Of a stretch of DNA of 64,000 nt, positions 1 to 64,000 are shown piece after piece. A model generated the notes under the pieces. The model ran no database searches. It was not told the origin of the DNA and saw nothing but the letters and a program-made list of their open reading frames with translations. Origin of the DNA: Rhodobacter sp. NTK016B. Lineage in GTDB: Bacteria > Pseudomonadota > Alphaproteobacteria > Rhodobacterales > Rhodobacteraceae. The stretch covers positions 248,001 through 312,000 of the forward strand of contig NZ_JAFKOK010000003.1 of NCBI RefSeq assembly GCF_017303295.1, given 5' to 3'. A program made the position numbers and the translations under genes. How positions within the stretch are numbered: position 1 is the stretch's first letter; every line of letters begins with the position of its first letter.

Positions 1-88
1 GGTACTGCAAGATTATGCAAAGAGCACACAGCTGGGCCGTGATATCGACATAATGACCCCACGCCAGCTTGCGACCAGAGGAGGCTAA
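1..88 (+). CDS. 3' end of an unrecognised upstream gene (partial)
   Basis: An open frame enters from the left edge (codons from base 2) and ends with TAA at 86-88, giving 28 C-terminal residues that end RQLATRGG. Its last codons overlap the Shine-Dalgarno sequence of the next gene, and its stop lies one base before that gene's GTG start, so the two were probably translated as a coupled pair. The tail is too short to assign a family. Reality is inferred from the coupling geometry rather than homology. Confidence 0.5.
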   Translation, partial: VLQDYAKSTQLGRDIDIMTPRQLATRGG

Positions 89-89
89 A

Positions 90-941
90 GTGGCCGACGA
101 CAAGCAAAGGGCTGAACTGCTGCCTGCCGATGCCTTGAAAGGCAAGCGCTTAGGAATTTCTGTCTCGAACAGTCCGGACCTCGATCGGCTGGGCCTCACT
201 GAGACCCACTTCCGCATGACCTTGGGGGAACTCGTGCGTTCCGTAGTCATCGCGGGCGGCGACCTCTATTACGGTGGCCACTTGCAGCCCGAAGGTATCA
301 CGACTTTTCTCATCGAAGAACTTCATCGCTATGGTCGCCGTGACAGGCCTCTGAAAGTTTGCTTGGCTTGGAGCATTCATCGATCTATGAGCAAGGAACA
401 GATCGCCGAACAGAAAGACTTCCTTGGCCTCTTTGGTGAGATCCACTTCTTGGACAACGATGGGGCTCGCCTGGAGGGCCCTCTGAATGAGCAGCCAGTA
501 AGCGAGTTCCCTGCCGAGGAAAGGGCCAAGGCACTCAGCGGCTTGCGCAATTACATGGCAAAAAACACCGACGCCCGCATTGTGATTGGTGGAAAACGCG
601 ATGGTTTTGAAGGCGCTATGCCTGGCATCGTAGAAGAAGTCTTGCTCTCACTTGAAAGTAAACAGCCTGTTTTCTTGGCGGGTGGGTTCGGCGGCGCTAC
701 GGTGGACATTATCCGCGTTCTCCGTCCTGGAAGTGCAGAATGGTTTCCTTTGAGCCCAGAGCCAAAAAATGATTCCCGCTTACTGGATAGTCTTGAACGG
801 GTTGCAGAAGCTGCCACGCGGATGGAATGGGATGTTTTGGAGAATGGCCTGAGTGAAGAAGAGAATAACCTCCTCGCAGCCTCATATCGGCCAAGCGAAA
901 TCGCAGCTCTCGTAGGGCGCGGACTCGGGAAAGTTCTATAA
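90..941 (+). CDS. SLOG-domain protein (putative nucleotide-signal sensor)
   Basis: The 283-residue soluble protein resembles SLOG/Rossmann-like proteins. It has an N-terminal strand-loop KGKRLGISVSNSPDL, a glycine-rich SVVIAGGDLYYGGHLQPEG segment, and a later RIVIGGKRDGFEG ... PVFLAGGFGGATVD region resembling the LOG/SLOG ligand pocket. SLOG domains bind NAD-derived or nucleotide second messengers and occur in Thoeris ThsA and many conflict systems. GTG at 90 is chosen because AGAGGAGG at 77-84 lies five bases upstream; an in-frame TTG at 69 has no such site. It is coupled to the preceding partial gene. Two TIR genes lie 1 kb away beyond an IS remnant, so a role in TIR signalling is plausible but inferred. 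Family call is by eye; no catalytic residue can be assigned. Confidence 0.6.
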   Translation: MADDKQRAELLPADALKGKRLGISVSNSPDLDRLGLTETHFRMTLGELVRSVVIAGGDLYYGGHLQPEGITTFLIEELHRYGRRDRPLKVCLAWSIHRSMSKEQIAEQKDFLGLFGEIHFLDNDGARLEGPLNEQPVSEFPAEERAKALSGLRNYMAKNTDARIVIGGKRDGFEGAMPGIVEEVLLSLESKQPVFLAGGFGGATVDIIRVLRPGSAEWFPLSPEPKNDSRLLDSLERVAEAATRMEWDVLENGLSEEENNLLAASYRPSEIAALVGRGLGKVL

Positions 942-1014
942 GACTGACGTTTCCTTAAGATATATGCTTCGCTTCGAATGATGGGCGTCAAACATGTCAA
1001 GGAACACTTGACTC

Positions 1015-1896
1015 GGCTCAGGACCCATTTTTTTGGTTGGACGCTCGTGATTCATCGCTCGAAAACGAGTGGTGACCAGGTCAGATCTTTTCTGGTTGAG
1101 CGATGCGCAGATGGCGCGTCTCGAGCCTTACTTTCCGAAGTCGCACGGCAAGCCCCGGATCGATGACCGGCGGGTTCTGAGTGGCATTATCTTCATAAAT
1201 CGCAACGGCTTGCGTTGCCACAACGCCCCAAGGGAGTATGGCCCCCACAAGACACTCTACAACCGCTGGAAACGATGGAGCGATAAAGGCGTCTTCGCCC
1301 GGATCATGGCGGGGCTGGCCGCTGAGCACGTCGAGGAGACGACTGTGATGATCCCCTCTCGGGACATCATTTCGTGATGCACTGCCGGGCAGTGGACGCC
1401 ACCCATCTGAAGGCCCATCGCACGGCGTCCAGCCTGGGCGTTAATAAGGGGGGCGTGGACGCCTGATTGGCCGACCCAAGGGCGGCATGAATACTAAGCT
1501 GCACGCCATCTGCGACAGCCGCGTTCGGCCCATCGACCTGTTCCTGACAGCCGGTCCCGTCAGCGACTATATCGGGGCGCGTGCGCTCGTCAGCCGGCTG
1601 CCCAACGTGAAGTGGCTTCTCGGAGATCGCGGCTACAATGCCGACTGGTTCAGAGAAGCCTTGCAGGACAAGAAGATACGTCCTTACATCCCGGGCCGGA
1701 AGAAACGGAAGACGCCCATCCGGCATGACCAGCGGCGGTACAAGCGCCGTAGTCGCATCGAGATCATGTTCGCCAGGCTCAAGGACTAGTGGCGTGTTGT
1801 GACACGCTACGACCGATGCCCGAAGACCTTCTTCTTGGCGATCGCACTCGCCGCAACCGTTATTTTCTGGTTGTGAGTGGGAACAAGTCCTGAGCC
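1015..1896 (+). mobile_element. IS5-family (IS427-like) insertion sequence, decayed
   Basis: The 882-bp element is bounded by imperfect inverted repeats: GGCTCAGGAC at 1015-1024 and its exact complement GTCCTGAGCC at 1887-1896, with partial similarity continuing inward. It encloses a single degenerate IS427-type DDE transposase reading frame. The size fits the IS427 group. No convincing target duplication is visible at the outer edges. It separates the SLOG gene from the TIR pair. Confidence 0.75.
1069..1876 (+). pseudogene. IS427-type transposase, frameshifted and interrupted
   Basis: The N-terminal part (1069-1377) reads RSDLFWLSDAQMARLEPYFP, then the conserved GPHKTLYNRWKRW block, and goes out of frame after TVMI. 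The expected DATHLKAHRTASSL block is readable at about 1391-1430 in another phase. From 1487 the third phase gives NTKLHAICDS, LLGDRGYNADWF and RRYKRRSRIEIMF, then a premature TAG at 1787-1789. The remaining RYDRCPKTFFLAIALAATVIFWL-type tail is in frame after it and ends at 1876. At least two frame changes and a nonsense codon mean no full transposase can be made, unless programmed frameshifting plus readthrough is assumed. Confidence 0.8.
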
Positions 1897-1910
1897 TTGT
1901 TTCGACAACT

Positions 1911-2462
1911 TCACCGTGCAAGCCATTGCGCAAGAGCGCTTGCCGTGTTTTTGCGTCGATCCCATACCATCCATTCTTCTTTCTCTTTTCCTCGGAATTT
2001 TCGCCAGGCCACGTGGTCATATAGTCCCAGATACTCCCAATTGGTCCAGCTGTCGTTCATGGTATCTTCCAACACGGGAAAGATCGCGATGTTGTCAAAA
2101 GATTTATTCCCATCGGCGACGCCCAACTCCCAAGGCACCCATCGGCTATCCTTGCTGTTCTCCGTGGCCAAGAGGACAAATTTTTTCGACTGTTGAATTC
2201 GATTTTTCAGCTTAGCAGCCGTATCTTTACTCGTGTACGGGGGCAGGCTAGAATCCTTTTTGTCGATGTAGACCGTAGCTCCATGGTTCTCCAGGACGCG
2301 AATAACGCCGGGCAAAATGTCTTGATCTTTGCTGGAGTGAGATAAAAAGGTGGTGCCACTTGGGGACCGTTCTTCGGCCCGTTTTCTGATGTTGGTCCGC
2401 TCTTGCAGGGAGAGATTTTCCGTGAAGCCACGAAATTGGGAGCGCGTGAAGAAATTGGCCAA
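1911..2462 (-). CDS. TIR-domain protein
   Basis: The 183-residue protein has a short N-terminal extension followed by a TIR domain: strand A with box 1 FLSHSSKD at about 39-46, the ATVYIDKKDSSLPPYTSK loop, FVLLATENSKDS, and the WVPWEL motif whose Glu112 matches the catalytic glutamate of NAD-consuming TIRs. Prokaryotic TIRs of this type cleave NAD+ or make cyclic ADP-ribose isomers. TTG is taken as start: AGAAGG lies about ten bases upstream and no ATG or GTG exists before the upstream in-frame stop. It follows the ThsB-like gene by 40 bases on the same strand. Its stop is 15 bases from the IS end, so the IS did not cut it. Confidence 0.85.
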   Translation of the reverse strand: MANFFTRSQFRGFTENLSLQERTNIRKRAEERSPSGTTFLSHSSKDQDILPGVIRVLENHGATVYIDKKDSSLPPYTSKDTAAKLKNRIQQSKKFVLLATENSKDSRWVPWELGVADGNKSFDNIAIFPVLEDTMNDSWTNWEYLGLYDHVAWRKFRGKEKEEWMVWDRRKNTASALAQWLAR

Positions 2463-2502
2463 AACAGCGAAACCTTCTTGGAAATGCGATGCGAACTAAA
2501 GT

Positions 2503-3126
2503 TCACGCAAGCGTTGTATTGTAGTTCTTGCGGCGCATTGGCAGCGAGAGATCATATTCATTGGTGCGCCCCACTTTGGCCGTGGCATCAACCAAGAACT
2601 TAAGATTTTCCGGTTGATTCTCGATTCGGTGCCACGGTACAACTGACATCGCCACACCCGGTTTTATCAGGTTTGCGATGATCCGCTCGGGCAGATGTGG
2701 ATGCCGCTCTCGCTGCTCTGCCTTGGTTTCGATCGCGGTCCAACCACTTGTATAGTCTGGGTAAATGGCGTCTTTCTCACCAGGAAGCGCTGCAACCCAA
2801 TGATTGCTGTTAGTCGAGGGTAATTCGACCACCAAAATGCCGGACCTCTTGTTCAGAAGACCGTCGATCATCGAAGATTTCAACTCCCAATCGATGTGCT
2901 TACGAAAGCGTGTTTCTGTTCCACAAAGCAGGATGGTGACTTGGGTATCGCGCAAATACCCATCACGGATAACCCGCCGAATGGCCTCACTCGTTAGACT
3001 CTCCTCTATATCGCCAATCACGACGGACCCATCTTCGAAGGCATGATGGTAGTTCGCCAGATACGCGAGGTGATCCCGGTAATGTTGGTCGTTGGCGTGA
3101 TGATAGCTTACAAATGCTTTGGTCAT
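2503..3126 (-). CDS. ThsB-like TIR-domain protein (Thoeris-type sensor)
   Basis: The 207-residue protein begins TKAFVSYHHANDQHYRDHL, typical of the ThsB/DUF1863 TIR-like family. Next come a segment ending LRDTQVTILLCGTET and the FRKHIDWEL motif, in which Glu81 sits where the catalytic Glu is expected. The C-terminal half (HWVAALPGEKDAIYPDYTSGW and onward) also fits ThsB proteins, which synthesise a cyclic ADP-ribose signal upon phage infection and activate ThsA. ATG at 3124-3126 is preferred because AGGAG lies eight bases upstream; the in-frame TTG two codons earlier is too close to that site. It is the first gene of a two-TIR operon. No SIR2-SLOG ThsA is visible; the 90-941 SLOG gene is a candidate partner only by proximity. 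Confidence 0.8.
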   Translation of the reverse strand: MTKAFVSYHHANDQHYRDHLAYLANYHHAFEDGSVVIGDIEESLTSEAIRRVIRDGYLRDTQVTILLCGTETRFRKHIDWELKSSMIDGLLNKRSGILVVELPSTNSNHWVAALPGEKDAIYPDYTSGWTAIETKAEQRERHPHLPERIIANLIKPGVAMSVVPWHRIENQPENLKFLVDATAKVGRTNEYDLSLPMRRKNYNTTLA

Positions 3127-3435
3127 GTTCAAATCTCCTGACGGAACACTAGAGGATCAGATTGAAGAGCGGCACAACCTGACCAGACGAAGCGGTGACA
3201 GATTTTAACGGTCACTGCTACACCCACTGAAATTGATGCTGCTGGAGTGCAGGCAAAGTTCGGTAGCGTGAAAATAAACCGTAAGCTATGCATCCGCAGC
3301 GGAGTTTCGTTTCCTGCCCTTCGCGCCAAAGCCTAGCGCATAGATGCTTTTTCAAAGCGGGGACAAGTCGTGCGAGTGACGCGACGGGTGCTTGCTGCCG
3401 CCATACCACTGCGCTGCATAACGGGCGCAGAGTTT
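3127..3435. other. 309-bp gap upstream of the TIR operon
   Basis: The stretch separates the 3' end of the metallophosphoesterase gene from the ThsB-like gene and must contain the promoter of the TIR operon. Short open frames exist on both strands, but none has a recognisable domain, a good ribosome site or consistent codon bias. I see no RNA gene or repeat here. Confidence 0.5.
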
Positions 3436-3996
3436 TCAACTTAGTTCGTTCCCGTGCTCCACATCGTGCCAGTGCTTGTTCAGGGGCAGTTTCGCGGCCC
3501 GAGTTATGATGTCGGAAACCTGCACTCGACGGAAGTCCCACTGGTCGACGCCGACGTTCACGCTGTTACGTGAGCCAGGCCATTGATCGTGAACATGGCC
3601 GAAGAGCTGCAAGGCACCCCGCCGAGCGCCGTTCCATGTGATCATCGGGTAGTGGCATAGGACGAGGCTTTGATCGCCGTCCTTGATCTCTGCCATGTAC
3701 TCGGTGCTGGCCCAAGGCAGCGAAATCACCGCTTCATCATCGTGGTTGCCGATGATCAGGTGCTTGCGCCCAGGGAGGCTGTGAAACCAGCTCTCGAACT
3801 GGGCTGTATCCTCGGCGCGTCCGAACGCGAAATCCCCCAGAATCCACAGGTCATCGTCATGACGGACGCAGGCCTGGAAGTTTGCGATCAACGCGGCGTT
3901 CATCTCGGCTGTCGAGGCAAACGGGCGCTTGCAGAAGTCGATTATGCGATGATGGCCGAAGTGCAGGTCGGCCGAATACCAGTTGGCCAAATGCAT
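3436..3996 (-). CDS. calcineurin-like metallophosphoesterase
   Basis: The 186-residue cytosolic enzyme has the full motif set of a small metallophosphoesterase: SADLHFGH near the N-terminus, DLWILGDFAFG, HLIIGNHDDE, LCHYPMITW and LFGHVHDQW. These ligate a two-metal centre that hydrolyses phosphate mono- or diesters. It resembles the short YfcE-like or bacteriophage-type group rather than UDP-diacylglucosamine hydrolases. The ATG at 3996 has GGAGG only two bases upstream; the TTG two codons later has ideal eight-base spacing and may be the true start. It lies next to the TIR operon and is divergent from the transposon, so a nucleotide-signal-degrading role in the island is possible but not shown. 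Confidence 0.85.
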   Translation of the reverse strand: MHLANWYSADLHFGHHRIIDFCKRPFASTAEMNAALIANFQACVRHDDDLWILGDFAFGRAEDTAQFESWFHSLPGRKHLIIGNHDDEAVISLPWASTEYMAEIKDGDQSLVLCHYPMITWNGARRGALQLFGHVHDQWPGSRNSVNVGVDQWDFRRVQVSDIITRAAKLPLNKHWHDVEHGNELS

Positions 3997-4162
3997 GCCC
4001 TCCGCTTTCGTCTGAATCCGTCCCAGACATTGGCATGTGACTGCACAAAAGCCGAGGACCTCTTTTTGTGTGGCGCAGGGTTCCCGGTGCTGTTTGAAAC
4101 CTTCTTTCCTCCGCCAATGTCCAATGTGAAATCGCCATCTGACATTCCAAAGGTAATGTAGG

Positions 4163-4167
4163 TTAAG
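4163..4167. repeat. left copy of 5-bp target-site duplication (TTAAG)
   Basis: TTAAG directly precedes the TGTCA terminus at 4168 and recurs directly after the TGACA terminus at 10574-10578 (copy at 10579-10583). A five-base duplication is what Tn7-family transposition produces. Confidence 0.75.
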
Positions 4168-4311
4168 TGTCAGAACTAATTGAGACTTCTCGGGTGAAAG
4201 TCCTCATATTCCCCTTGCAAGCTGCTCTGGGACGTTCCTAGAATCGGTTCAGGTCGGGAAAGCGAGCCCGGCTTGATCAGAAACGTTTGTTCCCACTGAA
4301 GGCTGCAAGAT
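4168..4311 (+). repeat. left transposon end (tnsA side)
   Basis: This non-coding segment runs from the TGTCA tip to the HTH gene. GTTCCTAG at 4234-4241 is shared with the opposite end in the same inward orientation. By analogy with Tn7, the tnsA-proximal end corresponds to the 'right' end and should hold several TnsB sites; I cannot delimit them individually. Confidence 0.6.
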
Positions 4312-4548
4312 ATGGACGCAGACAAAATGCGCCAGCAGATCGTGAAGCTGCATCTCGGGATGTCCGGGACGACGATCACGGAGCTTGCTGAGAGTATCGG
4401 ATACAGTCGACCTGCGGTGTCGAACGTGTTGGCCGGTAGGAAGAGATCGCCGCGGATCGAAGCGGCAATCGCCGAGCGCACTGGGTTTCGCGCAGACGAC
4501 CTGTGGCCTGCTGCCGGTGTAAGAAAAAAGGGAGGTCAGAAGGGATGA
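4312..4548 (+). CDS. Ner/Nlp-like helix-turn-helix regulator
   Basis: The 78-residue protein has a single HTH: TTITELAESIGYSRPAVSNVLAG is the helix-turn-helix, followed by SPRIEAAIAERTGFRADDLWP, the tail typical of Mu Ner and related Nlp-type repressors. Such proteins bind DNA near transposase promoters and limit transposition. It lies between the transposon tip and tnsA, 182 bases ahead of tnsA in the same direction, so control of the tns operon is likely. The start ATG has a weak AAGG upstream. Confidence 0.75.
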   Translation: MDADKMRQQIVKLHLGMSGTTITELAESIGYSRPAVSNVLAGRKRSPRIEAAIAERTGFRADDLWPAAGVRKKGGQKG

Positions 4549-4564
4549 TCTAGAAAAGAGAAAA

Positions 4565-4589
4565 GCCCCGAGAGCGGACTCTCAAGGGC
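4565..4589 (+). terminator. hairpin after the HTH gene, possible terminator
   Basis: GCCC...GAGAG-CGGA-CTCTC...GGGC forms an interrupted stem 16 bases after the HTH stop. No clear T-run follows, so function as an intrinsic terminator is uncertain. Confidence 0.35.
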
Positions 4590-4658
4590 CTTCATGTCGA
4601 TTGGTAGCCGACAATCCGAAGGTCTCTCGATTCCCCTCAAAAGTCAAGTCTGGCGGCC

Positions 4659-4672
4659 GGGTCACCTGACCC
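4659..4672. promoter_or_regulatory. 14-bp palindrome upstream of tnsA (possible operator)
   Basis: GGGTCACCTGACCC is a perfect inverted repeat about 60 bases ahead of tnsA and downstream of the Ner-like gene. It is the most symmetrical sequence in this 180-bp leader and a natural candidate site for the adjacent HTH protein. No binding evidence is available. Confidence 0.4.
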
Positions 4673-4730
4673 GATCGGTCGTGCTCGGCCGTCTTCCATT
4701 ATTCGACAAGAGGATCGTGAGCGGTTCACC

Positions 4731-5450
4731 GTGGTTAGTATGACCCACGGCCGATCCCGCACGCTAAAAAACATGGAAAAAGAAATCTTCGTGGCCCCCC
4801 GGGCCAGCCGTTCGACGCGGAACCTTTCGGAACGCTCGAAGGCGCGAACCTATGTAGAGACAGGCGCTTTCCGACCTTATGGCGGTGAGAGCCAGAAAGT
4901 GAAATTCGACAGCCTTGGTGAGTTCGACGCTTTTGTCACGATCACCGCCATCTATCCCGTCGCTGACATGGTAGAGCAACCTCCAGCCATCGAGTACGTC
5001 GACGCAGAGGGTCGACCCAGACGCAAAGTGATCGACCAGGTCTATACCTTTACTGACGGAACCACGTTTGCCACCGAGGTGAAACCTGCGGCACGCGCCA
5101 TGGCCCAGAACCTTGAAGAGCAGCTGAGCTTTGTGGCGGCGGCCATGCCGCCAGAGTTCGCCGAGACCTTGGTTCTGATCACCGAGGATAATTACGACCA
5201 GTGGGAAGCCCTGAATGCGCGTCGCCTCTTGGCGTACAGGCGGGAAGACGATCCGGAAGCCGCGTCTATCATTGCTGGCTTGGCAGCCGAGCTTGAGCTG
5301 CCGGCTACCATCCGCGAGCTGATCGCGCAGGCTGACATCGGGGGGAGGGCATGGCCTGAGGTCTTCAAGGCTATCTATGCTGGTGTGCTGCGGCCGCTTG
5401 AGGACGGCATCATCGACCTCGAGATGCTGGTCGAAGGAGGCTTGAAATGA
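4731..5450 (+). CDS. tnsA: TnsA-like transposon endonuclease
   Basis: The 239-residue protein has the restriction-endonuclease-like core of TnsA, which cleaves the 5' strands at the transposon ends. Likely catalytic residues are Glu64 (SLGEFDAF), Asp102 (VIDQVYTF) and the EVK pair Glu116/Lys118 (FATEVKPAA). TnsA works in a heteromeric transposase with TnsB, whose gene starts within its stop codon (ATGA overlap). Start is uncertain: GTG at 4731, ATG at 4740 and ATG at 4773 are all in frame, and none has a strong ribosome site. Family length is about 220-270 residues, so all fit. Presence of TnsA implies cut-and-paste rather than cointegrate transposition. Confidence 0.85.
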   Translation: MVSMTHGRSRTLKNMEKEIFVAPRASRSTRNLSERSKARTYVETGAFRPYGGESQKVKFDSLGEFDAFVTITAIYPVADMVEQPPAIEYVDAEGRPRRKVIDQVYTFTDGTTFATEVKPAARAMAQNLEEQLSFVAAAMPPEFAETLVLITEDNYDQWEALNARRLLAYRREDDPEAASIIAGLAAELELPATIRELIAQADIGGRAWPEVFKAIYAGVLRPLEDGIIDLEMLVEGGLK

Positions 5451-7600
5451 ACGAGATCATTCGTCTGGAGCCATACTCGCAAATCCGCCACGGCGGCATA
5501 GCCAGCTTGGTCGTCGACCAGGGGCCCTTGGGGGTTACCGTCACGCGCGAAGTTGATGGAAATGTTGCTTTTGATGAGCTGACCTATGATGAGATCAACG
5601 ATGGCCTAAGGACGGGTCATATCGTTATACAGGACGGCTACCACAGCGAGGAGGCGGCGCGACAGCGAACCAAGTTCGGAGAGCAGGTCGTCTCCCAGTT
5701 GCCGCGCAAGCAACGCGGGAAGGTATTCTTCCGGCAGACATGGTGCGATTTCTTTCTAGATGCCGAGGCGCGCGAAGAAACCGGGCGGGATTGGAGGGAC
5801 GTCGACGCTTGGATTCTCAAGGTCGCCCCGCAGATAGAGAAGCATATCCCTCAACCCGAAGGGCCTGCCCAGAAACGCAAGTATTGCGGCAAGAAACGAT
5901 CGCGAAACGAAATCGACCCGCCAAGCTCGTCGGCCCTATTGCGATGGGTGCGAAAGTACCAGGATGCAGGGCGTTCCGTTCTGGCGCTTATCGATAAGAG
6001 GCACTTGGCCGGTCGTACAAAGGTGAAGTTCGGCCCAGAGAGCGCGGCACTGCTGCGGAAGTGCGCAGATCGATATGCCAGCTTCAAACGACCCTCCAAG
6101 AAAAGTGTCATTCGGCAGACAAAGCGGGCGTTTCGGCTGGCCAATGCCTTTCGGGTAGACCGCGGCCAACCGGCTTTGGAAGTGCCGTCCGACAGTACCG
6201 TCTACAGGGAGATCAACCGTCTCGAGCCCTATTACGTCATGTGCCAGCGTCAGGGGCTGGAGGCGGCCAACAGGCATTTTGCAATCATCGGAGAGGGCCT
6301 CAACGTCCTGCGTCCCGGAGAGCGGCTCGAGGTTGATGAGTGGAAGGTCGATCTGATCACCTTTTTCGCGGAAGCCGGCGTGTTCGGGCATCTGACCGAA
6401 GAACAGATCAAGACGTTGCCGAAGGGGCGACGCTGGATCTATGTGGTGATCGATGTCCGAACGCGGCTGATCCTCTCGGTGAAGGTATGTGCTGCCCCCA
6501 ACACTGAAGACGCGATTGCCGCGTTGGACCTTGCCACGCGCGACAAGACTGAGTTGGCAAAGCTCTTTGGGTGCAAACTGCCCTATTGGCCGGGGACTGG
6601 GTTCGAGACCGTTGCCTCTGATCAGGGCGTTGCCTTTGCGAACTTCGACTTCCGGGCTGCTGTGACTGACCTGCGTGGTACGGTCATGTTTCCTCCCGCG
6701 GGCGTGCCCAAGTTGCGTGGGCATGTCGAACGGTGTTTCCGGACCTTCGGTGTGGATCTGATGCAGTGCCTGAGTGCGCGCACGTATTCGAACATCGTCG
6801 AAAAGGGCGACTTCGAACCTGAAGACTATGCGGCGCTTGCCGACGACGAGCTGACACGGATCTTGGTGCGCTTCGTTCTCGACGTGTACAACAACAAGCC
6901 ACATGGAGGCCTTGGTGGACAGACGCCGCTGAATTGTTGGCGGGAGCTGTGCTCGACGGTCGGAAAACCTCGGCAACCGGGCCGGTTCGAGCGCCTGGGT
7001 GCGTTCGGCCGGAAGTATACCCGGACCATTTCCGGGCGCGGTGTTCGATTTGCAGGTATCTTCTACACCTGCCAGGCGGTGGAGGACTACTTCCTCTCCA
7101 ACCCTGATCTTGAAGTCGAAATCCGGGTAGATCATGAAGACCTGGGGCTGATTGAGGTTCACCTTGATGGTGTATGGGTCGTGGCGCGCACCCGCGCAAA
7201 GGGGTTCGACGGCCTGTCTCTGGATCTTTGGACAGAAGCCTGCACCAACCTGCGGCGGCGTTTCGAGGCAGAGGCGGAGCTGACTCAAGATGTCATTGAT
7301 CAGGCTCTGGCCGATTTTTCGGAAGAGGATCGCGCAGCCTCACAACGGCTCGGTATTTCCGCTCTCGCGCCGACACGGGCCGACGTCGAGCGTAATCGGA
7401 AACAGCTTTGGCTTGGTCTGGAGGTCGTTGCCGGACACTCTCCTGCGGTTTCCAGAAAGAAGCGTGGGCTGCTGTCCGGCGTGATCCCCAAAGCCGAAAA
7501 CGCGCTTCCGGCACCCCTGACCGTTCTTTCATCGGAAGAGGACGTGGCCAGTACCCCTTCCTCCCAACGCCCGCGGTGGCGCATGGAGGAGGGTGAATGA
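5447..7600 (+). CDS. tnsB: TnsB-like DDE transposase
   Basis: The 717-residue protein carries an N-terminal HTH-rich DNA-binding region, an rve (retroviral integrase-like) catalytic core and a Mu-transposase-type C-terminal beta-barrel. The catalytic triad is readable as Asp297 (LEVDEWKVD), Asp392 (VASDQGVAF) and Glu428 (LRGHVERCF). It binds the repeated end sites and performs 3' strand cleavage and joining. The C-terminal tail would contact TnsC. It overlaps tnsA and tnsC by four bases each, consistent with one translationally coupled operon. It is intact with no internal stops. Confidence 0.92.
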   Translation: MNEIIRLEPYSQIRHGGIASLVVDQGPLGVTVTREVDGNVAFDELTYDEINDGLRTGHIVIQDGYHSEEAARQRTKFGEQVVSQLPRKQRGKVFFRQTWCDFFLDAEAREETGRDWRDVDAWILKVAPQIEKHIPQPEGPAQKRKYCGKKRSRNEIDPPSSSALLRWVRKYQDAGRSVLALIDKRHLAGRTKVKFGPESAALLRKCADRYASFKRPSKKSVIRQTKRAFRLANAFRVDRGQPALEVPSDSTVYREINRLEPYYVMCQRQGLEAANRHFAIIGEGLNVLRPGERLEVDEWKVDLITFFAEAGVFGHLTEEQIKTLPKGRRWIYVVIDVRTRLILSVKVCAAPNTEDAIAALDLATRDKTELAKLFGCKLPYWPGTGFETVASDQGVAFANFDFRAAVTDLRGTVMFPPAGVPKLRGHVERCFRTFGVDLMQCLSARTYSNIVEKGDFEPEDYAALADDELTRILVRFVLDVYNNKPHGGLGGQTPLNCWRELCSTVGKPRQPGRFERLGAFGRKYTRTISGRGVRFAGIFYTCQAVEDYFLSNPDLEVEIRVDHEDLGLIEVHLDGVWVVARTRAKGFDGLSLDLWTEACTNLRRRFEAEAELTQDVIDQALADFSEEDRAASQRLGISALAPTRADVERNRKQLWLGLEVVAGHSPAVSRKKRGLLSGVIPKAENALPAPLTVLSSEEDVASTPSSQRPRWRMEEGE

Positions 7601-8574
7601 CCCGCATTTCACGTGAGGAGGTCAGCCACATCGTGGCTGACCTTGAAAGCCGCTTCATCGCTCACGACTCCTATCGTGACCTCCAAGATCAGATCGATGA
7701 TATTTTCTACCGGCGCAAGGCGCATATGGCGGCCGGGCGGATGCCCGCGGAACGAGGTATTGTTGTCATCGGGAACGCCGGGGCTGGCAAGACGGTCAGT
7801 ACAACGCATGCCTTGGAACAGCATCCCCAAATTTCGTATGGGTCGCCCCTGCGAGAAGCACTGACCGTTCGGCTTGAGGCCGGTGCAACGATCAAAGGGG
7901 TCGGCGTCGATACTCTCGATGCGTTTGGTTACGAGAGTAAGAGCGAGCGCAACGCGCATTCCATCTGGCAGCAGGTGATGCGCCAAGCGCGGGCGCACAA
8001 GACCTTGTTCTTTCACTTCGATGAGGCCAAGCACATCCTGAGATCCAAGTCGAAGCATGATCTGGACCAGGTTATGCTCGTGTGGAAATCCTGTCTGGAA
8101 TACGCCACCTGGCCTGTCAGCCTGATCTTGAGTGGGACCTGCGAACTCCTGGACCTGATCAATAGGGATGATCAGCTGAAGCGGCGGTTTGAGCCCGTGC
8201 ATTTCGCCCCGATGACATACGCCGCGCATGGGCATGAGGTTGGCAGTGTGCTGGAAGCCTATCTCTCGACAGCGAAGCTAGGACGAGGGCAGTCTTTTCA
8301 GGCTGCGTCCTCTGTTCAGCGTTTGCTGCATGCTTCCCGGTACGAGTTCGGGCTGACGACGCGTCTGATCATCGAGGCCATCAAGATCGCGTTGCTTGAG
8401 GGGAGTGCTTCGGTGGAACAAGCGCACTTTGCGACCGCCTATCGTAAGCAGAAAGGCTGTGTGGACGCATTGAACCCCTTCATCGTGGAGAACTTCCGCG
8501 CCATCAACACCGGGCAGCTGTTGGGCAGCGCGGACCTCGAGGCGCCGCCAGTCAAGGCGAGGGGCGCGGCATGA
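7597..8574 (+). CDS. tnsC: TnsC-like AAA+ transposition regulator
   Basis: The 325-residue AAA ATPase has Walker A GNAGAGKT at 59-66 and Walker B-like TLFFHFDEAKHI. The sensor-1 region LILSGTCELLDLINRD and an arginine-rich DDQLKRRFEPVHF follow, as in TniB/TnsC proteins. It forms ATP-dependent filaments on target DNA and links target selection by TniQ to the TnsAB transposase. Its start overlaps the tnsB stop, and its stop overlaps the tniQ start (ATGA in each case). Length fits the shorter TniB-like group rather than Tn7 TnsC (about 550 residues). Confidence 0.9.
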   Translation: MTRISREEVSHIVADLESRFIAHDSYRDLQDQIDDIFYRRKAHMAAGRMPAERGIVVIGNAGAGKTVSTTHALEQHPQISYGSPLREALTVRLEAGATIKGVGVDTLDAFGYESKSERNAHSIWQQVMRQARAHKTLFFHFDEAKHILRSKSKHDLDQVMLVWKSCLEYATWPVSLILSGTCELLDLINRDDQLKRRFEPVHFAPMTYAAHGHEVGSVLEAYLSTAKLGRGQSFQAASSVQRLLHASRYEFGLTTRLIIEAIKIALLEGSASVEQAHFATAYRKQKGCVDALNPFIVENFRAINTGQLLGSADLEAPPVKARGAA

Positions 8575-10445
8575 TCCGTCGCTTGCCGATCCTGGTAGCG
8601 TTGGTGCCGGGGGAAACCCCGGCGTCTTTCGCATCACGGCTGGCCTGGGCCAACGGCCTTTCTTTCGCATCGGAGTTTTGTGCTGATCAGGGTTTTGCGC
8701 TGCAGGCTCTTGCTGATGGCGAGGAGCGCGCGCTGTCCATCCTTGCTCAGCTTGGTGGTGTCGTTCGCGCCGAGCTCTTGCGAGGGCTCGTGGCCAAGAC
8801 CTCGGCCGGTCAGTACCTGGTCGCCGGGCAACTTGTTGAGAAGCGGTGGATCACACGTAGACGGCTGAGGTTTTGCCCGAAGTGCGTGGCCGAAGACATT
8901 ACGACGTCATCGGTGGATGGTGCCGCTCAAAAGTGCGTTTGGCACATCCCTTCGATCCTGGCCTGCCCGCAGCATGGATGCAGGCTCCACGAGGACGAGA
9001 GCTATTCGCATAGCCGGGGCCCACACGACTTTGCGGGCCGCATTCGCGACCTGGGGCTTGAGCCTGAGGAACTGGAACAACTGGTCGTTCCTCAGGCGCC
9101 GACCGGTCTGGAAAGTTATCTGGCTCGCAGAATGTCAGGTGAACGCCAAGACCGCTGGCTAGATGATCTGGGCTTCGGTGCCGTAGCACTCGGTGCCGAG
9201 ATCCTGGGCATCGTGGACCTCTTCGGGGTTGGGGCGAAGCCGAAGTTCTTGTCGGAAGGCGACAAGAGCCAGGCAGGTGCGCGGGGCTTTGAAATCTTGT
9301 CGCGGGGTGAGCGCGGGCTGCGAGATTTGCTTGAGGCCATCCATTGTGACGCTGGATCGCCGGTCTCCCTGTCCCGCAGGCACTATGGCTGTCTGTTCAA
9401 CTGGCTGGAGCAGTCACACGCGGATCAATATGAACCCTTGAGAGCCATCGTGCGGGATTTCATGGCGGAGACGTACCCCATTGGTGCAGGGGACATGCTC
9501 TTCGGCAAGCCGTGTGCCGGTCGGCGCGTCTACAGTGTCGAAGCTCTGCGTCGTGATCTGGGACTGGGATATCGTCAAACGTTGGAGCTGTTGCAGGCCA
9601 ACGGCTTCCTGACTTCTGGTGGCGATGTCGGCAAGGGCGCGCTTCTCGATGCGCGGGCGCTGAAGCCAATCGTCGAGCGCTTCTCCGGGGCCATTTGCCA
9701 AGTTGCTGCGCAAAGAAGGGTCACTGCTCCCAGGGCTCAGTTCGATGCACTCGTTGCGGGCGGTATCCTGTCACCGATTGCCGGATCGCCCGTTGGGCGT
9801 CCCTATTACGACGAAGGCCAGCTTGATGCATTCCTCGCCAGCATCAAACCTCGCGTCGAATTGGGCGAAGGTGATGGCGGTGCGGAGCGCCTGGTCGGGA
9901 TTCAGACGACCTGCCGGAAAGCCGTCGCAGGCGCGGCTGACGTTGTTCGCTTGATCCAGAAGGGGGCGCTGAAAACTGTCGCCAAGTCATCTGAGGAAAG
10001 TGGCTACTTGTCTGTGCGGCTGGACCCACAAGAGGTTGCCGAGGCGTTGCGTCTGCTCAAGCCAGAAGGCTACCTTCGGTCCACGCTAGCACGTTATCTG
10101 GGGATCAATGAAGCTGCCGTCCGGTATTTGGTGGAGGCGGGCCACCTGACGCAAGTTCGGGCACGGCACCCGCACTCACGGAAGTCGATCAAGGTTGTGA
10201 CCTACGAATCCGTCGATTGTTTCCTGGACCGATATGTCCCCTGCAAACATCTTGCTGAATTCGAAGGCGAAGGCACGCGGAGTGTCGGTGATCAACTCGA
10301 AGCAATCGGGTTGAAGCCGCTGCCGTTGTCACCAGCGGGTAGGGGGCGTGTGTTTCTGCGCGCCGACGTGTCGCTGGGTCGACCGGAGCTAGAAAAGCGC
10401 TTGCGATCACTGCACCACGATAAGATAGCTTGGCCTGACCTGTGA
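8571..10445 (+). CDS. tniQ: TniQ/TnsD-family target-selection protein
   Basis: The 624-residue protein has an N-terminal TniQ domain with the zinc ligands Cys102/Cys105 (RFCPKC) and Cys132/His135 (ACPQHG), preceded by the typical WHIPSIL strand. A long C-terminal region contains at least two further HTH-like segments, for example RSTLARYLGINEAAVRYLV. This length is closer to DNA-binding TnsD than to the roughly 400-residue TniQ of CRISPR-associated elements. It would therefore recognise a specific attachment site directly. It is the last gene of the tns operon; no TnsE or Cas genes follow. Confidence 0.88.
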   Translation: MIRRLPILVALVPGETPASFASRLAWANGLSFASEFCADQGFALQALADGEERALSILAQLGGVVRAELLRGLVAKTSAGQYLVAGQLVEKRWITRRRLRFCPKCVAEDITTSSVDGAAQKCVWHIPSILACPQHGCRLHEDESYSHSRGPHDFAGRIRDLGLEPEELEQLVVPQAPTGLESYLARRMSGERQDRWLDDLGFGAVALGAEILGIVDLFGVGAKPKFLSEGDKSQAGARGFEILSRGERGLRDLLEAIHCDAGSPVSLSRRHYGCLFNWLEQSHADQYEPLRAIVRDFMAETYPIGAGDMLFGKPCAGRRVYSVEALRRDLGLGYRQTLELLQANGFLTSGGDVGKGALLDARALKPIVERFSGAICQVAAQRRVTAPRAQFDALVAGGILSPIAGSPVGRPYYDEGQLDAFLASIKPRVELGEGDGGAERLVGIQTTCRKAVAGAADVVRLIQKGALKTVAKSSEESGYLSVRLDPQEVAEALRLLKPEGYLRSTLARYLGINEAAVRYLVEAGHLTQVRARHPHSRKSIKVVTYESVDCFLDRYVPCKHLAEFEGEGTRSVGDQLEAIGLKPLPLSPAGRGRVFLRADVSLGRPELEKRLRSLHHDKIAWPDL

Positions 10446-10578
10446 TGCTAAGTTTTCTCAATGGAGTGACCCGCGTTCCACCTGTCTAAGTCACTCGCGT
10501 AAGACACAGCATGGCGCTAGGAACTAATAAAATGACAGACGCCGAACTTTTGACGATCGTGCAGAAGTGGAAGTGACA
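10446..10578 (-). repeat. right transposon end (tniQ side)
   Basis: The 133-bp non-coding end terminates in TGACA. Read inward it starts TGTCACTTCC, has a second TGTCATTTTATTAGTTCCTAG at about 10,535-10,515, and contains GAGTGAC/GTCACTC inverted at 10464-10470 and 10490-10496. Recurrence of TGTCA and GTTCCTAG suggests spaced TnsB sites, not individually defined. Confidence 0.6.
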
Positions 10579-10583
10579 TTAAG
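10579..10583. repeat. right copy of 5-bp target-site duplication (TTAAG)
   Basis: This copy matches TTAAG at 4163-4167. Removing the element and one copy joins AATGTAGG-TTAAG to CCAAAGTG, a simple intergenic sequence between the divergent metallophosphoesterase and HEPN operons. Confidence 0.75.
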
Positions 10584-10676
10584 CCAAAGTGCACTGCGGC
10601 AGTCAGATATCTCCACTTTCTTACTGTGCTAAATGTTGGTGAGCGTTAGGTTCGATAAAATTGGAGGTGCCCGATT

Positions 10677-11015
10677 TTGAGAAATGATATCGCAAGTCAG
10701 GTCAATAGATTCAAATTTGAATTGTTGACCATGTCCGTTCAGGATGTTCGAGAATGGAATGCATTTGGCGACATTGATCTTGATGGGTTCTGCGAGAAAC
10801 TTTGGGGTCATTCTGAACGCTCCCCAGATCTCCAGACATCTAATGGATACCGGGCCGAAGACGATCCCACCTCGCCAATCAAAAAAGCGTTCGGCAGAAC
10901 GGTGTCCCTGCGTCTGCAAAACCTTTCGCCGAGACGGCGAGAATGCGTTCTGAAAATTTTTCTTTTTGGAAGCAATGAGATAAAGGATGGATTGGACGCG
11001 GAGGTCAAGATTTAG
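10677..11015 (+). CDS. small protein of unknown function, first gene of HEPN operon
   Basis: The 112-residue soluble protein has no family I recognise. It is rich in charged residues, with a basic stretch SLRLQNLSPRRRECVLKIF near the C-terminus. TTG is the probable start: GGAGG at 10663-10667 lies nine bases upstream. The TAG stop (11013-11015) directly abuts the ATG of the next gene, indicating translational coupling to the TPR-HEPN protein. Such small coupled partners often regulate or neutralise a toxin, but that is inference from position only. Confidence 0.6.
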   Translation: MRNDIASQVNRFKFELLTMSVQDVREWNAFGDIDLDGFCEKLWGHSERSPDLQTSNGYRAEDDPTSPIKKAFGRTVSLRLQNLSPRRRECVLKIFLFGSNEIKDGLDAEVKI

Positions 11016-12578
11016 ATGGAGAGGCGCTCTCTCATCGAAGAGCTACACGCACTCATGGATGAAGATCCTGCCGCCGCTCTGGCACGGATTCGCGAGCTCG
11101 GAGATAGCCCTGAAGAAGCTTTTGCCTCCGCTGCCATACTCATCGACTGTGGCGGGCACCTAGGCAACTCCATAGCCATTAACAGGGGCGTGGAAATACT
11201 GGAAGAGTTGCGCAAGAGCACCAAGCCGGACCCAGGCCTCGCCTATAACCTTGCCAATGGTTTGCAAACCCGTGCGCGGCTGATCTATGGGCCGCACTCT
11301 CCCTATTTTGGCCAGTCTTTTGAGGACCACTTTCAAGCTAGAATTCGCTTCGGGGAGGCCGCTCGATCGCCACATGCACCGTTTGATTTGGCCTCTCAGG
11401 CGCTAACCAATATGGGTACGCTGTTGCAGGATACCTCACGTTGGATTGAGGCATTAGACCACTTTCGAGAAGCCCAATATGTCTGTCCGGAGAATGCCGT
11501 AGCAATGCTCAAAGAGCTCACGTTGCTTCAGCATCTTGGACAATTGTTCCAGTCAGACCCGCATAACTACCAGTGTTACGGCCATATACCGACGCTGGTC
11601 AATAGAATACGTATCCTCGCAGTAAACATTGAGCGTAACCTAGACACGCTTACCGCTTTCTCTGGGACAGCAGCGCTTACATTCGCGCAGCAGCAAATTG
11701 CGATGGCAAAAGCGCTTCCGTCCAGTTCTCAGGGACCGATCGAGAAGCCCTTTTTTCAGTTCGTCTCCAAGCATCAACTGGCGTTGTTTTTGCATTGCGG
11801 CGCGGAAGACTTTGACGCGGGGATTTTCGATGTGCTGACCATCCCGACCATTACGAGAACAATGGATGATGAAGATGGCGTACCGGAAATCTATGCCATG
11901 CTGAACGTGATGAAGGCCGATTTTGCTTTTGCGCGGCAGGTCTACTTTGAGGTCCTCGAAGATGACACTGACACGCCCTACCTTGAAACTACGACTCACG
12001 GGGACACATTGGATTACGCGCTTTACGGGGTGCGCTATTCGGCACTGACCAGTGCGCAGCGCATCGCCTTCGACATCCTGGATAAAGTGGCAGTCGCCAT
12101 CGCCTGTTATCTAAAAATGCCCAAGGCTCATAAGGTGAGCTTCGCAACACTCTGGGGGCGCATAGAAAAAGGCGGATCGTTTCGGTTTCACGATGAAATC
12201 GCTCGATGCCTTGCCAAGGGCAATTTCGGCCTGATAGCCCTACACAACATTTTCCATGATATGTCGAGTGATAATAGCCGAGGTGTCGGTATCATGGAGG
12301 CGCACAAGAGCTATCGAAATTCCTCCACACACCGTTTCACGGTGCTTCATGATTTTGGCAAGCAAGAACGCAAGTCCCCTTCGCTTGCAGTGGACCATCA
12401 GGACATCATGGAATTTGAGCGGATGACACTGGACTCACTGAAGCTTGCTCGTTCAGTGATATTCTACCTTGTGGACATGATCATGTTCGCGGAAGCGACG
12501 AGGCCAAAGCGCGATACTGGCATCACAGTCCCAATGTCAGTTCCCGATCATGCGTACATTCGCGGCCGGTACGATTGA
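11016..12578 (+). CDS. TPR protein with LA2681-type HEPN domain (putative RNase effector)
   Basis: The 520-residue protein has N-terminal helical repeats of TPR type (for example EEAFASAAILIDCGGHLGNS, ALTNMGTLLQDTSRWIEALD). Its C-terminal alpha-helical domain includes the HEPN signature R-N-x3-H at Arg434-Asn435-Ser-Ser-Thr-His439. The preceding YSALTSAQRIAFDILDKVA segment matches LA2681-like HEPN domains. HEPN proteins of this class are metal-independent RNases in toxin-antitoxin and abortive-infection systems. The intact R/N/H triad suggests an active nuclease. It is coupled to the preceding 112-residue gene and followed by a cyclotransferase-like gene after 62 bases. GC content is lower than in the core genes. 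Confidence 0.75.
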   Translation: MERRSLIEELHALMDEDPAAALARIRELGDSPEEAFASAAILIDCGGHLGNSIAINRGVEILEELRKSTKPDPGLAYNLANGLQTRARLIYGPHSPYFGQSFEDHFQARIRFGEAARSPHAPFDLASQALTNMGTLLQDTSRWIEALDHFREAQYVCPENAVAMLKELTLLQHLGQLFQSDPHNYQCYGHIPTLVNRIRILAVNIERNLDTLTAFSGTAALTFAQQQIAMAKALPSSSQGPIEKPFFQFVSKHQLALFLHCGAEDFDAGIFDVLTIPTITRTMDDEDGVPEIYAMLNVMKADFAFARQVYFEVLEDDTDTPYLETTTHGDTLDYALYGVRYSALTSAQRIAFDILDKVAVAIACYLKMPKAHKVSFATLWGRIEKGGSFRFHDEIARCLAKGNFGLIALHNIFHDMSSDNSRGVGIMEAHKSYRNSSTHRFTVLHDFGKQERKSPSLAVDHQDIMEFERMTLDSLKLARSVIFYLVDMIMFAEATRPKRDTGITVPMSVPDHAYIRGRYD

Positions 12579-12640
12579 ATCGAGACGGGAAAGGGAGCAC
12601 ATATCTTTGTTCGGTCATCCCAAAAAAAAGGCATTGGAAA

Positions 12641-13168
12641 ATGACCATAAAGTACTTCGCCTACGGTTCCAACATGCTCGAAGGACGCCTGCGACAACGC
12701 TGCCCGTCCGCGCGTGTGCTCGCCGTGTCACAGCTCAAGGGTTGGGCACTGTCCATGCATAAACGAAGTAAGGATGGATCGGGCAAGGCGACAATCGCTC
12801 CTTCTAGCGAACCGAGTACATCTGTTTTTGGCGTGCTCTACGAGATAGATAGTGACGACCTTGACCCGCTAGACCGCGCCGAAGGCCATGGACGTGGCTA
12901 TAACCGGGTTTCGATCAAAGTTGCTATGGCCAGTTCTGGTGAGACCGTGACGGCGATCACATATCTCGCAGAAGAGGGCGCAATCGACTCGTCCCTCTAC
13001 CCCTACAATTGGTATGTGAAGCTGATTGTGGCTGGGGCTAAAGAACATGCTCTGCCCCATGGCTACATCGAACAACTTTCCTGTATTCATGCGAAAGCAG
13101 ACCCCGTACTGGCTCGACCAAGTCGGCGTCAGGCTCTTGCGCTGCTCAAAGAATGGGAAAACCGATGA
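12641..13168 (+). CDS. gamma-glutamylcyclotransferase-like (GGCT/AIG2) protein
   Basis: The 175-residue protein starts TIKYFAYGSNM, the signature substrate loop of GGCT folds, and has the catalytic-type glutamate Glu81 in LDRAEGHGRGY. Known relatives release 5-oxoproline from gamma-glutamyl peptides or gamma-glutamylamines. ATG at 12641 is chosen over an upstream in-frame start at 12575 because the YGSN motif normally lies within the first ten to twelve residues. It sits between two HEPN genes, and its stop overlaps the next start as ATGA, so it belongs to that module. Its role there is unknown; removal of a modification or antitoxin-like activity are possible. Confidence 0.8.
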   Translation: MTIKYFAYGSNMLEGRLRQRCPSARVLAVSQLKGWALSMHKRSKDGSGKATIAPSSEPSTSVFGVLYEIDSDDLDPLDRAEGHGRGYNRVSIKVAMASSGETVTAITYLAEEGAIDSSLYPYNWYVKLIVAGAKEHALPHGYIEQLSCIHAKADPVLARPSRRQALALLKEWENR

Positions 13169-13806
13169 CCGTTGCCACACCCGACACCACCAAAATAGCT
13201 GGCGCGCAGACAGTTGCGGGCTGGAAAGCCCTCCGGACAAAGTTGGATGCTGCGCCATCCAAAGAGCTTTGGGAGGAAGCCTTTGAGGAATTCTATAGAG
13301 CTCGCCTTAAGACTCGATATTTTGATCCGGTCGAGACCTTGGAGAAGAATGCGACGCATAGTGGTGAAGGTTTTGCCATCGTCGCCATACTATGCTCGCT
13401 GATCGAGTTTCTTGAATCCACGTTGCAAGGAAAGACGTATCGCTACAGGCGCCGAAACGACCCGGTCCTGACAATCCACGAATATGAAAAAAGCGGAGCA
13501 ATCTTCGAGAATTTTCTCACGACGGGGGCCCCCTTCAGTGCTGTTTTTGACAAGAAATTGGCCAAGGACTTCTACACGAACGTCAGATGTGGGCTGCTCC
13601 ACGAGGCACGGACTAAAGGTGGATGGCTGATACATACGGGTAAAGACACCGACCCGATGATCGACACTACCAAGAAGATCATCAATCGAAAGTGCCTACA
13701 GAAGGGCTTTGGCGAGTTCATAGATTCTTACAAAATTTCGTTGTTTGCCGATCAAACGCTCCAAGATGCCTTCAAAAGGAAAATGGACAGTCTGTGCATT
13801 GAATAG
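13165..13806 (+). CDS. second HEPN-like protein
   Basis: The 213-residue helical protein has DFYTNVRCGLLHEARTKGGW near residues 135-153. It contains R-x4-H (Arg141 to His146), matching the RCGLLH form of the HEPN active-site motif. Start is taken as ATG 13165, which overlaps the preceding TGA (ATGA), rather than ATG 13153. It is the last gene of the four-gene operon. A HEPN fold is inferred from the motif and helical character; whether it acts as nuclease or as a structural partner of the first HEPN cannot be told. Confidence 0.6.
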   Translation: MTVATPDTTKIAGAQTVAGWKALRTKLDAAPSKELWEEAFEEFYRARLKTRYFDPVETLEKNATHSGEGFAIVAILCSLIEFLESTLQGKTYRYRRRNDPVLTIHEYEKSGAIFENFLTTGAPFSAVFDKKLAKDFYTNVRCGLLHEARTKGGWLIHTGKDTDPMIDTTKKIINRKCLQKGFGEFIDSYKISLFADQTLQDAFKRKMDSLCIE

Positions 13807-14138
13807 CAGACTGGCCCCTGTTTTTTTCGCCTAGACTAGCGCCTCAACAAGATCGTGATCCTGTTGAGGCTAGGTGCGACGAAGCTTGCAAACAGACCCA
13901 GCTCCTGTTGCGCCGTGCCTGGCTTTTAACCACTCACAAGTCAACTTCGGAACTGTGGGTACCAGGCGGATGAGGGAGAGCGAAGTCGGTTGCGGGGCCA
14001 TTCTTTATGAAATTCTGCATCAACAAGCTGCGCCACTGGAACTAAGTGGCATTGAAAAGAAACGATTTTTGAGATTTCGATAGGTAATGCCGCATGCAAC
14101 GCCACAGGGCTTCTCTGCGGTGACCTAACCGCTCCAAG
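13807..14138. other. island-to-core junction, non-coding
   Basis: About 330 bp between the HEPN operon and the core genome. It contains an inverted repeat at 13841-13870 (GCCTCAACA...TGTTGAGGC, nine-base arms) and a T-run at 13820-13827. GCCTGG and CCAGGC occur as a further loose inverted pair near 13,916 and 13,969. A 69-codon open frame at 13874-14083 has no recognisable feature. No tRNA, integrase or clear attachment site is visible, so the island boundary is approximate. Confidence 0.5.
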
Positions 14139-14182
14139 ACGGAAAACCACCGGCTGCATTGCAGTCGGTGGTTTTCCGTTTC
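14138..14182 (-). terminator. long hairpin at the end of the NagZ-like gene
   Basis: ACGGAAAACCACCG at 14139-14152 pairs perfectly with CGGTGGTTTTCCGT at 14166-14179, with further CTGCA/TGCAG pairing inside. It directly follows the minus-strand stop. The T-rich arm rather than a trailing T-run may make it function in both directions, shielding the core operon from the island. Confidence 0.65.
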
Positions 14183-15410
14183 AGCGGTGGGCGTCACCGG
14201 GGAGGTTTTCGCACCCGGCAGCCTTGGCGGACATCTGAATGCGCATTGCTCTGACGCGCGCGGCAGCGGCCATGATCTGTGTTTCGGTCAGGGTGCCCTG
14301 ATTGATGGCCTTGCGTACCCAGCGGACGGCGCGTTGGGGGAGCAGGGTGTCGTAGCCGAAAAGGTTCTTGATCATGATCAGGTCATTTCCGGCGGCGAGG
14401 GCCCGCACGACGGCGCATCGCCGGCCCATTTGGTGACGGATCGCATCCATGTCGATATCGTCCGTGATCACGACGCCCGCGTAACCGAGTGTCCCGCGCA
14501 GAAGCCCCGTCACGATGGGGGCCGAGAGGGTGGCGGGCCGTCCGTGAGTGGACAGACGGTCGAGGCGCAGATGGCCCATCATGACCATTGCGGGGGGATG
14601 AGCCGAGGCGAACAGGCGCGCGAAGGGGGCCAGCTCGGCCTCGGTCCAATGCGCGGAAATGTCCGCGACCCCGTGATGGCTGTCGCTGACCGAGCGGCCA
14701 TGGCCGGGAAAATGCTTGGCGGAACACAGGATGCCCGCGCTGGCGAAACCGCTGACAAAGGCCGCCGCATAGGCGGCGATACAGTCCGGGTCGGTGCCGT
14801 AGGCGCGTTTGGGTTTGCCGATCACCGGGTTGTCGGGATCGTGGATATCCAGAACAGGGCCGAGATTAACGTTGAAGCCAAGTGCGGCAAGATCCTGTCC
14901 CGCTTTGGCGTAAAGCCGCTGCGCCTCGGGTGGCGACAAGCGCTCTGCGACTATTTGGGCGGCGGGCAGTTTCGTGAGGCCGCTTAGCTTTTTCAGGCGC
15001 TGAACCTTGCCGCCTTCATGGTCGATGGCGATCAGCGTCTGGAGGCGGTCGTCGCGAAACAGGCGCATCAGCCCGGTCAGCTCGTCAATCGCACCGACAT
15101 TCTGCGCGACGAAGAACACCCCGCCGACCTGACCGCGCCTGACCTGCCGGGCCAGCAGCCGGGCCGAGGGCGAGCGGGCCGTTGCGCCGTAAAACCCGAT
15201 GACAAGCAGCTCTGCCACCGCGTCTGCCAGCGCGTCTCGCGGGCGAAACAGGCCGAACCACGCGACGGGGTAGGTGAGCGTCGCAAGCCCGAAGCCGAAC
15301 AAGGCGCGCGCGCCACGCCAGAGCGTACGTGCGCGCGTGCGCAGTCCGCCGGGCGCGCGGAACGTGACCTTGCTCAGGCGCTGCAGGGCCGTAGTGAAAG
15401 ACACGGCCAC
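14181..15410 (-). CDS. NagZ-like GH3 beta-N-acetylhexosaminidase, membrane-anchored
   Basis: The 409-residue glycoside hydrolase family 3 protein has the DHEGGKVQRL substrate segment, KHFPGHG followed by SDSHHGVADIS (the mobile His-containing loop of NagZ) and the nucleophile motif VITDDIDMD. NagZ removes GlcNAc from muropeptides during cell-wall recycling. Unlike cytosolic NagZ it has a basic N-terminus and a hydrophobic segment ALFGFGLATLTYPVAWFGLF at about 36-55, suggesting membrane attachment. The start is GTG, two bases after the stop of the Mur-ligase/NRPS gene, so it is the last gene of that operon. A separate housekeeping NagZ probably exists elsewhere; this copy is likely dedicated to the operon's product. 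Confidence 0.85.
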   Translation of the reverse strand: MAVSFTTALQRLSKVTFRAPGGLRTRARTLWRGARALFGFGLATLTYPVAWFGLFRPRDALADAVAELLVIGFYGATARSPSARLLARQVRRGQVGGVFFVAQNVGAIDELTGLMRLFRDDRLQTLIAIDHEGGKVQRLKKLSGLTKLPAAQIVAERLSPPEAQRLYAKAGQDLAALGFNVNLGPVLDIHDPDNPVIGKPKRAYGTDPDCIAAYAAAFVSGFASAGILCSAKHFPGHGRSVSDSHHGVADISAHWTEAELAPFARLFASAHPPAMVMMGHLRLDRLSTHGRPATLSAPIVTGLLRGTLGYAGVVITDDIDMDAIRHQMGRRCAVVRALAAGNDLIMIKNLFGYDTLLPQRAVRWVRKAINQGTLTETQIMAAAARVRAMRIQMSAKAAGCENLPGDAHR

Positions 15411-15412
15411 CG

Positions 15413-18400
15413 TCAGCCCGGTTCCGCGCGGTCATGGACTGGTGCAAGCGGGGCGTGATCCGGCAGGCGGGCGCGATGGCGATCCATATGGCGCAGCAGC
15501 GTCGCGGCGAGGGTGTCGATATTCTCGGGCCGGAAGTAATGCCCGTGGGCGCCGGGGATGATCTCGACATGATGGCCCGCAGGATAGGCGGCGCGGAACA
15601 GCTGTTCCGGGGCATCGAGCTGACCATAGGGGTTGAGATAGCTGCGCGCGCCGAAAACCAGCAGCGTTTCGCCCGGATAGTGAAAGAAGCGGCCCTGCTC
15701 CATCAGGATCGTGAGCGGAACCTCGCGGCCTCGGCGCAGCAATTCCAGACCGGCCTCGCGCATCACAAGACCCCCCTGGCAATTCCCCCCGAGGAAGACC
15801 GGGCCGGTGGGCGCGATGGCTGTCACCTCGTCGGCATAGAGACGGCCCAGCGCCGAGAGCGTGTCGGGATTGTATTCTACGGCCAGATGCCCCGAGCGCA
15901 GCCCGAAGACCGAAGCCTTGTCACGCAGGCTGTCGCTCAGCCGCGACAGCTCGGTGCCGTTCTGAAAGCACCAGAAAAGCTGGGGCAGCGGTTGCGTGTC
16001 GCTCAGACTGCGTACCAGCCCCACCTTGCCCAACGCTCTGCCGGGCCATGTGGCGAGGTGGGGTGCGATCTTGGCCCGAAGGTCGTCGTCGAGGCCGGAC
16101 GAGACAGGCGCATGGGGGGCCTTGAGGCGCGAATCCACCATCAGGCCAAGGATCTCGATGGTATCCAGACCCGCTTCGAACCCGACATCGAGCGTGATGC
16201 CAAAGGCATCCTCGACCGCGAAGAGAAGGTTCGCCATCGACAGCGAGTCGAGACCGGCATCGTGCAGGCTGTCGCGGGTGCCGGATACCACATGGGCGCC
16301 AAGCTGTTCCTCGATCAGCGCAATGAGCCGAGCCTCGGTCGCGGTGCCGATGGTGCGGGCTTTCGCGGGCTGCGTCAGTTGCGGCGGCATCGGCAGCGCG
16401 CTTCGGTCGCGCTTGCCGCTGGCATTGCGCGGGATCTCGGGCACCGGCAGGAAGACCGAGGGCACCATATACGACGGCAGTTGCGTCTGAAGCCGCTCTC
16501 GCAGGGCCACCGGATCGGGCGAGGGCGCGCCGGGCAGCATCACCAGATGCGCGATCAGCCGATCCGCGGCATCGGGCGCAGACAACAACGACACCGCCGC
16601 GTCGATCACGCAGGGCAGGTTGCACAAGGCCGCCTCGACCTCGCCCGGCTCGATCCGGTAGCCGTTGACTTTCAGCTGACTGTCCATGCGCCCCAGATAG
16701 ATCAGCGCGCCGTCGGGCCCCGCCTTTGCCCGGTCTCCGGTGCGATACAGCCGCGTCGGGCCTTGTCCGGGGATATCAACCACCGGGAATTGCTGCCGCG
16801 TCATTTTGGGCCGGTTGCGATAGCCGTTAGTCAGGCCGGGGCCGAAGAGACAAAGCTCGCCCTCGTGGCCCGGGGCAACGAGGGTGAGGTCCTCGTTCAG
16901 CAGGCAGGCGCCCATATTGTCGATAGGCCGCCCGATCGTGACCGGATTGCCCGGGGTGCAGACCGCGAACAGCGCTTCGATCGTGGCTTCTGTCGGCCCA
17001 TAGGCGTTGATGAAACACCGGCCGTTTCCCCAGCGCTCGACCAGCGCGGGCGGGCAGGCTTCGCCCGCGACGATCACATGGGTAAGGCCGGGATGCTCGG
17101 CCGGTGGAATGATCGACAGGGCCGAGGGCGTCAGCGACAGATGCGTCAGCCGCCCCTGCGTGATGAAGCGGCCAACGGGCGGGCCAGGGATCGCCTGCAA
17201 ATCCGTGGGGTACAAAAGGCACGCCCCCGCAGCCAGCGCCATGGCCATGTCGCCCACCGACACATCGAAGCCGAAACCGCTGAGTTGCGAGACCCTTGCA
17301 CGGGCGTCGATCCCGAAATGCCGGGTTGCTGCGACCGCGTAATTGGCCAGCGCGCCGCGCGGGACTTCGACCGCCTTGGGCCGCCCGGTCGTGCCTGAGG
17401 TGAAGATCATGTAGGCGAGCGTCTCAGCCGAAACCGGAACGGGGTTGAAGCTGACCTCGGCGGTTTCGTCACGCTCGGGCAATTGGCCGCAATTGACGAA
17501 GCGCAGGCCGATATCCGGCAAGGCGGGGCTTGCGGCGTTCACGATGATCGTCCGCACCTCTGCGGTTTCGATCATGTAGCGCAGCCGCCCATCCGGCAGG
17601 GCCGGGTCGAGTGGCACGAAAACACCGCCGATCTGCAGAATGGCCAAAAAAGCGGTGACCCGATCCACCGTCCGGCCAAGGCAGACGCCGACGCTGTCAC
17701 CGGGTTTCACTCCGGAGGCTGTCAGCGCCTTGGCAAGGTCGCCGGTCCGCGCGACCAGATCCGCGTAGCTCAGGCAGCGATGCCCCATCGCGACCGCGGG
17801 CGCCGTCGGCTGTCGGGCCGCGTGCCCGGCCACGAGGGTCAGCAGATCGGGGGGCGTCGGGTGCTTTTCCCCATGGAGCAGGCTTGGAATGAGCGTCTGC
17901 ACAGGCGGGCGCGACAGCGCATCGGCAAGTCGTTGGGCGAGACCCGCGCCGCTGGCGCCCGCCATGACGACAAGCGTGTCGCCGTCTTGTAGGCTCGCCC
18001 GCAAACGCCGCAGCAATTCCGACCCGTCTGACACAGCGGTGCAGACCAGTCCCGCAGCCCTACACGCCTCGGCCAGCGCGGCATCGCCGCTTTGCCCCTG
18101 AGGCGCCTCGCCAAGGGCGGCCACCGGCAGGATGAAGCTGTGGTCCGCGCCGGCCAAGGCCTGCGCAAAGCGTGGGGCCATGCGCGTGACCCGGCTGTGA
18201 AGCTGAGGTTCTAGGATCGCGATCACGCGCCCCTTGGTCGCCTCGCGTAGAACAGCGATAGAGGCCGCGATCTCTGCCGGGTGATGGGCGAAATCGTCAT
18301 AGATCCCTAGTCCGCTGTCAGACGGGATGCGCTGCAGCCGCCGCGCGACCCCGTGGAAGTCTGCGAGCGCGCTGACGGCGCTCTGGACGCTGATTCCCAG

Positions 18401-19270
18401 CGTCAGCGCCATGCCAAGGGCTCCAAGCGCATTGAGCAGGTTGTGGCGTCCGGGAAGGGCGAGCGACAGGGTGCCCAGTTCCTCGCCGTCCAGAAAGACG
18501 GTGGCGTTTCCCTTGGCGTCCGGCAGGGCCCGCAGGGAATTCGCTTCGCCAAAGCCATAGGTCAGCACTTTGCACTTAGCGGCGCGCAGAGCCTCGGTCA
18601 CGCGTCGCTCATCGCCACAGGCGACGATTGTCCCATCCGACGGGACGCGCGACAGGAACGCGGCGAAGGCGCTCCGCAACCCGTCTTGGCCACCATAGTG
18701 GTCCGCGTGATCGTCATCGAGATTGGTCAGGATCGCGTGCGATGGCTGCCATTGGGCAAGCGCACCATGAGCCTCGCAGGCTTCGGTCACGAAGGGGGCC
18801 GTGGGCGCGCCCCACCGCGCCGGGGGACGCTCGGAATCGGCGAAGGACGCGCCCAGCATGTAGCCGAAATCGGGCTGACCGGCAGCGCTGAGGATATGCA
18901 CAAGCATCGCCGTGGTCGTCGATTTGCCGTGACTGCCCGCTACGCAGAGATTGAGACGCCCGGCGATCAGTTCGGCCAGCATCTGCGCGCGGGTCTTGAC
19001 GGGAAGGCCCGCCCGCCGCGCCGCGCGCTTTTCCACATGGCTCTCGGGGATGGCGGGGCTGACGACGATGCAATCTGCGGCCCGCACAAGCGCCGGGTCC
19101 GGCACGGATTGCACCGCGATCCCTTGCGCTTCCAGCAGGGCCAGACGCGCGGGCGCGCAATGATTGTCGCTGCCGGTGACCATGTGGCCCGCCTGCCTGA
19201 GCAGCAGCGCCAGAGGCAGCATACCGCTTCCGCCGATACCGATCAGGTGCAGCCTTTCGGGATCAGACAT
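15413..19270 (-). CDS. MurC-like ligase fused to NRPS adenylation-carrier-thioesterase domains
   Basis: The 1285-residue protein joins two normally separate machineries. Residues 1-455 form a complete Mur ligase: HLIGIGGSGM at 8-17, P-loop GSHGKSTTT at 112-120, TNLDDDHADHYGG at 182-194 and DFAHHPAEI at 326-334, closest to MurC/Mpl. Residues 475-960 form an adenylation domain with FTSGTTGRPKA (623-633), FGFDVSVGDM (666-675), NAYGPTEATIEA (755-766), YRTGD, LKVNGYRIEPGEVE and NASGKRDR. A carrier domain follows with Ser1009 in GLDSLS. Last is an alpha/beta-hydrolase thioesterase with GGNCQGG, so Cys1164 replaces the usual nucleophile Ser, and a histidine in GAHGHYF (1240-1246). There is no condensation domain. 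ATG 19270 is chosen because it overlaps the stop of the DUF218 gene (ATGTCTGA) and begins directly at the Mur domain. Substrate is unknown. Confidence 0.92.
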   Translation of the reverse strand: MSDPERLHLIGIGGSGMLPLALLLRQAGHMVTGSDNHCAPARLALLEAQGIAVQSVPDPALVRAADCIVVSPAIPESHVEKRAARRAGLPVKTRAQMLAELIAGRLNLCVAGSHGKSTTTAMLVHILSAAGQPDFGYMLGASFADSERPPARWGAPTAPFVTEACEAHGALAQWQPSHAILTNLDDDHADHYGGQDGLRSAFAAFLSRVPSDGTIVACGDERRVTEALRAAKCKVLTYGFGEANSLRALPDAKGNATVFLDGEELGTLSLALPGRHNLLNALGALGMALTLGISVQSAVSALADFHGVARRLQRIPSDSGLGIYDDFAHHPAEIAASIAVLREATKGRVIAILEPQLHSRVTRMAPRFAQALAGADHSFILPVAALGEAPQGQSGDAALAEACRAAGLVCTAVSDGSELLRRLRASLQDGDTLVVMAGASGAGLAQRLADALSRPPVQTLIPSLLHGEKHPTPPDLLTLVAGHAARQPTAPAVAMGHRCLSYADLVARTGDLAKALTASGVKPGDSVGVCLGRTVDRVTAFLAILQIGGVFVPLDPALPDGRLRYMIETAEVRTIIVNAASPALPDIGLRFVNCGQLPERDETAEVSFNPVPVSAETLAYMIFTSGTTGRPKAVEVPRGALANYAVAATRHFGIDARARVSQLSGFGFDVSVGDMAMALAAGACLLYPTDLQAIPGPPVGRFITQGRLTHLSLTPSALSIIPPAEHPGLTHVIVAGEACPPALVERWGNGRCFINAYGPTEATIEALFAVCTPGNPVTIGRPIDNMGACLLNEDLTLVAPGHEGELCLFGPGLTNGYRNRPKMTRQQFPVVDIPGQGPTRLYRTGDRAKAGPDGALIYLGRMDSQLKVNGYRIEPGEVEAALCNLPCVIDAAVSLLSAPDAADRLIAHLVMLPGAPSPDPVALRERLQTQLPSYMVPSVFLPVPEIPRNASGKRDRSALPMPPQLTQPAKARTIGTATEARLIALIEEQLGAHVVSGTRDSLHDAGLDSLSMANLLFAVEDAFGITLDVGFEAGLDTIEILGLMVDSRLKAPHAPVSSGLDDDLRAKIAPHLATWPGRALGKVGLVRSLSDTQPLPQLFWCFQNGTELSRLSDSLRDKASVFGLRSGHLAVEYNPDTLSALGRLYADEVTAIAPTGPVFLGGNCQGGLVMREAGLELLRRGREVPLTILMEQGRFFHYPGETLLVFGARSYLNPYGQLDAPEQLFRAAYPAGHHVEIIPGAHGHYFRPENIDTLAATLLRHMDRHRARLPDHAPLAPVHDRAEPG

Positions 19271-19826
19271 CGCCCAGATCGCCCTTGAGCGCATAATCCC
19301 CGATTTTGCCCAGTTCGGCGAAGACGCGCTGACGCCCTTTCGCGCTTTGCCACCATGTGTCGGCAGACAGATCGCCGGGATCGTTTGGGGGCTGCGCAAT
19401 CAGACGCGTATCGGCGGGAACGTGGCGGCGCACGGTCATGATCGCGCGGCGCATATGGAAAGGCTTGGCGCAGATAGCAAGACTGCGCACCTTGTCCCAA
19501 CCCAGGTCGCGCTCGATCAGGGCGGCGCCGAAAGCGGCGTTTTCGGCGGTGTTGCGTGCGTCTTTTTCAAGCAGCAAGGCGCTTTCCGGGATGCCCGCGG
19601 CAAGCGCATGTTCGCGGTAGAACGCCCATTCCGGCGATCCGTCCACTGCCGTGCCGCCACCCGAAATCAGGATGCGCCGGGTCAGGCCGGCCTTGTAGAG
19701 CGCAAGGGCCGGCTGAAGGCTGCTGACAGAGGGGCTGCACAGGACGAATGCAAGATCCACGGCTTCCGGCGGGCATTTCTTGAACAGGAAGGCACTGATG
19801 CCTGCGCGGCTATCGTAGAGATCCAT
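19263..19826 (-). CDS. DUF218 (YdcF/ElyC-like) family protein
   Basis: The 187-residue protein has the DUF218 features: LAFVLCSPSVSSLQPALALYKAGL, RILISGGGTAVDG, ALLLEKDARNTAENAAF and AKPFHMRRA. Members include SanA, ElyC and YdcF, several of which act in envelope or peptidoglycan-precursor metabolism. No signal peptide or membrane segment is seen, so it is probably cytosolic. It is the first gene of the operon with the MurC-NRPS fusion (8-base overlap) and the NagZ-like enzyme. This context favours a role in handling cell-wall intermediates. Confidence 0.85.
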   Translation of the reverse strand: MDLYDSRAGISAFLFKKCPPEAVDLAFVLCSPSVSSLQPALALYKAGLTRRILISGGGTAVDGSPEWAFYREHALAAGIPESALLLEKDARNTAENAAFGAALIERDLGWDKVRSLAICAKPFHMRRAIMTVRRHVPADTRLIAQPPNDPGDLSADTWWQSAKGRQRVFAELGKIGDYALKGDLGDV

Positions 19827-19945
19827 AGCTCGACCGTGCGATTTTCTTTGGGATTTTCAAGTGGCTGACCCTACGGCTTATTCCCTTGGGGTCAATCGGA
19901 AACGGCGGCAGTAACATCGCGCATTACGGATGATGGCGGCGTGCG

Positions 19946-21007
19946 TTATCCCGCCAGTTTCCGCATCAACGCCTCTATCGGTCCGCGTTTGAACCAGCGT
20001 GCCCAGATCAGCGCATAGAGCGTCGCGGCAAGGCAGAACAGAAGGGCGGCACCGACCGCTTGGGCGATGGTTTGTCCGCCCAGCATGTCCAGCGCTTCCA
20101 GCGTCCCCATCCCCACCAGAACATGCGCGATGTAAAGCGTCAGGGTCTGCCGCCCGGCCGGAACCAAGAGACCCAACACTCCCACGCTAGCCAGACTATC
20201 CGAGAACCGCAGACAGAGGCCCACGACAAGGCATGCCGCGCCCAGACCGGCGAGGGTGTAAAGCGGCATCGGCGGCACCGGGCCGGTCGTCGCGAGCGCC
20301 ACGAGTTCGGGGTCAATGGGGGCCAGCTGCGCGATCAGCACGGCACTGATGCCTTCGGCCACGGCCAGGGCAATCGCGCCGCCAAGGATCAGCTTCCGCT
20401 GCGTCACACGCTCGGCCAGCGAAATTCGGCTGAGCAAGATGCCGAACAGAAGGAAACCCAGCCACGGGATGACGGGGTGCCAGCCATTGAAGAACAGATT
20501 TCGCACGAAGCCGGCGGGCGTCCAGAACCCGGAATAGGTATAGGCTTCCCAGTTCCAGCCCGTGTCGTAATTCAGCGTCAGGATCATCACCGTGAAGGCG
20601 AGGTTCAGGGCCAGCACGATCCCGAACAGCCCCCGCGATCCGAGCGGCAGCAGCAAGGCGCCGAACAGGAAATAGAACGCGTAATAATGCAGGATGTCGG
20701 CGTCGAAGATCGTCATGTTCAGCAAGCCGATCACAAGCAGGAACAGCGCTCGCCGGATGGTGACAGAAAGGGTGCGGTCGTTTCCCCTCAGCCCCGACAG
20801 GCCAAGCCCGATCCCCGCGAGGACGACGAAGGTGGCGGCGGCGCGGCCCTCAAGCGCCGAGGTCAGCGCGCCAAGGACCCCGTCGCCGCTTTCGGCGCCC
20901 ATGGCAATCTTGAAGTTGACGATCACCATCCCGACGAAGGCCACGAAGCGGGCCAGATCGAGACCTTCAAGACGGCTACCAGAAGGGGATTGCCGGGTTT
21001 GTGTCAT
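19946..21007 (-). CDS. DUF418 / YeiB-like multi-pass membrane protein
   Basis: The 353-residue integral membrane protein has about ten predicted hydrophobic segments. It begins RLEGLDLARFVAFVGMVIVNF, the N-terminal signature of YeiB-type acyltransferase-like proteins, and ends with TLTLYIAHVLVGM ... GPIEALMRKLAG, the DUF418 C-terminus. Substrate and reaction are unknown. It lies 81 bases downstream of a small membrane protein gene and the TetR gene on the same strand, and is probably co-transcribed with them. Confidence 0.85.
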   Translation of the reverse strand: MTQTRQSPSGSRLEGLDLARFVAFVGMVIVNFKIAMGAESGDGVLGALTSALEGRAAATFVVLAGIGLGLSGLRGNDRTLSVTIRRALFLLVIGLLNMTIFDADILHYYAFYFLFGALLLPLGSRGLFGIVLALNLAFTVMILTLNYDTGWNWEAYTYSGFWTPAGFVRNLFFNGWHPVIPWLGFLLFGILLSRISLAERVTQRKLILGGAIALAVAEGISAVLIAQLAPIDPELVALATTGPVPPMPLYTLAGLGAACLVVGLCLRFSDSLASVGVLGLLVPAGRQTLTLYIAHVLVGMGTLEALDMLGGQTIAQAVGAALLFCLAATLYALIWARWFKRGPIEALMRKLAG

Positions 21008-21088
21008 TCGCGCTCTCCTGTTCGCCGCGTTGACGTCGTGGACCAGTCGGCCGATATCGGCAAGGGCCCTCAGCCCGGTGGGGCGGGA

Positions 21089-21571
21089 TTACATCGCCGA
21101 CCATGTCGCAAAGACGACAATACCCAGCGTCAGGACCACGAGCGCGCCGATCGTCGGCGCCGAGAGCGCGGGGCGATCCGCCGCGCTGCTGCCCCCACGG
21201 GAGAGATGGGTCACCGACAGCGCGATCAGCGCAGCGCCCAGAACGGTTCCGATCCATTCCATGGTGAACAACGCCAGAGACATCGGCGCGGCAGAGACCG
21301 GGAAGATCTCGGCGAGATCCAGACCGTAAACCGCGACATAGCCGATACCGGCAAAGAGCGGCATCGCGCCCGCCTGTCCGCTGCGCAGGATGCGGTAGCC
21401 AAGGATCAGGCTGCCCAGCCCCAGAACGGTCAGGAAGACGTTGAAAGCCGCGAGCACGGTGACGGAATAATCGGGAAAGCTGCGCGTCTCAACGATGCCG
21501 CCCGGCACCATCAGGGCAAGGTTCAGGGCGCTCAGGAGAACAAAAGCAGCAATGGCGCGGGGCAGGGTCAT
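21089..21571 (-). CDS. small multi-pass membrane protein, unknown family
   Basis: The 160-residue protein has five hydrophobic segments (for example AAFVLLSALNLALMVPGGIV, VTVLAAFNVFLTVLGLGSLILGY and TIGALVVLTLGIVVFATW) and no recognised domain. Its ATG overlaps the TetR stop by four bases, so it is translationally coupled to the regulator. It is presumably the first structural gene under TetR control. Confidence 0.75.
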   Translation of the reverse strand: MTLPRAIAAFVLLSALNLALMVPGGIVETRSFPDYSVTVLAAFNVFLTVLGLGSLILGYRILRSGQAGAMPLFAGIGYVAVYGLDLAEIFPVSAAPMSLALFTMEWIGTVLGAALIALSVTHLSRGGSSAADRPALSAPTIGALVVLTLGIVVFATWSAM

Positions 21572-22227
21572 GACAAAGGGCCTTGTGTTTGCGAGGGGGG
21601 AAGCAGCGGCGTCATGAGAAGCGAGAAGGCGCGTCGCGACAGCGCAGCCTCTTCGCCCTCAGACAGGGCGGCAGCGTGGTGGGCAAACCAGCGGTCGATC
21701 GAGATAAGTAGGTCCAGCGCCACATCGCTCAGCATGGATAACGGCAGGTCGTCGCGCACCGCGCCGATGGTCTGGCCCGCCTGCAGCGCCGCGCCAATCT
21801 GCGCTCGGAACGCATTGAGCGGCGCGGCGACGGCCTCTTGCGCGGCGATTTCGCGGTGCAGCGTGCGGATCAGCGCGGCGAGGCGGGTGTCTTGCTGAAA
21901 ACACTCGGTCAGGCGAAGGCACAAACCGGCGAGGGTCTGCCAGAATGCCCGGGCATCGCTCGTGGTAAGGTCGTCGACGGTCGGCATCAGATCGGCCAGA
22001 GGCGCAAGCCGCCGCTCGAGCGTGGCGCGAAACAACGCGCCCTTGTTCGAGAAGTAGTGATAGGTCCGCCCCTTGCTCTCACCCGCCGCCGCGATGATGC
22101 GGTTGAGCGACGCGCCCTCGAACCCGTGGGTTGTGAATTCGCCCTCAGCCGGGTCCAGCCACAGCGCCCGCTCCTGCGGATCGAGATCGAGAAAGCGCGC
22201 GCGCGCCGAGGGAGAAGACGAGGACAT
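21568..22227 (-). CDS. TetR-family transcriptional repressor
   Basis: The 219-residue protein has a TetR N-terminal HTH: FTTHGFEGASLNRIIAAAGESKGRTYHYFSNKGALF, split here only by the usual turn before TYHYF. The C-terminal helical ligand domain is of unknown specificity. Two palindromic sites TAGACC-N3-GGTCTA lie just upstream, at 22239-22253 and 22270-22284, indicating autorepression together with the downstream membrane genes. Similar arrangements usually respond to a small hydrophobic inducer. Confidence 0.88.
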   Translation of the reverse strand: MSSSSPSARARFLDLDPQERALWLDPAEGEFTTHGFEGASLNRIIAAAGESKGRTYHYFSNKGALFRATLERRLAPLADLMPTVDDLTTSDARAFWQTLAGLCLRLTECFQQDTRLAALIRTLHREIAAQEAVAAPLNAFRAQIGAALQAGQTIGAVRDDLPLSMLSDVALDLLISIDRWFAHHAAALSEGEEAALSRRAFSLLMTPLLPPSQTQGPLS

Positions 22228-22238
22228 CGGGGGCTCCG

Positions 22239-22284
22239 TAGACCAGTGGTCTAAGTTCTTCCCTGCATTTAGACCGGCGGTCTA
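22239..22284. promoter_or_regulatory. two TetR operator palindromes
   Basis: TAGACCAGTGGTCTA at 22239-22253 and TAGACCGGCGGTCTA at 22270-22284 are perfect six-base inverted repeats with three-base spacers. Their centres are 31 bases apart, or three helical turns. They sit 12-57 bases upstream of the tetR ATG, as expected for autoregulatory operators. Confidence 0.85.
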
Positions 22285-22459
22285 AGCGAGTCAACCGGGC
22301 CGGGCCCCGTGTGACGCAGCGGCATGAATGGGCCGGGAATTGCGCATTTCTTCAGCGATCACGCGGATTTTCGCGGCAAAGGGGCGGGGTTGCGGCCTCG
22401 GCGCTTGACGGAGGCGTGCCGCAATGCAGCATTCTTATATGATCAAATGACGGAGCCGG

Positions 22460-22972
22460 ATGCCCATGCCTCAGACCCTCTCCGCGCCTCAGCCCGTCGC
22501 GTCGCCCCGACCGGTCTCGGGCCTTGCCACCAAGACGCACTGTGCCATCGTCGCGCGACGGCCTGCCAACCCCGTTGCCGCGCAGGTGCTGGACCTCTCG
22601 CTGATCGAAACGGGGGAATTCGTGATCGTGCCGCTCGACCCGGCCCGGATCGAAGCGCTTTGCACGCGGCTGAAACTCGATGACCGGCCGTTTTCTGACA
22701 TGGCGCCCGATTGCGCGCTGACCTTGCGGCTTGCCGATGAGCTGGGCCTCGACCGTTTCGCGCTGATCCAGACGGATGAGACGGGCTGGCAGGGGGCACA
22801 GGCGGCCACAGTCTATCATGGCCGGGTGCGGACGATGGCGGTGCGCAAGGGCGCGGGCGCTCTCAACGACGCGCTTGAGCGGATCGGTGTGCGGCCCGAT
22901 GGCGGGCGCGATGCTGTAGATACGCTGGGGCTGGGATTTGTCGGCAATGCCGGGCTGTTCCCTGGGCGCTGA
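22460..22972 (+). CDS. conserved-looking hypothetical protein
   Basis: The 170-residue soluble protein has a core-genome codon pattern (GC-rich third positions) and no domain I recognise. The first ATG has GGAG four bases upstream; a second ATG is two codons on. Features include a proline-rich N-terminus and a C-terminal GLGFVGNAGLFPGR. It stands alone, divergent from tetR. Confidence 0.55.
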   Translation: MPMPQTLSAPQPVASPRPVSGLATKTHCAIVARRPANPVAAQVLDLSLIETGEFVIVPLDPARIEALCTRLKLDDRPFSDMAPDCALTLRLADELGLDRFALIQTDETGWQGAQAATVYHGRVRTMAVRKGAGALNDALERIGVRPDGGRDAVDTLGLGFVGNAGLFPGR

Positions 22973-23020
22973 AGCGGGCCTAAGCATTTCACTGGGCGGC
23001 GCCGGATGCGACAGCGAAAT

Positions 23021-23048
23021 GCCCCGGGGCCCTGTCGGGCGCCGGGGC
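23021..23048 (-). terminator. GC-rich hairpin after the 23089 gene
   Basis: GCCCCGG at 23021-23027 pairs with CCGGGGC at 23042-23048, with additional inner pairing, about 40 bases past the minus-strand stop. On the minus strand it is followed by ATTTCG, a weak T-run. Confidence 0.5.
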
Positions 23049-23088
23049 GTGGTACTCGTTACTCAACAACCAGAGTTGCAGAGAAACA

Positions 23089-23502
23089 TTACTGAGCGGT
23101 AATCACCGTCATGACGAGGTTACCGTCCAGACGCACGGGGCCATCCTCGGACGCGCCCAGCGTGTATTCGAAGATCCCGGTGGACATGCCGCCGTCTTCA
23201 CCGTGAACCATCAGCATCAGCATGTCGCCCGGTTCGACCGCTTCGGTCAGGATCGCGGCAACATCGGCGGTTTCGCCTTCGCGGATCGGGGCATAGCCGA
23301 CGACCGGACCCGGAGCCATGTCGGCATCGGTGCGGTGAACGACCATCCAGCCATTCGCCGGCGCGACGATGCGCTCGGCGCTGACCACGCCGTTGGCGAC
23401 GCTCTGATCCGAGGCTTCGACCATCGGCATCATGTGATCGTCGGCCAGCACGGGGGCGGCAAGAACGGTGGCAGTAGCGGCAATCGCGACAAGGCTTTTC
23501 AT
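23089..23502 (-). CDS. secreted DUF7282-like periplasmic protein
   Basis: The 137-residue protein has a clear signal peptide (KSLVAIAATATVLAAPVLA-D). Its mature domain reads VVSAERIVAPANGWMVVHRTD ... VVGYAPIREGETADV ... GDMLMLMVHGEDG, matching the beta-sandwich DUF7282 type found in secreted proteins. A methionine- and acid-rich stretch DDHMMPMVE follows the cleavage site. Function is unknown. Single gene with its own terminator. Confidence 0.75.
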   Translation of the reverse strand: MKSLVAIAATATVLAAPVLADDHMMPMVEASDQSVANGVVSAERIVAPANGWMVVHRTDADMAPGPVVGYAPIREGETADVAAILTEAVEPGDMLMLMVHGEDGGMSTGIFEYTLGASEDGPVRLDGNLVMTVITAQ

Positions 23503-23681
23503 AAAACTCTCCTGTTCAGTGATGACGCTTTCGAGCGCCTCTGCCCTCAGGTACGTAAGGATTTCGCGCCGAGTTTCAGAACGGGCAAAAAAAGTCGCGA
23601 GAAATTTGCGCGCCCCTGCAGTCGCGTTCCCGGCCGTGCTGCGTTAGCCTTTGCGCACCCTCTTGAAACCGGTCCGGACCC

Positions 23682-24878
23682 ATGCGCGACGACCCCGAAC
23701 AACCCGACCCCGAACAACCCGACCTCGTGCGCCCGGTCATATCGGGTGCGGTCCCGCCGGTTTTCATCGGCTCCGAGATCTACCGCGCCACACCTTTCGC
23801 CCGCCATCATCCGCTGTCGATTCCGCGTGTCTCGACGGTGATGGATCTTGCCCGCGCGCTGAGCTGGTTGCCGCGTGAGCGGTTCATCACCTCGCCCCGC
23901 GCCCGCGCTCCGGCTTTGTCGGCGTTCCACAGCCCCGCTTATCTCGAGGTGCTTCAGCGGGCGGAGGCCACGGGTGACGTGTCGGAGGCCGAGCGCGAAC
24001 GCCATGGCCTGGGCACGTTGTCCAACCCGATCCATCCGCTGATGTTCAAACGCCCCGCCACCAGCGCCGGGGGCGCGCTGCTGGCTGCCGAACGGGTGCG
24101 CCATGGCGGGGTGGCGCATGTCCCGGGGGCGGGCACGCATCACGCCATGGCCGACCGTGCGGGGGGATTTTGCTATCTCAACGATCCGGTGCTGACGATC
24201 CTGCATCTGCGGCGGCTGGGTCTGAAACGCGTGGCCTATGTCGATATCGACGCGCATCATTGCGACGGTGTGCAGGCGGGGCTGGCGGGGGCGTCGGGCG
24301 TGATGCTGATCTCGGTGCACGAGGCCGCGCGTTGGCCGTTCACCGGGGCGCTGCAGGATGAGGGCGGGGGCAATTGCCTGAACCTGCCCGTGCCGCGCGA
24401 TTTCAACGATACCGAGATGGATCATGTGCGCGAGCGTCTGATCCTGCCCGCGCTCGAGGCATTCGCGCCCGAGGCGATCGTTCTGCAATGCGGCGCCGAT
24501 GCGGTGACCGAAGACCCGCTCAGCCGTCTCGCGCTGTCGAACAACGCCCATGTCGCGGTGCTGCGCGCGCTCAGGCGCATGACCGAGCGGCTGATCGTCA
24601 CCGGCGGTGGCGGCTATAACCCGTGGTCGGTCGCGCGCTGCTGGACGCGGATCTGGGGTGAGATCGCGGGGCAGGCCATCCCCGACCGGCTGCCGGCTGA
24701 GGCGCAGGAGATCCTCGACGCGCTGGTATGGCCGGGCCGGGCGGCGGGCCGGAACCCGCCGCGCCATTGGTTCGACACGCTGACCGACCCGCCGCGCCCC
24801 GGAGAGCTGAGGCCCGAGGTCACGGCAGGGGTCGACACGTTGCGCGCCCGGCTGCCCGCTGTCGCGCGGCTGCCGTAG
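23682..24878 (+). CDS. histone-deacetylase-family (AcuC/Hdac-like) amidohydrolase
   Basis: The 398-residue zinc hydrolase has the arginase/deacetylase-fold motifs PGAGTHHAMADRAGGFCYLND, YVDIDAHHCDGVQ (zinc ligands Asp and His), LQCGADAVTEDPLSRL (third ligand Asp) and VTGGGGYNPWSVAR. Bacterial homologues deacetylate acetyl-lysine (AcuC) or acetylpolyamines. The N-terminus has a short tandem repeat DPEQPDPEQPD encoded by repeated CGACCCCGAACAAC units. Monocistronic; the substrate cannot be told from sequence. Confidence 0.92.
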   Translation: MRDDPEQPDPEQPDLVRPVISGAVPPVFIGSEIYRATPFARHHPLSIPRVSTVMDLARALSWLPRERFITSPRARAPALSAFHSPAYLEVLQRAEATGDVSEAERERHGLGTLSNPIHPLMFKRPATSAGGALLAAERVRHGGVAHVPGAGTHHAMADRAGGFCYLNDPVLTILHLRRLGLKRVAYVDIDAHHCDGVQAGLAGASGVMLISVHEAARWPFTGALQDEGGGNCLNLPVPRDFNDTEMDHVRERLILPALEAFAPEAIVLQCGADAVTEDPLSRLALSNNAHVAVLRALRRMTERLIVTGGGGYNPWSVARCWTRIWGEIAGQAIPDRLPAEAQEILDALVWPGRAAGRNPPRHWFDTLTDPPRPGELRPEVTAGVDTLRARLPAVARLP

Positions 24879-24890
24879 CGTGGGGCGCGG

Positions 24891-24983
24891 TCAGACGGGG
24901 TGCAGGACCAGCGTGGTCACGGCATAGATCATGAAGGCCGCGATTGCTGCCAGAAACAGGGTCAGGGTGGGATAACGGAACAT
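24891..24983 (-). CDS. 30-residue single-pass membrane microprotein
   Basis: A short frame starts at ATG 24983 with GAGG five bases upstream and ends in TGA at 24891. It reads MFRYPTLTLFLAAIAAF, then MIYAVTTLVLHPV: one transmembrane helix with short ends. It lies 24 bases downstream of the 25008 gene on the same strand, so is probably in its operon. The clear ribosome site and perfect membrane character support it, but no family is recognised. Confidence 0.6.
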   Translation of the reverse strand: MFRYPTLTLFLAAIAAFMIYAVTTLVLHPV

Positions 24984-25007
24984 GGGATCCTCGCTTTGTC
25001 GAAAATG

Positions 25008-25409
25008 TCAGACGGGGGCGACGATCAGCTCCGGCGGGCCGCGCGGATGCGGACGGGTGAGGGGCGCAAAGCCCGAGGGACGCGTCACAACGCGCCAGAG
25101 CACCTTGCCCGACGCGACCGGCGGGACCGTCAGGCGCGGCAGGGCGGGAAGTGCTGCATCGGTACCAAGATCGGATAAGGGGGGAAGCGGCACGGTGCGG
25201 TCGCTGGCCAGCGCCTCGGCCGTGCGCGGCTCAATCAGGACCAGAACGCGCTCGGCGCCTTCGTCCTGCACCAGCGCCTGTGCCACGGGGCCGAAGGCAA
25301 GCAGCCCGGCCAGAAACGCAACGGCCAGCATCCCGCCCCGACGCCTGAAGGCGCGCAACAGGCCCCCAACGGCCACAAACAGGAAAAGACGCAGGATGCG
25401 CGTCATCAT
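25008..25409 (-). CDS. membrane-anchored hypothetical protein
   Basis: The 133-residue protein has hydrophobic N-terminal stretches (ILRLFLFVAVGGLL and GGMLAVAFLAGLLAFGPVAQAL), then a proline-rich periplasmic region PLPPLSDLGTDAALPALPRL and a C-terminal PPELIVAPV. No domain recognised. It is followed by a 30-residue membrane microprotein on the same strand. Start could be either of two consecutive ATGs. Confidence 0.55.
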   Translation of the reverse strand: MMTRILRLFLFVAVGGLLRAFRRRGGMLAVAFLAGLLAFGPVAQALVQDEGAERVLVLIEPRTAEALASDRTVPLPPLSDLGTDAALPALPRLTVPPVASGKVLWRVVTRPSGFAPLTRPHPRGPPELIVAPV

Positions 25410-25518
25410 GGCTCAGCTTTCGCGCCGATTCGACAGAAGACGACATTGCCCCGGACGGGGACGAAATCAAGCACGCGTGCAGCCGATCCGCGTCAGAACG
25501 GTCAGAAAGGTGTGATCC

Positions 25519-26115
25519 ATGCGCCAGAACCGCGTCGATCCCGAGGGTCAGCTTCACGCTGTGCCGCAGCGCATGGGCTGGATGGGCAATCGCGGTTGCC
25601 TGCATGATGGGGCGGAACAGATCCGCCATCACCACCGGGGCCTCCGCTGGATCACCTGCGTGACCGAGTTCCGGGGACGGTGGCGCGCGCCGATGCCCGA
25701 AGGGCGCTACACCGCGCTGTTCTTTCTTGACGAGGCCACCGCCTATGCCGCCGGTCATCGCCCCTGCGCCGAATGCCGCCATGCCGACTGGAAGCGGTTC
25801 CGCGCGCTGTGGGCCAACAGCTTCGGCGACATGCGGGCCGACGCCATCGACGCGGCCCTGCACAAGGCACGGTGGGATGGCAGGGGCAGGGTGCTTGCGC
25901 CTATGGACCCGGCGCAGGTGCCGCCCGGCGCGATGATCCGCGACGCGGGCGGGCCGGTGCTGCGAACACCGGCGGGCTGGGCGCGCTGGTCCTTCGACGG
26001 CTATCAGCCCGCGCTCATGCTGAAAGGTCCCGTGATACTGTTGACGCCCGCGCCGCTCGCGCATCTGATGGCGCGGGGATTGCCGGTGCAGATCGACGCG
26101 ACGGCGCTGGGGTGA
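25519..26115 (+). CDS. conserved hypothetical protein with HRPCAECR motif
   Basis: The 198-residue soluble protein contains AAGHRPCAECRHADWKRF at about 75-92, a Cys-x2-Cys motif reminiscent of the metal-binding turn of Ada-type or zinc-ribbon domains. It also has FFLDEATAYA and WSFDGYQPAL segments. I recognise no characterised family. It lies 63 bases upstream of the PLP decarboxylase gene in the same direction. Confidence 0.6.
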   Translation: MRQNRVDPEGQLHAVPQRMGWMGNRGCLHDGAEQIRHHHRGLRWITCVTEFRGRWRAPMPEGRYTALFFLDEATAYAAGHRPCAECRHADWKRFRALWANSFGDMRADAIDAALHKARWDGRGRVLAPMDPAQVPPGAMIRDAGGPVLRTPAGWARWSFDGYQPALMLKGPVILLTPAPLAHLMARGLPVQIDATALG

Positions 26116-26178
26116 TTTGCTTGCTTTGTTCAGTATTTTCTGTTTCTGTCCGGGCAAACGGCTGAGGGAGGCACCACG

Positions 26179-27588
26179 ATGACCGAGAAACCCGTGATGG
26201 ACTGGGAGGAATTCGCCCGCCTCGGTGCCGATATCGCCGCCTGGGGGGCCGCGTATCACCGCTCGCTACCCGACCGTCCGGTCCGCGCGCCGCTAACCCC
26301 CGGTGCCATCGCCGCGCAATTCCCCAAGGCGCCGCCCGAAACGGGGCAGGGGCTGGATGGGATCCTGTCGGAACTCGATGAAAAGGTCGTGCCGGGGCTG
26401 ACCCATTGGCAGCATCCGCGCTTCTTTGCCTATTTCCCCTCGAACGCGACGCCCGCGTCGATGCTCGCCGATTTCGCGGCCTCGATCATGGCGCAGCAAT
26501 GCATGCTCTGGCAGACCTCTCCCGCCGGGACCGAGATCGAGACGCTGATGCTCGACTGGCTGCGGCAGGGGCTGGGCCTGCCCGAAGGGTTTCACGGTGT
26601 CATTCAGGACAGCGCCTCGTCCGCGACGCTGGCGGCGGTGCTGACGATGCGCGAGCGCGCGCTCGACTGGGCCGGGAACGCGAAGGGCCTGAGCGGACAG
26701 CCCCGGCTGCGGATCTATGCCTCGAGCGAGGTTCATACCTCGGTCGACCGCGCGATCTGGGTCGCGGGGATCGGGGCCGAGAACCTCGTGCGGATCCCGA
26801 CGCAGGGGCCGCTCAGGGCGATGGACCCCGATGCCCTGAGGGCACAGATCGCCAGCGACCGGGCGGCAGGATACGTGCCCGCCGGAATAGTGGCCTGCAC
26901 GGGGGGCACCGGAACCGGCGCCTGCGACAGGCTGACCGAGGTGCTGACCATCGCGCGGGATGAGGGGCTGTATTCCCATGTCGATGCCGCCTGGGCCGGG
27001 GCGGCGATGCTGTGCCCCGAATTCCGCAATCTCTGGGCCGGGATCGAGCAGGCGGATTCGCTGGTGCTGAACCCGCATAAATGGATGGGCGTACAGTTCG
27101 ACTTTTCGGCCCATTACCTGAAGGATCCGGCCGCGCTGACAAAGACACTGGCGATCCAGCCCGAATACCTGAAGACCCATGGCAAGGACGGCATCGTCAA
27201 TTACTCGGAATGGTCGGTGCCGCTGGGCCGTCGGTTCCGTGCGCTGAAGCTGTGGTTCGTGCTCAGGGCCTACGGGCTGGACGGGCTGCGCGCGGTGATG
27301 CGCGACCATGTGCGCTGGTCCGGCGATCTTGCCGAAACCCTGCGCGCTGATCCGCGTTTCGAGATCGTCACCGAGCCCGTGCTGGCGCTGTTCACGCTGG
27401 CGCTGAAAGGGGCGTCGGACGAGGACATGATCGCCTTCGTCAACCGCGTGAACGAGGACGGGAGGATCTATGTCACGCAGGGACGCACGCAGGGACGGAT
27501 CGTCATGCGCTTCACGGTCGGCAGTTTCGCCTGTACCGAGAAGGATGTGCGCCTTGCGGGGGACGTGTTGAAGGAACTGGCAGGCTGA
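26179..27588 (+). CDS. group II PLP-dependent (aromatic) amino acid decarboxylase
   Basis: The 469-residue enzyme matches the DDC/tyrosine-tryptophan decarboxylase family: HPRFFAYFPSNATPASMLADF at the substrate entry, QDSASSATLAAVLTMRE (PLP phosphate site), HVDAAWAGAA and the Schiff-base lysine Lys301 in NPHKWMGV. The product would be an aromatic or related amine plus CO2. A strong GAGGGAGG site precedes the ATG. Substrate specificity cannot be assigned. The following aldolase gene may be co-transcribed, but a hairpin repeat lies between. Confidence 0.92.
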   Translation: MTEKPVMDWEEFARLGADIAAWGAAYHRSLPDRPVRAPLTPGAIAAQFPKAPPETGQGLDGILSELDEKVVPGLTHWQHPRFFAYFPSNATPASMLADFAASIMAQQCMLWQTSPAGTEIETLMLDWLRQGLGLPEGFHGVIQDSASSATLAAVLTMRERALDWAGNAKGLSGQPRLRIYASSEVHTSVDRAIWVAGIGAENLVRIPTQGPLRAMDPDALRAQIASDRAAGYVPAGIVACTGGTGTGACDRLTEVLTIARDEGLYSHVDAAWAGAAMLCPEFRNLWAGIEQADSLVLNPHKWMGVQFDFSAHYLKDPAALTKTLAIQPEYLKTHGKDGIVNYSEWSVPLGRRFRALKLWFVLRAYGLDGLRAVMRDHVRWSGDLAETLRADPRFEIVTEPVLALFTLALKGASDEDMIAFVNRVNEDGRIYVTQGRTQGRIVMRFTVGSFACTEKDVRLAGDVLKELAG

Positions 27589-27604
27589 GGCGCTTGCGGC
27601 ACGG

Positions 27605-27651
27605 TTGGGGGCGCTGCCCCCAAACCCCCGGAGTATTTGCGACAAAGTGAA
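27605..27651 (+). repeat. hairpin + GAGTATTTGC intergenic repeat, copy 1
   Basis: A perfect hairpin TTGGGGGC-GCT-GCCCCCAA (27605-27623) is followed by CCCCCGGAGTATTTGCGACA then AAGTGAA. The same composite occurs at 33556-33625 and 58611-58662, and the distal part alone at 36929-36954. Here it directly follows a gene end and may act as terminator. Confidence 0.7.
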
Positions 27652-27661
27652 AGGGAAGATC

Positions 27662-28426
27662 GTGGAGATCGAGAGAAACGCGTTCAAGGCAGCTTTGGCC
27701 GCGGGCGAGACGCAGATCGGCTGCTGGGTCGGGCTGGCGGATGGCTATGCCGCCGAAATCGCGGGCGAGGCGGGGTTCGACTGGCTGCTGATCGACGGCG
27801 AGCACGCGCCCAACGACATCCGCTCGATGCGCGAACAGCTTGCGGCGCTGGGCCGCTCGGCCTCGCATCCGGTGGTTCGGGTGCCGATCGGCGAGACATG
27901 GATCATCAAGCAGGTGCTCGATATCGGCGCGCAGACCGTGCTGGTGCCGATGGTGGAATCGGGCGCGCAGGCGGCCGAACTCGTTCGCGCCATGCGCTAT
28001 CCGCCGGATGGGGTGCGCGGTGTCGGCGCGGCCTTGGCGCGGGCCTCGCATTTTTCGGGTGTGGCGGATTACGTCAACAAGGCCGATGCCGAGACCTGTC
28101 TTCTGGTGCAGGTGGAAAACCGGGCGGGCATGGCGGCGCTGGACGATATTCTTTCGGTCGAGGGCGTCGACGGTGTGTTCATCGGCCCTGCCGATCTGTC
28201 GGCGGATATGGGCTTTCGCGGCAATCCCGGCGCGCCCGAGGTGCAAAGCGCGATTGCCGATGCGATCCGGCGTATCCGTGCGGCGGGCAAGGCCCCCGGT
28301 ATCCTGACTTCGAACGAAGCGCAGGCGCGCGAATGGATCGATATGGGCGTCACGTTCTGCGCGGTGGGCATCGACGTTCTGGTGCTGGCCAACGGGCTGC
28401 GCGCGCTGGCCGCCAAGTTCCGCTGA
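27662..28426 (+). CDS. HpcH/HpaI-family aldolase
   Basis: The 254-residue class II pyruvate aldolase has GCWVGLADGYAAEIAGEAGFDWLLIDGEHAP, with the metal and pyruvate sites. LVPMVESGAQA, LLVQVENRAGM (metal Glu) and VDGVFIGPADLSADMG follow, as in 4-hydroxy-2-oxoheptanedioate aldolases. It cleaves or forms 2-keto-3-deoxy acids using pyruvate. GTG at 27662 is selected: AAGGGAAG lies just upstream and a start at 27605 would translate through the intergenic repeat. The EEP nuclease gene begins seven bases after its stop. Confidence 0.9.
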   Translation: MEIERNAFKAALAAGETQIGCWVGLADGYAAEIAGEAGFDWLLIDGEHAPNDIRSMREQLAALGRSASHPVVRVPIGETWIIKQVLDIGAQTVLVPMVESGAQAAELVRAMRYPPDGVRGVGAALARASHFSGVADYVNKADAETCLLVQVENRAGMAALDDILSVEGVDGVFIGPADLSADMGFRGNPGAPEVQSAIADAIRRIRAAGKAPGILTSNEAQAREWIDMGVTFCAVGIDVLVLANGLRALAAKFR

Positions 28427-28433
28427 CGCCCGA

Positions 28434-29330
28434 ATGCGGGTTCTGACCTTCAACGTCCAGAACCTGCGCCTGCGCCGTCCCGACGGGCGCGAACGGCTCG
28501 ACGGGGCGCGCGACGGCGAGGACGGGGCGGATCCGCTCGATTACGCGGATCGGCGCCTGACCGCAGAGGTGCTGGCGCGGGCCGATGCCGATTTCTGCGC
28601 GTTGCAGGAGGTCTTCGACCGCGACACGCTGGATTATTTCCACGACCATTTGCTGCGCGCGACAGGGGCCACGCCATGGCCGTACCGTGCCTGTCTGTCG
28701 GGCAATGACGGCGGCGGGCGCGATCTGGCGGCGATGGCGCGGCGACCCTTCGCCGCACGTAGCGATGCGCGGCTTCTGCCCGGCGATCTGGGGTTGCAGG
28801 GCCTGCCGGGTGCCCGCGCCGATCTGCCGGTCTTCAGCCGCGATCTGCTGGAGGTGGGGCTGGGGGCGCTCAGCCTGTACGTGGTGCATCTGAAAGCGCC
28901 GTGGCCCGACCCCGAAGCCGCGTGGCAGCGCCGCCGCGTCGAGGCGCTGGCGGTGCGCCGGGTGATCGAGGCGCGGCATCCGGACCCGGGCGCGTTGTGG
29001 CTGGTGCTGGGCGATCTCAACGATCCGAGGCGCGACCCTGAGCGCGCGGTGGCGCCGCTGCTGGCGCCGTTCGGCGTGGATCTGACCGAGCGGATGCCCG
29101 AGGCCGAGCGCTGGACATGGTGGCAGGACGACCATCATCGGGGTTGCCCGGACGCGATGATCGCCTCGCCCGCTCTGGCCGCGCGCTGGCCCGGCGCGGT
29201 GCCGCGCGCGATCCGGGCGGGGCTGAGCCGCGAGGCCGGGGGCCGCCAGCCCCGGCTTGAGGATGTGGGCGCGCTCAGGCCCCGCGCCAGCGATCACGCG
29301 GCGCTGGTGCTCGATCTCGACGGCCTGTGA
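28434..29330 (+). CDS. endonuclease/exonuclease/phosphatase (EEP) family protein
   Basis: The 298-residue protein has the EEP metal-site motifs LTFNVQNLRLR, FCALQEVFDRDT, LYVVHLKAPW, LVLGDLNDPRRDP and the terminal ASDHAALVLD. These fit a Mg-dependent phosphodiesterase or phosphatase acting on nucleic acid or a phosphoester. No signal peptide is present. It starts seven bases after the aldolase stop and is probably in its operon. Confidence 0.88.
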   Translation: MRVLTFNVQNLRLRRPDGRERLDGARDGEDGADPLDYADRRLTAEVLARADADFCALQEVFDRDTLDYFHDHLLRATGATPWPYRACLSGNDGGGRDLAAMARRPFAARSDARLLPGDLGLQGLPGARADLPVFSRDLLEVGLGALSLYVVHLKAPWPDPEAAWQRRRVEALAVRRVIEARHPDPGALWLVLGDLNDPRRDPERAVAPLLAPFGVDLTERMPEAERWTWWQDDHHRGCPDAMIASPALAARWPGAVPRAIRAGLSREAGGRQPRLEDVGALRPRASDHAALVLDLDGL

Positions 29331-29380
29331 CGGATAGGGGGCCGGGAAAGCGCGTCGGGGGTGATACACGTCTGACGCGA

Positions 29381-29398
29381 CCGTCATCGTTCTGTTAC
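29381..29398 (+). promoter_or_regulatory. Pho box upstream of phoR
   Basis: CCGTCAT-CGTT-CTGTTAC matches the two seven-base direct repeats (CTGTCAT-N4-CTGTCAT) bound by phosphorylated PhoB. It lies about 100 bases ahead of phoR, so the operon is probably autoinduced by phosphate starvation. Confidence 0.8.
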
Positions 29399-29499
29399 AA
29401 AGGCCTGCGAGAAGCCACCAAGCAAGTCCAGAACAGACCCCCGATCTACCTCTATTCACGCCGCCAAGGCCCACTCAAAGCCCCGCTCAAAGTCCAGAC

Positions 29500-30570
29500 A
29501 TGACCGCCGACCTCGCCTCTTGCGGCGCCCTTCTTGACGCGCTTTCCGACCCCGCGATCCTTGTGGGGCCGGAGCGGCGCATCCTGCTGGCCAACCCGGC
29601 GGCGCGCGAACTGTTCTCGGCCCCGCTGACCGGCGCGCTGGCCTTCAGCTATATCCGTCAGCCCGAACCGGCGGCGGCGCTGGAAAAGGCGTTGTCGGCG
29701 CTGTCGCAGCCCGGCGTTCCGGCTGTGCCGCTGGAGGCGCGGATGATCCAGACCTCGCCCACCCGCGACACGGTGCTGCGTGTACAAGCCGCGCCGATCG
29801 TGGCCGAGGGCGTGCATCCCGGCGTGCTGGTCACGCTGCGCGATATCAGCCATGTCGAAGAGGCCGAGCAGCAGCGGCGCGATTTCGTCGCCAATGTCAG
29901 CCACGAGATGCGCTCGCCGCTGACCGTGCTGGCGGGCTTCATTGAAACGCTCAAGGGGCCGGCGCGCGAAGATCCTGTCGCGACAGGGAATTTTCTCGAC
30001 ATCATGGAGCGCGAGGCGCAGCGCATGACTCGGCTGGTCAGCGATCTCTTGTCACTCAGCCGGGTCGAGGGCGAAGAACGCGTGCGACCGCGCGACCGCG
30101 TGTCGATGAGTGAAGTGCTGCGCGCCACGCTAGCCGCGCTGCGTCCGCAATTCGAAGATGCCGGAGTGCGCGTCGATTTCACCGATCTGCCCGACGCCCC
30201 GACCATCGCCGGCGACCGCGATCAATTGGTGCAGGTTTTCCGCAACCTCGTCGAGAACGCGCTGAAATACGGCGGTTCGGGCGGGCACGTCGAAGTGGTG
30301 ATGCGGCTCATCGAACAGATGCCGGGTTTTACCGGGCCGGTCATCAAGGTTGATGTGCGCGATTTCGGCGACGGGATCGACGCCATTCACCTGCCGCGCC
30401 TGACCGAGCGGTTCTATCGCGTCGACGGCCACCGCTCGCGCGCGATGGGGGGGACCGGGCTGGGCCTTGCCATCGTCAAGCATATCGTCAACCGCCACCG
30501 GGGCCGTTTCGCCATCCGCTCGACGCGGGGCGAGGGCTCGACCTTTTCCGTCACGCTGCCGCTGGGCTGA
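29500..30570 (+). CDS. phoR: phosphate regulon sensor histidine kinase PhoR
   Basis: The 356-residue kinase has an N-terminal PAS-like domain (ILVGPERRILLANPAARELF), a HisKA domain with phospho-accepting His135 (FVANVSHEMRSPL) and a HATPase domain (NLVENALKYGGSG, DFGDGID, GGTGLGLAIVKHIV). No transmembrane helix is present, unlike E. coli PhoR. It senses phosphate status through PhoU and phosphorylates PhoB, encoded two genes downstream. A Pho box precedes it. Confidence 0.92.
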   Translation: MTADLASCGALLDALSDPAILVGPERRILLANPAARELFSAPLTGALAFSYIRQPEPAAALEKALSALSQPGVPAVPLEARMIQTSPTRDTVLRVQAAPIVAEGVHPGVLVTLRDISHVEEAEQQRRDFVANVSHEMRSPLTVLAGFIETLKGPAREDPVATGNFLDIMEREAQRMTRLVSDLLSLSRVEGEERVRPRDRVSMSEVLRATLAALRPQFEDAGVRVDFTDLPDAPTIAGDRDQLVQVFRNLVENALKYGGSGGHVEVVMRLIEQMPGFTGPVIKVDVRDFGDGIDAIHLPRLTERFYRVDGHRSRAMGGTGLGLAIVKHIVNRHRGRFAIRSTRGEGSTFSVTLPLG

Positions 30571-30661
30571 TGACGGCCCTTTGAAACCCGCGCGCCGCCT
30601 CCGGCGTCAACGAAGTGTCACAATGCGCCGCTATGGTGCCCGAGAAACAACGAGACCTGCC

Positions 30662-31372
30662 ATGACCCGCGTTCACATCGATTCTACCTTCGACCAAGAC
30701 CTCGAACAGATCCGCGAGCTGATGCTTGCGATGGGCGGCCGCGTCGAAGAGGCGATCACCCTCTCGGCCAAGGCCCTGGAAGAGCGCGACGAGGATCTCG
30801 CGCAAAACGTGGTCGAGGGCGATCACGCCGTCGACCGGTTGGAAGAGGAAATCGACCAGAATGTCGTGCGTCTTCTCGCCTTGCGCCAGCCGCAGGCGGG
30901 CGACCTGCGCGCGGTGATCGCGGTGATGAAGATGGCTGCCGATCTGGAGCGGCTGGGCGATTACGCCAAGAACATGGCCAAGCGCGTCTCCGTGCTGTCC
31001 GCCGGGCCGCAGATCGAGGGCGCGGGCTCGTCCATCCGCCGTCAGGCGCGGCAGGTGGGGCAGATGCTCAAGGATATGCTCGACGCCTTTGCCCGGCTCG
31101 ATGTCGATCTGGCGCAGGATGTGATCCACCGCGATGTCGAGGTCGATCACATGACCAACGCGCTGTTTCGCGAATTCATCACCCACATGATGGAAGACCC
31201 GCGCAACATCTCGGCCTGCCTGCATTACACTTTCATCGCCAAGAATGTCGAACGGATGGGCGATCTGGTCACCGGCGGGGCCGAGCAGGTGATTTTCCTC
31301 GCCACCGGCGAGCGCGTGGGCGACCGTCCCAAGGGCGACAGCACCGCCACCATCGACATGAAGCCCGAGTGA
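30662..31372 (+). CDS. phoU: phosphate signalling protein PhoU
   Basis: The 236-residue protein consists of two PhoU three-helix repeats with the conserved metal-binding signatures (EEEIDQNVVRLLALRQP, MKMAADLERLGDYAKNMAKR, and YTFIAKNVERMGDLVTGGAE in the second half). It inhibits PhoR when phosphate is abundant. ATG 30662 begins TRVHIDSTFDQDLEQI, the normal PhoU start; an in-frame start 65 codons earlier would run through the phoR end. Usually pstSCAB lie between phoR and phoU; here only 91 non-coding bases do. Confidence 0.93.
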   Translation: MTRVHIDSTFDQDLEQIRELMLAMGGRVEEAITLSAKALEERDEDLAQNVVEGDHAVDRLEEEIDQNVVRLLALRQPQAGDLRAVIAVMKMAADLERLGDYAKNMAKRVSVLSAGPQIEGAGSSIRRQARQVGQMLKDMLDAFARLDVDLAQDVIHRDVEVDHMTNALFREFITHMMEDPRNISACLHYTFIAKNVERMGDLVTGGAEQVIFLATGERVGDRPKGDSTATIDMKPE

Positions 31373-32070
31373 TGTTCATGGGTCGCACCGATACGCCCCT
31401 CGTGCTTGTCGTCGATGACGAGCCCGCGCAACGCGCGCTGCTGTCGTACAATCTGGAAGCCGCCGGTTTTCGCGTCGCCACCGCGTCGGACGGGGAAGAA
31501 GCGCTGCTTCTGGTCAGCGAGGAGGCGCCCGACGTCATCCTGCTCGACTGGATGCTGCCGCGCGTCTCGGGGATCGAGGTCTGCCGCCAGCTCAAGGCGC
31601 AGAAGGGCGGCTCGGATGCGGCGATCATCATGGTCTCGGCGCGCTCGGATGAAACCGACCGCGTGCGCGGGCTGGAAACCGGGGCCGACGATTACATCAC
31701 CAAGCCCTATTCGGTGAACGAGCTTCTGGCGCGGGTGCGCGCCAACCTGCGCCGCGTGCGTCCCGCGCGGGCGGGGCAGGTGCTGGAAGTGGGCGATCTG
31801 ACGCTCGACCCCGAAGCGCACCGCGTCCACCGTTCGGGCAGCGAGTTGCATCTGGGCCCGACCGAGTTCCGGCTGTTGTCGGCGCTGATGGAGAAACCGG
31901 GCCGTGTCTGGACGCGCGAGGCCTTGCTCGACCGGGTCTGGGGGCGCGACATCTATGTCGATACCCGCACCGTCGACGTGCATATCGGCCGGCTTCGCAA
32001 GGCGCTGATGGCCAAGGGCGGCGAAGACCCGATCCGCACCGTGCGCGGCGCGGGCTATTCGCTGGATTGA
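31372..32070 (+). CDS. phoB: phosphate response regulator PhoB
   Basis: The OmpR-class regulator has a receiver domain with acidic pocket VVDDE, phospho-acceptor Asp59 (ILLDWMLP) and TKPYS lysine. Its winged-helix output domain contains LHLGPTEFRLLSALMEKPGRV and RTVDVHIGRLRKAL. It activates genes with Pho boxes. Start is ambiguous: GTG 31369, ATG 31372 (overlapping the phoU stop) and ATG 31378 are in frame. Confidence 0.93.
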   Translation: MFMGRTDTPLVLVVDDEPAQRALLSYNLEAAGFRVATASDGEEALLLVSEEAPDVILLDWMLPRVSGIEVCRQLKAQKGGSDAAIIMVSARSDETDRVRGLETGADDYITKPYSVNELLARVRANLRRVRPARAGQVLEVGDLTLDPEAHRVHRSGSELHLGPTEFRLLSALMEKPGRVWTREALLDRVWGRDIYVDTRTVDVHIGRLRKALMAKGGEDPIRTVRGAGYSLD

Positions 32071-32122
32071 CATCCCGGTCCCGGGCCTGTCGGATCGCCG
32101 CATAAGCGACGAGAGGCCCGCC

Positions 32123-33055
32123 ATGATCCCCCAGAATTCCGCGCAGAACTCTGCCCAGAACTCCGCACAGGGCTACCAGCCCGATCCCCGCAACGAGGAC
32201 GTGCTGGTCTGGGTCAATGGCGATCTGGTGCCCAAGGCGCAGGCCATGGTCAGCGTCTTCGATGCGGGCTTCGGCTTTGGCGACGGCGTCTGGGAAGGTC
32301 TGCGGCTGGTGCGCGGAACGGTGCTGCAACGCGAGGCGCATCTCGACCGGCTGTTCGAGGGCGCCTGTTCGATCGCGCTGGAGATCCCGCAGGGCCGCGA
32401 CGGCATCAACGCCGCGATCGACGCGGTGATCGCCGCCAACGGGATGGAAGACGGCGCGCATCTGCGGCTGATGGTGACGCGCGGCGTCAAATCGACCGCC
32501 AATCAGGATCCGCGCTTCATTCTGGGCGGGCCGACCGTTGTCATCACCGCCGAGTACAAGACGCCGCGCCCCGAGGCGAAGACCAAGGGCATGACGCTGT
32601 TCACCTCGACCTTCCGCACCTCGCAGCCCGATGTCTTCGACCTGCGGCTCAATTCGCATTCGCGGCTGAACCTGATCCAGGCGCTGATTCAGGCGATCAA
32701 TGCGGGCGCCGACGAGGCGCTGATGCTCGACCCGCGGGGTTTCGTGGCGTCGTGCAACTCGACCAATTTTTTCATCGTGCGGGGGGACGAGATCTGGACC
32801 TCGACCTCGGCCTATTCCTTCAAGGGGATCACGCAGGGCGCGGTCATCAGGGCCTGCCGCGAAGCGGGCGTGACCGTGCGGGAATGCGATTTCACGCTGG
32901 CGCAAGTGTATTCGGCGAATGAGGCCTTTGTCACCGGCACGCTGGGTGGCGTGACGCCGGTCTGCCGGATCGACGGCAGGGTGATCGGAGACGGCAAGCC
33001 CGGCACGATGACCGAACGGGCGCGCGCCTTGTACGAGGCGGCGGTCTACCCGTAA
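32123..33055 (+). CDS. class IV aminotransferase-like protein, expected PLP lysine absent
   Basis: The 310-residue protein aligns with branched-chain/D-amino acid aminotransferases: VSVFDAGFGFGDGVWEGLRL, LMVTRGVKS, GADEALMLDPRGFVASCNSTNFFIV and FVTGTLGGVTPV. The region that should carry the Schiff-base lysine reads NSHSRLNLI (177-185): Arg181 stands at or next to the lysine position of relatives, and no other lysine is nearby. The N-terminus has three tandem NSAQ units. It may use a different amine, may not be a transaminase, or the alignment may be shifted. Monocistronic, with GAGAGG before the ATG. Confidence 0.8.
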   Translation: MIPQNSAQNSAQNSAQGYQPDPRNEDVLVWVNGDLVPKAQAMVSVFDAGFGFGDGVWEGLRLVRGTVLQREAHLDRLFEGACSIALEIPQGRDGINAAIDAVIAANGMEDGAHLRLMVTRGVKSTANQDPRFILGGPTVVITAEYKTPRPEAKTKGMTLFTSTFRTSQPDVFDLRLNSHSRLNLIQALIQAINAGADEALMLDPRGFVASCNSTNFFIVRGDEIWTSTSAYSFKGITQGAVIRACREAGVTVRECDFTLAQVYSANEAFVTGTLGGVTPVCRIDGRVIGDGKPGTMTERARALYEAAVYP

Positions 33056-33213
33056 ACGGGGCGCCGCCCGGCACAACGCCCGCCCGCCCACCCCGTTGCG
33101 CCGGGCGGCGCCCCTTTGACGCAGGCGCGCGCGGCGGCTAGGGTGACGCGCCAGCCATCCCGCCAGCCCGTTCCCCGACCGGGGTTTCCGGTCGCTTCCT
33201 GAAAGGATCGCTC

Positions 33214-33543
33214 ATGTATCTCGCGATGAACCGCTTCACCGTCCCCGCCGAGAATGCCGCCGCTTTCGAGGGGATGTGGCTGGGCCGCGACAGCCGTCTG
33301 AATGAACTCGAGGGATTTGTCGAATTCCACATGCTCAAAGGCCCGGAAGAGGACGGCAAGATCCTCTATGCCTCGCACACGGTCTGGGAAAGCGAAGAGC
33401 ATTTCCGCGCCTGGACCCGGTCGCAGCAATTCCGCGACGCCCATGCCCGTGCGGGCAAGGACGGGCTGAAGCTGCACGAAGGCGCGCCGCGCTTTGAGGG
33501 CTTTACCGCGATCCAGCAACTGGGCGCGACGAAGGCCGCGTGA
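33214..33543 (+). CDS. antibiotic biosynthesis monooxygenase (HmoA/IsdG-like) protein
   Basis: The 109-residue ABM-domain protein reads YLAMNRFTVPAENAAAFEGMW ... GFVEFHMLKGPE ... YASHTVWESEEHFRAWTRSQQF, the ferredoxin-like barrel of heme-degrading or cofactor-free monooxygenases of the HmoA/IsdG group. GAAAGGA precedes the ATG. No iron-uptake genes adjoin it, so a heme oxygenase role is possible but not proven. A hairpin repeat follows its stop. Confidence 0.82.
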   Translation: MYLAMNRFTVPAENAAAFEGMWLGRDSRLNELEGFVEFHMLKGPEEDGKILYASHTVWESEEHFRAWTRSQQFRDAHARAGKDGLKLHEGAPRFEGFTAIQQLGATKAA

Positions 33544-33555
33544 GGCTTTGAAGGG

Positions 33556-33625
33556 GAGGGGGCTGTCTGCCCCCTCTTGGCCTGCGGCCAATTCACCCCC
33601 GAGGATATTTGCGGAACAAAGATGA
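33556..33625 (+). repeat. hairpin + GATATTTGCGG intergenic repeat, copy 2
   Basis: GAGGGGGC-TGTCT-GCCCCCTC (33556-33576) is followed 19 bases later by ACCCCCGAGGATATTTGCGG and AACAAAGATGA. It is related to copies at 27605 and 58611 and lies 13 bases after a gene stop. Confidence 0.65.
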
Positions 33626-33736
33626 GGGGCGCGCCCACGCGGGCGTGACCGGGGCGCGGCAGGATAGGCCTTGACGCTCTGGGTGTTTGGCCCGACCTTG
33701 CGCCCGCCTGCGCGGCCCGGTCGCGCGCTGTGATGG

Positions 33737-35035
33737 ATGCCGCGCCGAATGTCTCCCCGAACCCCTCCTTTCGCACTTTTCGAATGGTCGATCGCCTGGC
33801 GCTATCTGCGCGCGCGCCGCGCCGAGGGCGGGGTCAGCGTGATGACGCTGATCTCGCTGGTGGGCGTGGCGCTGGCGGTCTTCGCGCTGATCGCGACGCT
33901 TTCCGTGCGCTCGGGGTTCCGGACGGAATTCGTGGGCACGATTCTGGGCGCCAATGCGCATGCGACGATCTATTATTCGGGCGAAGTCGATGAGAGCGGG
34001 CGCCGGAGCAGCACGATCACCGATTTCGACGCGGTCGCCGCGCGGCTGGCCGAGGTGCCGGGCGTCACCAGCGCCGCGCCGCTGATCAAGGGGCAGGTCA
34101 TGGCGGCCAATCAGGGTCGCAACGCAGGCGTCGAGGTGTTCGGCATCCGCGCGGACGACCTGATGCAGATCCCCGGCATCGCGCAATCCGAACGCGCGCG
34201 CGGCGATATCACCCGGTTTGGCGAGGGCATCGCCATCGGCGAGGGCGTGGCGCGCGAGATTCAGGCGCGCGTGGGCGACCGGATCCGCGTCATCTCGCCC
34301 GAGGGGGTGCAGACGGCGTTCGGCACCTCGCCGCGCGTCAACAGCTACGAGGTGGTCTATATCTTCAGCGCCGGGCGCTACGATATCGACCGTACGCGGG
34401 TCTATCTGCCCTTTGCCGAAGCGCAGAGCTTTTTCAATCGCGACGGCGTGGCCGACGAGATCGAGGTCATGGTCGAGGACCCCGAGCATGTCGAGAGCAT
34501 GGTGCATAGCCTGCTGCGCGCGGGCGGCGAGCGGGCGATGGTCTGGACCTGGCGCGACAGTGCCGGCGGCTTTCTGCGTGCGCTCGATATCGAGGACAAT
34601 GTGATGTTCATCATCTTGTCGATCCTGGTCCTGATCGCAGCGATGAACATCATTTCGGGGCTGATCATGCTGGTCAAGAACAAGGGCCGCGACATCGGGA
34701 TCCTGCGCACGATGGGGCTGAGCGAAGGCTCGATCCTGCGGATCTTCTTTCTGTGCGGCTCGCTTATCGGGGTGGTCGGCACCGGGATCGGGGTGATCGC
34801 GGGCTGCCTGTTCGCGCTTTATATCGACCCGATCTTTGCCTTCGTGAATTACCTGTCGGGCGGCGGCGCCTGGGATCCGTCGGTGCGCGGGATCTACGCG
34901 CTGCCGGCCGAATTGCGGCTTGAGGATGTGCTCAAGGCGGTGGGGCTGTCGCTGGGCCTCTCTTTCGTCGTGACGATTTTTCCCGCGCGCCGGGCTGCGC
35001 GGATGAACCCGGTGGAGGCGCTGCGCTATGAGTGA
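33737..35035 (+). CDS. lolC: lipoprotein-releasing ABC transporter permease (LolC/LolE family)
   Basis: The 432-residue permease has one N-terminal helix (VMTLISLVGVALAVFALIATL), a large periplasmic domain and three C-terminal helices of FtsX type (NVMFIILSILVLIAAMNIISG, GSLIGVVGTGIGVIAGCLF and LSLGLSFVVTIFPARRAAR). It extracts outer-membrane lipoproteins from the inner membrane for LolA. In many alphaproteobacteria a single LolC/E (LolF-like) forms a homodimer with LolD; only one permease is present here. lolD overlaps its end by eight bases. Confidence 0.92.
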   Translation: MPRRMSPRTPPFALFEWSIAWRYLRARRAEGGVSVMTLISLVGVALAVFALIATLSVRSGFRTEFVGTILGANAHATIYYSGEVDESGRRSSTITDFDAVAARLAEVPGVTSAAPLIKGQVMAANQGRNAGVEVFGIRADDLMQIPGIAQSERARGDITRFGEGIAIGEGVAREIQARVGDRIRVISPEGVQTAFGTSPRVNSYEVVYIFSAGRYDIDRTRVYLPFAEAQSFFNRDGVADEIEVMVEDPEHVESMVHSLLRAGGERAMVWTWRDSAGGFLRALDIEDNVMFIILSILVLIAAMNIISGLIMLVKNKGRDIGILRTMGLSEGSILRIFFLCGSLIGVVGTGIGVIAGCLFALYIDPIFAFVNYLSGGGAWDPSVRGIYALPAELRLEDVLKAVGLSLGLSFVVTIFPARRAARMNPVEALRYE

Positions 35036-35711
35036 GAAAGCGCTTGTTCTGGAGAATATCACCAAGACTTATGCGGGCGAGGCGAGCGGCCCGGTCGAGG
35101 TGCTGCGCGGCACCTCGCTGACACTGGAGCGCGGCGAGGTCGTGGCGTTGGTCGCACCCTCGGGCGCGGGGAAATCGACGCTGCTGCATATCGCGGGGCT
35201 GCTCGATACCTGCGATGGCGGTCGGGTGGTGATCGACGGCACCGACATGACCGGGCTTGGCGACCGCGCGCGTACCGCCGCGCGGCGCCGGCAGGTGGGC
35301 TTCATCTATCAGTTCCACCACCTGCTGCCGGAATTCACCGCGGCCGAGAACATCGTCCTGCCGCAACGCGCCAATGGCGTCGCCACCGGCACGGCCAAGG
35401 CGCGCGCGGCGGATCTTCTGGCGCGTGTGGGGCTTGAGCATCGCGGCGACCACCGGCCCGCGCAGCTTTCGGGCGGCGAACAGCAGCGCGTGGCGTTCTG
35501 CCGGGCGATGGCCAATGCACCGCGCATCCTGCTGGCCGACGAGCCGACGGGCAATCTGGACCCCGGGACCTCGGATCAGGTCTTCGGGGTGCTGATGGAT
35601 CTGGTACGCGATACCGGGCTGTCGGCGCTTATCGCCACGCATAATCTCGAGCTTGCGGGGCGGATGGACCGGGTGCTGCGGCTCGATCAGGGCAGAATTG
35701 CAACGCCCTGA
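35028..35711 (+). CDS. lolD: lipoprotein-releasing ABC transporter ATPase LolD
   Basis: The 227-residue ABC ATPase has Walker A APSGAGKST, Q-loop YQFHHLLPEFTA, signature LSGGEQQR, Walker B ILLADEPTGNLD and the switch ATHN. The FHHLLPEFTA stretch is characteristic of LolD within the MacB/LolD group. It powers lipoprotein release with the overlapping upstream permease. Confidence 0.94.
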   Translation: MSEKALVLENITKTYAGEASGPVEVLRGTSLTLERGEVVALVAPSGAGKSTLLHIAGLLDTCDGGRVVIDGTDMTGLGDRARTAARRRQVGFIYQFHHLLPEFTAAENIVLPQRANGVATGTAKARAADLLARVGLEHRGDHRPAQLSGGEQQRVAFCRAMANAPRILLADEPTGNLDPGTSDQVFGVLMDLVRDTGLSALIATHNLELAGRMDRVLRLDQGRIATP

Positions 35712-35832
35712 GGCGGAATCGCCACAGCAGCCCTGCATGGATTGACTCTCACCCCCCGGTTTTGGCCATGTGATGACATTCACGGGCGCTGCCACGTCCT
35801 TGATTACAATCATTTTCCACCGGGGGGTCGGA

Positions 35833-36267
35833 ATGAAGTTAATGCAACGGGCCGCAGTCGCGGTCGCAATGCTTTGTGCGCCGGTCTTGGCGAGCGATGC
35901 GCAGGCCGAGGCGATCGTCGCCCGCGTCAGCGTCGAAACCCAGACCATGCATGTCTATCTCGACGGACAATTGCGGTATGAATGGCCGGTCTCGACTGCG
36001 CGGGCGGGAAAATACACGCCGCGCGGCGAATGGCAGCCGCAATGGCTGTCGCGCTGGCATCGCTCAAGCCTCTACAACAATGCACCGATGTATTTCGCCA
36101 TTTTCTACGACGGCGATTACGCGATCCACGCCACCAATGCGGTCAGCCGGCTGGGGCGCCCGGCCAGCGCCGGTTGCGTGCGCCTGCACGAGGATAATGC
36201 AGCCCTGCTCTTCGCCATGGTGCAAGAGCAGGGGATGGAGAACATGCGCGTAGTCGTGGTCGACTGA
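35833..36267 (+). CDS. periplasmic L,D-transpeptidase (YkuD)
   Basis: The 144-residue protein has a signal peptide (about residues 1-26) and a minimal YkuD domain: VARVSVETQTMHVYLDGQL, YAIHATNAVSRLGRPASAGCVRLHEDN with His99 and nucleophile Cys115. Such enzymes form 3-3 peptidoglycan cross-links or attach proteins to peptidoglycan. ATG 35833 is chosen because the signal peptide starts there and GGGGGTCGG lies upstream. It stands alone after lolCD. Confidence 0.88.
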   Translation: MKLMQRAAVAVAMLCAPVLASDAQAEAIVARVSVETQTMHVYLDGQLRYEWPVSTARAGKYTPRGEWQPQWLSRWHRSSLYNNAPMYFAIFYDGDYAIHATNAVSRLGRPASAGCVRLHEDNAALLFAMVQEQGMENMRVVVVD

Positions 36268-36401
36268 CAGGCTGCGATATGCGCCCCTGTTGCAACAGGG
36301 CAGGCCCCCGATCTGGGGGCTGACGATTTGCGGTACCCAAGGTCTGGCGGGCACCCTATAGTCGCTGTGGATTTGTCGTCAGCCACCCCGATGGAGAGGT
36401 C

Positions 36402-36869
36402 ATGCGCTGCCCGTTTTGCGGAAATGTCGATACTCAGGTCAAGGATTCGCGCCCGGCCGAGGACCATGTCTCGATCCGCAGGCGACGCTTCTGCCCGGCC
36501 TGCGGCGGACGCTTCACCACCTATGAGCGGGTGCAGTTGCGCGATCTGGTGGTGGTGAAATCCTCGGGCAAGCGCGAGCCGTTCGACCGCGACAAGATGG
36601 AACGTTCGATCCGCATCGCCATGCAGAAACGCCCGATCGAGCCTGAACGCATCGAACAGATGATCTCGGGCATCGTGCGGCGGCTGGAATCGATGGGCGA
36701 TACCGACGTGCCCAGCCGGGTGATCGGCGAAATCGTTATGGAGACGCTCGCCCGTATCGACACGGTCGCCTATGTCCGCTTTGCCAGCGTCTACAAGAAT
36801 TTTCAGGCGGCGGACGATTTCGATAAATTCGTCAGCGAATTGCGCCCGCCGATCCTGCCCGACGACTGA
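36402..36869 (+). CDS. nrdR: transcriptional repressor NrdR
   Basis: The 155-residue protein has an N-terminal zinc ribbon (Cys3/Cys6, Cys31/Cys34 in RCPFCG and CPACGG) and an ATP-cone domain ([36 protein letters not shown]). It represses ribonucleotide reductase genes through NrdR boxes in response to ATP/dATP. Linkage to ribD, 95 bases downstream, is common in Gram-negatives. Confidence 0.96.
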
Positions 36870-36928
36870 TCGGACGACAGGAGGCGCGGAAGCGGCGACC
36901 GGCTTTCCGGCGTCGAGGGCGCGCCCGA

Positions 36929-36954
36929 AATGGGTATTTTGGACAAGGTGAAAG
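36929..36954 (+). repeat. partial intergenic repeat (GGTATTTTGGACAAGGTGAA), copy 4
   Basis: This copy contains the distal part of the dispersed repeat without the GC-rich hairpin, just upstream of ribD. It may supply the ribD ribosome-site region (AAAGGGGA). Confidence 0.45.
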
Positions 36955-36963
36955 GGGACCGCT

Positions 36964-38064
36964 TTGAGCGAGACCGACCGTCGCTTCATGCGGCTGGCGC
37001 TGGGGCTGGCCTCGCGCGGGCTGGGCAATGTCTGGCCCAACCCGGCGGTGGGCTGCGTCATTGTGCGCGACGGGATCATCGTCGGGCGCGGCTGGACGCA
37101 GCCGGGCGGGCGTCCCCATGCTGAGCGTCACGCGTTGGCCCAGGCGGGCGAGGGCGCGCGTGGCGCGACGGCCTATGTCACGCTTGAGCCCTGCGCGCAT
37201 CATGGTAACACGCCACCCTGCGCCGAGGCATTGATTGCGTCGGGTGTCGCGCGCGTGGTCAGCGCTTTGACCGATCCCGATCCGCGCGTCTCAGGGCGCG
37301 GCCATGCCATGCTGCGCGCGGCGGGGATCGCGGTCACCGAGGGGGTGGAAGAAGCCGCCGCGCGGCGCGCGAATGACGGCTTTCTGCGGCGGGTGACGGA
37401 AGGCCGGCCCTCGGTCACGCTGAAGCTGGCGCTGACGCTCGATGCGCGTATCGCCACCGCGACCGGCCAGTCGCGCTGGATCACCGGTCCCGAGGCGCGG
37501 CGCCGCGTTCACATGATGCGCGCGCGCCACGACGGGGTGCTGGTGGGGGCGGGCACCGCACGCGCCGACGATCCAGATCTGCGCATCCGCGATCTCGGCA
37601 TCGCGCGTCAGCCCGTCCGTATCGTCGCGGATTCGCGGCTGGGCCTGTCGCCCGACTCGCGGCTGGGGCGCAGCGCGCGCGAAACTCCGGTCTGGCTGCT
37701 GCATGGTTCGCAGGCGACCGAGGTCGCGCGCATGGCCTGGGCCGCGCAGGGGGCCGAACTGATCGCCTGCGAGAGCGATCCGCTGGGGCGCATCGATATT
37801 GCCGACGCGTTGCGCAAGCTTGCTGCGCGCGGCCTGACGCGCATCCTGTGCGAAGGCGGCGGCGGGCTGGCCGCCACGATGATCGGCGCGGGGCTGGCCG
37901 ATGAGCTTGCGGTGTTCAGCGCGGGCCACCTGTTCGGCGCCGATGGCACGGCGGGGCTTGCGGCGATGGGCGTGACCAGTATCGGCGCGCCCGACTGGGT
38001 GCTCGAGCATAGCGGCCCGGTGGGCGCCGATCTCTACCACCACTGGCGTCGTCGGCGGGGTTGA
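36964..38064 (+). CDS. ribD: bifunctional riboflavin biosynthesis deaminase/reductase RibD
   Basis: The 366-residue enzyme has a CMP-deaminase-like N-terminal domain with zinc ligands His52 (PHAERHAL), Cys77 and Cys86 (LEPCAHHGNTPPCAEAL), and a C-terminal reductase domain (VTLKLALTLDARIATATGQSRWITG split by the usual junction, ILCEGGGGLAATMI). It performs the second and third steps of riboflavin synthesis. TTG at 36964 is taken as start, with AGGGGA upstream. No other rib gene lies adjacent. Confidence 0.93.
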   Translation: MSETDRRFMRLALGLASRGLGNVWPNPAVGCVIVRDGIIVGRGWTQPGGRPHAERHALAQAGEGARGATAYVTLEPCAHHGNTPPCAEALIASGVARVVSALTDPDPRVSGRGHAMLRAAGIAVTEGVEEAAARRANDGFLRRVTEGRPSVTLKLALTLDARIATATGQSRWITGPEARRRVHMMRARHDGVLVGAGTARADDPDLRIRDLGIARQPVRIVADSRLGLSPDSRLGRSARETPVWLLHGSQATEVARMAWAAQGAELIACESDPLGRIDIADALRKLAARGLTRILCEGGGGLAATMIGAGLADELAVFSAGHLFGADGTAGLAAMGVTSIGAPDWVLEHSGPVGADLYHHWRRRRG

Positions 38065-38285
38065 ACGGCACCTTTCGCGGTCGCGACGTTTTTCATGACA
38101 GACCGCAAATCCGCCCAGATCGCTGCACGCTTATGCCACAGTGCAGCGAAAGGCTGGTGCGGTGAGAGTTGAATTCCGCCGCCGCCGGTCCCAGATATAC
38201 CCGTGAACCGAACGCCGCGGGGCAGGGACGACAGGCACTCCAGTCGACCCCTACCGCGCGGCGCAGAATAGAGTTGAGGTCAGGT

Positions 38286-40694
38286 ATGACACAGAACACC
38301 ACCGCCCATGCCGTCCTGCCGCTGCGCGACATGGTCGTGTTTCCGCATATGATCGTGCCGCTCTTCGTCGGCCGCGACAAATCCGTGCGGGCGCTCGAAA
38401 CGGTCATGGCCAGCGAAAAGCAGATCCTGCTGGTCGCGCAGATCGATCACGCGGCAGAAGATCCCGATACCGACGGCATGTACCGCGTGGGCGTTCTTGC
38501 CAACGTGCTGCAATTGCTGCGCCTGCCCGACGGGACCGTGAAGGTTCTGGTCGAGGGCAAGGATCGTGTGCGCATCACCGAATTCCTGGATAACGACCAG
38601 CATTTCGAAGCGCTGGCCGAAACGCTTGAGGAAACCGAGGGCGATCCCGAAACGATCGAGGCGCTGACGCGGGCCGTCAGCGACGATTTCGAGCGTTACG
38701 CCAAGATCAAGCGCAACGTCCCCGAGGAGGCGCTCAGCGCCATCGCCGATGCGGGCGAGCCCGCGCGGCTGGCCGACCTTGCCGCCGGGCATCTGAGCAT
38801 CGAAGTCCCGCGCAAGCAGGAGCTTCTGGAAACCCTCGACGTGGGCGAGCGGCTGGAGAAGGTCTATGGCCTGATGGAGGGCGAAATTTCCGTCCTGCAG
38901 GTCGAGCGCAAGATCAAGTCGCGCGTCAAGACCCAGATGGAGAAGACCCAGCGCGAATACTATCTGAATGAGCAGATGAAGGCCATTCAGAAGGAGCTGG
39001 GCGAGGGCGAAGACGGCCAGAACGAAGTGGCTGAGCTTGAGAAAAAGATCTCTGAGACCAAGTTCTCGAAAGAAGCCCGTGAAAAGGCCGAAGCCGAGAT
39101 CAAGAAGCTCAAGACGATGTCGCCGATGTCTGCGGAAGCGACCGTTGTGCGCAACTATCTCGACTGGCTGCTGGCGCTGCCTTGGGGCACTAAGAGCCGC
39201 GTGAAGAAAGACCTCAACCGCGCCCAGCGGATTCTGGACGAGGACCATTACAGCCTCGACAAGGTCAAGGAACGCATCGTCGAATATCTCGCCGTGCAAT
39301 CGCGTTCGGCCAAGCTGAAGGGGCCGATCCTGTGCCTCGTCGGTCCTCCGGGCGTGGGTAAGACCAGCCTTGGCAAATCGGTGGCACGGGCCACGGGGCG
39401 CGAATTCATCCGCATCAGCCTTGGCGGTGTGCGCGACGAATCCGAGATCCGGGGTCACCGCCGGACCTATATCGGCTCGATGCCCGGTAAGATCATTCAG
39501 GCGCTGAAAAAGGCCAAGACCACCAACCCGCTGATACTGCTCGATGAAATCGACAAGATGGGGCAGGATTTCCGGGGCGACCCGGCCTCGGCGATGCTGG
39601 AAGTGCTGGATCCGGAACAGAACGCGACCTTCGTCGACCACTATCTGGAAGTCGAATACGACCTCTCTGACGTGATGTTCCTGACCACGGCCAACAGCTA
39701 CAACATGCCCGGGCCGCTGCTCGACCGGATGGAGATCATCCCGCTCTCGGGTTATACCGAGGACGAAAAGGCCGAGATCGCGCGCCGGCACCTGCTGCCC
39801 AAGGCGATCAAGAACCACGGTTTGAAGAAGTCCGAGCTGTCGGTGTCGGATGACGCCCTCACGGCGGTGCTGCGGCACTATACCCGTGAGGCCGGTGTGC
39901 GGAACTTCGAGCGCGAGCTGTCGAAAATCGCCCGCAAGGCGGTGACCAAGATCGTCCGCAAGGAAGTCGACCATGTCGAGGTCACGGCGGATAATCTCGA
40001 CGATTTCCTCGGCGTCCAGCGTCACCGCTACGGGCTGGCCGAGAAGGAAGATCAGGTCGGCGTGGTCACGGGCCTCGCTTGGACGCAGGTTGGCGGCGAT
40101 CTGCTGCAGATCGAAGCGCTCAAGCTGCCGGGCAAAGGCCGGATGAAGACGACGGGGAAACTCGGTGACGTGATGAAGGAATCGATCGATGCTGCGTCCA
40201 GCTACGTGCGCTCGGTGAGCCCTCAGATCGGCGTCAAACCCCCGATCTTCGAGACGATGGATATCCACGTCCACGTCCCCGACGGCGCCACGCCCAAGGA
40301 CGGACCCTCGGCGGGTCTGGCCATGGTCACGGCCATCGTGTCGGTCTTGACCGGCATTCCGGTGCGCAAGGACATCGCCATGACCGGCGAGGTGACTCTG
40401 CGCGGCAATGCCTCGGCCATCGGCGGGCTGAAAGAAAAGCTGCTCGCCGCGCTGCGTGGGGGGATCACCAAAGTGCTGATCCCGATCGAGAACGCCAAGG
40501 ATCTGCCCGAGATCCCCGACAACGTGAAAGAAGGGCTGGAAATCGTGCCCGTCAGCCACGTTTCGGAGGTGCTTGAGCACGCTCTGGTGCGCAAGCCCGA
40601 GGCCATCGACTGGGATGCCGCAGCCGAAGAAGCCGCTGCTGTCGCCGCGCGTATGGGGCGCAAAGACGGCTCGTCGCCCGCGACCGCGCATTAA
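38286..40694 (+). CDS. lon: ATP-dependent Lon protease
   Basis: The 802-residue LonA has the N-terminal substrate domain (VLPLRDMVVFPHMIVPLFVGR), central coiled coil, AAA+ domain with Walker A GPPGVGKTS at 353-361 and Walker B LILLDEIDKMG, and the protease domain with Ser675 (KDGPSAGLAM) and Lys716 (GGLKEKLLAA). It degrades misfolded and regulatory proteins. ATG 38286 with GAGGTCAGG upstream is chosen over an in-frame start 39 codons earlier, since LonA begins directly before LPLRDMVVFP. Confidence 0.97.
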   Translation: MTQNTTAHAVLPLRDMVVFPHMIVPLFVGRDKSVRALETVMASEKQILLVAQIDHAAEDPDTDGMYRVGVLANVLQLLRLPDGTVKVLVEGKDRVRITEFLDNDQHFEALAETLEETEGDPETIEALTRAVSDDFERYAKIKRNVPEEALSAIADAGEPARLADLAAGHLSIEVPRKQELLETLDVGERLEKVYGLMEGEISVLQVERKIKSRVKTQMEKTQREYYLNEQMKAIQKELGEGEDGQNEVAELEKKISETKFSKEAREKAEAEIKKLKTMSPMSAEATVVRNYLDWLLALPWGTKSRVKKDLNRAQRILDEDHYSLDKVKERIVEYLAVQSRSAKLKGPILCLVGPPGVGKTSLGKSVARATGREFIRISLGGVRDESEIRGHRRTYIGSMPGKIIQALKKAKTTNPLILLDEIDKMGQDFRGDPASAMLEVLDPEQNATFVDHYLEVEYDLSDVMFLTTANSYNMPGPLLDRMEIIPLSGYTEDEKAEIARRHLLPKAIKNHGLKKSELSVSDDALTAVLRHYTREAGVRNFERELSKIARKAVTKIVRKEVDHVEVTADNLDDFLGVQRHRYGLAEKEDQVGVVTGLAWTQVGGDLLQIEALKLPGKGRMKTTGKLGDVMKESIDAASSYVRSVSPQIGVKPPIFETMDIHVHVPDGATPKDGPSAGLAMVTAIVSVLTGIPVRKDIAMTGEVTLRGNASAIGGLKEKLLAALRGGITKVLIPIENAKDLPEIPDNVKEGLEIVPVSHVSEVLEHALVRKPEAIDWDAAAEEAAAVAARMGRKDGSSPATAH

Positions 40695-40713
40695 GGCCCG
40701 GTTTCGTTGACAG

Positions 40714-40747
40714 ACCCGCCCGCGGCATTGCCGGGGGCGGGTTTTTT
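40714..40747 (+). terminator. intrinsic terminator of lon
   Basis: ACCCGCCC...GGGCGGGT stem with CGGCATTGCCG inside is followed by TTTTTT, 20 bases after the lon stop. Confidence 0.85.
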
Positions 40748-40893
40748 CCTGCGCGGGCAGGGTGGTTTTGACCGTCAGGAAGCCGCGTTCGCGCCTGGCG
40801 ACCGGGCGGTCCCGGACAGCGGAAAAACCTGCCCGACGGGGCGTCTTTCCCCCTTGAGCCTGTCCGCCCGACTCGCTATAGACCCGCCACGGC

Positions 40894-40968
40894 GGGCGAT
40901 TAGCTCAGCGGTAGAGCGCTTCGTTCACATCGAAGATGTCAGCGGTTCAAATCCGTTATCGCCCACCA
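40894..40968 (+). tRNA. tRNA-Val (anticodon CAC)
   Basis: Acceptor GGGCGAT pairs with ATCGCCC. The D arm is TTAGCTCAGCGGTAGAGC, the anticodon stem CTTCG/CGAAG has loop TTCACAT (anticodon CAC), and the T loop is GGTTCAAATCC. Genomically encoded ACCA completes 75 nt. CAC reads valine GUG codons. Confidence 0.95.
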
Positions 40969-40980
40969 TCCCGTTTCGAA

Positions 40981-41013
40981 AAGCCGAGGCACTGTGCCTC
41001 GGCTTTTTCTTTT
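40981..41013 (+). terminator. intrinsic terminator after tRNA-Val
   Basis: AAGCCGAGGCACTGTGCCTC followed by GGCTTTTTCTTTT forms a perfect hairpin with T-run 12 bases after the tRNA. Confidence 0.9.
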
Positions 41014-41220
41014 GCGCCTCGGGGTGTGCAGCTCAGAGTGGGCACTTCCCGGCTTTGCGGTGCGACAGGGCGCCGGTGCTGCGCCGCCCGGAAACAGCCC
41101 GCTATTGCCACGGCAGGCTTTCGCGCCAGATAGAGCGCGTGGAGGCGCTGCTGGCCTGAGCAGGCCGCGCATATCTAACTTCCTGTCCCGATTGAATATT
41201 CTGACGGAACTGAACTGCCC

Positions 41221-42468
41221 ATGATCCCCGACGGCTTTTTCGGCTTCAGCCCTTATCACGTCGTGCTCGCCGTGTTCGGGATGATCGTCATCCTCGCGCG
41301 GCTCCTGCCCCGGCTGGTTTCGCGCAGCGAGCCGGCCTCGGCGCCGCTGATGATCGTATTCGGGGCCGCCGCAACCCTGCTGATCCCGGCGATCCCGGCC
41401 ATGCCGGACCCGCGTGAGACGCCGCTGCCATGGGAGATCATCAGCGAACTCGCCGTCATCTTCGCCCTGTTCGGTACCGGGATGCGCATCGACAGCGTGC
41501 GGCCATGGCGCAAATGGGGACCGACAGCGCGGATGCTGGGCATCGCCATGCCGCTCACCATCCTTGCCGTGGCCCTGCTGGGCATTGGCTTTGTCGGGCT
41601 GACCGTCGCGGGCGCGATCCTTCTGGGCGCCGTGGTCGCGCCCACCGACCCGGTTCTGGCGGCGGATGTGCAGGTCGGCCCGCCGCATGAGGGGCGCGAG
41701 CATCCGGTCCGGTTCACCCTGACGACCGAGGCGGGGCTGAATGACGGGCTGGCCTTTCCCTTTGTCTATCTGGGGCTGATCGTCGCTGCCGAAGGGCTCG
41801 ACCCCGGCGCCTGGCTGTTCGACTGGCTGGTCTGGGACGTTGTCTACCGCATCGCTGTCGGCGTGTTGGCGGGCTGGGCCGGTGGGCGCGTTCTGGCCTT
41901 CGTGCTGTTCTCGGTGCCCCGGGGCGCACCGCTGGCTGATACCGCGTCGGGCGTGCTGGCGCTGGCGGGGGTGTTGTTGTGCTACGGCTCGACCGAGCTG
42001 ATCGAAGGCTACGGCTTTATCGCCGTCGCGGTCATGGGGCTGACCGTGCGCCGGGTGGAAGAGGACAATCGCTTCCACCGCCGTCTGCACGATTTCACCG
42101 AATCCATCGAACACGCGCTGACGGCGGTGCTGTTGGTTATGCTTGGCGCGATCCTGCCCGTGGTCTTCGTCGATCTGAGCTGGAGCCAGGTCTGGCTTGC
42201 GCTGGTTGTCATCGTCATCGTGCGGCCGCTATCGGGCTGGATCAGCCTCATCGGCGCCGACATGCCGCGCCGCGACCGCGCTGCCATTGCGGTTTACGGG
42301 GTGCGCGGCATCGGCTCGGTCTATTACCTGTGCTACGCGATCAGCCATATGGAATTCACCAACGAAGAACAGCTCTGGTCTCTGGTCGGGCTTGTGATCC
42401 TGCTGTCGACGATCCTGCATGGCTTCAGCGTTTCCTGGGCAATGCGCCGGATTGAGAGGCAGGGCTAA
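41221..42468 (+). CDS. CPA1-family Na+(K+)/H+ antiporter
   Basis: The 415-residue membrane protein has about twelve helices of the NhaP/CPA1 type. It includes the GAVVAPTDPVLAADVQVGPP unwound-helix motif and LTTEAGLNDGLAFPFVYL with the ion-binding Asp (ND). It exchanges monovalent cations for protons. There is no large C-terminal cytosolic domain. Monocistronic between the tRNA and parE. Confidence 0.9.
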   Translation: MIPDGFFGFSPYHVVLAVFGMIVILARLLPRLVSRSEPASAPLMIVFGAAATLLIPAIPAMPDPRETPLPWEIISELAVIFALFGTGMRIDSVRPWRKWGPTARMLGIAMPLTILAVALLGIGFVGLTVAGAILLGAVVAPTDPVLAADVQVGPPHEGREHPVRFTLTTEAGLNDGLAFPFVYLGLIVAAEGLDPGAWLFDWLVWDVVYRIAVGVLAGWAGGRVLAFVLFSVPRGAPLADTASGVLALAGVLLCYGSTELIEGYGFIAVAVMGLTVRRVEEDNRFHRRLHDFTESIEHALTAVLLVMLGAILPVVFVDLSWSQVWLALVVIVIVRPLSGWISLIGADMPRRDRAAIAVYGVRGIGSVYYLCYAISHMEFTNEEQLWSLVGLVILLSTILHGFSVSWAMRRIERQG

Positions 42469-42591
42469 CGCCGCAGCGTCCTTCCTGCCACGCTTCCCCC
42501 TTCATTCTCGCCCGGTGCCCCCCAAACCTTGCGTCCGGCAGGCGCGGATGATCTATTGCTTGTCAATTCACGACAGAGTCGAGCCGCTTCA

Positions 42592-44544
42592 ATGACCGAT
42601 TTCCTCGCCGGCCAGCCCGAGACCTATGACGCCTCCTCGATCGAGGTGCTCGAAGGTCTGGAACCCGTCCGCAAACGCCCCGGCATGTATATCGGCGGGA
42701 CGGATGAGCGTGCGCTGCATCACCTCGTGGCCGAGATCCTCGACAACTCGATGGACGAGGCCGTTGCCGGTCACGCCAACCGCATCGAAGTCGAAATCGC
42801 TGCCGACCACACGATCACCATCCGCGATAACGGGCGTGGTATGCCCTTCGATGCACACCCGAAATTTCCCGGCAAGTCCGCGCTCGAGGTGATCTTGTGT
42901 ACGCTGCACGCGGGCGGCAAATTCTCGGGCAAGGCCTATGAGACCTCGGGCGGTCTGCACGGCGTCGGGGCCTCGGTGGTGAACGCGCTGTCCGACAGCA
43001 TGGTCGTGCAGGTCGCGCGCGACCGCAAACTGGTCGAGCAGCGCTTCTCGCGCGGCAAGCCTTTGGGCCCGGTCAAGGAACTCGGCGCGGCCCCGAACCG
43101 CCGGGGCACCACGACCAGCTTCCATGCCGATGAAGAGATCTTCGGCAGCCATCGCTTCCGCCCCGCGCGGCTTTTCAAGATGGTGCGCTCAAAGGCCTAT
43201 CTGTTCTCGGGCGTCGAGATCCGCTGGAAATCCGCGATCGAGGATGGCGACACCCCGCAAGAGGCCGTGTTCCACTTCCCCGGTGGCCTCGCCGATTACC
43301 TTGGCGAGCAGCTCGGCAAGGATATGACCTATTCCGACAAGCCCTTCGCCGGAAAGGTCCATTTCCAGGAGAAATTCGGCGTGCCCGGGTCGGTCGAATG
43401 GGCGATCAACTGGACGCCCGCGCGCGACGGTTTCGTCCAGAGCTATTGTAACACCGTCCCCACGCCCGAAGGCGGCACGCACGAGGCCGGTTTCTGGGCT
43501 GCCGTGCTCAAGGGAATCCGCGCCTATGGCGAGCTTGCGGGCAACCGCAAGGCCAAGGACATCACGCGCGAGGACATGGCGGCGGGCGGCTGCGCGCTGA
43601 TTTCCGTGTTCATCCGCGAGCCGGAATTCGTGGGCCAGACCAAGGACCGGCTGGCCACGACCGAGGCCGCGCGACTGGTGGAAAACGCCGTGCGCGACCA
43701 TTTCGACAACTGGCTGGCGGGCGACCCGAAGGCGGCGGGCGCGATCCTCGATTTCCTTGTGCTGCGGGCCGAGGAACGGATGCGCCGCCGTCAGGAAAAG
43801 GAAACCCAGCGCAAGACGGCGACGAAGAAGCTGCGTCTGCCCGGCAAGCTGGTGGATTGCTCGGCGTCTAACCGCGCGGGGACGGAATTGTTCATCGTCG
43901 AGGGGGATTCGGCGGGCGGCTCTGCCAAGATGGCGCGCGACCGGCGGACGCAGGCGCTTCTGCCCCTGCGCGGCAAGATCCTCAACGTGCTGGGCGCGGC
44001 CTCGGGCAAGCTGAACCAGAATCAGGAAATCAGCGATCTGTGTCAGGCGCTTGGCGTGCAGATGGGCACGAAGTTCCGCGTCGATGATCTGCGCTATGAC
44101 AAGATCATCATCATGACCGACGCCGATGTCGATGGCGCGCATATCGCGTCGCTTCTGATGACGTTCTTTTTCACGCAGATGCGGCCGATGATCGATCAGG
44201 GCCATCTCTACCTTGCCTGCCCGCCGCTTTTCCGGCTGACGCAGGGCGCGAAACGGGTTTATTGCCTGGACGAGGCCGAGCGCGATTTGTGGATGGAAAA
44301 GGGCCTTGGCGGCAGGGGCAAGATCGAGGTGTCACGCTTCAAGGGTCTGGGCGAAATGGACGCGAAGGACCTGAAAGACACAACCATGGATCCCGAACAG
44401 CGCAAGCTCATCCGCGTGTCGATCGACGAGGATATCCCGGGCGAGACAGGGGATTTGGTCGAACGTCTGATGGGCAAGAAACCCGAACTGCGGTTTCAGT
44501 ATATCAGCGAGAATGCGCGCTTCGTCGAGGATGTGGACGTTTAA
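42592..44544 (+). CDS. parE: DNA topoisomerase IV subunit B
   Basis: The 650-residue GHKL ATPase has EGLEPVRKRPGMYIGG, LDNSMDEAVAGHANRIEVE, DNGRGMP, the TOPRIM elements IVEGDSAGGSAKMARDRRTQ (EGDSAGG) and MTDADVDGAHI, and the GyrB/ParE C-terminus. Length without the extra GyrB insertion and the RKRPGMYIG context favour ParE. It decatenates chromosomes with ParC. ATG 42592 starts the standard ParE N-terminus; an in-frame start 21 codons earlier is unlikely. Confidence 0.94.
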   Translation: MTDFLAGQPETYDASSIEVLEGLEPVRKRPGMYIGGTDERALHHLVAEILDNSMDEAVAGHANRIEVEIAADHTITIRDNGRGMPFDAHPKFPGKSALEVILCTLHAGGKFSGKAYETSGGLHGVGASVVNALSDSMVVQVARDRKLVEQRFSRGKPLGPVKELGAAPNRRGTTTSFHADEEIFGSHRFRPARLFKMVRSKAYLFSGVEIRWKSAIEDGDTPQEAVFHFPGGLADYLGEQLGKDMTYSDKPFAGKVHFQEKFGVPGSVEWAINWTPARDGFVQSYCNTVPTPEGGTHEAGFWAAVLKGIRAYGELAGNRKAKDITREDMAAGGCALISVFIREPEFVGQTKDRLATTEAARLVENAVRDHFDNWLAGDPKAAGAILDFLVLRAEERMRRRQEKETQRKTATKKLRLPGKLVDCSASNRAGTELFIVEGDSAGGSAKMARDRRTQALLPLRGKILNVLGAASGKLNQNQEISDLCQALGVQMGTKFRVDDLRYDKIIIMTDADVDGAHIASLLMTFFFTQMRPMIDQGHLYLACPPLFRLTQGAKRVYCLDEAERDLWMEKGLGGRGKIEVSRFKGLGEMDAKDLKDTTMDPEQRKLIRVSIDEDIPGETGDLVERLMGKKPELRFQYISENARFVEDVDV

Positions 44545-45054
44545 CGTCCCCTGTGGCCGCGGTCTCTGGTTGTTGCATCCGGCACCGTCGTCGCTGCGCT
44601 GAAACGCATCGGCTGGGCGTTTCCATGCACGCCAGTTGACGTGCTATCTCGACATGTCCGGTTATCGTGACAGCACATGGTTTCGGCTGCCGGGCGGTAG
44701 AGACCGAATGCCGCTGCATGTCAGACTGCCACTCCGGAAAGAACAAGCGTCATTCCCATCGCATCACGCGCTGAACTTGTTTTTCTGCTATCTCATCCTC
44801 TTTGCTCTCCCTCTCCAGTCTGGTCCGTATCCGCATCAACACTCCCGGCAATTGGCAATGCGAATTGCGGGTCGCAGGTCTGCCTGACGCCGCACGATAC
44901 GGTTCCGGTCTTAAGGAACGGTGAAGAGGCGCGGGCACACAGACGTTTTGCGCGATCACCAACCAATGTCCCATCGCGGGTCTTTTTCCCGACCCGATGC
45001 ACCGTTTCTTAACCCGTGCCGCGCAGTCTGGTCAGGCAACAGCCAACGGATTTC
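44545..45054. other. 510-bp gap downstream of parE
   Basis: No coding frame here has domain, ribosome site or core codon bias. I see no terminator with T-run right after parE, no tRNA, and no convincing hairpin array. Base composition is lower in GC around 44,740-44,880. A small RNA cannot be excluded. Confidence 0.45.
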
Positions 45055-45480
45055 ATGCGACGCCTTGCCCTGATCCTTGTCCTGCTTTCTGCGGCGCCCG
45101 TGCGGGCCGATCCGTGCGAACAGCATTTCATCGCTGGCCTTACCGCCGGTCAGCCGGTCGACGACTGGATCACCCGGACCGAAGCGTTTCTCTATACGGG
45201 TCTTGGCTGGGTCACGCGTCGGGCGGTCATGGACCGGCTCGAAGACCGGTCGATGCAGACCACGGCGTGTCAGGAAATCGATGTCCTGCAAAATGAGCTG
45301 TCGCTGGTCGAACGTCGGTTGTCGCAGGCCGAACGGGCGTTCAGGCTGGCGACTTCGCTGTGCTGGGGCGAAAACCGCACCCGGGCGCAGCGCAACCTCG
45401 ATGCGCTTGACGACCACCGAACCGGCGCCGCCGATATCGGGGCTTATCTCGCCTCGCTCGAAGACCGCTGCGGCGGATGA
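45055..45480 (+). CDS. secreted hypothetical protein
   Basis: The 141-residue protein has a short signal peptide (RRLALILVLLSAAPVRA-D). The predicted mature part is alpha-helical, with a heptad-like ELSLVERRLSQAERAF segment and three cysteines (CEQHF, TACQEID, LEDRCGG) that could pair. No family recognised. It is followed 38 bases later by a lipoprotein gene in the same direction. Confidence 0.65.
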   Translation: MRRLALILVLLSAAPVRADPCEQHFIAGLTAGQPVDDWITRTEAFLYTGLGWVTRRAVMDRLEDRSMQTTACQEIDVLQNELSLVERRLSQAERAFRLATSLCWGENRTRAQRNLDALDDHRTGAADIGAYLASLEDRCGG

Positions 45481-45518
45481 ACCTTGACCCGCGGGGGAAC
45501 TCACGCGACTCTGACGCT

Positions 45519-45758
45519 ATGCGTATCCATCTTGTCACAGCCACCGTCCTTGCGCTTTGTCTCCTTGGCGCCTGTGTTCCCGCCTCCGATCCGCAGGCCG
45601 AGCGTGCCCCCGGCGCGCTTCTCGATATGGCGAACCCCGCTTCGGTCTATTGCACCGAGCAGGGCGGCGTTCTGGAACCCGGAACACCCGACACGATGTG
45701 CCATTTGCCCCATGGCCAGGTTGTGGAGGAATGGCAGTATTATCGGGCCAATCACTGA
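45519..45758 (+). CDS. DUF333-containing lipoprotein
   Basis: The 79-residue protein has a lipoprotein signal with lipobox LLGAC at about residues 13-17. Its DUF333 core is NPASVYCTEQGGVLEP ... TMCHLPHGQVVEEWQYYR, with two cysteines. DUF333 proteins are small envelope lipoproteins or hemolysin-associated proteins of unknown role. ATG 45519 is selected because the signal peptide begins there. Confidence 0.82.
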   Translation: MRIHLVTATVLALCLLGACVPASDPQAERAPGALLDMANPASVYCTEQGGVLEPGTPDTMCHLPHGQVVEEWQYYRANH

Positions 45759-45770
45759 CCCGGCACCCGC

Positions 45771-45799
45771 TTAAAAAAAGAGGGCCCGAAGGCCCTCTT
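45771..45799 (-). terminator. intrinsic terminator of yccF (minus strand)
   Basis: AAGAGGGCC-CGAA-GGCCCTCTT with an A-run at 45773-45779 gives, on the minus strand, a perfect hairpin followed by T7. It may also stop transcription from the DUF333 gene on the plus strand. Confidence 0.85.
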
Positions 45800-45820
45800 G
45801 TCCGCCCCGCTGCAGGCGCC

Positions 45821-46213
45821 TCAGCGCGGCACCAGCGTCCGGCCAACCGGCCAGAGCGCGAAGCCCGCAAGCTTCAGATGCGCCCAGGCGAAAGGCAGGC
45901 CGATGATCGTCACCGCGTTCAGAACCGCCGCCACGAGGTGCCCCAGCGCCAGCCACCATCCGGCAAGGACCAACCACAACAGATTACCCAGCGTGCCAAA
46001 GGCGCCGGTGCCGATATCGGGGCCGGTGATCTCGGTCCGGTCAGCGGCCCGCATCCCGAATGGCAGCAGCGAATAGCCCGCCATCACCACCGCCGAGCGC
46101 GCCCAGGGGATCCCGATGATGCTGATCGCCATGATCAGCGCCGCGATCAGCCACCCCACGGCCATCCAAGCGCCGCCCAGCACAATCCACAACACGTTCA
46201 GGATCAGGTTCAT
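45821..46213 (-). CDS. yccF: YccF-family inner-membrane protein
   Basis: The roughly 130-residue protein has two YccF halves, each with hydrophobic helices: ILNVLWIVLGGAWMAVGWL with IIGIPWARSAVVMAGYSLLPFG, and LLWLVLAGWWLALGHL with TIIGLPFAWAHLKLAGFALWPVGR. Function is unknown. Two consecutive ATGs exist; the second (46213) has AGGAG at six-base spacing and is preferred over 46216. Divergent from uup. Confidence 0.88.
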   Translation of the reverse strand: MNLILNVLWIVLGGAWMAVGWLIAALIMAISIIGIPWARSAVVMAGYSLLPFGMRAADRTEITGPDIGTGAFGTLGNLLWLVLAGWWLALGHLVAAVLNAVTIIGLPFAWAHLKLAGFALWPVGRTLVPR

Positions 46214-46378
46214 CATGGTCTCCTAATGTTACGACAATTCACATGGGGGTCGGCCCGTTCGGTGTCAAGGTCTCGGCATGCCCGTCCATACCAACGCCGC
46301 ACCCCGTCGCTGAGGTCCGTCGCGGGGGCCTCGAGGCGGTCTCTTGACCCGGCGCGCGCGGCGCGATAGCGCAACGCC

Positions 46379-48217
46379 ATGGCGCCCACACCCCTTCTGC
46401 AACTCTCGCAAATCTCGCTCACCTTCGGTGGCAATCCGCTGTTTTCCGAGCTGGACATGGTCATTCAGCCGGGGGACCGGCTGGCGCTTGTCGGGCGCAA
46501 TGGCTCGGGCAAGTCGACGCTGATGAAGATCATGGCGGGGCTGGTCGAGGCCGATAGCGGCAGCCGTGTTCTGACACCCGGAACCAGCGTCGGCTATATG
46601 GAGCAGGACCCCGATTTCGCGGGCTTTGCCACGCTGGGCGATTACGCGATGTCGCAGCTCGATCCCAGCGAAGGCTACAGGGTCGAGATCGCGGCCGAAG
46701 GGCTGGGTTTCGATCCGGCCGTGGCGATTGCAACCGCGTCGGGCGGCGAGCGGCGGCGCGCGGCGCTGGCCAAGCTGCTGGCCGAAGCGCCCGAACTCAT
46801 GCTGCTGGACGAGCCGACCAACCATCTGGACATCCACGCCATTCGCTGGCTCGAAGAGCGGTTGAAGGAAACCCGCGCGGCCTTTGTGATGATCAGCCAC
46901 GACCGCGCGTTCCTGAACGCGCTGAGCCGGGCGATGCTGTGGGTGGATCGCGGGCAGGTGCGCAGGCTCGATCAGAACTTCGCCGCGTTCGAGGAATGGC
47001 GCGACAAGATCTGGGCCGATGAGGACGAGGCACGCCACAAGCTGAACCGAAAGATCAAGCACGAAGCGAAATGGGCGGTCGAGGGCATCAGCGCGCGGCG
47101 CAAACGGAATATGGGCCGGGTGCGGGCGCTGCAGGATTTGCGCGCCGAACGGGCGGCGCAGATCCGGCGTCAGGGGACGGCGGCGATGGCGTTCGAGGCC
47201 GGGGCGCAATCGGGCAAGCTGGTGGTCGAGGCCACGGGCATTTCGAAAAGCTTCGACGGCACGCCGATCGTGCGCGATCTGACCCTGAAGGTGCTGCGCG
47301 GCGACCGGGTGGCGCTGGTGGGGCCCAACGGCGCGGGCAAGACCACCTTGCTCAAGCTTCTGACCGGCGAGATGGAGCCCGATAGCGGCGCGATCCGGCT
47401 GGGGACCAATCTGGACATGGCGGTTTTCGACCAGACGCGCGCGCGGCTCGACGGGAACGCGACGCTGTGGGAGAACATGACCGGCGATCCGCTGATGCGG
47501 GTGAGCGGGTCGTCAGATCAGGTGATGGTGCGCGGCACGCCCAAACATGTGGTCGCCTATCTCAAGGATTTCCTGTTCGATGAACAGCAGGCCCGTGCCG
47601 CCGTGCGCAGCCTGTCGGGGGGCGAGCGGGCGCGGCTGTTGCTGGCCAAGATCATGGCGCGCGAGTCGAACCTGCTGGTGCTCGACGAACCGACCAACGA
47701 TCTGGACGTCGAAACCCTCGATCTGCTGCAGGACCTTCTGGGCGATTACCCCGGCACGGTTCTGCTGGTCAGCCATGACCGGGATTTCATCGACCGGGTG
47801 GCCACGACGACGCTGGCTTTCGAAGGCGAGGGCAGGGTGGTTCCCTATGCGGGGGGCTGGAGCGATTATCAGGCGCAAAAGGCGCTGAGCGAACCGGCGG
47901 ACGAGAAACCGGCGGCGAAAGCGGCGCCCCCGAAACCGGCTGCGAAACCGGCCGCGAAAGTCGAGGCCCCGAAAGCCACGGCAAAGCCCAACGGGCTGAG
48001 CTTTACCGAGAAGAAGCGGCTCGACACGCTGCCTGACGAAATCGCGCGGCTCGAAGCTGAGATCGCCAAGCTGTCCGACCTGTTGTCGGATGCCGAGCTT
48101 TATACGCGCGAGCCGGTGAAGGCATCGAAGGCCACGGCGATGCTGGAACAGCGCCAAAGCGCGCTGGCTGCTGCGGAAGAGGAATGGCTGGAGCTTGAGG
48201 AAAAGGCGGGGGGCTGA
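46379..48217 (+). CDS. uup: ABC-F family ATPase Uup
   Basis: The 612-residue soluble protein has two ABC domains (Walker A GRNGSGKST and GPNGAGKTT; signatures ASGGERRRA and LSGGERARL; Walker B LMLLDEPTNHLD and LLVLDEPTNDLD) separated by the ABC-F linker. A Lys/Ala/Pro-rich tether (EKPAAKAAPPKPAAKPAAK) leads to a C-terminal coiled coil. This is typical of Uup, which acts on ribosomes or DNA junctions and affects precise transposon excision. Confidence 0.93.
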   Translation: MAPTPLLQLSQISLTFGGNPLFSELDMVIQPGDRLALVGRNGSGKSTLMKIMAGLVEADSGSRVLTPGTSVGYMEQDPDFAGFATLGDYAMSQLDPSEGYRVEIAAEGLGFDPAVAIATASGGERRRAALAKLLAEAPELMLLDEPTNHLDIHAIRWLEERLKETRAAFVMISHDRAFLNALSRAMLWVDRGQVRRLDQNFAAFEEWRDKIWADEDEARHKLNRKIKHEAKWAVEGISARRKRNMGRVRALQDLRAERAAQIRRQGTAAMAFEAGAQSGKLVVEATGISKSFDGTPIVRDLTLKVLRGDRVALVGPNGAGKTTLLKLLTGEMEPDSGAIRLGTNLDMAVFDQTRARLDGNATLWENMTGDPLMRVSGSSDQVMVRGTPKHVVAYLKDFLFDEQQARAAVRSLSGGERARLLLAKIMARESNLLVLDEPTNDLDVETLDLLQDLLGDYPGTVLLVSHDRDFIDRVATTTLAFEGEGRVVPYAGGWSDYQAQKALSEPADEKPAAKAAPPKPAAKPAAKVEAPKATAKPNGLSFTEKKRLDTLPDEIARLEAEIAKLSDLLSDAELYTREPVKASKATAMLEQRQSALAAAEEEWLELEEKAGG

Positions 48218-48221
48218 ACGC

Positions 48222-48836
48222 TTACGGGCTATCGGGATGCGGCTCGTGCCGCTTGCGATGCCGTTTGAGCAACAGCCAGCCCAGCCCGATGGTCATCACC
48301 AACGATCCCAAGAGCCCCAGCGCGTTGCCCAGCATGTCGCCCGCCTGTTCAAGCTGGCCTGCAGCGATATAGCCCAGCCCGACATAGCTGATGACCCAGA
48401 CGATCTCGCCCGCGATGCCCATCACGGTGAAGGTCAGCCAGCCCAGCCCGGCCCCCGGTGACAGCAGGTTCACATAGGGTCCCAGCACGCTGAACAGCCA
48501 GCGCGACAGGAACACGGCTATCCCGCCGCCCTTTTGCGTGGCGCTGCGGGCGCGGCCGAGGATCGCGGCGCGCGACGGACTGTGCAGTAGCCACCCCTCG
48601 ACGCGGCGGTATCCCAGCCGACCCATCTGATAGCCGGTCTGATCGCCAAGGATCGCGCCGATCAGCGCCGAGGCCGAGACGGTCGCCAGATCCAGATCGC
48701 CCGACGCAGCGAAGGCCCCGGCGGTCAGCATCATCAGCGACGAAGGGACCGGAATGGCAAGGCAGGACAGGAAGGTGATGATGCCGAGCGCCAGCGCGCC
48801 CCAATCCGCCACCAGTGCCTGCAGCCACTCAGTCAT
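48222..48836 (-). CDS. DedA-family membrane protein
   Basis: The 204-residue membrane protein has DedA/VTT features: LGIITFLSCLAIPVPSSLMMLTAGAFAASG, GAILGDQTGYQMGRLGYRRVEG and GGGIAVFLSRWLFSVLGPYVNL. DedA proteins flip polyprenyl phosphate or phospholipids and affect proton-motive force. Its start overlaps the stop of the upstream 114-residue gene by eight bases. Confidence 0.9.
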   Translation of the reverse strand: MTEWLQALVADWGALALGIITFLSCLAIPVPSSLMMLTAGAFAASGDLDLATVSASALIGAILGDQTGYQMGRLGYRRVEGWLLHSPSRAAILGRARSATQKGGGIAVFLSRWLFSVLGPYVNLLSPGAGLGWLTFTVMGIAGEIVWVISYVGLGYIAAGQLEQAGDMLGNALGLLGSLVMTIGLGWLLLKRHRKRHEPHPDSP

Positions 48837-49173
48837 GTGTGGCCACGCGGTACGTGGCGATCCCGGTTTCGATGCGGGAGATCAGCGTATTCAGCGGTAT
48901 GCCTTCGTCCCGGGCGATCATCTCGAGCGATCGGCGCGCCACGCTGCCCGGTTCGATCCCCGCGATCTGTTCCATCTCCGCGCGCGGCACGTCCCATGAG
49001 CGGCCGACATAGCCCAGCGGCATCCAGCCCTCGACCGCCTGATCCTGATGCGCGGGGTCGGACCAATAGAACGCCCCGACCGCCAACCTGACCGCGAAGA
49101 ACAGGCTCAGCACCAGCGCCAGTCCGAACCCCGTGGCGAGCAGAAGGCGCATGCGGCGAGAGCTGCGGGGCAT
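48829..49173 (-). CDS. membrane-anchored hypothetical protein, coupled to DedA
   Basis: The 114-residue protein has a basic N-terminus, one transmembrane helix (LLLATGFGLALVLSLFFAVRL) and a periplasmic part with YVGRSWDVPRAEMEQIAGI. The latter resembles a small helical domain (GIEPGSVARRSLEMIARDEGIPL). ATG 49173 has GAGG six bases upstream; longer frames beginning at 49362 lack this. Coupled to dedA by an eight-base overlap. Confidence 0.7.
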   Translation of the reverse strand: MPRSSRRMRLLLATGFGLALVLSLFFAVRLAVGAFYWSDPAHQDQAVEGWMPLGYVGRSWDVPRAEMEQIAGIEPGSVARRSLEMIARDEGIPLNTLISRIETGIATYRVATHD

Positions 49174-49455
49174 GAAGATCCTCGTGATTGGTGGCATCGA
49201 CCGGGTCATGCGGTTCGCAGCGAACCGGGCCGACCCGAAACCGATCGTGGTCAAATCGGCCCGAACACGCAAGCTAACAAAGCCATGAGCACGGTGAAAC
49301 CTTCTGGACACGCTGGGAAAATCCGGGCAGCATCCAGCCCGATCCGGTGGAGCGACCCGCACATTGCGAAACGGCGCCCCGACAAAGCGTCGCTACCGAA
49401 ACGGGCGGGTCGGTCTGATTTAAGTTATGTATTTTGAAGTGCGATGGAGGCAATC

Positions 49456-49932
49456 ATGTTCAAGACAATGAAATTCGCGGCGGTCGCGGCGCTGGCTCTG
49501 GCCGGCCTGTCCGCCATGGTCCCCGGCAAGGCCGAGGCGCAGAATTACAACCTTCGGCCGTCCTATGGCTCGATCACGCTGAATGCGGGCTTCCTGCCCG
49601 ATCCGCGCACCCGCACCGTGCGCGCGGGCGGTGATCACCATTTCGGCGGCGGCGGCGGTTGCCCCGGCGGCGGCTGGTTCGCCAACGCGCCCGACTGGCG
49701 TCTGCATTACCGTGCCGGTGGCTATCCGCTGACGATTTATGTCAGCGCGCCGGGTGACACGATGCTGCTGGTGAACGATCCGTCGGGCCAGTGGTATTGC
49801 AACGACGATTTCAACGGGCTGGACCCGCTGATCCGCTTCTCGAACCCGCGTTCGGGGCAATACGATATCTGGGCGGGCACCTATAACCGCTCGCGCGTGC
49901 ACAACACGACGATCCTGATCTCCGAGCGCTGA
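49456..49932 (+). CDS. secreted protein of unknown function
   Basis: The 158-residue protein has a signal peptide (FKTMKFAAVAALALAGLSA...AEA-Q). Its mature beta-rich domain contains YGSITLNAGFLPDPRTRTV, a glycine run GGGGGCPGGG, DWRLHYRAGGYPLTIYVSA and GQYDIWAGTYN. The latter half resembles peptidase-associated beta-sandwich modules (PPC-like). ATG 49456 has GGAGG five bases upstream. A strong bidirectional terminator follows. Confidence 0.75.
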   Translation: MFKTMKFAAVAALALAGLSAMVPGKAEAQNYNLRPSYGSITLNAGFLPDPRTRTVRAGGDHHFGGGGGCPGGGWFANAPDWRLHYRAGGYPLTIYVSAPGDTMLLVNDPSGQWYCNDDFNGLDPLIRFSNPRSGQYDIWAGTYNRSRVHNTTILISER

Positions 49933-49950
49933 TCGCGCCGGAAGCCAGAT

Positions 49951-49986
49951 GAAAAAGGCCGGGCATCGCGCCCGGCCTTTTTCTTG
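49951..49986. terminator. bidirectional intrinsic terminator
   Basis: AAAAAGGCCGGGC-ATCGC-GCCCGGCC with TTTTTCTT has an A-run before and T-run after, so it can serve both the secreted-protein gene (+) and the SDR gene (-). Confidence 0.9.
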
Positions 49987-50005
49987 GGATCGGTTCGCGC
50001 GGGCG

Positions 50006-50743
50006 TCAGGCGAGCCGCGACAGGATACGCGCCGCTTCCGCCTGGCATGTGGTGAGCTGTTCACGGTCCTCGCCCGGGAAAAAGCGCGCGCGGGTCGCGG
50101 TGGGCATCGGCGCGGGCGTGTCGATCAGAACCTGCGGCGCGCGCTCGGCGCTCAGCCCGGCATTCTCTTCCTGCCATGCACGGGCGAGCGCGATCTGCCC
50201 GGCCTTGGCAGCCGCATAGGCACCGAAGAACTTCGCGGCCTTGTCACCGTCGCGCCAGCTTGCATCGTCGAAGAACAGCGCCTTGCCGCTCTCAGAACCG
50301 CGCAGCAGGGGTTCAATCATCGGGATCAGGCTGCCCGTCGCGCGCAGCGTCGTGGCCAGCGTCTTGTCCCAATCCTTGGTCGCGATATGCCCGGCGGGCG
50401 AAAGCGGCGGCACATGGACGGCGGTATGCGCCCACAGATCCACTTTGCCCCAGCGCTGATAGATCGACAGACAGATCTGGCGCATCGCGTCGTCATTGTT
50501 GATATCGACCGGCACCAGCGTGGCCGCGCCGCCCGCCGACTGGATGCGGTCGTCGAGCTCTTCAAGCGCGCCGGTGGTGCGGGCGACCGCAACGATGTGC
50601 CAGCCATCGGCGGCCAGCGCCTCGGCCAGCGCGGCACCGAGGCCACGCGAGGCGCCGGTCACCAGCGCGACGCGCGCCGAGGCATCGGGGGATTGGGCCG
50701 ACCCGGTCGGCTGCGATTCGGGGGCAAGGGGCGTGTCGATCAT
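50006..50743 (-). CDS. short-chain dehydrogenase/reductase
   Basis: The 245-residue SDR has VALVTGASRGLGAAL (cofactor TGxxxGxG motif), VDINNDD and an active-site segment ALFFDDASWRDGDKAAKFFGAYAAAKAGQIALA. There the YxxxK pattern (Tyr-Ala-Ala-Ala-Lys) is present. ATG 50743 begins a 26-residue lead before the fold; longer starts are unlikely. It is divergent from bioY. Substrate unknown. Confidence 0.85.
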   Translation of the reverse strand: MIDTPLAPESQPTGSAQSPDASARVALVTGASRGLGAALAEALAADGWHIVAVARTTGALEELDDRIQSAGGAATLVPVDINNDDAMRQICLSIYQRWGKVDLWAHTAVHVPPLSPAGHIATKDWDKTLATTLRATGSLIPMIEPLLRGSESGKALFFDDASWRDGDKAAKFFGAYAAAKAGQIALARAWQEENAGLSAERAPQVLIDTPAPMPTATRARFFPGEDREQLTTCQAEAARILSRLA

Positions 50744-50843
50744 GGGTCGCTGAATGCCACTGCCCGGATGATGTGACAAGGCGACAAAATCGACCGGGGC
50801 GACGCGCTGATTTCGCGGCGCGCGGCGATTGTAAATTTCCAGG

Positions 50844-50869
50844 TTTTGCAAAGCAGGCGATTTGCAAAT
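50844..50869. promoter_or_regulatory. paired TTTGCAAA sites between SDR gene and bioY
   Basis: TTTTGCAAAG (50844-50853) and the perfect palindrome ATTTGCAAAT (50860-50869) have centres 16 bases apart in the divergent promoter region. They could be operators for bioY or the SDR gene. They do not match the BioR consensus (TTATCTATAA). Confidence 0.45.
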
Positions 50870-50971
50870 CATCCGGCCCCAATCGTGAAACCCTGTGGAT
50901 TGGGTGGTTGACCGGATACCGGGCGCCCGCAATCAATGAGCCCTCATGGACCAGAGCCGAGGGAGATTTTC

Positions 50972-51541
50972 ATGGCCCAGCACACCCTTCTTCACGCGTC
51001 GGCAGGCGCCTCGCTTCTTACCAAGGCGCTAGCCGTGCTTGGCGGTTCGGCGGTGATCGCGCTTGGCGCGCAGGTTAGCGTGCCGATGCTGCCGGTGCCG
51101 ATGTCGCTGCAGACGCTTGCCGTTCTGATGGTCGGCCTGACGGCGGGGGCGCGGCTGGGCGCGGCGGCCGTCGTCGCCTATCTGATCGAAGGCGTGCTGG
51201 GTCTGCCGGTCTTCGCCTCCGGCCATTTCGGGCTGCCCTACATGATGGGGCCGACCGGCGGCTTCCTGCTTGGCTTTGTCGGCATGGCCTTCGTAGCCGG
51301 GCTGTTGGCCGAGCGCGGCGTCGCGCGCGGGTTCGTCGGCACGGGAGTGGCGGGGCTGCTGGCATCTGTCGTCCTGTACGTGCCGGGCATCGCATGGCTC
51401 TATGCGGTGACGCCGCTCGACCTGTCCGGCGCCGTGAGCGCGGGCATGGTGCCCTTCCTGCTGGGCGACGCGGTAAAGATCGCCGTGGCGGCGCTTGCCG
51501 TGACGGGCGCCTGGGCCGCCCTGCGCGCGCGCCGCGACTGA
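50972..51541 (+). CDS. bioY: biotin transporter substrate-binding subunit BioY
   Basis: The 189-residue ECF-type S component has six helices. It includes VSVPMLPVPMSLQTLAVLMVGLTAGARLGAAAV, split here by the usual loop, the biotin-site LPYMMGPTGGFLLGFV, and PFLLGDAVKIAVAA. BioY takes up biotin alone or with BioMN, which are not adjacent here. ATG 50972 has GAGGGAG upstream. Confidence 0.93.
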   Translation: MAQHTLLHASAGASLLTKALAVLGGSAVIALGAQVSVPMLPVPMSLQTLAVLMVGLTAGARLGAAAVVAYLIEGVLGLPVFASGHFGLPYMMGPTGGFLLGFVGMAFVAGLLAERGVARGFVGTGVAGLLASVVLYVPGIAWLYAVTPLDLSGAVSAGMVPFLLGDAVKIAVAALAVTGAWAALRARRD

Positions 51542-51565
51542 CGCTTTTCAGGCCATCCCATATGC

Positions 51566-51598
51566 ACCCCCGGCACCGCCTGCCGGGGGTTTTGCTTT
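51566..51598 (+). terminator. intrinsic terminator of bioY
   Basis: ACCCCCGGCA-CCGCC-TGCCGGGGGT followed by TTTGCTTT, 25 bases after the stop. Confidence 0.85.
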
Positions 51599-51655
51599 GA
51601 CTTGCGGGGGGATCGGGCGCGTGCCATGAACAAGCGATAGTTCAAGGAGCCGCGC

Positions 51656-52837
51656 ATGTCCGATACCCCGTCGTTGATCCGCCGCACGCCATGGCCGCAA
51701 GGGGCCTCGCGCCCCGTGGTGACGCCGCTGCAGCCCTCGGTGGTCTATGCGTCGCCCGATCCCGACACGCTCGACGCGCAGTATCTGGGTTCGAATCCGG
51801 GCTTCACCTATGCCCGCGAAGGCCATCCCAATGCCGAGGTTCTGGCGGCCAAGATCGACATGCTCGAAGGCGCCGAGGGCGGGATCGTCACGGGCTCGGG
51901 CATGGCGGCGGTGACGGCGGCGCTGATGGGCGTCTTGAGCGCGGGCGATCACATTCTGGGCGGCGATCAGCTTTACGGGCGTTCGTTGCGGCTGATGACG
52001 CAGGATCTGAACCGCTTCGGTATCCAGACCTCGCTGGCGGATTCGACGGATGCCAAGGCCTTTGCCGCGGCGATCCGGCCCGAGACGAAGATGATCCTGC
52101 TTGAGGTCGTCTCGAACCCCACTCTGCGGGTCGCCGATTTCGAAGGCATCGCCGCCATCGCGCGCGAGCGGGGGATCCTGCTGGTCGTCGACAACACCTT
52201 TACCACGCCACGCGGGTTCCGGCCCTTCGATCACGGCGCGGATATTGTCATACATTCAGTGACGAAGATCCTTGCCGGTCATTCCGATGCCACGCTGGGC
52301 TATGTCGCGGCCAGAGATCCGGCCTTGCGCAAGGCGATCTACGATTTCGCCGTGACCACGGGCATGACGGCAAGCCCCTTCGATTGCTGGCTGGCCGAAC
52401 GCGGGATCTACACGTTCGAGCTGCGCTATGACCGGGCCGAGGCGAACGCGGCGGCGCTGGCCGATCACCTCGCCACCTTGCCGGGCATCAAGAAGGTTCT
52501 GTACCCGACGCGCGCCGATCACCCCGACCATAACCGCGCCGTGTCGCTGCTGGGCGAGCGGGGCGGGCATATGGTCAGCTTCGAGATCGACGGCGGCCGG
52601 GCGCAGGCCAACGCGCTGACCCGGGGCGCGCCTGAGTTGGCCTTTGCCCCGACGCTGGGCGATATTGGGACGACGCTGTCGCATCCCAACTCGTCCTCGC
52701 ACCGCAACGTCTCGGCCGAGGCGCGCGCCGCCGTCGGGATCACCGAGGGGTTCTTCCGGGTGTCGGTCGGGGTTGAGGATATTGAGCTTCTGAAGGCCGA
52801 ATTCACCAAGGCTATCGCCGCCGCACAGGCGGTCTGA
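51656..52837 (+). CDS. metC: cystathionine beta-lyase (Cys/Met metabolism PLP enzyme)
   Basis: The 393-residue fold-type I PLP enzyme has FTYAREGHPNAEVLAAKIDMLEGAEGG, GDHILGGDQLYGRS, LLVVDNTFTTP and Schiff-base Lys204 in HSVTKILAGHSD. It belongs to the trans-sulfuration group; beta-lyase is favoured by closest resemblance to alphaproteobacterial MetC, but gamma-lyase cannot be excluded. AAGGAG precedes the ATG. Confidence 0.85.
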   Translation: MSDTPSLIRRTPWPQGASRPVVTPLQPSVVYASPDPDTLDAQYLGSNPGFTYAREGHPNAEVLAAKIDMLEGAEGGIVTGSGMAAVTAALMGVLSAGDHILGGDQLYGRSLRLMTQDLNRFGIQTSLADSTDAKAFAAAIRPETKMILLEVVSNPTLRVADFEGIAAIARERGILLVVDNTFTTPRGFRPFDHGADIVIHSVTKILAGHSDATLGYVAARDPALRKAIYDFAVTTGMTASPFDCWLAERGIYTFELRYDRAEANAAALADHLATLPGIKKVLYPTRADHPDHNRAVSLLGERGGHMVSFEIDGGRAQANALTRGAPELAFAPTLGDIGTTLSHPNSSSHRNVSAEARAAVGITEGFFRVSVGVEDIELLKAEFTKAIAAAQAV

Positions 52838-52839
52838 CG

Positions 52840-53829
52840 CTATTCGCGACGGTCGCGCGGGCGGGGGCGCGTGGGGATTTCCTTGAGCAGCCCGCCCACA
52901 CCCATCGCGCGGATATCCGCGCCGCTGATGGGCACACCGCAGATCAGCCGCTCAAGCACCCAATCCGCCCCGTTGAGCGCCGGCGAGCGCGCGCAGCCGG
53001 GCAGACCGACGACAGGGCACCCGTCCAGTTGCCCGAGGAACAACAGGTTGCCGGGATCGACCGGCATCCCGAAATGCTCGACCGTCCCGCCCGCACGCCG
53101 CAGCGCCGACGGCGCGACGTCGCGGATATCCGAGGTGGCCGAGGCGGTGAGGATCAGGATCATCTCGCCCTCGGCTTTCGTGATGGCTTCTGCGAGCGCA
53201 TTTTCTTCATGCGCAACAAGGGCTTCCGGGCCGAGGTTGACATCCAGCCGGCGCAGCCGTTCCTGCGTGACGCGGTGGCCCTTGTCGCCCAGACCCTTGC
53301 CGACCACGGTTTCGATCATCACCGCGTTTCGGATCACCGGTTGTGCCAGCGACAACCCGCCTTCGGCTTGCGCAGCAGCTGCGTGAAGGTTTTTCTTTTC
53401 AACGCCATAGGCGATGATCTTCACCGTCGCCACCATGCCGCCCGGATCCATCCGGTGCCAGCGCGGAACGGTCGCCAGCGTGATCGCCGGATCGGCAGCG
53501 TTGACGGCGTCGACTTTGGCCGCGTTGATCCGCGCAAGACCGGGCCCGGTGGCAAGCACATTCACCCGACCGGTGCCGACCGCTTGCAATTCAAGCCCGT
53601 CAGCGCCCCGCACCAGTGAGCGCGCCAGGGTCAGGGCGGCATCGTCTTCGTCGGTATCACCGGGGCTGAGCCGGGCTGCGATCACCTGTTGCAGGCCCGT
53701 CGCAGCCAGCGCGTCGAGATCGCCCTGTTCGAGCACCTTGCCCTTCTTGAGCCGCCCTTTCGTCAGCGGGACGGAATGCGCAAGCACCACGCCAAGCGCC
53801 TGATCAAGCGGGACGGGTCCGAAATCCAT
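52840..53829 (-). CDS. molybdopterin-binding (MoeA/MogA-like) protein
   Basis: The 329-residue protein has an N-terminal MoeA-like segment (VPLDQALGVVLAHSVPLTKGRLKKG) and a C-terminal MoCF/MPT-binding domain (MILILTASATSDIRDVAPSALRRAGG, FGMPVDPGNLLFLGQLDG, GLPGCARSPALNG). It probably handles or loads molybdenum cofactor into a xanthine-oxidase-family enzyme. Its ATG overlaps the XdhC stop (TGATG), so the two act together. No molybdoenzyme structural genes lie in the window. Confidence 0.82.
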   Translation of the reverse strand: MDFGPVPLDQALGVVLAHSVPLTKGRLKKGKVLEQGDLDALAATGLQQVIAARLSPGDTDEDDAALTLARSLVRGADGLELQAVGTGRVNVLATGPGLARINAAKVDAVNAADPAITLATVPRWHRMDPGGMVATVKIIAYGVEKKNLHAAAAQAEGGLSLAQPVIRNAVMIETVVGKGLGDKGHRVTQERLRRLDVNLGPEALVAHEENALAEAITKAEGEMILILTASATSDIRDVAPSALRRAGGTVEHFGMPVDPGNLLFLGQLDGCPVVGLPGCARSPALNGADWVLERLICGVPISGADIRAMGVGGLLKEIPTRPRPRDRRE

Positions 53830-54803
53830 CAGACCTGCCTCAGCACCCGGGTGACCTGCGCAAGGACCGAGACCGCGATTTCAGACGGGGTCTTCGCGCC
53901 GATATCCAGCCCGACGGGGGCGTAGATGCGGGCGATCTGGTCGTCGGTGACACCCGCTTCTTTCAGCCTTTCCAGACGCTTGGCATGGGTCCGGGTTGAT
54001 CCGAGGCAACCGAGATAGAAAACGTCAGACTTTAACGCTTCAAGGATCGCCGGGTCATCGAGCTTGGTGTCATGGGTCAGGGTGACGACGGCGGTTCGCG
54101 CGTCGAGCCCTTCGGCGCGCAGGCCTTCGTCCGGCCAATCGTGGCGGATCACCGTGTCGGGGAAACGCCCGTCGCTGGCAAAAGCATCGCGGGGGTCGAT
54201 CAGCACCGGATCGTAGCCCGCGATCTTCGCCATTGGCACCAGCGCCTGCGCGATATGCACGGCGCCGACGATCAGCATCCGCAGCGGCGGGTTGAACAGC
54301 GCGATGAACTCGCCGCTTTCCTCAAGCCCCGACTTGTCGGTGCGGAAGCGGTCGGGCAACTCGGCGGGGCCCAGAAGGCGGCGTTCCCAGCTTTCGGGCA
54401 TGATGCCATAGGCGATGGGCTTGCGCGCGGCGCGGGCTTCGACGATGGCGTCGAGCATCGACAGGGGCAGGGCCTTGCCCACCGGCTCGAGCAGCACGCG
54501 AATGGTCCCGCCGCATGCGAGGCCCACGGAAAAGGCCGTGTCGTCGCTGACGCCAAAGGTCAGGATGCGCGGTTGGCCATCGTCGAGCGCTTCAAGCGCC
54601 TCGACCACCACAGCGCCTTCGACACAGCCGCCCGAGACCGAGCCCATGATCTCGCCCGTCCCCGAAATGGCAAGCTGGCTGCCCGCCTGACGGGGCGCCG
54701 AGCCCCATGTTTCGATCACGGTGGCAAGCGCCGCGCCGCGCCCGTCCTTGTGCCAGTCAAGGGCGATTTCGGGGATGCGGTCGTGGATCGGATCGGTGGT
54801 CAT
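53829..54803 (-). CDS. xdhC: XdhC/CoxI-family molybdoenzyme maturation protein
   Basis: The 324-residue protein has XdhC_N (ATVIETWGSAPRQAGSQLAI, MGSVSGGCVEGAVV) and XdhC_C Rossmann (RMLIVGAVHIAQALVPMAKIAGYDPVLIDPR, FYLGCLGSTRTHAKR). It stabilises and inserts sulfurated molybdenum cofactor into xanthine-dehydrogenase or CO-dehydrogenase type enzymes. Coupled to the MPT-binding gene. CoxD/CoxE-like genes lie about 2.5 kb upstream on the same strand, beyond an ompA-like gene. Confidence 0.9.
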   Translation of the reverse strand: MTTDPIHDRIPEIALDWHKDGRGAALATVIETWGSAPRQAGSQLAISGTGEIMGSVSGGCVEGAVVVEALEALDDGQPRILTFGVSDDTAFSVGLACGGTIRVLLEPVGKALPLSMLDAIVEARAARKPIAYGIMPESWERRLLGPAELPDRFRTDKSGLEESGEFIALFNPPLRMLIVGAVHIAQALVPMAKIAGYDPVLIDPRDAFASDGRFPDTVIRHDWPDEGLRAEGLDARTAVVTLTHDTKLDDPAILEALKSDVFYLGCLGSTRTHAKRLERLKEAGVTDDQIARIYAPVGLDIGAKTPSEIAVSVLAQVTRVLRQV

Positions 54804-54890
54804 GATGGCTCCTCCCGGCGAACTCTGCGCAACGAACTATGCGCATGGGGCGCAGACAATGCCAATACGACCTTGGCCGCGATCCATGCA

Positions 54891-54923
54891 AAGGAAAACC
54901 CCGGCGCACGGGGCGCCGGGGTT
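54891..54923 (-). terminator. intrinsic terminator of the OmpA-family gene
   Basis: AACCCCGGCGC (54897-54907) pairs with GCGCCGGGGTT (54913-54923). On the minus strand the hairpin is followed by TTTTCCTT, 31 bases past the stop. Confidence 0.8.
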
Positions 54924-54953
54924 GATGTCAGACGTTTCGCAACGGGCCGCTGT

Positions 54954-56789
54954 TTACTGAAGCTGCGCGGTTTGCAGCAGCGGGGTGATGCGGCGCACCA
55001 CGACCCGGCGGTTTTCGCGCTCGGCCGCATCGGTCTGGATGCGCAGATCGCTTTCGCCATAGCCCTGCAGGACCATGTTCGCGGGCGAGACCCCGAAATA
55101 CTCGGTCAGGGCCCGCGCCACCGTTTCCGCGCGGCGGTCGCTGAGCGTCAGGTTCGACACATCGCTGCCGACAGCATCGGTGTGGCCTTCGATCAGGAAC
55201 ACCTCGTTCGGATTGTCGGCGATCATGCCGGTCATCAGCTCACCCAGAGCCAGAAGCTCTTGTGCCTCGGTGGGCGAGATCGCGGCCGAGCCGGTCTCGA
55301 AGGTGATGTTCTCGACCTGAACCGCCGGGGCGAGATAGCGCACGCGGTCGATCTGGCGGACCTGATTGAGTGAGAAGCTGCGGTTGGCGCGGGTTTCGCT
55401 GAGCAATGCGGCGCGCAGGGCATCCTCGTTGCCCGGATCGACCTGAGGCGCGGCGGTGCGGTTGGGCTCGGGCAGGGTGTTCACGTCGACAGAGTCCACC
55501 GTCACCGTGTCGTCGAATAGCACCGTGCGACGGCCATCCGGCGCGATCACCACGCGTTTCACCACACGGCCTTCGTCGTTGCGCACGGTCACAACCTGTC
55601 CGCCATCGGGCTGCGTGACGATGGTCTCGCTCGAGCCGTCCTGATAGCGACGGGTCGTTACTTCGCTGCCCGGCTGACGCAGGATCGCGTCGTCGTCGCG
55701 CAGCACCTGCAGATCGCCGTATTGGTCACGCACGACAACGCGGTCATCCGAGGTCGACACGACTTCGCGGTTATCGTCCAGAAGCGAGCCCACGATCAGC
55801 GCACCGGCTGCACCGACAACGGCGCCGGTCAGGAAGTCAGGAATGCCGTCGTCATCGTCGTTGCGGTCGCGCACCTGCTGACCGGCCGTGCCATCGCCCT
55901 GCGAGCCCTCTTGCGCCTGCGCGCGGCGCTCGGCGCGGCGGGCGCGGCGGCGTTCACGGGCCTCATCGAAGGTCTCGTCCGAGCGACGCACCGAATCTTC
56001 TGTCACGGTCTCGGTCGTTTCCTCGACGGCGCCGTTGTCACCGCCCGAAGCGGCCATGCTCTGATCGCCCTGACCGCCAGCTGCGGCCTGCGCGGCAGCC
56101 GATTCACCGCCACCGGCTTGCGGGCGGCGCTGGGGCTGGCGTTGAGCTTCGCTTTGCGACTGGCCCTGAGGGACCGAGCCGTCGCCCGCCTGCTCGACGG
56201 ATTGAGATTGTTGCACTTCCGGCGGAAGCGTTCCGCTCGGCTCGGCTTGTGGATCCGGAGCGCGACGCGCGGGTTCTTGCGACGCGTTGTCGCCGCCTCC
56301 GCCCAGCATGCCTTGCAGGTCTTCGACCGATTCCGGCTGCGGACGCGCCTGAGCACGCGGTTCTTCGGCTTGCGGCTGAGCTTGCGCCTGACCTTGGCCT
56401 TGAGCCTGTGCTTGGCCTTGGCGTTGACCCTGTCCTTGGCCCTGCGCTTGGCCCTGTCCTTGGCCTTGTCCCTGAGCTTGGGCCGGAACCTGCCCCTGAC
56501 CTTGCGCCTGACCCTGAGCGGGGGCCTGACCCGGAACTTGACCCGCCGGACGATCGCCCGCCTGACCGGCTGCGCCGCCTTGCTGACGCTGGGCGCGCAA
56601 TTCCTGACGCAGTTCCTGCCGAGCCTGACGCACGGCGCGGCGGCAATCGCGCTGGGACATATCCGCCGCGCAGATCGATTCATCGATATCCGCCGGGCGC
56701 TGGACCTGCGCGCTCACCGGCAGGGCGAGGGGGATCGCCAGCGCGATACTGGTGGCAATAGCGGTCGTCGTTCTGAGACTGCGTCGCAT
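54954..56789 (-). CDS. OmpA-family outer-membrane protein with QGQ low-complexity linker
   Basis: The 611-residue protein has a signal peptide (residues 1-27) and a short Cys-containing domain (ESICAADMSQRDCRRAV). A Q/G/A repeat (83-140) is followed by a disordered acidic and basic stretch, a glycine-zipper hydrophobic segment (FLTGAVVGAAGALIVGSLL) and a C-terminal OmpA peptidoglycan-binding domain (FLIEGHTDAVGSDVSNLTLSDRRA and LQGYGESDLRIQ). It probably anchors the outer membrane to peptidoglycan. ATG 56789 has AGGAG five bases upstream. Its own terminator follows. Confidence 0.9.
   Translation of the reverse strand: MRRSLRTTTAIATSIALAIPLALPVSAQVQRPADIDESICAADMSQRDCRRAVRQARQELRQELRAQRQQGGAAGQAGDRPAGQVPGQAPAQGQAQGQGQVPAQAQGQGQGQGQAQGQGQGQRQGQAQAQGQGQAQAQPQAEEPRAQARPQPESVEDLQGMLGGGGDNASQEPARRAPDPQAEPSGTLPPEVQQSQSVEQAGDGSVPQGQSQSEAQRQPQRRPQAGGGESAAAQAAAGGQGDQSMAASGGDNGAVEETTETVTEDSVRRSDETFDEARERRRARRAERRAQAQEGSQGDGTAGQQVRDRNDDDDGIPDFLTGAVVGAAGALIVGSLLDDNREVVSTSDDRVVVRDQYGDLQVLRDDDAILRQPGSEVTTRRYQDGSSETIVTQPDGGQVVTVRNDEGRVVKRVVIAPDGRRTVLFDDTVTVDSVDVNTLPEPNRTAAPQVDPGNEDALRAALLSETRANRSFSLNQVRQIDRVRYLAPAVQVENITFETGSAAISPTEAQELLALGELMTGMIADNPNEVFLIEGHTDAVGSDVSNLTLSDRRAETVARALTEYFGVSPANMVLQGYGESDLRIQTDAAERENRRVVVRRITPLLQTAQLQ
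56370..56543 (-). repeat. Gln-Gly/Gln-Ala coding minisatellite
   Basis: About 58 codons alternate QGQ, QAQ and related units, encoded by imperfect six-base CAGGGC-like repeats. It is the most repetitive tract in the window and likely to vary in length by slippage. Confidence 0.85.
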
Positions 56790-57322
56790 AGGGACTCCTA
56801 ACTCGTCGTTTGCGGTCAGTAACGAGCGCTGTGCGGGAAAGTTCCACCGCGTCCGAAGCCCCCGACCTTTGCGAGAGGGCCTTCGGGCGGCCCGCAGAGC
56901 GCGCAAGTCCAGTAAAAGAAGCCGATGAGCGGCGTCGGCGGGATGTCGCCGCTATCCGATCACAAGGTTGCGTTGGGCAGGATCGGGGCCATCCCGAGAC
57001 GTTCGCGCATCGGACCGATCAGGCTGCAACGGTCACGGATCAGGGCGGGGGAGAGTGCGAGGCCGCCGCGTCCGGAGGGAGGAGGAGGGACGCGGCGGCA
57101 GGGACTCGACCCGCTTCGTTGCGGGCGCGCCAAGGGGGGAGGTCCCGGGCGCCTTTCCTACAATTGGTTTTGCACTGCCGCGATCCAAGGGGGCTGTGTG
57201 GTGACGTAACGTCGCAGGTGGTGCCGTGCAGCAGCGATGCGCCCATCGCACGGCGAAGCATCGCATTTGGGCGGATCTCGTCTATCGGTTGTGCAAAGCT
57301 GCAACGCGGGCGGACAAAGCGC
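56790..57322. other. 533-bp gap between OmpA-family gene and CoxE-like gene
   Basis: This non-coding region contains the CCTCC-loop hairpins (57062-57153) and the OmpA-family gene's leader. A 239-codon plus-strand frame at 56810-57529 runs into the antisense of the VWA gene, is Arg/Gly-rich without motifs, and is not considered real. Confidence 0.55.
57062..57099 (-). ncRNA. hairpin with CCTCCTCCC loop, cuckoo/CcsR-like RNA candidate
   Basis: Twelve perfect base pairs (GCCGCCGCGTCC 57062-57073 with GGACGCGGCGGC 57088-57099) enclose a 14-nt loop. On the minus strand the loop reads CTCCTCCTCCCTCC, an anti-Shine-Dalgarno motif. Rhodobacter CcsR ('cuckoo') sRNAs expose CCUCCUCCC in such loops. 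A second, weaker hairpin with a CCTCCCCCC loop lies at 57124-57153. No clear promoter or T-run terminator was found, so it could instead be part of the 5' UTR of the OmpA-family gene. Confidence 0.4.
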
Positions 57323-58582
57323 CTATTGCGTCAGCAGGGCGGCCAGCCGCGCCTTCTCGCCATGATCTCGGGGATCCGACAGCGCCTGCGCCAGCGCTTC
57401 GAGCGAGGCGATGGAATGCCCGGCGCGGATCACGTCGACATGCGGCAGCATCGCGCGCACGCCCTGCGCCTTGGGCGCGAACCCGTCCCAGCGCAGCAGC
57501 GGGTTGAGCCAGATCAGCCGCTTCGATGACAGGTGCAGCCGCTCCATCTCGCGCGAGAGCGCCGCAGGCTCGCCCCGGTCGAGCCCGTCGGTGATCAGCA
57601 GCACCACGGCGCCCTGACCCAGAACGCGGCGCGACCAGTCGTGGTTGAAGCTGTGCAGACACTCGCCGATCCGGGTGCCCCCCTGCCAGTCGCGCGCCTC
57701 GCGCCCGGCGGCGTTGAGCGCGGTATCTACGTCGCGGGTGCGCAGGTGGCGGGTGATATTGGTCAGCCGCGTGCCGAAGGTGAAGGCGTGGACCTTGGCC
57801 CAGCCCTGTCCTTGACGGTTCGCGACGGCGTGCACGAAATGGAGCACCATGCGGGAATAGGACGCCATCGACCCCGAGATGTCGCACAGAACCACAAGGG
57901 CGGGCCAGCGCGTCGAGGGCTTGCGCCGCGCCAGCTGGCTGACTTCACCGCCGGTGCGCACCGCGTGGCGCAGCGTGCGCCGCCAGTCGGCACGCCGACC
58001 GAGCGCATCGGCGGTCAGACGGCGGGTCTTGAGCGGCTTCACCGGCAAAGCCAGGCGCGCCAGCATGCGCCGCGCCTGCGCCAGTTCCTGCGCCGACATC
58101 TGTTCGAAATCGAGCTGTCGCAGTTTCTCGTCGTTCGAGGCGGTCTGCGTGGCGTCAATCTCGATCTTCGTTTCTTCGTCTTCCGGTGTGTCGCGTTCGG
58201 GGGGCAGCGGCGGCTCGGCCCCGTCGAGCAGCGCCTCGGCCGCGCGTTTGGCGGCGGCGGCGGCTTTCTCTTCTTCCTGCGCGCCGCGAATGGCGGGCAG
58301 CATGAGCGACATCATGTGCTCCATGTAGCGCGGATCGCGCCAGAACAGGCGGAAGACCTGATTGAAGACCTGCCGCTCTTCAGGGCGCGACACGAAGACC
58401 GCGTGCAGGGTCCAGTAGAAATCGGTTCGTGAGGTGAAGCCCGCCGCCTCGACCGCCTCGATCGCCGTCAGAACCCGGCCCGGCCCGACCGGCAGCCCGG
58501 CCTTGCGCAGCGCCCGCGCGAAATGCGTGAGGTTCTCGGTGAGCCTGGGATGCTCGGGCAAAGCGAGGTCGGGGTATTCCAA
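57323..58582 (-). CDS. coxE: VWA-domain CoxE-like protein
   Basis: The 419-residue protein has an N-terminal helical region (LTENLTHFARALRKAGLPVGPGRVL, FVSRPEERQVFNQVFRLFW), an acidic linker and a C-terminal von Willebrand A domain with MIDAS DISGSMASYSRM and LLITDGLDRGE. CoxE acts with the MoxR ATPase CoxD to insert the copper-sulfur-molybdenum centre of CO dehydrogenase or related enzymes. It lies downstream of the MoxR gene on the same strand, with an intergenic repeat between. Confidence 0.88.
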   Translation of the reverse strand: MEYPDLALPEHPRLTENLTHFARALRKAGLPVGPGRVLTAIEAVEAAGFTSRTDFYWTLHAVFVSRPEERQVFNQVFRLFWRDPRYMEHMMSLMLPAIRGAQEEEKAAAAAKRAAEALLDGAEPPLPPERDTPEDEETKIEIDATQTASNDEKLRQLDFEQMSAQELAQARRMLARLALPVKPLKTRRLTADALGRRADWRRTLRHAVRTGGEVSQLARRKPSTRWPALVVLCDISGSMASYSRMVLHFVHAVANRQGQGWAKVHAFTFGTRLTNITRHLRTRDVDTALNAAGREARDWQGGTRIGECLHSFNHDWSRRVLGQGAVVLLITDGLDRGEPAALSREMERLHLSSKRLIWLNPLLRWDGFAPKAQGVRAMLPHVDVIRAGHSIASLEALAQALSDPRDHGEKARLAALLTQ

Positions 58583-58610
58583 GGCAGGCGTCCCGATTTG
58601 GGGGAGGGCG

Positions 58611-58662
58611 CCGGGGGTTTCACACCCCCGGACCCCCGTGGAGTATTTGCGGCAAAGTGAAG
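58611..58662 (+). repeat. hairpin + GAGTATTTGCGGC intergenic repeat, copy 3
   Basis: CCGGGGGTTTCACACCCCCGG (58611-58631) is directly followed by ACCCCCGTGGAGTATTTGCG and GCAAAGTGAAG. It is the same composite as at 27605 and 33556, here between two minus-strand genes. Confidence 0.7.
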
Positions 58663-58663
58663 T

Positions 58664-59578
58664 TTAGGCGGGGGCGAGGGTTTTCCGTGCCTCGTCGAGG
58701 ATCTTCTTGGCTTCCGAGCCCTGCAGGCGGGCAATGTCGTCTTGGTATTTCAGGATGGCGCCCAGCGTGTCGGCGATCACCTCGGGCGAGAGGCTGATCA
58801 CGTCGAGCGCGAGCAGGCATTTGGCCCAGTCGATGGTTTCCGCCACGCCCGGCTTTTTGAACAGATCTTCGGTGCGCAGGCGCTGGACGAAGGCGACGAT
58901 CTCGCGCGAGAGGCTTTCGGCGGCTTCGGGGACACGGGCTTGAAGGATCTCGAGTTCACGCGGGAAATCGGGATAATCCACCCAGTGATACAGGCAGCGG
59001 CGCTTCAACGCGTCATGCACTTCGCGCGTGCGGTTCGATGTCAGGATGACGATCGGCGGCTCGGGCGCCCTGATCGTGCCGAGTTCGGGGATCGTCACCT
59101 GAAAGTCGCTGAGCGCTTCGAGCAGGAAGGCCTCGAACGGCTCGTCGGTGCGGTCGATCTCGTCGATCAGCAGCACCGGCGCGCCGCCGTCCTGAGGGCG
59201 CATGGCCTGCAGAAGCGGGCGTTCGATCAGATAGTCGGGACCGAAGAGGTCGGCCCTGAGCGCCTCGCGGTCGGTATCCTCGGTCGCCTCGGCAGCGCGG
59301 ATGGCGACCATCTGGGCGGCGAAATTCCATTCATAGACCGCCGAGGCGGCGTCGAGGCCTTCATAGCATTGCAGCCGGATCAAGCGGCGGCCGAGAGCGG
59401 CGGCGATGGCCTTGGCGATCTCGGTCTTGCCGGTGCCGGCCTCGCCTTCGAGAAACAGCGGACGGCCCAGCCGCAGGGCAAGAAAGCTCACCGTGGCGAG
59501 CGCGCGGCCACAGACGTAGTTCTGTCCGGCCAGCAGGCGCTGGACGTCGTCGATGCTGGCGATGTCGGTCTGGCTCAC
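58664..59578 (-). CDS. coxD: MoxR-family AAA+ ATPase (CoxD-like)
   Basis: The 304-residue AAA ATPase has Walker A GEAGTGKTE, Walker B VLLIDEIDRTDEPFEAFLLEAL, sensor-1 VILTSNRTREVHDALKRRC and the MoxR lid. With VWA partners it acts as a metallocentre-insertion chaperone. GTG 59578 is chosen: GGAGG lies seven bases upstream, while the longer frame from 59662 has an implausible N-terminus. First gene of the coxDE pair. Confidence 0.9.
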   Translation of the reverse strand: MSQTDIASIDDVQRLLAGQNYVCGRALATVSFLALRLGRPLFLEGEAGTGKTEIAKAIAAALGRRLIRLQCYEGLDAASAVYEWNFAAQMVAIRAAEATEDTDREALRADLFGPDYLIERPLLQAMRPQDGGAPVLLIDEIDRTDEPFEAFLLEALSDFQVTIPELGTIRAPEPPIVILTSNRTREVHDALKRRCLYHWVDYPDFPRELEILQARVPEAAESLSREIVAFVQRLRTEDLFKKPGVAETIDWAKCLLALDVISLSPEVIADTLGAILKYQDDIARLQGSEAKKILDEARKTLAPA

Positions 59579-59687
59579 GCCGGTTCCTCCCTGGCAGATC
59601 CCGGGCCATGATGGGGCGGTGCCCGGCGCGACACAAGCGCTGCGCCGGGGGGATGCGACCAATGGACAGGTCGGCGCGGCAAGCGGA

Positions 59688-61931
59688 TCAGGGCGCGCGG
59701 GGGATCAGCTGGGCGATGAAGCGTTCGAGCTGATGGGTGTCGACGGGTTTGTAGAGCAGCGGCGCGCCCGCGCGGCGCGCGCGCAGGCGCAGCGGTTCGT
59801 CGCGGTTGGCGGTGAGCAGGCGCGCGGGCAGGGTGCCATAGCGCGCGGCAAGGTCGCGGATCAGCGCGAAACCGGCATCCTCGGCCCCCGCGCGGCAATC
59901 GATCAGCACGAAATCGGGCGCAAGCGCGATCTCGGCGGTCAGACCGAGGGCTTCGTCGGCATCGGGCACGTCGAGGATATCGACGCCCCAGCCTTCGAGC
60001 AGATGGGCCAGCGCGCGGCGCATCTCTGCGTCTTCGGCCACCAGCAGCCCCAACAGCCCGCGTGGCAGGCTGGCGCGGGGATTGCGCGGATCGGGCGCGC
60101 GGGGCCGCGTGGCATTGTCCTGCGCGGGGGCGCCCAGATGCAGGATGAAGCGCGAGCCATGGCCGAGCCGGGAATCGAGCGTGATCTCATGGCCCAGAAG
60201 CGCCGTCGCGCGCTCGACGATGGCAAGGCCCAGCCCCATCCCTTCAGAGGCCGAGGCGCGGGCATTCAGGCGGTGGAATTCGCGGAAGATTGCCTCGTGT
60301 TCTTCGGCGGGGATGCCCGGGCCGGTATCGGTAACTTCGACGCGCAGCCCGCCTTGATCGCGGCGCACGCCCACCAGAACGCCGCCCGAGGGCGTGTATC
60401 GCATCGCATTGGCAATCAGGTTCTGCAAGATCCGCCGCAGCCAGACCGGGTCTGACAGCACCACGGCATCGGTGGGGCGCAGGCGCAAAGACAGGCCGCG
60501 ATCCTGGGCGATGGGGAAGAATTCCTGATGAAGCCGGGCCAGTAGCGGGCCCAGCGGCACGGCTTCCTGCCGCACGCTCAGCCGTCCGCTTTCAAGCCGC
60601 GAAATGTCGAGCAGGGCGTCGAGGATGCTTTCCACCGATTCCAGCGCCGAGCAGGTCTTGGCCAGCGCGTCGAGGGCGCGGGGATTGAGCGGTTCATCCT
60701 CCATCGAGGCGAGGAACAGCTTGGCCGCCGACAGCGGTTGCAACAGATCGTGCGAGGCCGCCGCGACGAAGCGCGAGCGCGTGGCATTGGCGCGTTCGGC
60801 ATGGGCGAGCGCCTCGCCCAGCTCGCGGGTGCGGTCAGCCACGCGGGCCTCGAGCGTTTCATTGGCGCGCGACAGCGCGGCGATGGCGCTGCGTTCGGAC
60901 GTGACATCGGTGACGGAAATCACGAAACCCCGGTCGGGCATTTCCTGCGAAAAGGTATCGAGCACGACATCGCCCGCGCGCGTCATGTCGAACCGCAGCG
61001 GCGGGCGCGGTCCGGGCGTGCCGACCCAGGCCAGCAGCGTGTTCAGCCCCTGCGCGTCGGCGCGCTGGCTGGCCATCATCCGCGCGACCAGATCGGCAAA
61101 GGCCGCGCCCTGCCGGAAGCGTGTGCGCGACACGGCGAGAAGCTCGGCCGCGCGGTCATTCCAGCCCACCAGCCGGGCCTCGGCGTCAAAAATACACACG
61201 CCCTGACTGATATGGTCGAGCGTGGCACGCACGATGCGGGCCTGATCGTCCATCATCCGGCCATGCGCTTCGCGCTCGGCGCGGATGATATCGGTCACAT
61301 CGGTCTGCAAGATCACCGTGCCACCGTCGCCGGTGCGGTGTTCGCTGACCTGCAACCACAGATCGCCGGTCAGCTCGACGGTAAAGCTGGTCGAGCGGTC
61401 GCGGTGACGGCGCAGGCGTTGCAGCGCCCAGTCCTGCGGGCTGAGCCCGTCCGGCAGGCGCAGATGGCCCGAGGCGCTGACCACCTCGACGTAATCGGCG
61501 AAGGACATGCCGGGGATCAGCCGGTCGCGGATATCACGAAGCTGCAGGCCGAAGCGGGAATTGCACAGGACCAGAACATCGTCGGGGCCGAACAGGCCGA
61601 ACCCCTCTTGCACCGTCTCGATCGCGTCGGTCAGGTTGCGCCGCGCGGCTTCGGTTTCCCGGCTGGCAGCGGCAAGGCGGGCATTCGATTCGTTGAGCAG
61701 ATCCAGCGCCGTTTCCAGCTCGCGCGTGCGGGCGCGGACCTGATCTTCCAGCATCGCCGCGCGCTCGAACTGCGCATAGGCCGCGCCCGACTGGTCGGTG
61801 CCCTGTTCGACGCGGCGCATCAGGACAGCGACGATCTGCAACAGCTTCTCGGTTTGTCGCGGCGCGGTGTCGGCAGGGTCGAGCAGGGCGCGCGCCATCT
61901 CTCCGCGCGGCGTGTGCGGGCGGGTGCTCAT
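59688..61931 (-). CDS. PAS hybrid histidine kinase, NahK/ErcS'-like
   Basis: The 747-residue protein has an N-terminal coiled coil (MLEDQVRARTRELETALDLL), two PAS domains (DAIETVQEGFGLFGPDDVLV; ATLDHISQGVCIFDAEARLV), a second coiled coil, HisKA with FVAAASHDLLQPLSAAKLF, HATPase (NLIANAMRYTPSGG, DTGPGIPAEEH, GMGLGLAIVERA) and a C-terminal receiver (LLVAEDAEM, FVLIDCRAG, LLYKPVD). The SHDLLQPL H-box and architecture match NahK. Its ATG overlaps the FIST gene stop (ATGA). NahK autophosphorylation is inhibited by NO-bound NosP. No transmembrane segments. Confidence 0.88.
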   Translation of the reverse strand: MSTRPHTPRGEMARALLDPADTAPRQTEKLLQIVAVLMRRVEQGTDQSGAAYAQFERAAMLEDQVRARTRELETALDLLNESNARLAAASRETEAARRNLTDAIETVQEGFGLFGPDDVLVLCNSRFGLQLRDIRDRLIPGMSFADYVEVVSASGHLRLPDGLSPQDWALQRLRRHRDRSTSFTVELTGDLWLQVSEHRTGDGGTVILQTDVTDIIRAEREAHGRMMDDQARIVRATLDHISQGVCIFDAEARLVGWNDRAAELLAVSRTRFRQGAAFADLVARMMASQRADAQGLNTLLAWVGTPGPRPPLRFDMTRAGDVVLDTFSQEMPDRGFVISVTDVTSERSAIAALSRANETLEARVADRTRELGEALAHAERANATRSRFVAAASHDLLQPLSAAKLFLASMEDEPLNPRALDALAKTCSALESVESILDALLDISRLESGRLSVRQEAVPLGPLLARLHQEFFPIAQDRGLSLRLRPTDAVVLSDPVWLRRILQNLIANAMRYTPSGGVLVGVRRDQGGLRVEVTDTGPGIPAEEHEAIFREFHRLNARASASEGMGLGLAIVERATALLGHEITLDSRLGHGSRFILHLGAPAQDNATRPRAPDPRNPRASLPRGLLGLLVAEDAEMRRALAHLLEGWGVDILDVPDADEALGLTAEIALAPDFVLIDCRAGAEDAGFALIRDLAARYGTLPARLLTANRDEPLRLRARRAGAPLLYKPVDTHQLERFIAQLIPRAP

Positions 61932-63070
61932 GGACTGACCACGGGCGGGTAGATGGCGACGCCGGTGAGGGTCTGGTTCACATGCATGGCGTTGAGCTGT
62001 TCGCCATAGGTTGAGAAGCCAGTGACGCGATGGGCGCGCAGCAGCGACGAAATCTGGGTGGTGAGCTGCTTTTCCTGCGCCTCCATCCGGCGCAGAACAC
62101 AATCGCAGGCCAGGATCGCGTCGGGGGGCGTACCGTTGCGAGACAGGCTGCGCAGGGCTGTATCGAGATGGTCTGACATGTCCTGCGCCTCGGCCAGTGT
62201 CAGCACCAGCCCTTCGTCGATGGCGGAGTAAAAGATCAGGTCGCCATTGTCGTCGACCTGCCGGATCGAGCGGACGTGATGGCGCCCGCCGATCCGCACG
62301 ACGACCGGATGCGCGGCGAAGATGAACGGGCTCAGCTGCTGCGGGTCCTTGCCCAGAAGGCGGGCATATTCCTGGGCGGCGGGTTCGGCGTTGATCGTCT
62401 GAACGGTGCGTCGTGCGGGGTCGGCGCCGGTCACGACCATGCGGGTATCGGTGGGCTGGAAATGATCGAACCGGAAGACCCGGATTTCACAGCGGCTGCG
62501 GACCAGCGCCAGAACGGCGGCGTTTCGCAACGCTTGTCCGTCGTGGAAGATGAAGGTTTCCAGAAACCGCGACCCGTCCGCCGCCGAGCCGCCGAAAAGC
62601 TGCGCGCCGCCAAGGCCCGGCGCGATCATCGAGGCGAATTCGTCCTCTTTCGTGGACAGCCCGTCGATCATCAGGAAAACGAATTCGTTGTCCCAGCCCG
62701 GATGCGCCTGCGTCAGGGTGCCGCGCGCGCGGATAAGGTCGCCGATCACCGTCTGGGCGTCGAGCCGCGACAGATCGGGCACCAGAAGCGTTTCGGCCCC
62801 GAACTCGGCAGCGGGGAAGCCCACGGCGACAACCAGCCCCTCGGCATAGCCGATTGCGCCGATCTCGCCCGCCGTGGTGCAGCCGATGACCGGTGCGGGA
62901 TGGGAAGCCTGCGACAGGCCGGACAGAAGGCTGCCGGGCTCGCCTGCCTCGGGCGACACGAATACCACAACAAGCGCGAAGGGGCCCGGGCCCAGCCCGG
63001 CCTTCAGGGTCGCAACGCAGGCGGGATCGTCAGCCGGGCATTCGGCGATGCGGATCACGCTCTGGTTCAT
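61928..63070 (-). CDS. FIST-domain protein, NosP-like nitric oxide sensor
   Basis: The 380-residue cytosolic protein has FIST_N (APVIGCTTAGEIGAIGY, NEFVFLMIDGLSTKEDEFASMI, GGSAADGSRF) and FIST_C (FIFAAHPVVVRIGG, ILACDCVLRRMEAQ, VTGFSTYGEQLNAMHVNQTLTG). FIST proteins encoded next to NahK-type kinases are NosP, heme proteins that bind NO and control biofilm-related phosphorelays. Overlap with the kinase gene supports this. The heme ligand was not identified by eye. Confidence 0.85.
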   Translation of the reverse strand: MNQSVIRIAECPADDPACVATLKAGLGPGPFALVVVFVSPEAGEPGSLLSGLSQASHPAPVIGCTTAGEIGAIGYAEGLVVAVGFPAAEFGAETLLVPDLSRLDAQTVIGDLIRARGTLTQAHPGWDNEFVFLMIDGLSTKEDEFASMIAPGLGGAQLFGGSAADGSRFLETFIFHDGQALRNAAVLALVRSRCEIRVFRFDHFQPTDTRMVVTGADPARRTVQTINAEPAAQEYARLLGKDPQQLSPFIFAAHPVVVRIGGRHHVRSIRQVDDNGDLIFYSAIDEGLVLTLAEAQDMSDHLDTALRSLSRNGTPPDAILACDCVLRRMEAQEKQLTTQISSLLRAHRVTGFSTYGEQLNAMHVNQTLTGVAIYPPVVSP

Positions 63071-63142
63071 GCCGGCCCTCCCCCCGATGGCGCTGTCGCG
63101 CGGAGGCTAGGGCGGGGCGGACCGCTTGTCCAGAATGGGCCG

Positions 63143-63778
63143 TCAGGACGGGGCTTTCCGGGCAACGATGAAGCGGCTGGGCGGACGGGTCGGATAATCG
63201 CCGGTCTCGACGATCTCGAAACCCGCTTCGCGGATCATCCGCTCAAGGCCCGCGCGCGACAGGAACCGCACCGGCGGGGCCTTCCCGACAAGGCGCATCG
63301 CGGCGATCAGGGGCCACAGCGCGCGGAACAGGCCGGTGCCGAGGCAGGCGGATTTGGTGATGAAATACCCGCCGGGTTTCAGGATCGCATGGGCCTTGAC
63401 GGCCTCGGCGCCGGGATCGGGGCACAGATGCAGCAGGTTGAATGCCAGCACCGCGTCGAACGGGCCTTGCCCGAGCGCCGCGTCGCCCAACTCGCCGGTC
63501 ACAATGCTCAGATTGGCGACGCCGGCGGCTTCGGCCTTTTCACGCCCGATGCGCACCATCTCGGACGAGATGTCGCTGGCGGTGTACTCGGCCACATGCG
63601 GCGCAAGGGTGATCGCGGTGGACGACGTGCCGGCGCCGAGTTCGAGCACCTTGTCATCGGCGTGCAGATAGGCCTGCGTGCGTTCAAGGGTGATGGCATA
63701 GGCTTCGGGGTTGGAAACCGGCCGGGCGGCATAGCTGCGGGCGGCGCGGTCCCAGAACGGGGCGGTCTGATTGGTCAT
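63143..63778 (-). CDS. class I SAM-dependent methyltransferase
   Basis: The 211-residue methyltransferase has motif I VLELGAGTSSTA, acidic motif II YTASDISSEMV, FDAVLAFNLLHL and ILKPGGYFITKS. The type-11 fold with a C-terminal REAGFEIVETGDYP strand resembles small-molecule or quinone methyltransferases. ATG 63778 is preferred over the longer frame from 63847. Divergent from the LysR gene. Confidence 0.88.
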   Translation of the reverse strand: MTNQTAPFWDRAARSYAARPVSNPEAYAITLERTQAYLHADDKVLELGAGTSSTAITLAPHVAEYTASDISSEMVRIGREKAEAAGVANLSIVTGELGDAALGQGPFDAVLAFNLLHLCPDPGAEAVKAHAILKPGGYFITKSACLGTGLFRALWPLIAAMRLVGKAPPVRFLSRAGLERMIREAGFEIVETGDYPTRPPSRFIVARKAPS

Positions 63779-63839
63779 GGCGGTCACGATGCTGGCTTGA
63801 CGGGTTGGCGCGATCATAGGGCAAGGTACGGCTCTGTGG

Positions 63840-63881
63840 AATTGCATGAAACTGCAGCCGTGCTATGCATAATTGCATGAA
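63840..63881. promoter_or_regulatory. direct and inverted repeats at the LysR/methyltransferase divergent promoter
   Basis: AATTGCATGAA occurs twice, at 63840-63850 and 63871-63881, spaced 31 bases (three turns). ATGCA-TAAT-TGCAT is an inverted repeat over 63865-63878. This layout suits autoregulatory LysR binding, though the second copy includes the proposed LysR start codon. Confidence 0.6.
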
Positions 63882-64000
63882 TCTGGCCGCGGTGAGCTTT
63901 GACTGGAATCAGGTCCGGGCCTTTCTGGCCACGGTGGAATGCGGCACGCTGAGCGCTGCGGCGCGCGCGCTGAAGGTCGCGCAGCCCACCGTCGGGCGGC
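63877..64000 (+). CDS. LysR-family transcriptional regulator (partial, 5' end)
   Basis: The N-terminal 41 residues read FDWNQVRAFLATVECGTLSA then AARALKVAQPTVGR, the LysR winged-helix HTH; the gene runs off the right edge. ATG 63877 or GTG 63892 (giving SFDWNQVRAF) could be the start; neither has a clear ribosome site. Divergently transcribed from the methyltransferase, which it probably regulates. Confidence 0.8.
   Translation, partial: MNLAAVSFDWNQVRAFLATVECGTLSAAARALKVAQPTVGR

Follow-up and report, generated by a model that had tools for sequence, protein, structure and literature searches.

We know of no member of the Mur ligase family that acts on carrier-bound substrates. A separate Mur ligase gene does occur in predicted operons of cyclodipeptide-synthase-like proteins, for example in Desulfovibrio aespoeensis, and the Mur ligase is proposed there to make additional amide bonds during the nonribosomal assembly of peptides (PMC2922099). 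Mpl uses a tripeptide as its acceptor, according to PMC3060825. Literature searches, with subscription journals mostly outside their coverage, found no paper describing a fusion of a Mur ligase to a nonribosomal peptide synthetase (NRPS), and the P. aminophilus genome paper (PMC3925955) contained no passage with the four terms looked for. We describe such a fusion in a 64,000-nucleotide stretch of Rhodobacter sp. NTK016B DNA (the window). Its best explanation, which we put forward tentatively, is a carrier-bound synthetase whose condensation domain is replaced by a Mur ligase.

Structure and distribution of the fusion gene

The fusion gene, at 15413..19270 on the minus strand, encodes a MurC-type ligase followed by an adenylation domain, a carrier and a Cys thioesterase. 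The open frame extends back to 19399; read from the ATG at 19270, it encodes 1285 aa up to a stop codon whose last base is 15413. A preliminary description of this DNA had placed a single intact gene at 15413-19270 without naming a strand, and those coordinates proved exact, as did the positions it gave for the P-loop GSHGKST, Ser1009 and Cys1164. Pfam searches, run on the frame from 19399 and thus on a protein 43 aa longer than the ATG version, matched Mur_ligase (1.7e-17), Mur_ligase_M (5.5e-21), Mur_ligase_C (2.4e-14), AMP-binding (4.2e-65), AMP-binding_C (2.1e-8) and PP-binding (1.4e-6), and detected no condensation domain in the fusion protein. The hydrolase part of the window protein gave no Pfam match up to E 0.01; the homologous parts of P0006, L048 and L128 matched Thioesterase (PF00975).

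The same fusion occurs in at least 14 genomes (13 plus that of the window), mostly Rhodobacterales by label and including Rhodobacter capsulatus DSM 1710 (L039); this number is a lower bound, as the best 80 of 533 matches were kept and most of these were plain MurC or Mpl. One copy lies on a plasmid, and two of the 14 are cut by contig ends. In sampled genomes the fusion is rare, being present in 3 of 394 from the family and in 6 of 390 from the order, with the window's own genome counted in both. An assembly artefact joining two separate genes, the error against which the preliminary description had warned, was rejected because the fusion recurs in at least 14 genomes. Values of dN/dS were 0.13-0.39 in all six regions of the fusion for five pairs, and by this measure of the coding sequences its parts are under purifying selection.

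The adenylation, carrier and thioesterase domains

The adenylation domain (16391..17863, minus strand; about residues 470-960) scored 361.4 bits in the window protein against the NCBIfam AA-adenyl-dom model TIGR01733, above the cut-off of 317.4. Motif anchoring, with the GrsA pocket positions taken as those that give the specificity code, yielded the pocket D-V-G-S-I-A-A-I-E-K, the same ten residues as reported in the preliminary description. An Asp that opens the pocket code serves to bind a free alpha-amine; because of this, loading of the amino acid should precede its acylation. The literature search found the code DVGSIAAIEK in no paper; six of its ten letters match DVGEIGSIDK, a code for Orn given in PMC3992020. 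As the match is six of ten and basic-residue codes are described as highly variable (PMC12283262, section 11), a basic amino acid as the substrate of the adenylation domain is only a guess. In a distant branch of the fusion the pocket differs in its readable motifs, so the activated amino acid probably differs between branches and is probably not one and the same across the family.

The carrier domain (16136..16378, minus strand; about residues 965-1045) scored 28.8 bits for PP-binding in the window protein, against a cut-off of 20.8, and its phosphopantetheine residue, Ser1009, was invariant in six aligned proteins. The match is weak in the main branch: the window protein reaches E 1.4e-6, and L045 and L117 gave no match at 1e-5. 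The window's genome gave two matches to the ACPS family of carrier-priming enzymes, one of them in a 214-aa frame beside another adenylation-domain gene.

The thioesterase domain lies at 15470..16126 on the minus strand and has the nucleophile elbow GGNCQG, with Cys1164 as the nucleophile of a predicted triad Cys1164-Glu1191-His1242. Structure prediction over 219 aa (mean pLDDT 91.1) gave a model whose best fold match was the fengycin thioesterase (Z 19.0, rmsd 2.7, 173 residues aligned); as modelled, the hydrolase part has a thioesterase fold.

The Mur ligase part

The Mur ligase part (17906..19270, minus strand; about residues 1-455) comprises N, middle and C domains, which in the window protein exceeded their Pfam cut-offs at 64.0, 75.9 and 54.7 bits. 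Against the NCBIfam murC model the window protein scored 306.0 bits, under the cut-off of 335.1, and the six fusions searched gave 305.7-325.3 bits versus 488.7-526.6 bits for eight true murC genes; its mpl score was 184 bits versus a cut-off of 389. In a tree rooted by midpoint only, the 13 fused Mur rows (the 14th copy, G468, was left out) formed their own clade (99/97), beside 15 MurC rows in another (99/95) and a separate Mpl clade (100/100). By these sequence comparisons the Mur part is distinct from both MurC and Mpl, and within the MurC/Mpl class the fusion-type Mur parts appear to be a third branch, one not found alone in the genomes sampled; at E 1e-110 no free-standing copy was detected in 199 + 189 genomes, the four matches being known fusions also present in the query model.

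Residue roles were transferred by alignment from PMC3060825. The catalytic, ATP and Mg residues K129, E173, E176, H198, H291, N295, R326, D345 and H348 are kept in all 13 fused rows, as is D49 of the UDP-diphosphate site; the T130 position holds Ser in 12 rows and Thr in one. His70 contacts uracil in the MurC of H. influenzae; it is unconserved in the fusion and likewise in six of eight rows of true MurC drawn from the same family. A Mur domain without conserved catalytic residues in all homologues would have contradicted the preliminary interpretation; in the 13 examined these residues are retained. That interpretation, a MurC-like ligase joined to an NRPS module, stands insofar as the fusion is real, is conserved elsewhere and keeps its Mur catalytic residues; UDP-MurNAc or a muropeptide as donor or acceptor is at most a candidate, and the Mur domain scores below the MurC cut-off and lies outside the MurC and Mpl clades. 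The sub-threshold murC score, together with changes in residues adjoining the metal-binding Glu, could also be taken to mean that the Mur domain is dead or purely structural, a reading that we consider scarcely credible in view of the 13/13 conservation of catalytic residues and of dN/dS values of 0.16-0.31 across the three Mur sub-domains.

Asp175Cys, Ser177Ala, Phe181Leu and Gln374Glu occur in 13/13 fused rows, and in the same 13 the MurC loop EADESD reads E[ATS]CEA. His376, one of five MurC acceptor contacts, is kept in 15/15 MurC rows and lost in 13/13 fusions, being replaced by Gln in 12 and Leu in one. Arg380, also an acceptor contact, is retained in all 13 fused rows; it could still hold a free carboxylate. 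Phe346/Ala347 together with Leu377 were considered as proof of a thioester acceptor, and this argument was weakened by the presence of both in actinobacterial MurC.

The Mur domain occupies the position of the condensation domain in C-A-T-TE proteins having the same Cys thioesterase type (L018, L019, L118). Condensation (PF00668) gave no candidate in the whole of the window's own genome, the sole genome searched for condensation domains; the control matched in 4 of 14 genomes. Since that genome gave no PF00668 match, no condensation domain was seen that might act in trans. Alternatively, the protein might run two parallel reactions. In one, the Mur domain would work like MurC and Mpl and ligate a UDP-MurNAc-like donor to an amino acid or peptide that is free; in the other, the A-T-TE module would separately load an amino acid, which the thioesterase would then either transfer to the Mur product, at an amine or hydroxyl group, or cyclise. 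The fusion would merely co-locate the steps. The Mur, adenylation and thioesterase parts are each complete in the window protein by domain search or model, A-T-TE modules without a condensation domain are known to release by the thioesterase, and the invariant Arg380 could still bind the carboxylate of a free amino acid. We nevertheless think this arrangement unlikely, as the loss of His376 and the altered loop are found in every fused row, and the Mur domain sits where a condensation domain would be in a protein whose genome yielded none.

Neighboring genes

A DUF218 (YdcF-fold) gene of 187 aa, at 19263..19826 on the minus strand, ends 8 nt inside the fusion gene. DUF218 adjoins the fusion or is fused to it in 14/14 loci, being fused in two relatives. 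The protein scored 69.9 bits in Pfam (cut-off 27.6), and its model matched YdcF 3ca8 (Z 16.6, rmsd 3.7, 178 aligned); by sequence it had no PDB match up to E 0.1, so that the kinship is visible by fold only. DUF218 belongs with the SanA/ElyC family, kin of peptidoglycan factors, according to PMC13251401.

Directly 3' of the fusion gene lies a GH3 gene of the NagZ or beta-N-acetylglucosaminidase type (14181..15410, minus strand). It scored 158.7 bits, short of the NagZ (PRK05337 equivalog) cut-off of 207, a mark that the best NagZ candidate likewise missed, at 182.6-204.6 bits, in seven of eight genomes. In an alignment with 6k5j (E 2e-43) the GH3 protein carries KH-F-PGHG-x4-DSH and TD, which we take to be the GH3 beta-N-acetylglucosaminidase dyad motif and the nucleophile motif, respectively. 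A membrane anchor was rejected: among 19-residue hydropathy windows that begin within residues 1-60, the highest reached only 0.69-1.56 in four homologues, and in three of these it sits at the start of the catalytic domain. GH3 was found beside the fusion in 8 of 14 loci and not in five (R. capsulatus, G468, L047, L048, L128), while L043 is not countable, its contig ending inside the fusion gene; with this distribution GH3 was rejected as a core of the cassette.

Partner genes vary by lineage, with GH3 in some and a methyltransferase in others, plus a flavin monooxygenase in L048. BLASTP gave no support for homology between the methyltransferase of L128 and those of L047 and L048. A flavin monooxygenase common to L047 and L048 is at most a candidate: the L047 match is short, its first ~74 residues overlap the methyltransferase frame, and the contig ends there. 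An acyltransferase gene at 19946-21007 had no counterpart in the loci compared and was rejected as part of the system; a defence system was likewise rejected, PADLOC giving no match for the three cassette proteins. The cassette comprises two to three genes.

The DUF218 and beta-N-acetylglucosaminidase-type GH3 neighbors lend indirect support to a cell-wall link, and the lineage-varying partners are as compatible with a small-molecule pathway as with cell-wall editing. Under the latter reading the cassette would yield an altered UDP-MurNAc or a recycled muropeptide destined for peptidoglycan or for peptidoglycan recycling, and not an exported metabolite. It accords with partners that are akin to peptidoglycan factors (DUF218 through SanA/ElyC, PMC13251401; the NagZ-type GH3; the MurC-type ligase) and with the fact that few flanking genes beyond the cassette recur among the loci compared. 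The rarity and patchiness of the fusion, its plasmid-borne copy and, in other lineages, the replacement of GH3 by a methyltransferase, joined in L048 by a flavin monooxygenase, as in natural-product clusters, speak against it. Moreover, a true murC is retained elsewhere in 8/8 genomes tested, six of them with the fusion and the window's own included, and a NagZ-like gene outside the cassette in 8/8, only one of which exceeds the NagZ cut-off. On balance we regard cell-wall editing as quite improbable.

Proposed mechanism

For the carrier-bound synthetase, we infer the donor and substrates, the reaction order, the release chemistry and the product as follows. The adenylation domain would adenylate an alpha-amino acid and load it onto Ser1009 of the carrier as an aminoacyl thioester. 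The Mur domain would bind UDP-MurNAc or a closely similar sugar acid linked to a nucleotide, use ATP to convert its carboxylate to an acyl phosphate, and couple the activated sugar acid to the amino acid on the carrier, at the free amine of that amino acid. The thioesterase would then take the product on Cys1164 and release it by hydrolysis or ring closure. The NagZ-type GH3 may finish or trim the product, a role that in another branch may fall to the methyltransferase and perhaps the flavin monooxygenase, and the DUF218 protein may act on the same substrate or product. It is possible, though we hold it with more doubt, that the Mur ligase has turned into an ATP-driven condensation domain, so that a cytosolic wall precursor such as UDP-MurNAc serves as the starter of a nonribosomal line ending in a Cys thioesterase.

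If this mechanism is true, nonribosomal amide bonds could be made by the Mur ligase family, and small-molecule synthesis would start from UDP-MurNAc or a compound resembling it, linking cell-wall precursors to secondary metabolism. The protein would represent a compact enzyme for putting amino acids on sugar acids, and the signature E[ATS]CEA (13/13 rows) would define a new Mur branch. The make-up of this rare gene family suggests a so far unrecorded route by which amino acids could be coupled to building blocks of the sugar-acid type.

Comparison with known systems

The Mur part resembles MurC in its three-domain Mur fold, P-loop, metal and ATP residues and UDP-diphosphate Asp, and matches PDB MurC entries down to E 1.4e-64; it differs in lying outside the MurC clade and under the cut-off, in its private changes and in being joined to A-T-TE. 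With Mpl it shares DDFAHHP and Glu374-Pro375, and the first residue of the Mpl acceptor, which has no free alpha-carboxylate, may by analogy be counted as a further likeness; the Mpl motifs EADEYD and EPRSNT, however, are absent from the fusion, and the clades are separate. The DUF218 protein is unlike YdcF, SanA and ElyC in being a 187-aa form fused to or adjoining a Mur-NRPS protein.

The thioesterases of obafluorin ObiF and sulfazecin SulM have a Cys nucleophile. Their fold is common to that modelled here (SulM Z 16.4, ObiF1 Z 15.3); with the Cys thioesterases that close beta-lactone or beta-lactam rings only the Cys is common, and the fengycin thioesterase is nearer by Z (19.0). The C-A-T-TE synthetases of Rhodobacteraceae (L018, L019, L118) have the same Cys thioesterase type (GGNCQ, LNP motif), an adenylation domain and a carrier; their thioesterases are 35-46% identical to the main branch of the fusion, and their adenylation domains only 28-35%. 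No DUF218 or Mur match was found up to E 1e-3 in the surrounding 19-21 kb, and these proteins have Condensation (E 1.4e-39, 3.0e-38 and 1.3e-43, respectively) where the fusion has Mur. Finally, the Mur ligase of PMC2922099 is a separate gene in a tRNA-type system, whereas here Mur is fused to an adenylation-carrier-thioesterase module.

Results

The fusion gene occupies 15413-19270 on the minus strand, with its ATG at 19270 and its stop ending at 15413, and encodes 1285 aa without an internal stop. In the window protein Pfam recovered the N-terminal, middle and C-terminal Mur ligase domains, AMP-binding, AMP-binding_C and PP-binding, all above cut-offs; this open frame and these domains, together with the thioesterase (TE) model, bear out the single intact gene of the preliminary description, in which a Mur ligase is joined to an adenylation (A) domain, a carrier (T) domain and a TE. 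We conclude that the protein is a one-module synthetase whose condensation position is taken by a Mur ligase, and that its gene belongs to a small cassette with DUF218. No description of a Mur-NRPS fusion was found in the literature searched.

The C-terminal part of the window protein gave no Pfam match; the homologous parts of P0006, L048 and L128 matched Thioesterase PF00975. An AlphaFold2 model of this part, built from nine sequences (mean pLDDT 91.1), had the TE fold, the closest fold being the fengycin TE (Z 19.0, rmsd 2.7, 173 aligned). The nucleophile elbow reads GGNCQGG, and alignment to the PDB TE 4zxh placed Glu1191 at the acid position. The predicted triad is Cys-Glu-His, with Glu1191 and His1242, and its three residues were invariant in six full-length proteins and also in nine TE domains. 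Elbow, model and the PF00975 matches of the homologues confirm the cysteine thioesterase proposed earlier.

The A-domain pocket was read by motif anchoring at the GrsA pocket positions. As a rule, an Asp at the first position of such a pocket binds a free alpha-amine. In the window, L038, L040, L041, L044 and L045, where all four motifs were readable, the pocket was D-V-G-S-I-A-A-(I/V)-E-K; one motif went unread in L039, two in L117 and one in L048. L047 and L048, the distant branch, have another pocket, so the two branches probably differ in their amino acid. The window pocket shares six letters with the Orn code, as quoted in a passage of PMC3992020, and has Glu at position 9, which together give no more than a hint of a basic amino acid.

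At least 13 further genomes encode the fusion protein: Pararhodobacter marinus (L038 = G002), Rhodobacter capsulatus DSM 1710 (L039), an uncultured Rhodobacteraceae (L040 = G169), Sinirhodobacter ferrireducens (L041 = G063), Xinfangfangia pollutisoli (L042 and L046, split across two contig ends), an Asticcacaulis MAG (L043, cut by a contig end), a Rhodobacterales MAG (L044), a Rhodobiaceae MAG (L045), an uncultured Marivita (L047 = G483), a Rhodobacteraceae MAG (L048), Paracoccus aminophilus plasmid pAMI4 (L117), G468 (L020/L119) and G1201, of another alphaproteobacterial family (L128). This recurrence argues against separate genes having been joined here by assembly error. Among sampled whole genomes the full fusion occurred in 2/18 for the genus, 3/394 for the family, 6/390 for the order (Rhodobacterales), 1/385 for the class and 3/398 for the phylum, counts that include the window's own genome and come from overlapping samples; because of these low counts we regard the gene as rare and patchy. 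Matches without the Mur part at the same cut-offs came from two genomes of the family sample, one of the order sample and, in the phylum sample, 48 of the 51 genomes with a match. Across six regions and five pairs dN/dS was 0.13-0.39 (Nei-Gojobori), and therefore all parts of the fusion are kept by selection. R. capsulatus DSM 1710 has a second copy, about 1.25 kb and 97.6% identical, of a stretch spanning the thioesterase end and part of what follows (L039 12172-13410; L049 9930-11175, on a different scaffold).

By sequence comparison the fusion Mur domains make up a separate branch. In a midpoint-rooted tree of 42 sequences, with G468 left out, the 13 fused Mur domains formed one clade (99/97), apart from which clustered 14 Mpl rows (100/100) and 15 MurC rows (99/95), which came from eight family genomes (their canonical murC), H. 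influenzae, five actinobacteria and one long-branch bdellovibrionote. Each of the eight genomes examined, of which six carry the fusion, has a canonical murC elsewhere. Residue roles described for MurC in part of PMC3060825 were transferred through alignment: the P-loop Lys, the metal ligands Glu173 and His198, Glu176, the ATP-site residues and Asp49 of the UDP site were kept in 13/13 fused rows, and the P-loop Lys, metal-ligand and ATP-site residues indicate that the catalytic residues have not been lost. Private to the fusion were Asp175Cys, Ser177Ala and Phe181Leu (13/13 each), Asp178 to His (9), Phe (3) or Tyr (1), and His376 to Gln (12) or Leu (1); Thr130 was Ser in 12 rows and Arg380 was retained. 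The G468 copy (L020) has the same motifs, EACEAH and EPQLHSR. Phe346, Ala347 and Leu377 are not fusion-specific, being found in actinobacterial MurC too. When 199 and 189 sampled genomes were searched at E 1e-110 with a profile of the branch, no free-standing copy appeared; the four matches were already known fusions that are themselves part of the query model.

DUF218 was linked to the fusion gene in 14/14 loci, either directly upstream or fused N-terminally (L047, L048); in the window the two genes overlap by 8 nt. Structure modelling gave the DUF218 protein a YdcF fold (3ca8, Z 16.6). According to passages of PMC13251401, its E. coli relatives SanA and ElyC are connected with peptidoglycan and the supply of lipid II, and SanA His149 and Arg152 mutants are reported or cited as non-functional; in the cassette DUF218 proteins His124 and Arg127 are conserved at that spacing, a match of spacing rather than of alignment. 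A GH3 gene of beta-N-acetylglucosaminidase type (KHFPGHG...DSH motif, aligned to 6k5j) follows the fusion gene in eight of the 14 (window, L038, L040, L041, L044, L045, L046, L117). None was found in the stretches around L039, G468, L047, L048 and L128, and L043 is cut by a contig end. Whole-genome searches found no cassette-type GH3 in the first four of these genomes, which have a NagZ-like gene, R. capsulatus adding one weak match. In place of GH3, homologous methyltransferases (64% identical) follow the DUF218-Mur-A-T-TE gene in L047 (4231-5253), whose contig ends there, and in L048, with a flavin monooxygenase next in line (5696-8310); L128 carries a different methyltransferase gene, convergently oriented and without likeness to these by BLASTP.

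Few other flank genes recurred among the window and L038-L045, beyond a few weak pairs and three housekeeping genes common to L044 and L045 (IMP dehydrogenase, RsmB-type, GMP synthase). An IS3 transposase adjoins the G468 locus. Upstream of the window cassette, on its strand, are a membrane acyltransferase-like gene (DUF418/HGSNAT; 19946-21007, minus) and a TetR regulator (21568-22227, minus), and comparison with other loci showed no equivalent of either next to the cassette; nearby are a histone-deacetylase-family gene (23682-24878, plus) and a PLP-dependent decarboxylase (26179-27588, plus). Tn7-like transposition genes (4731-10445, plus; TnsB match 3.3e-9, TniQ match 8.8e-23) and, after them, a HEPN gene (11016-12578, plus) lie in a stretch of 52-61% GC, against about 65%, that stops just short of the cassette.

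Discussion

We propose that the Mur ligase may replace the condensation domain. A search for condensation domains gave zero matches in the window's own genome, the control search being positive in 4 of 14 named genomes; two ACPS-family matches were also found in the own genome, one of them in a frame of 214 aa, similar in size to Sfp. Should the A domain require a free alpha-amine, the amino acid would be loaded on the carrier before acylation. The Mur ligase would then form an amide with ATP on the loaded amine, since no other domain of the protein is known to form amides in this way. Loss of His376 fits, weakly because Arg380 stays, an acceptor without a free carboxylate. The link between NRPS chemistry and cell-wall metabolism suggested earlier is partly supported: the fusion is real and conserved and keeps its catalytic residues; the UDP-MurNAc-like donor we only infer, from MurC/Mpl-class kinship, the kept UDP-diphosphate Asp and the NagZ-type neighbour.

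A distant precedent, as far as the portion of PMC2922099 consulted describes it, is the proposed addition of peptide bonds by Mur ligases encoded beside cyclodipeptide-synthase-like genes, where the ligase is a separate gene. Three C-A-T-TE one-module synthetases of Rhodobacteraceae, in L018 (8716-12513), L019 (7862-11749) and L118 (7804-11691, adjoining glycosyltransferase and polysaccharide pyruvyl transferase genes), share the Cys TE type of the fusion; the position that Mur takes in the fusion is filled in them by a condensation domain.
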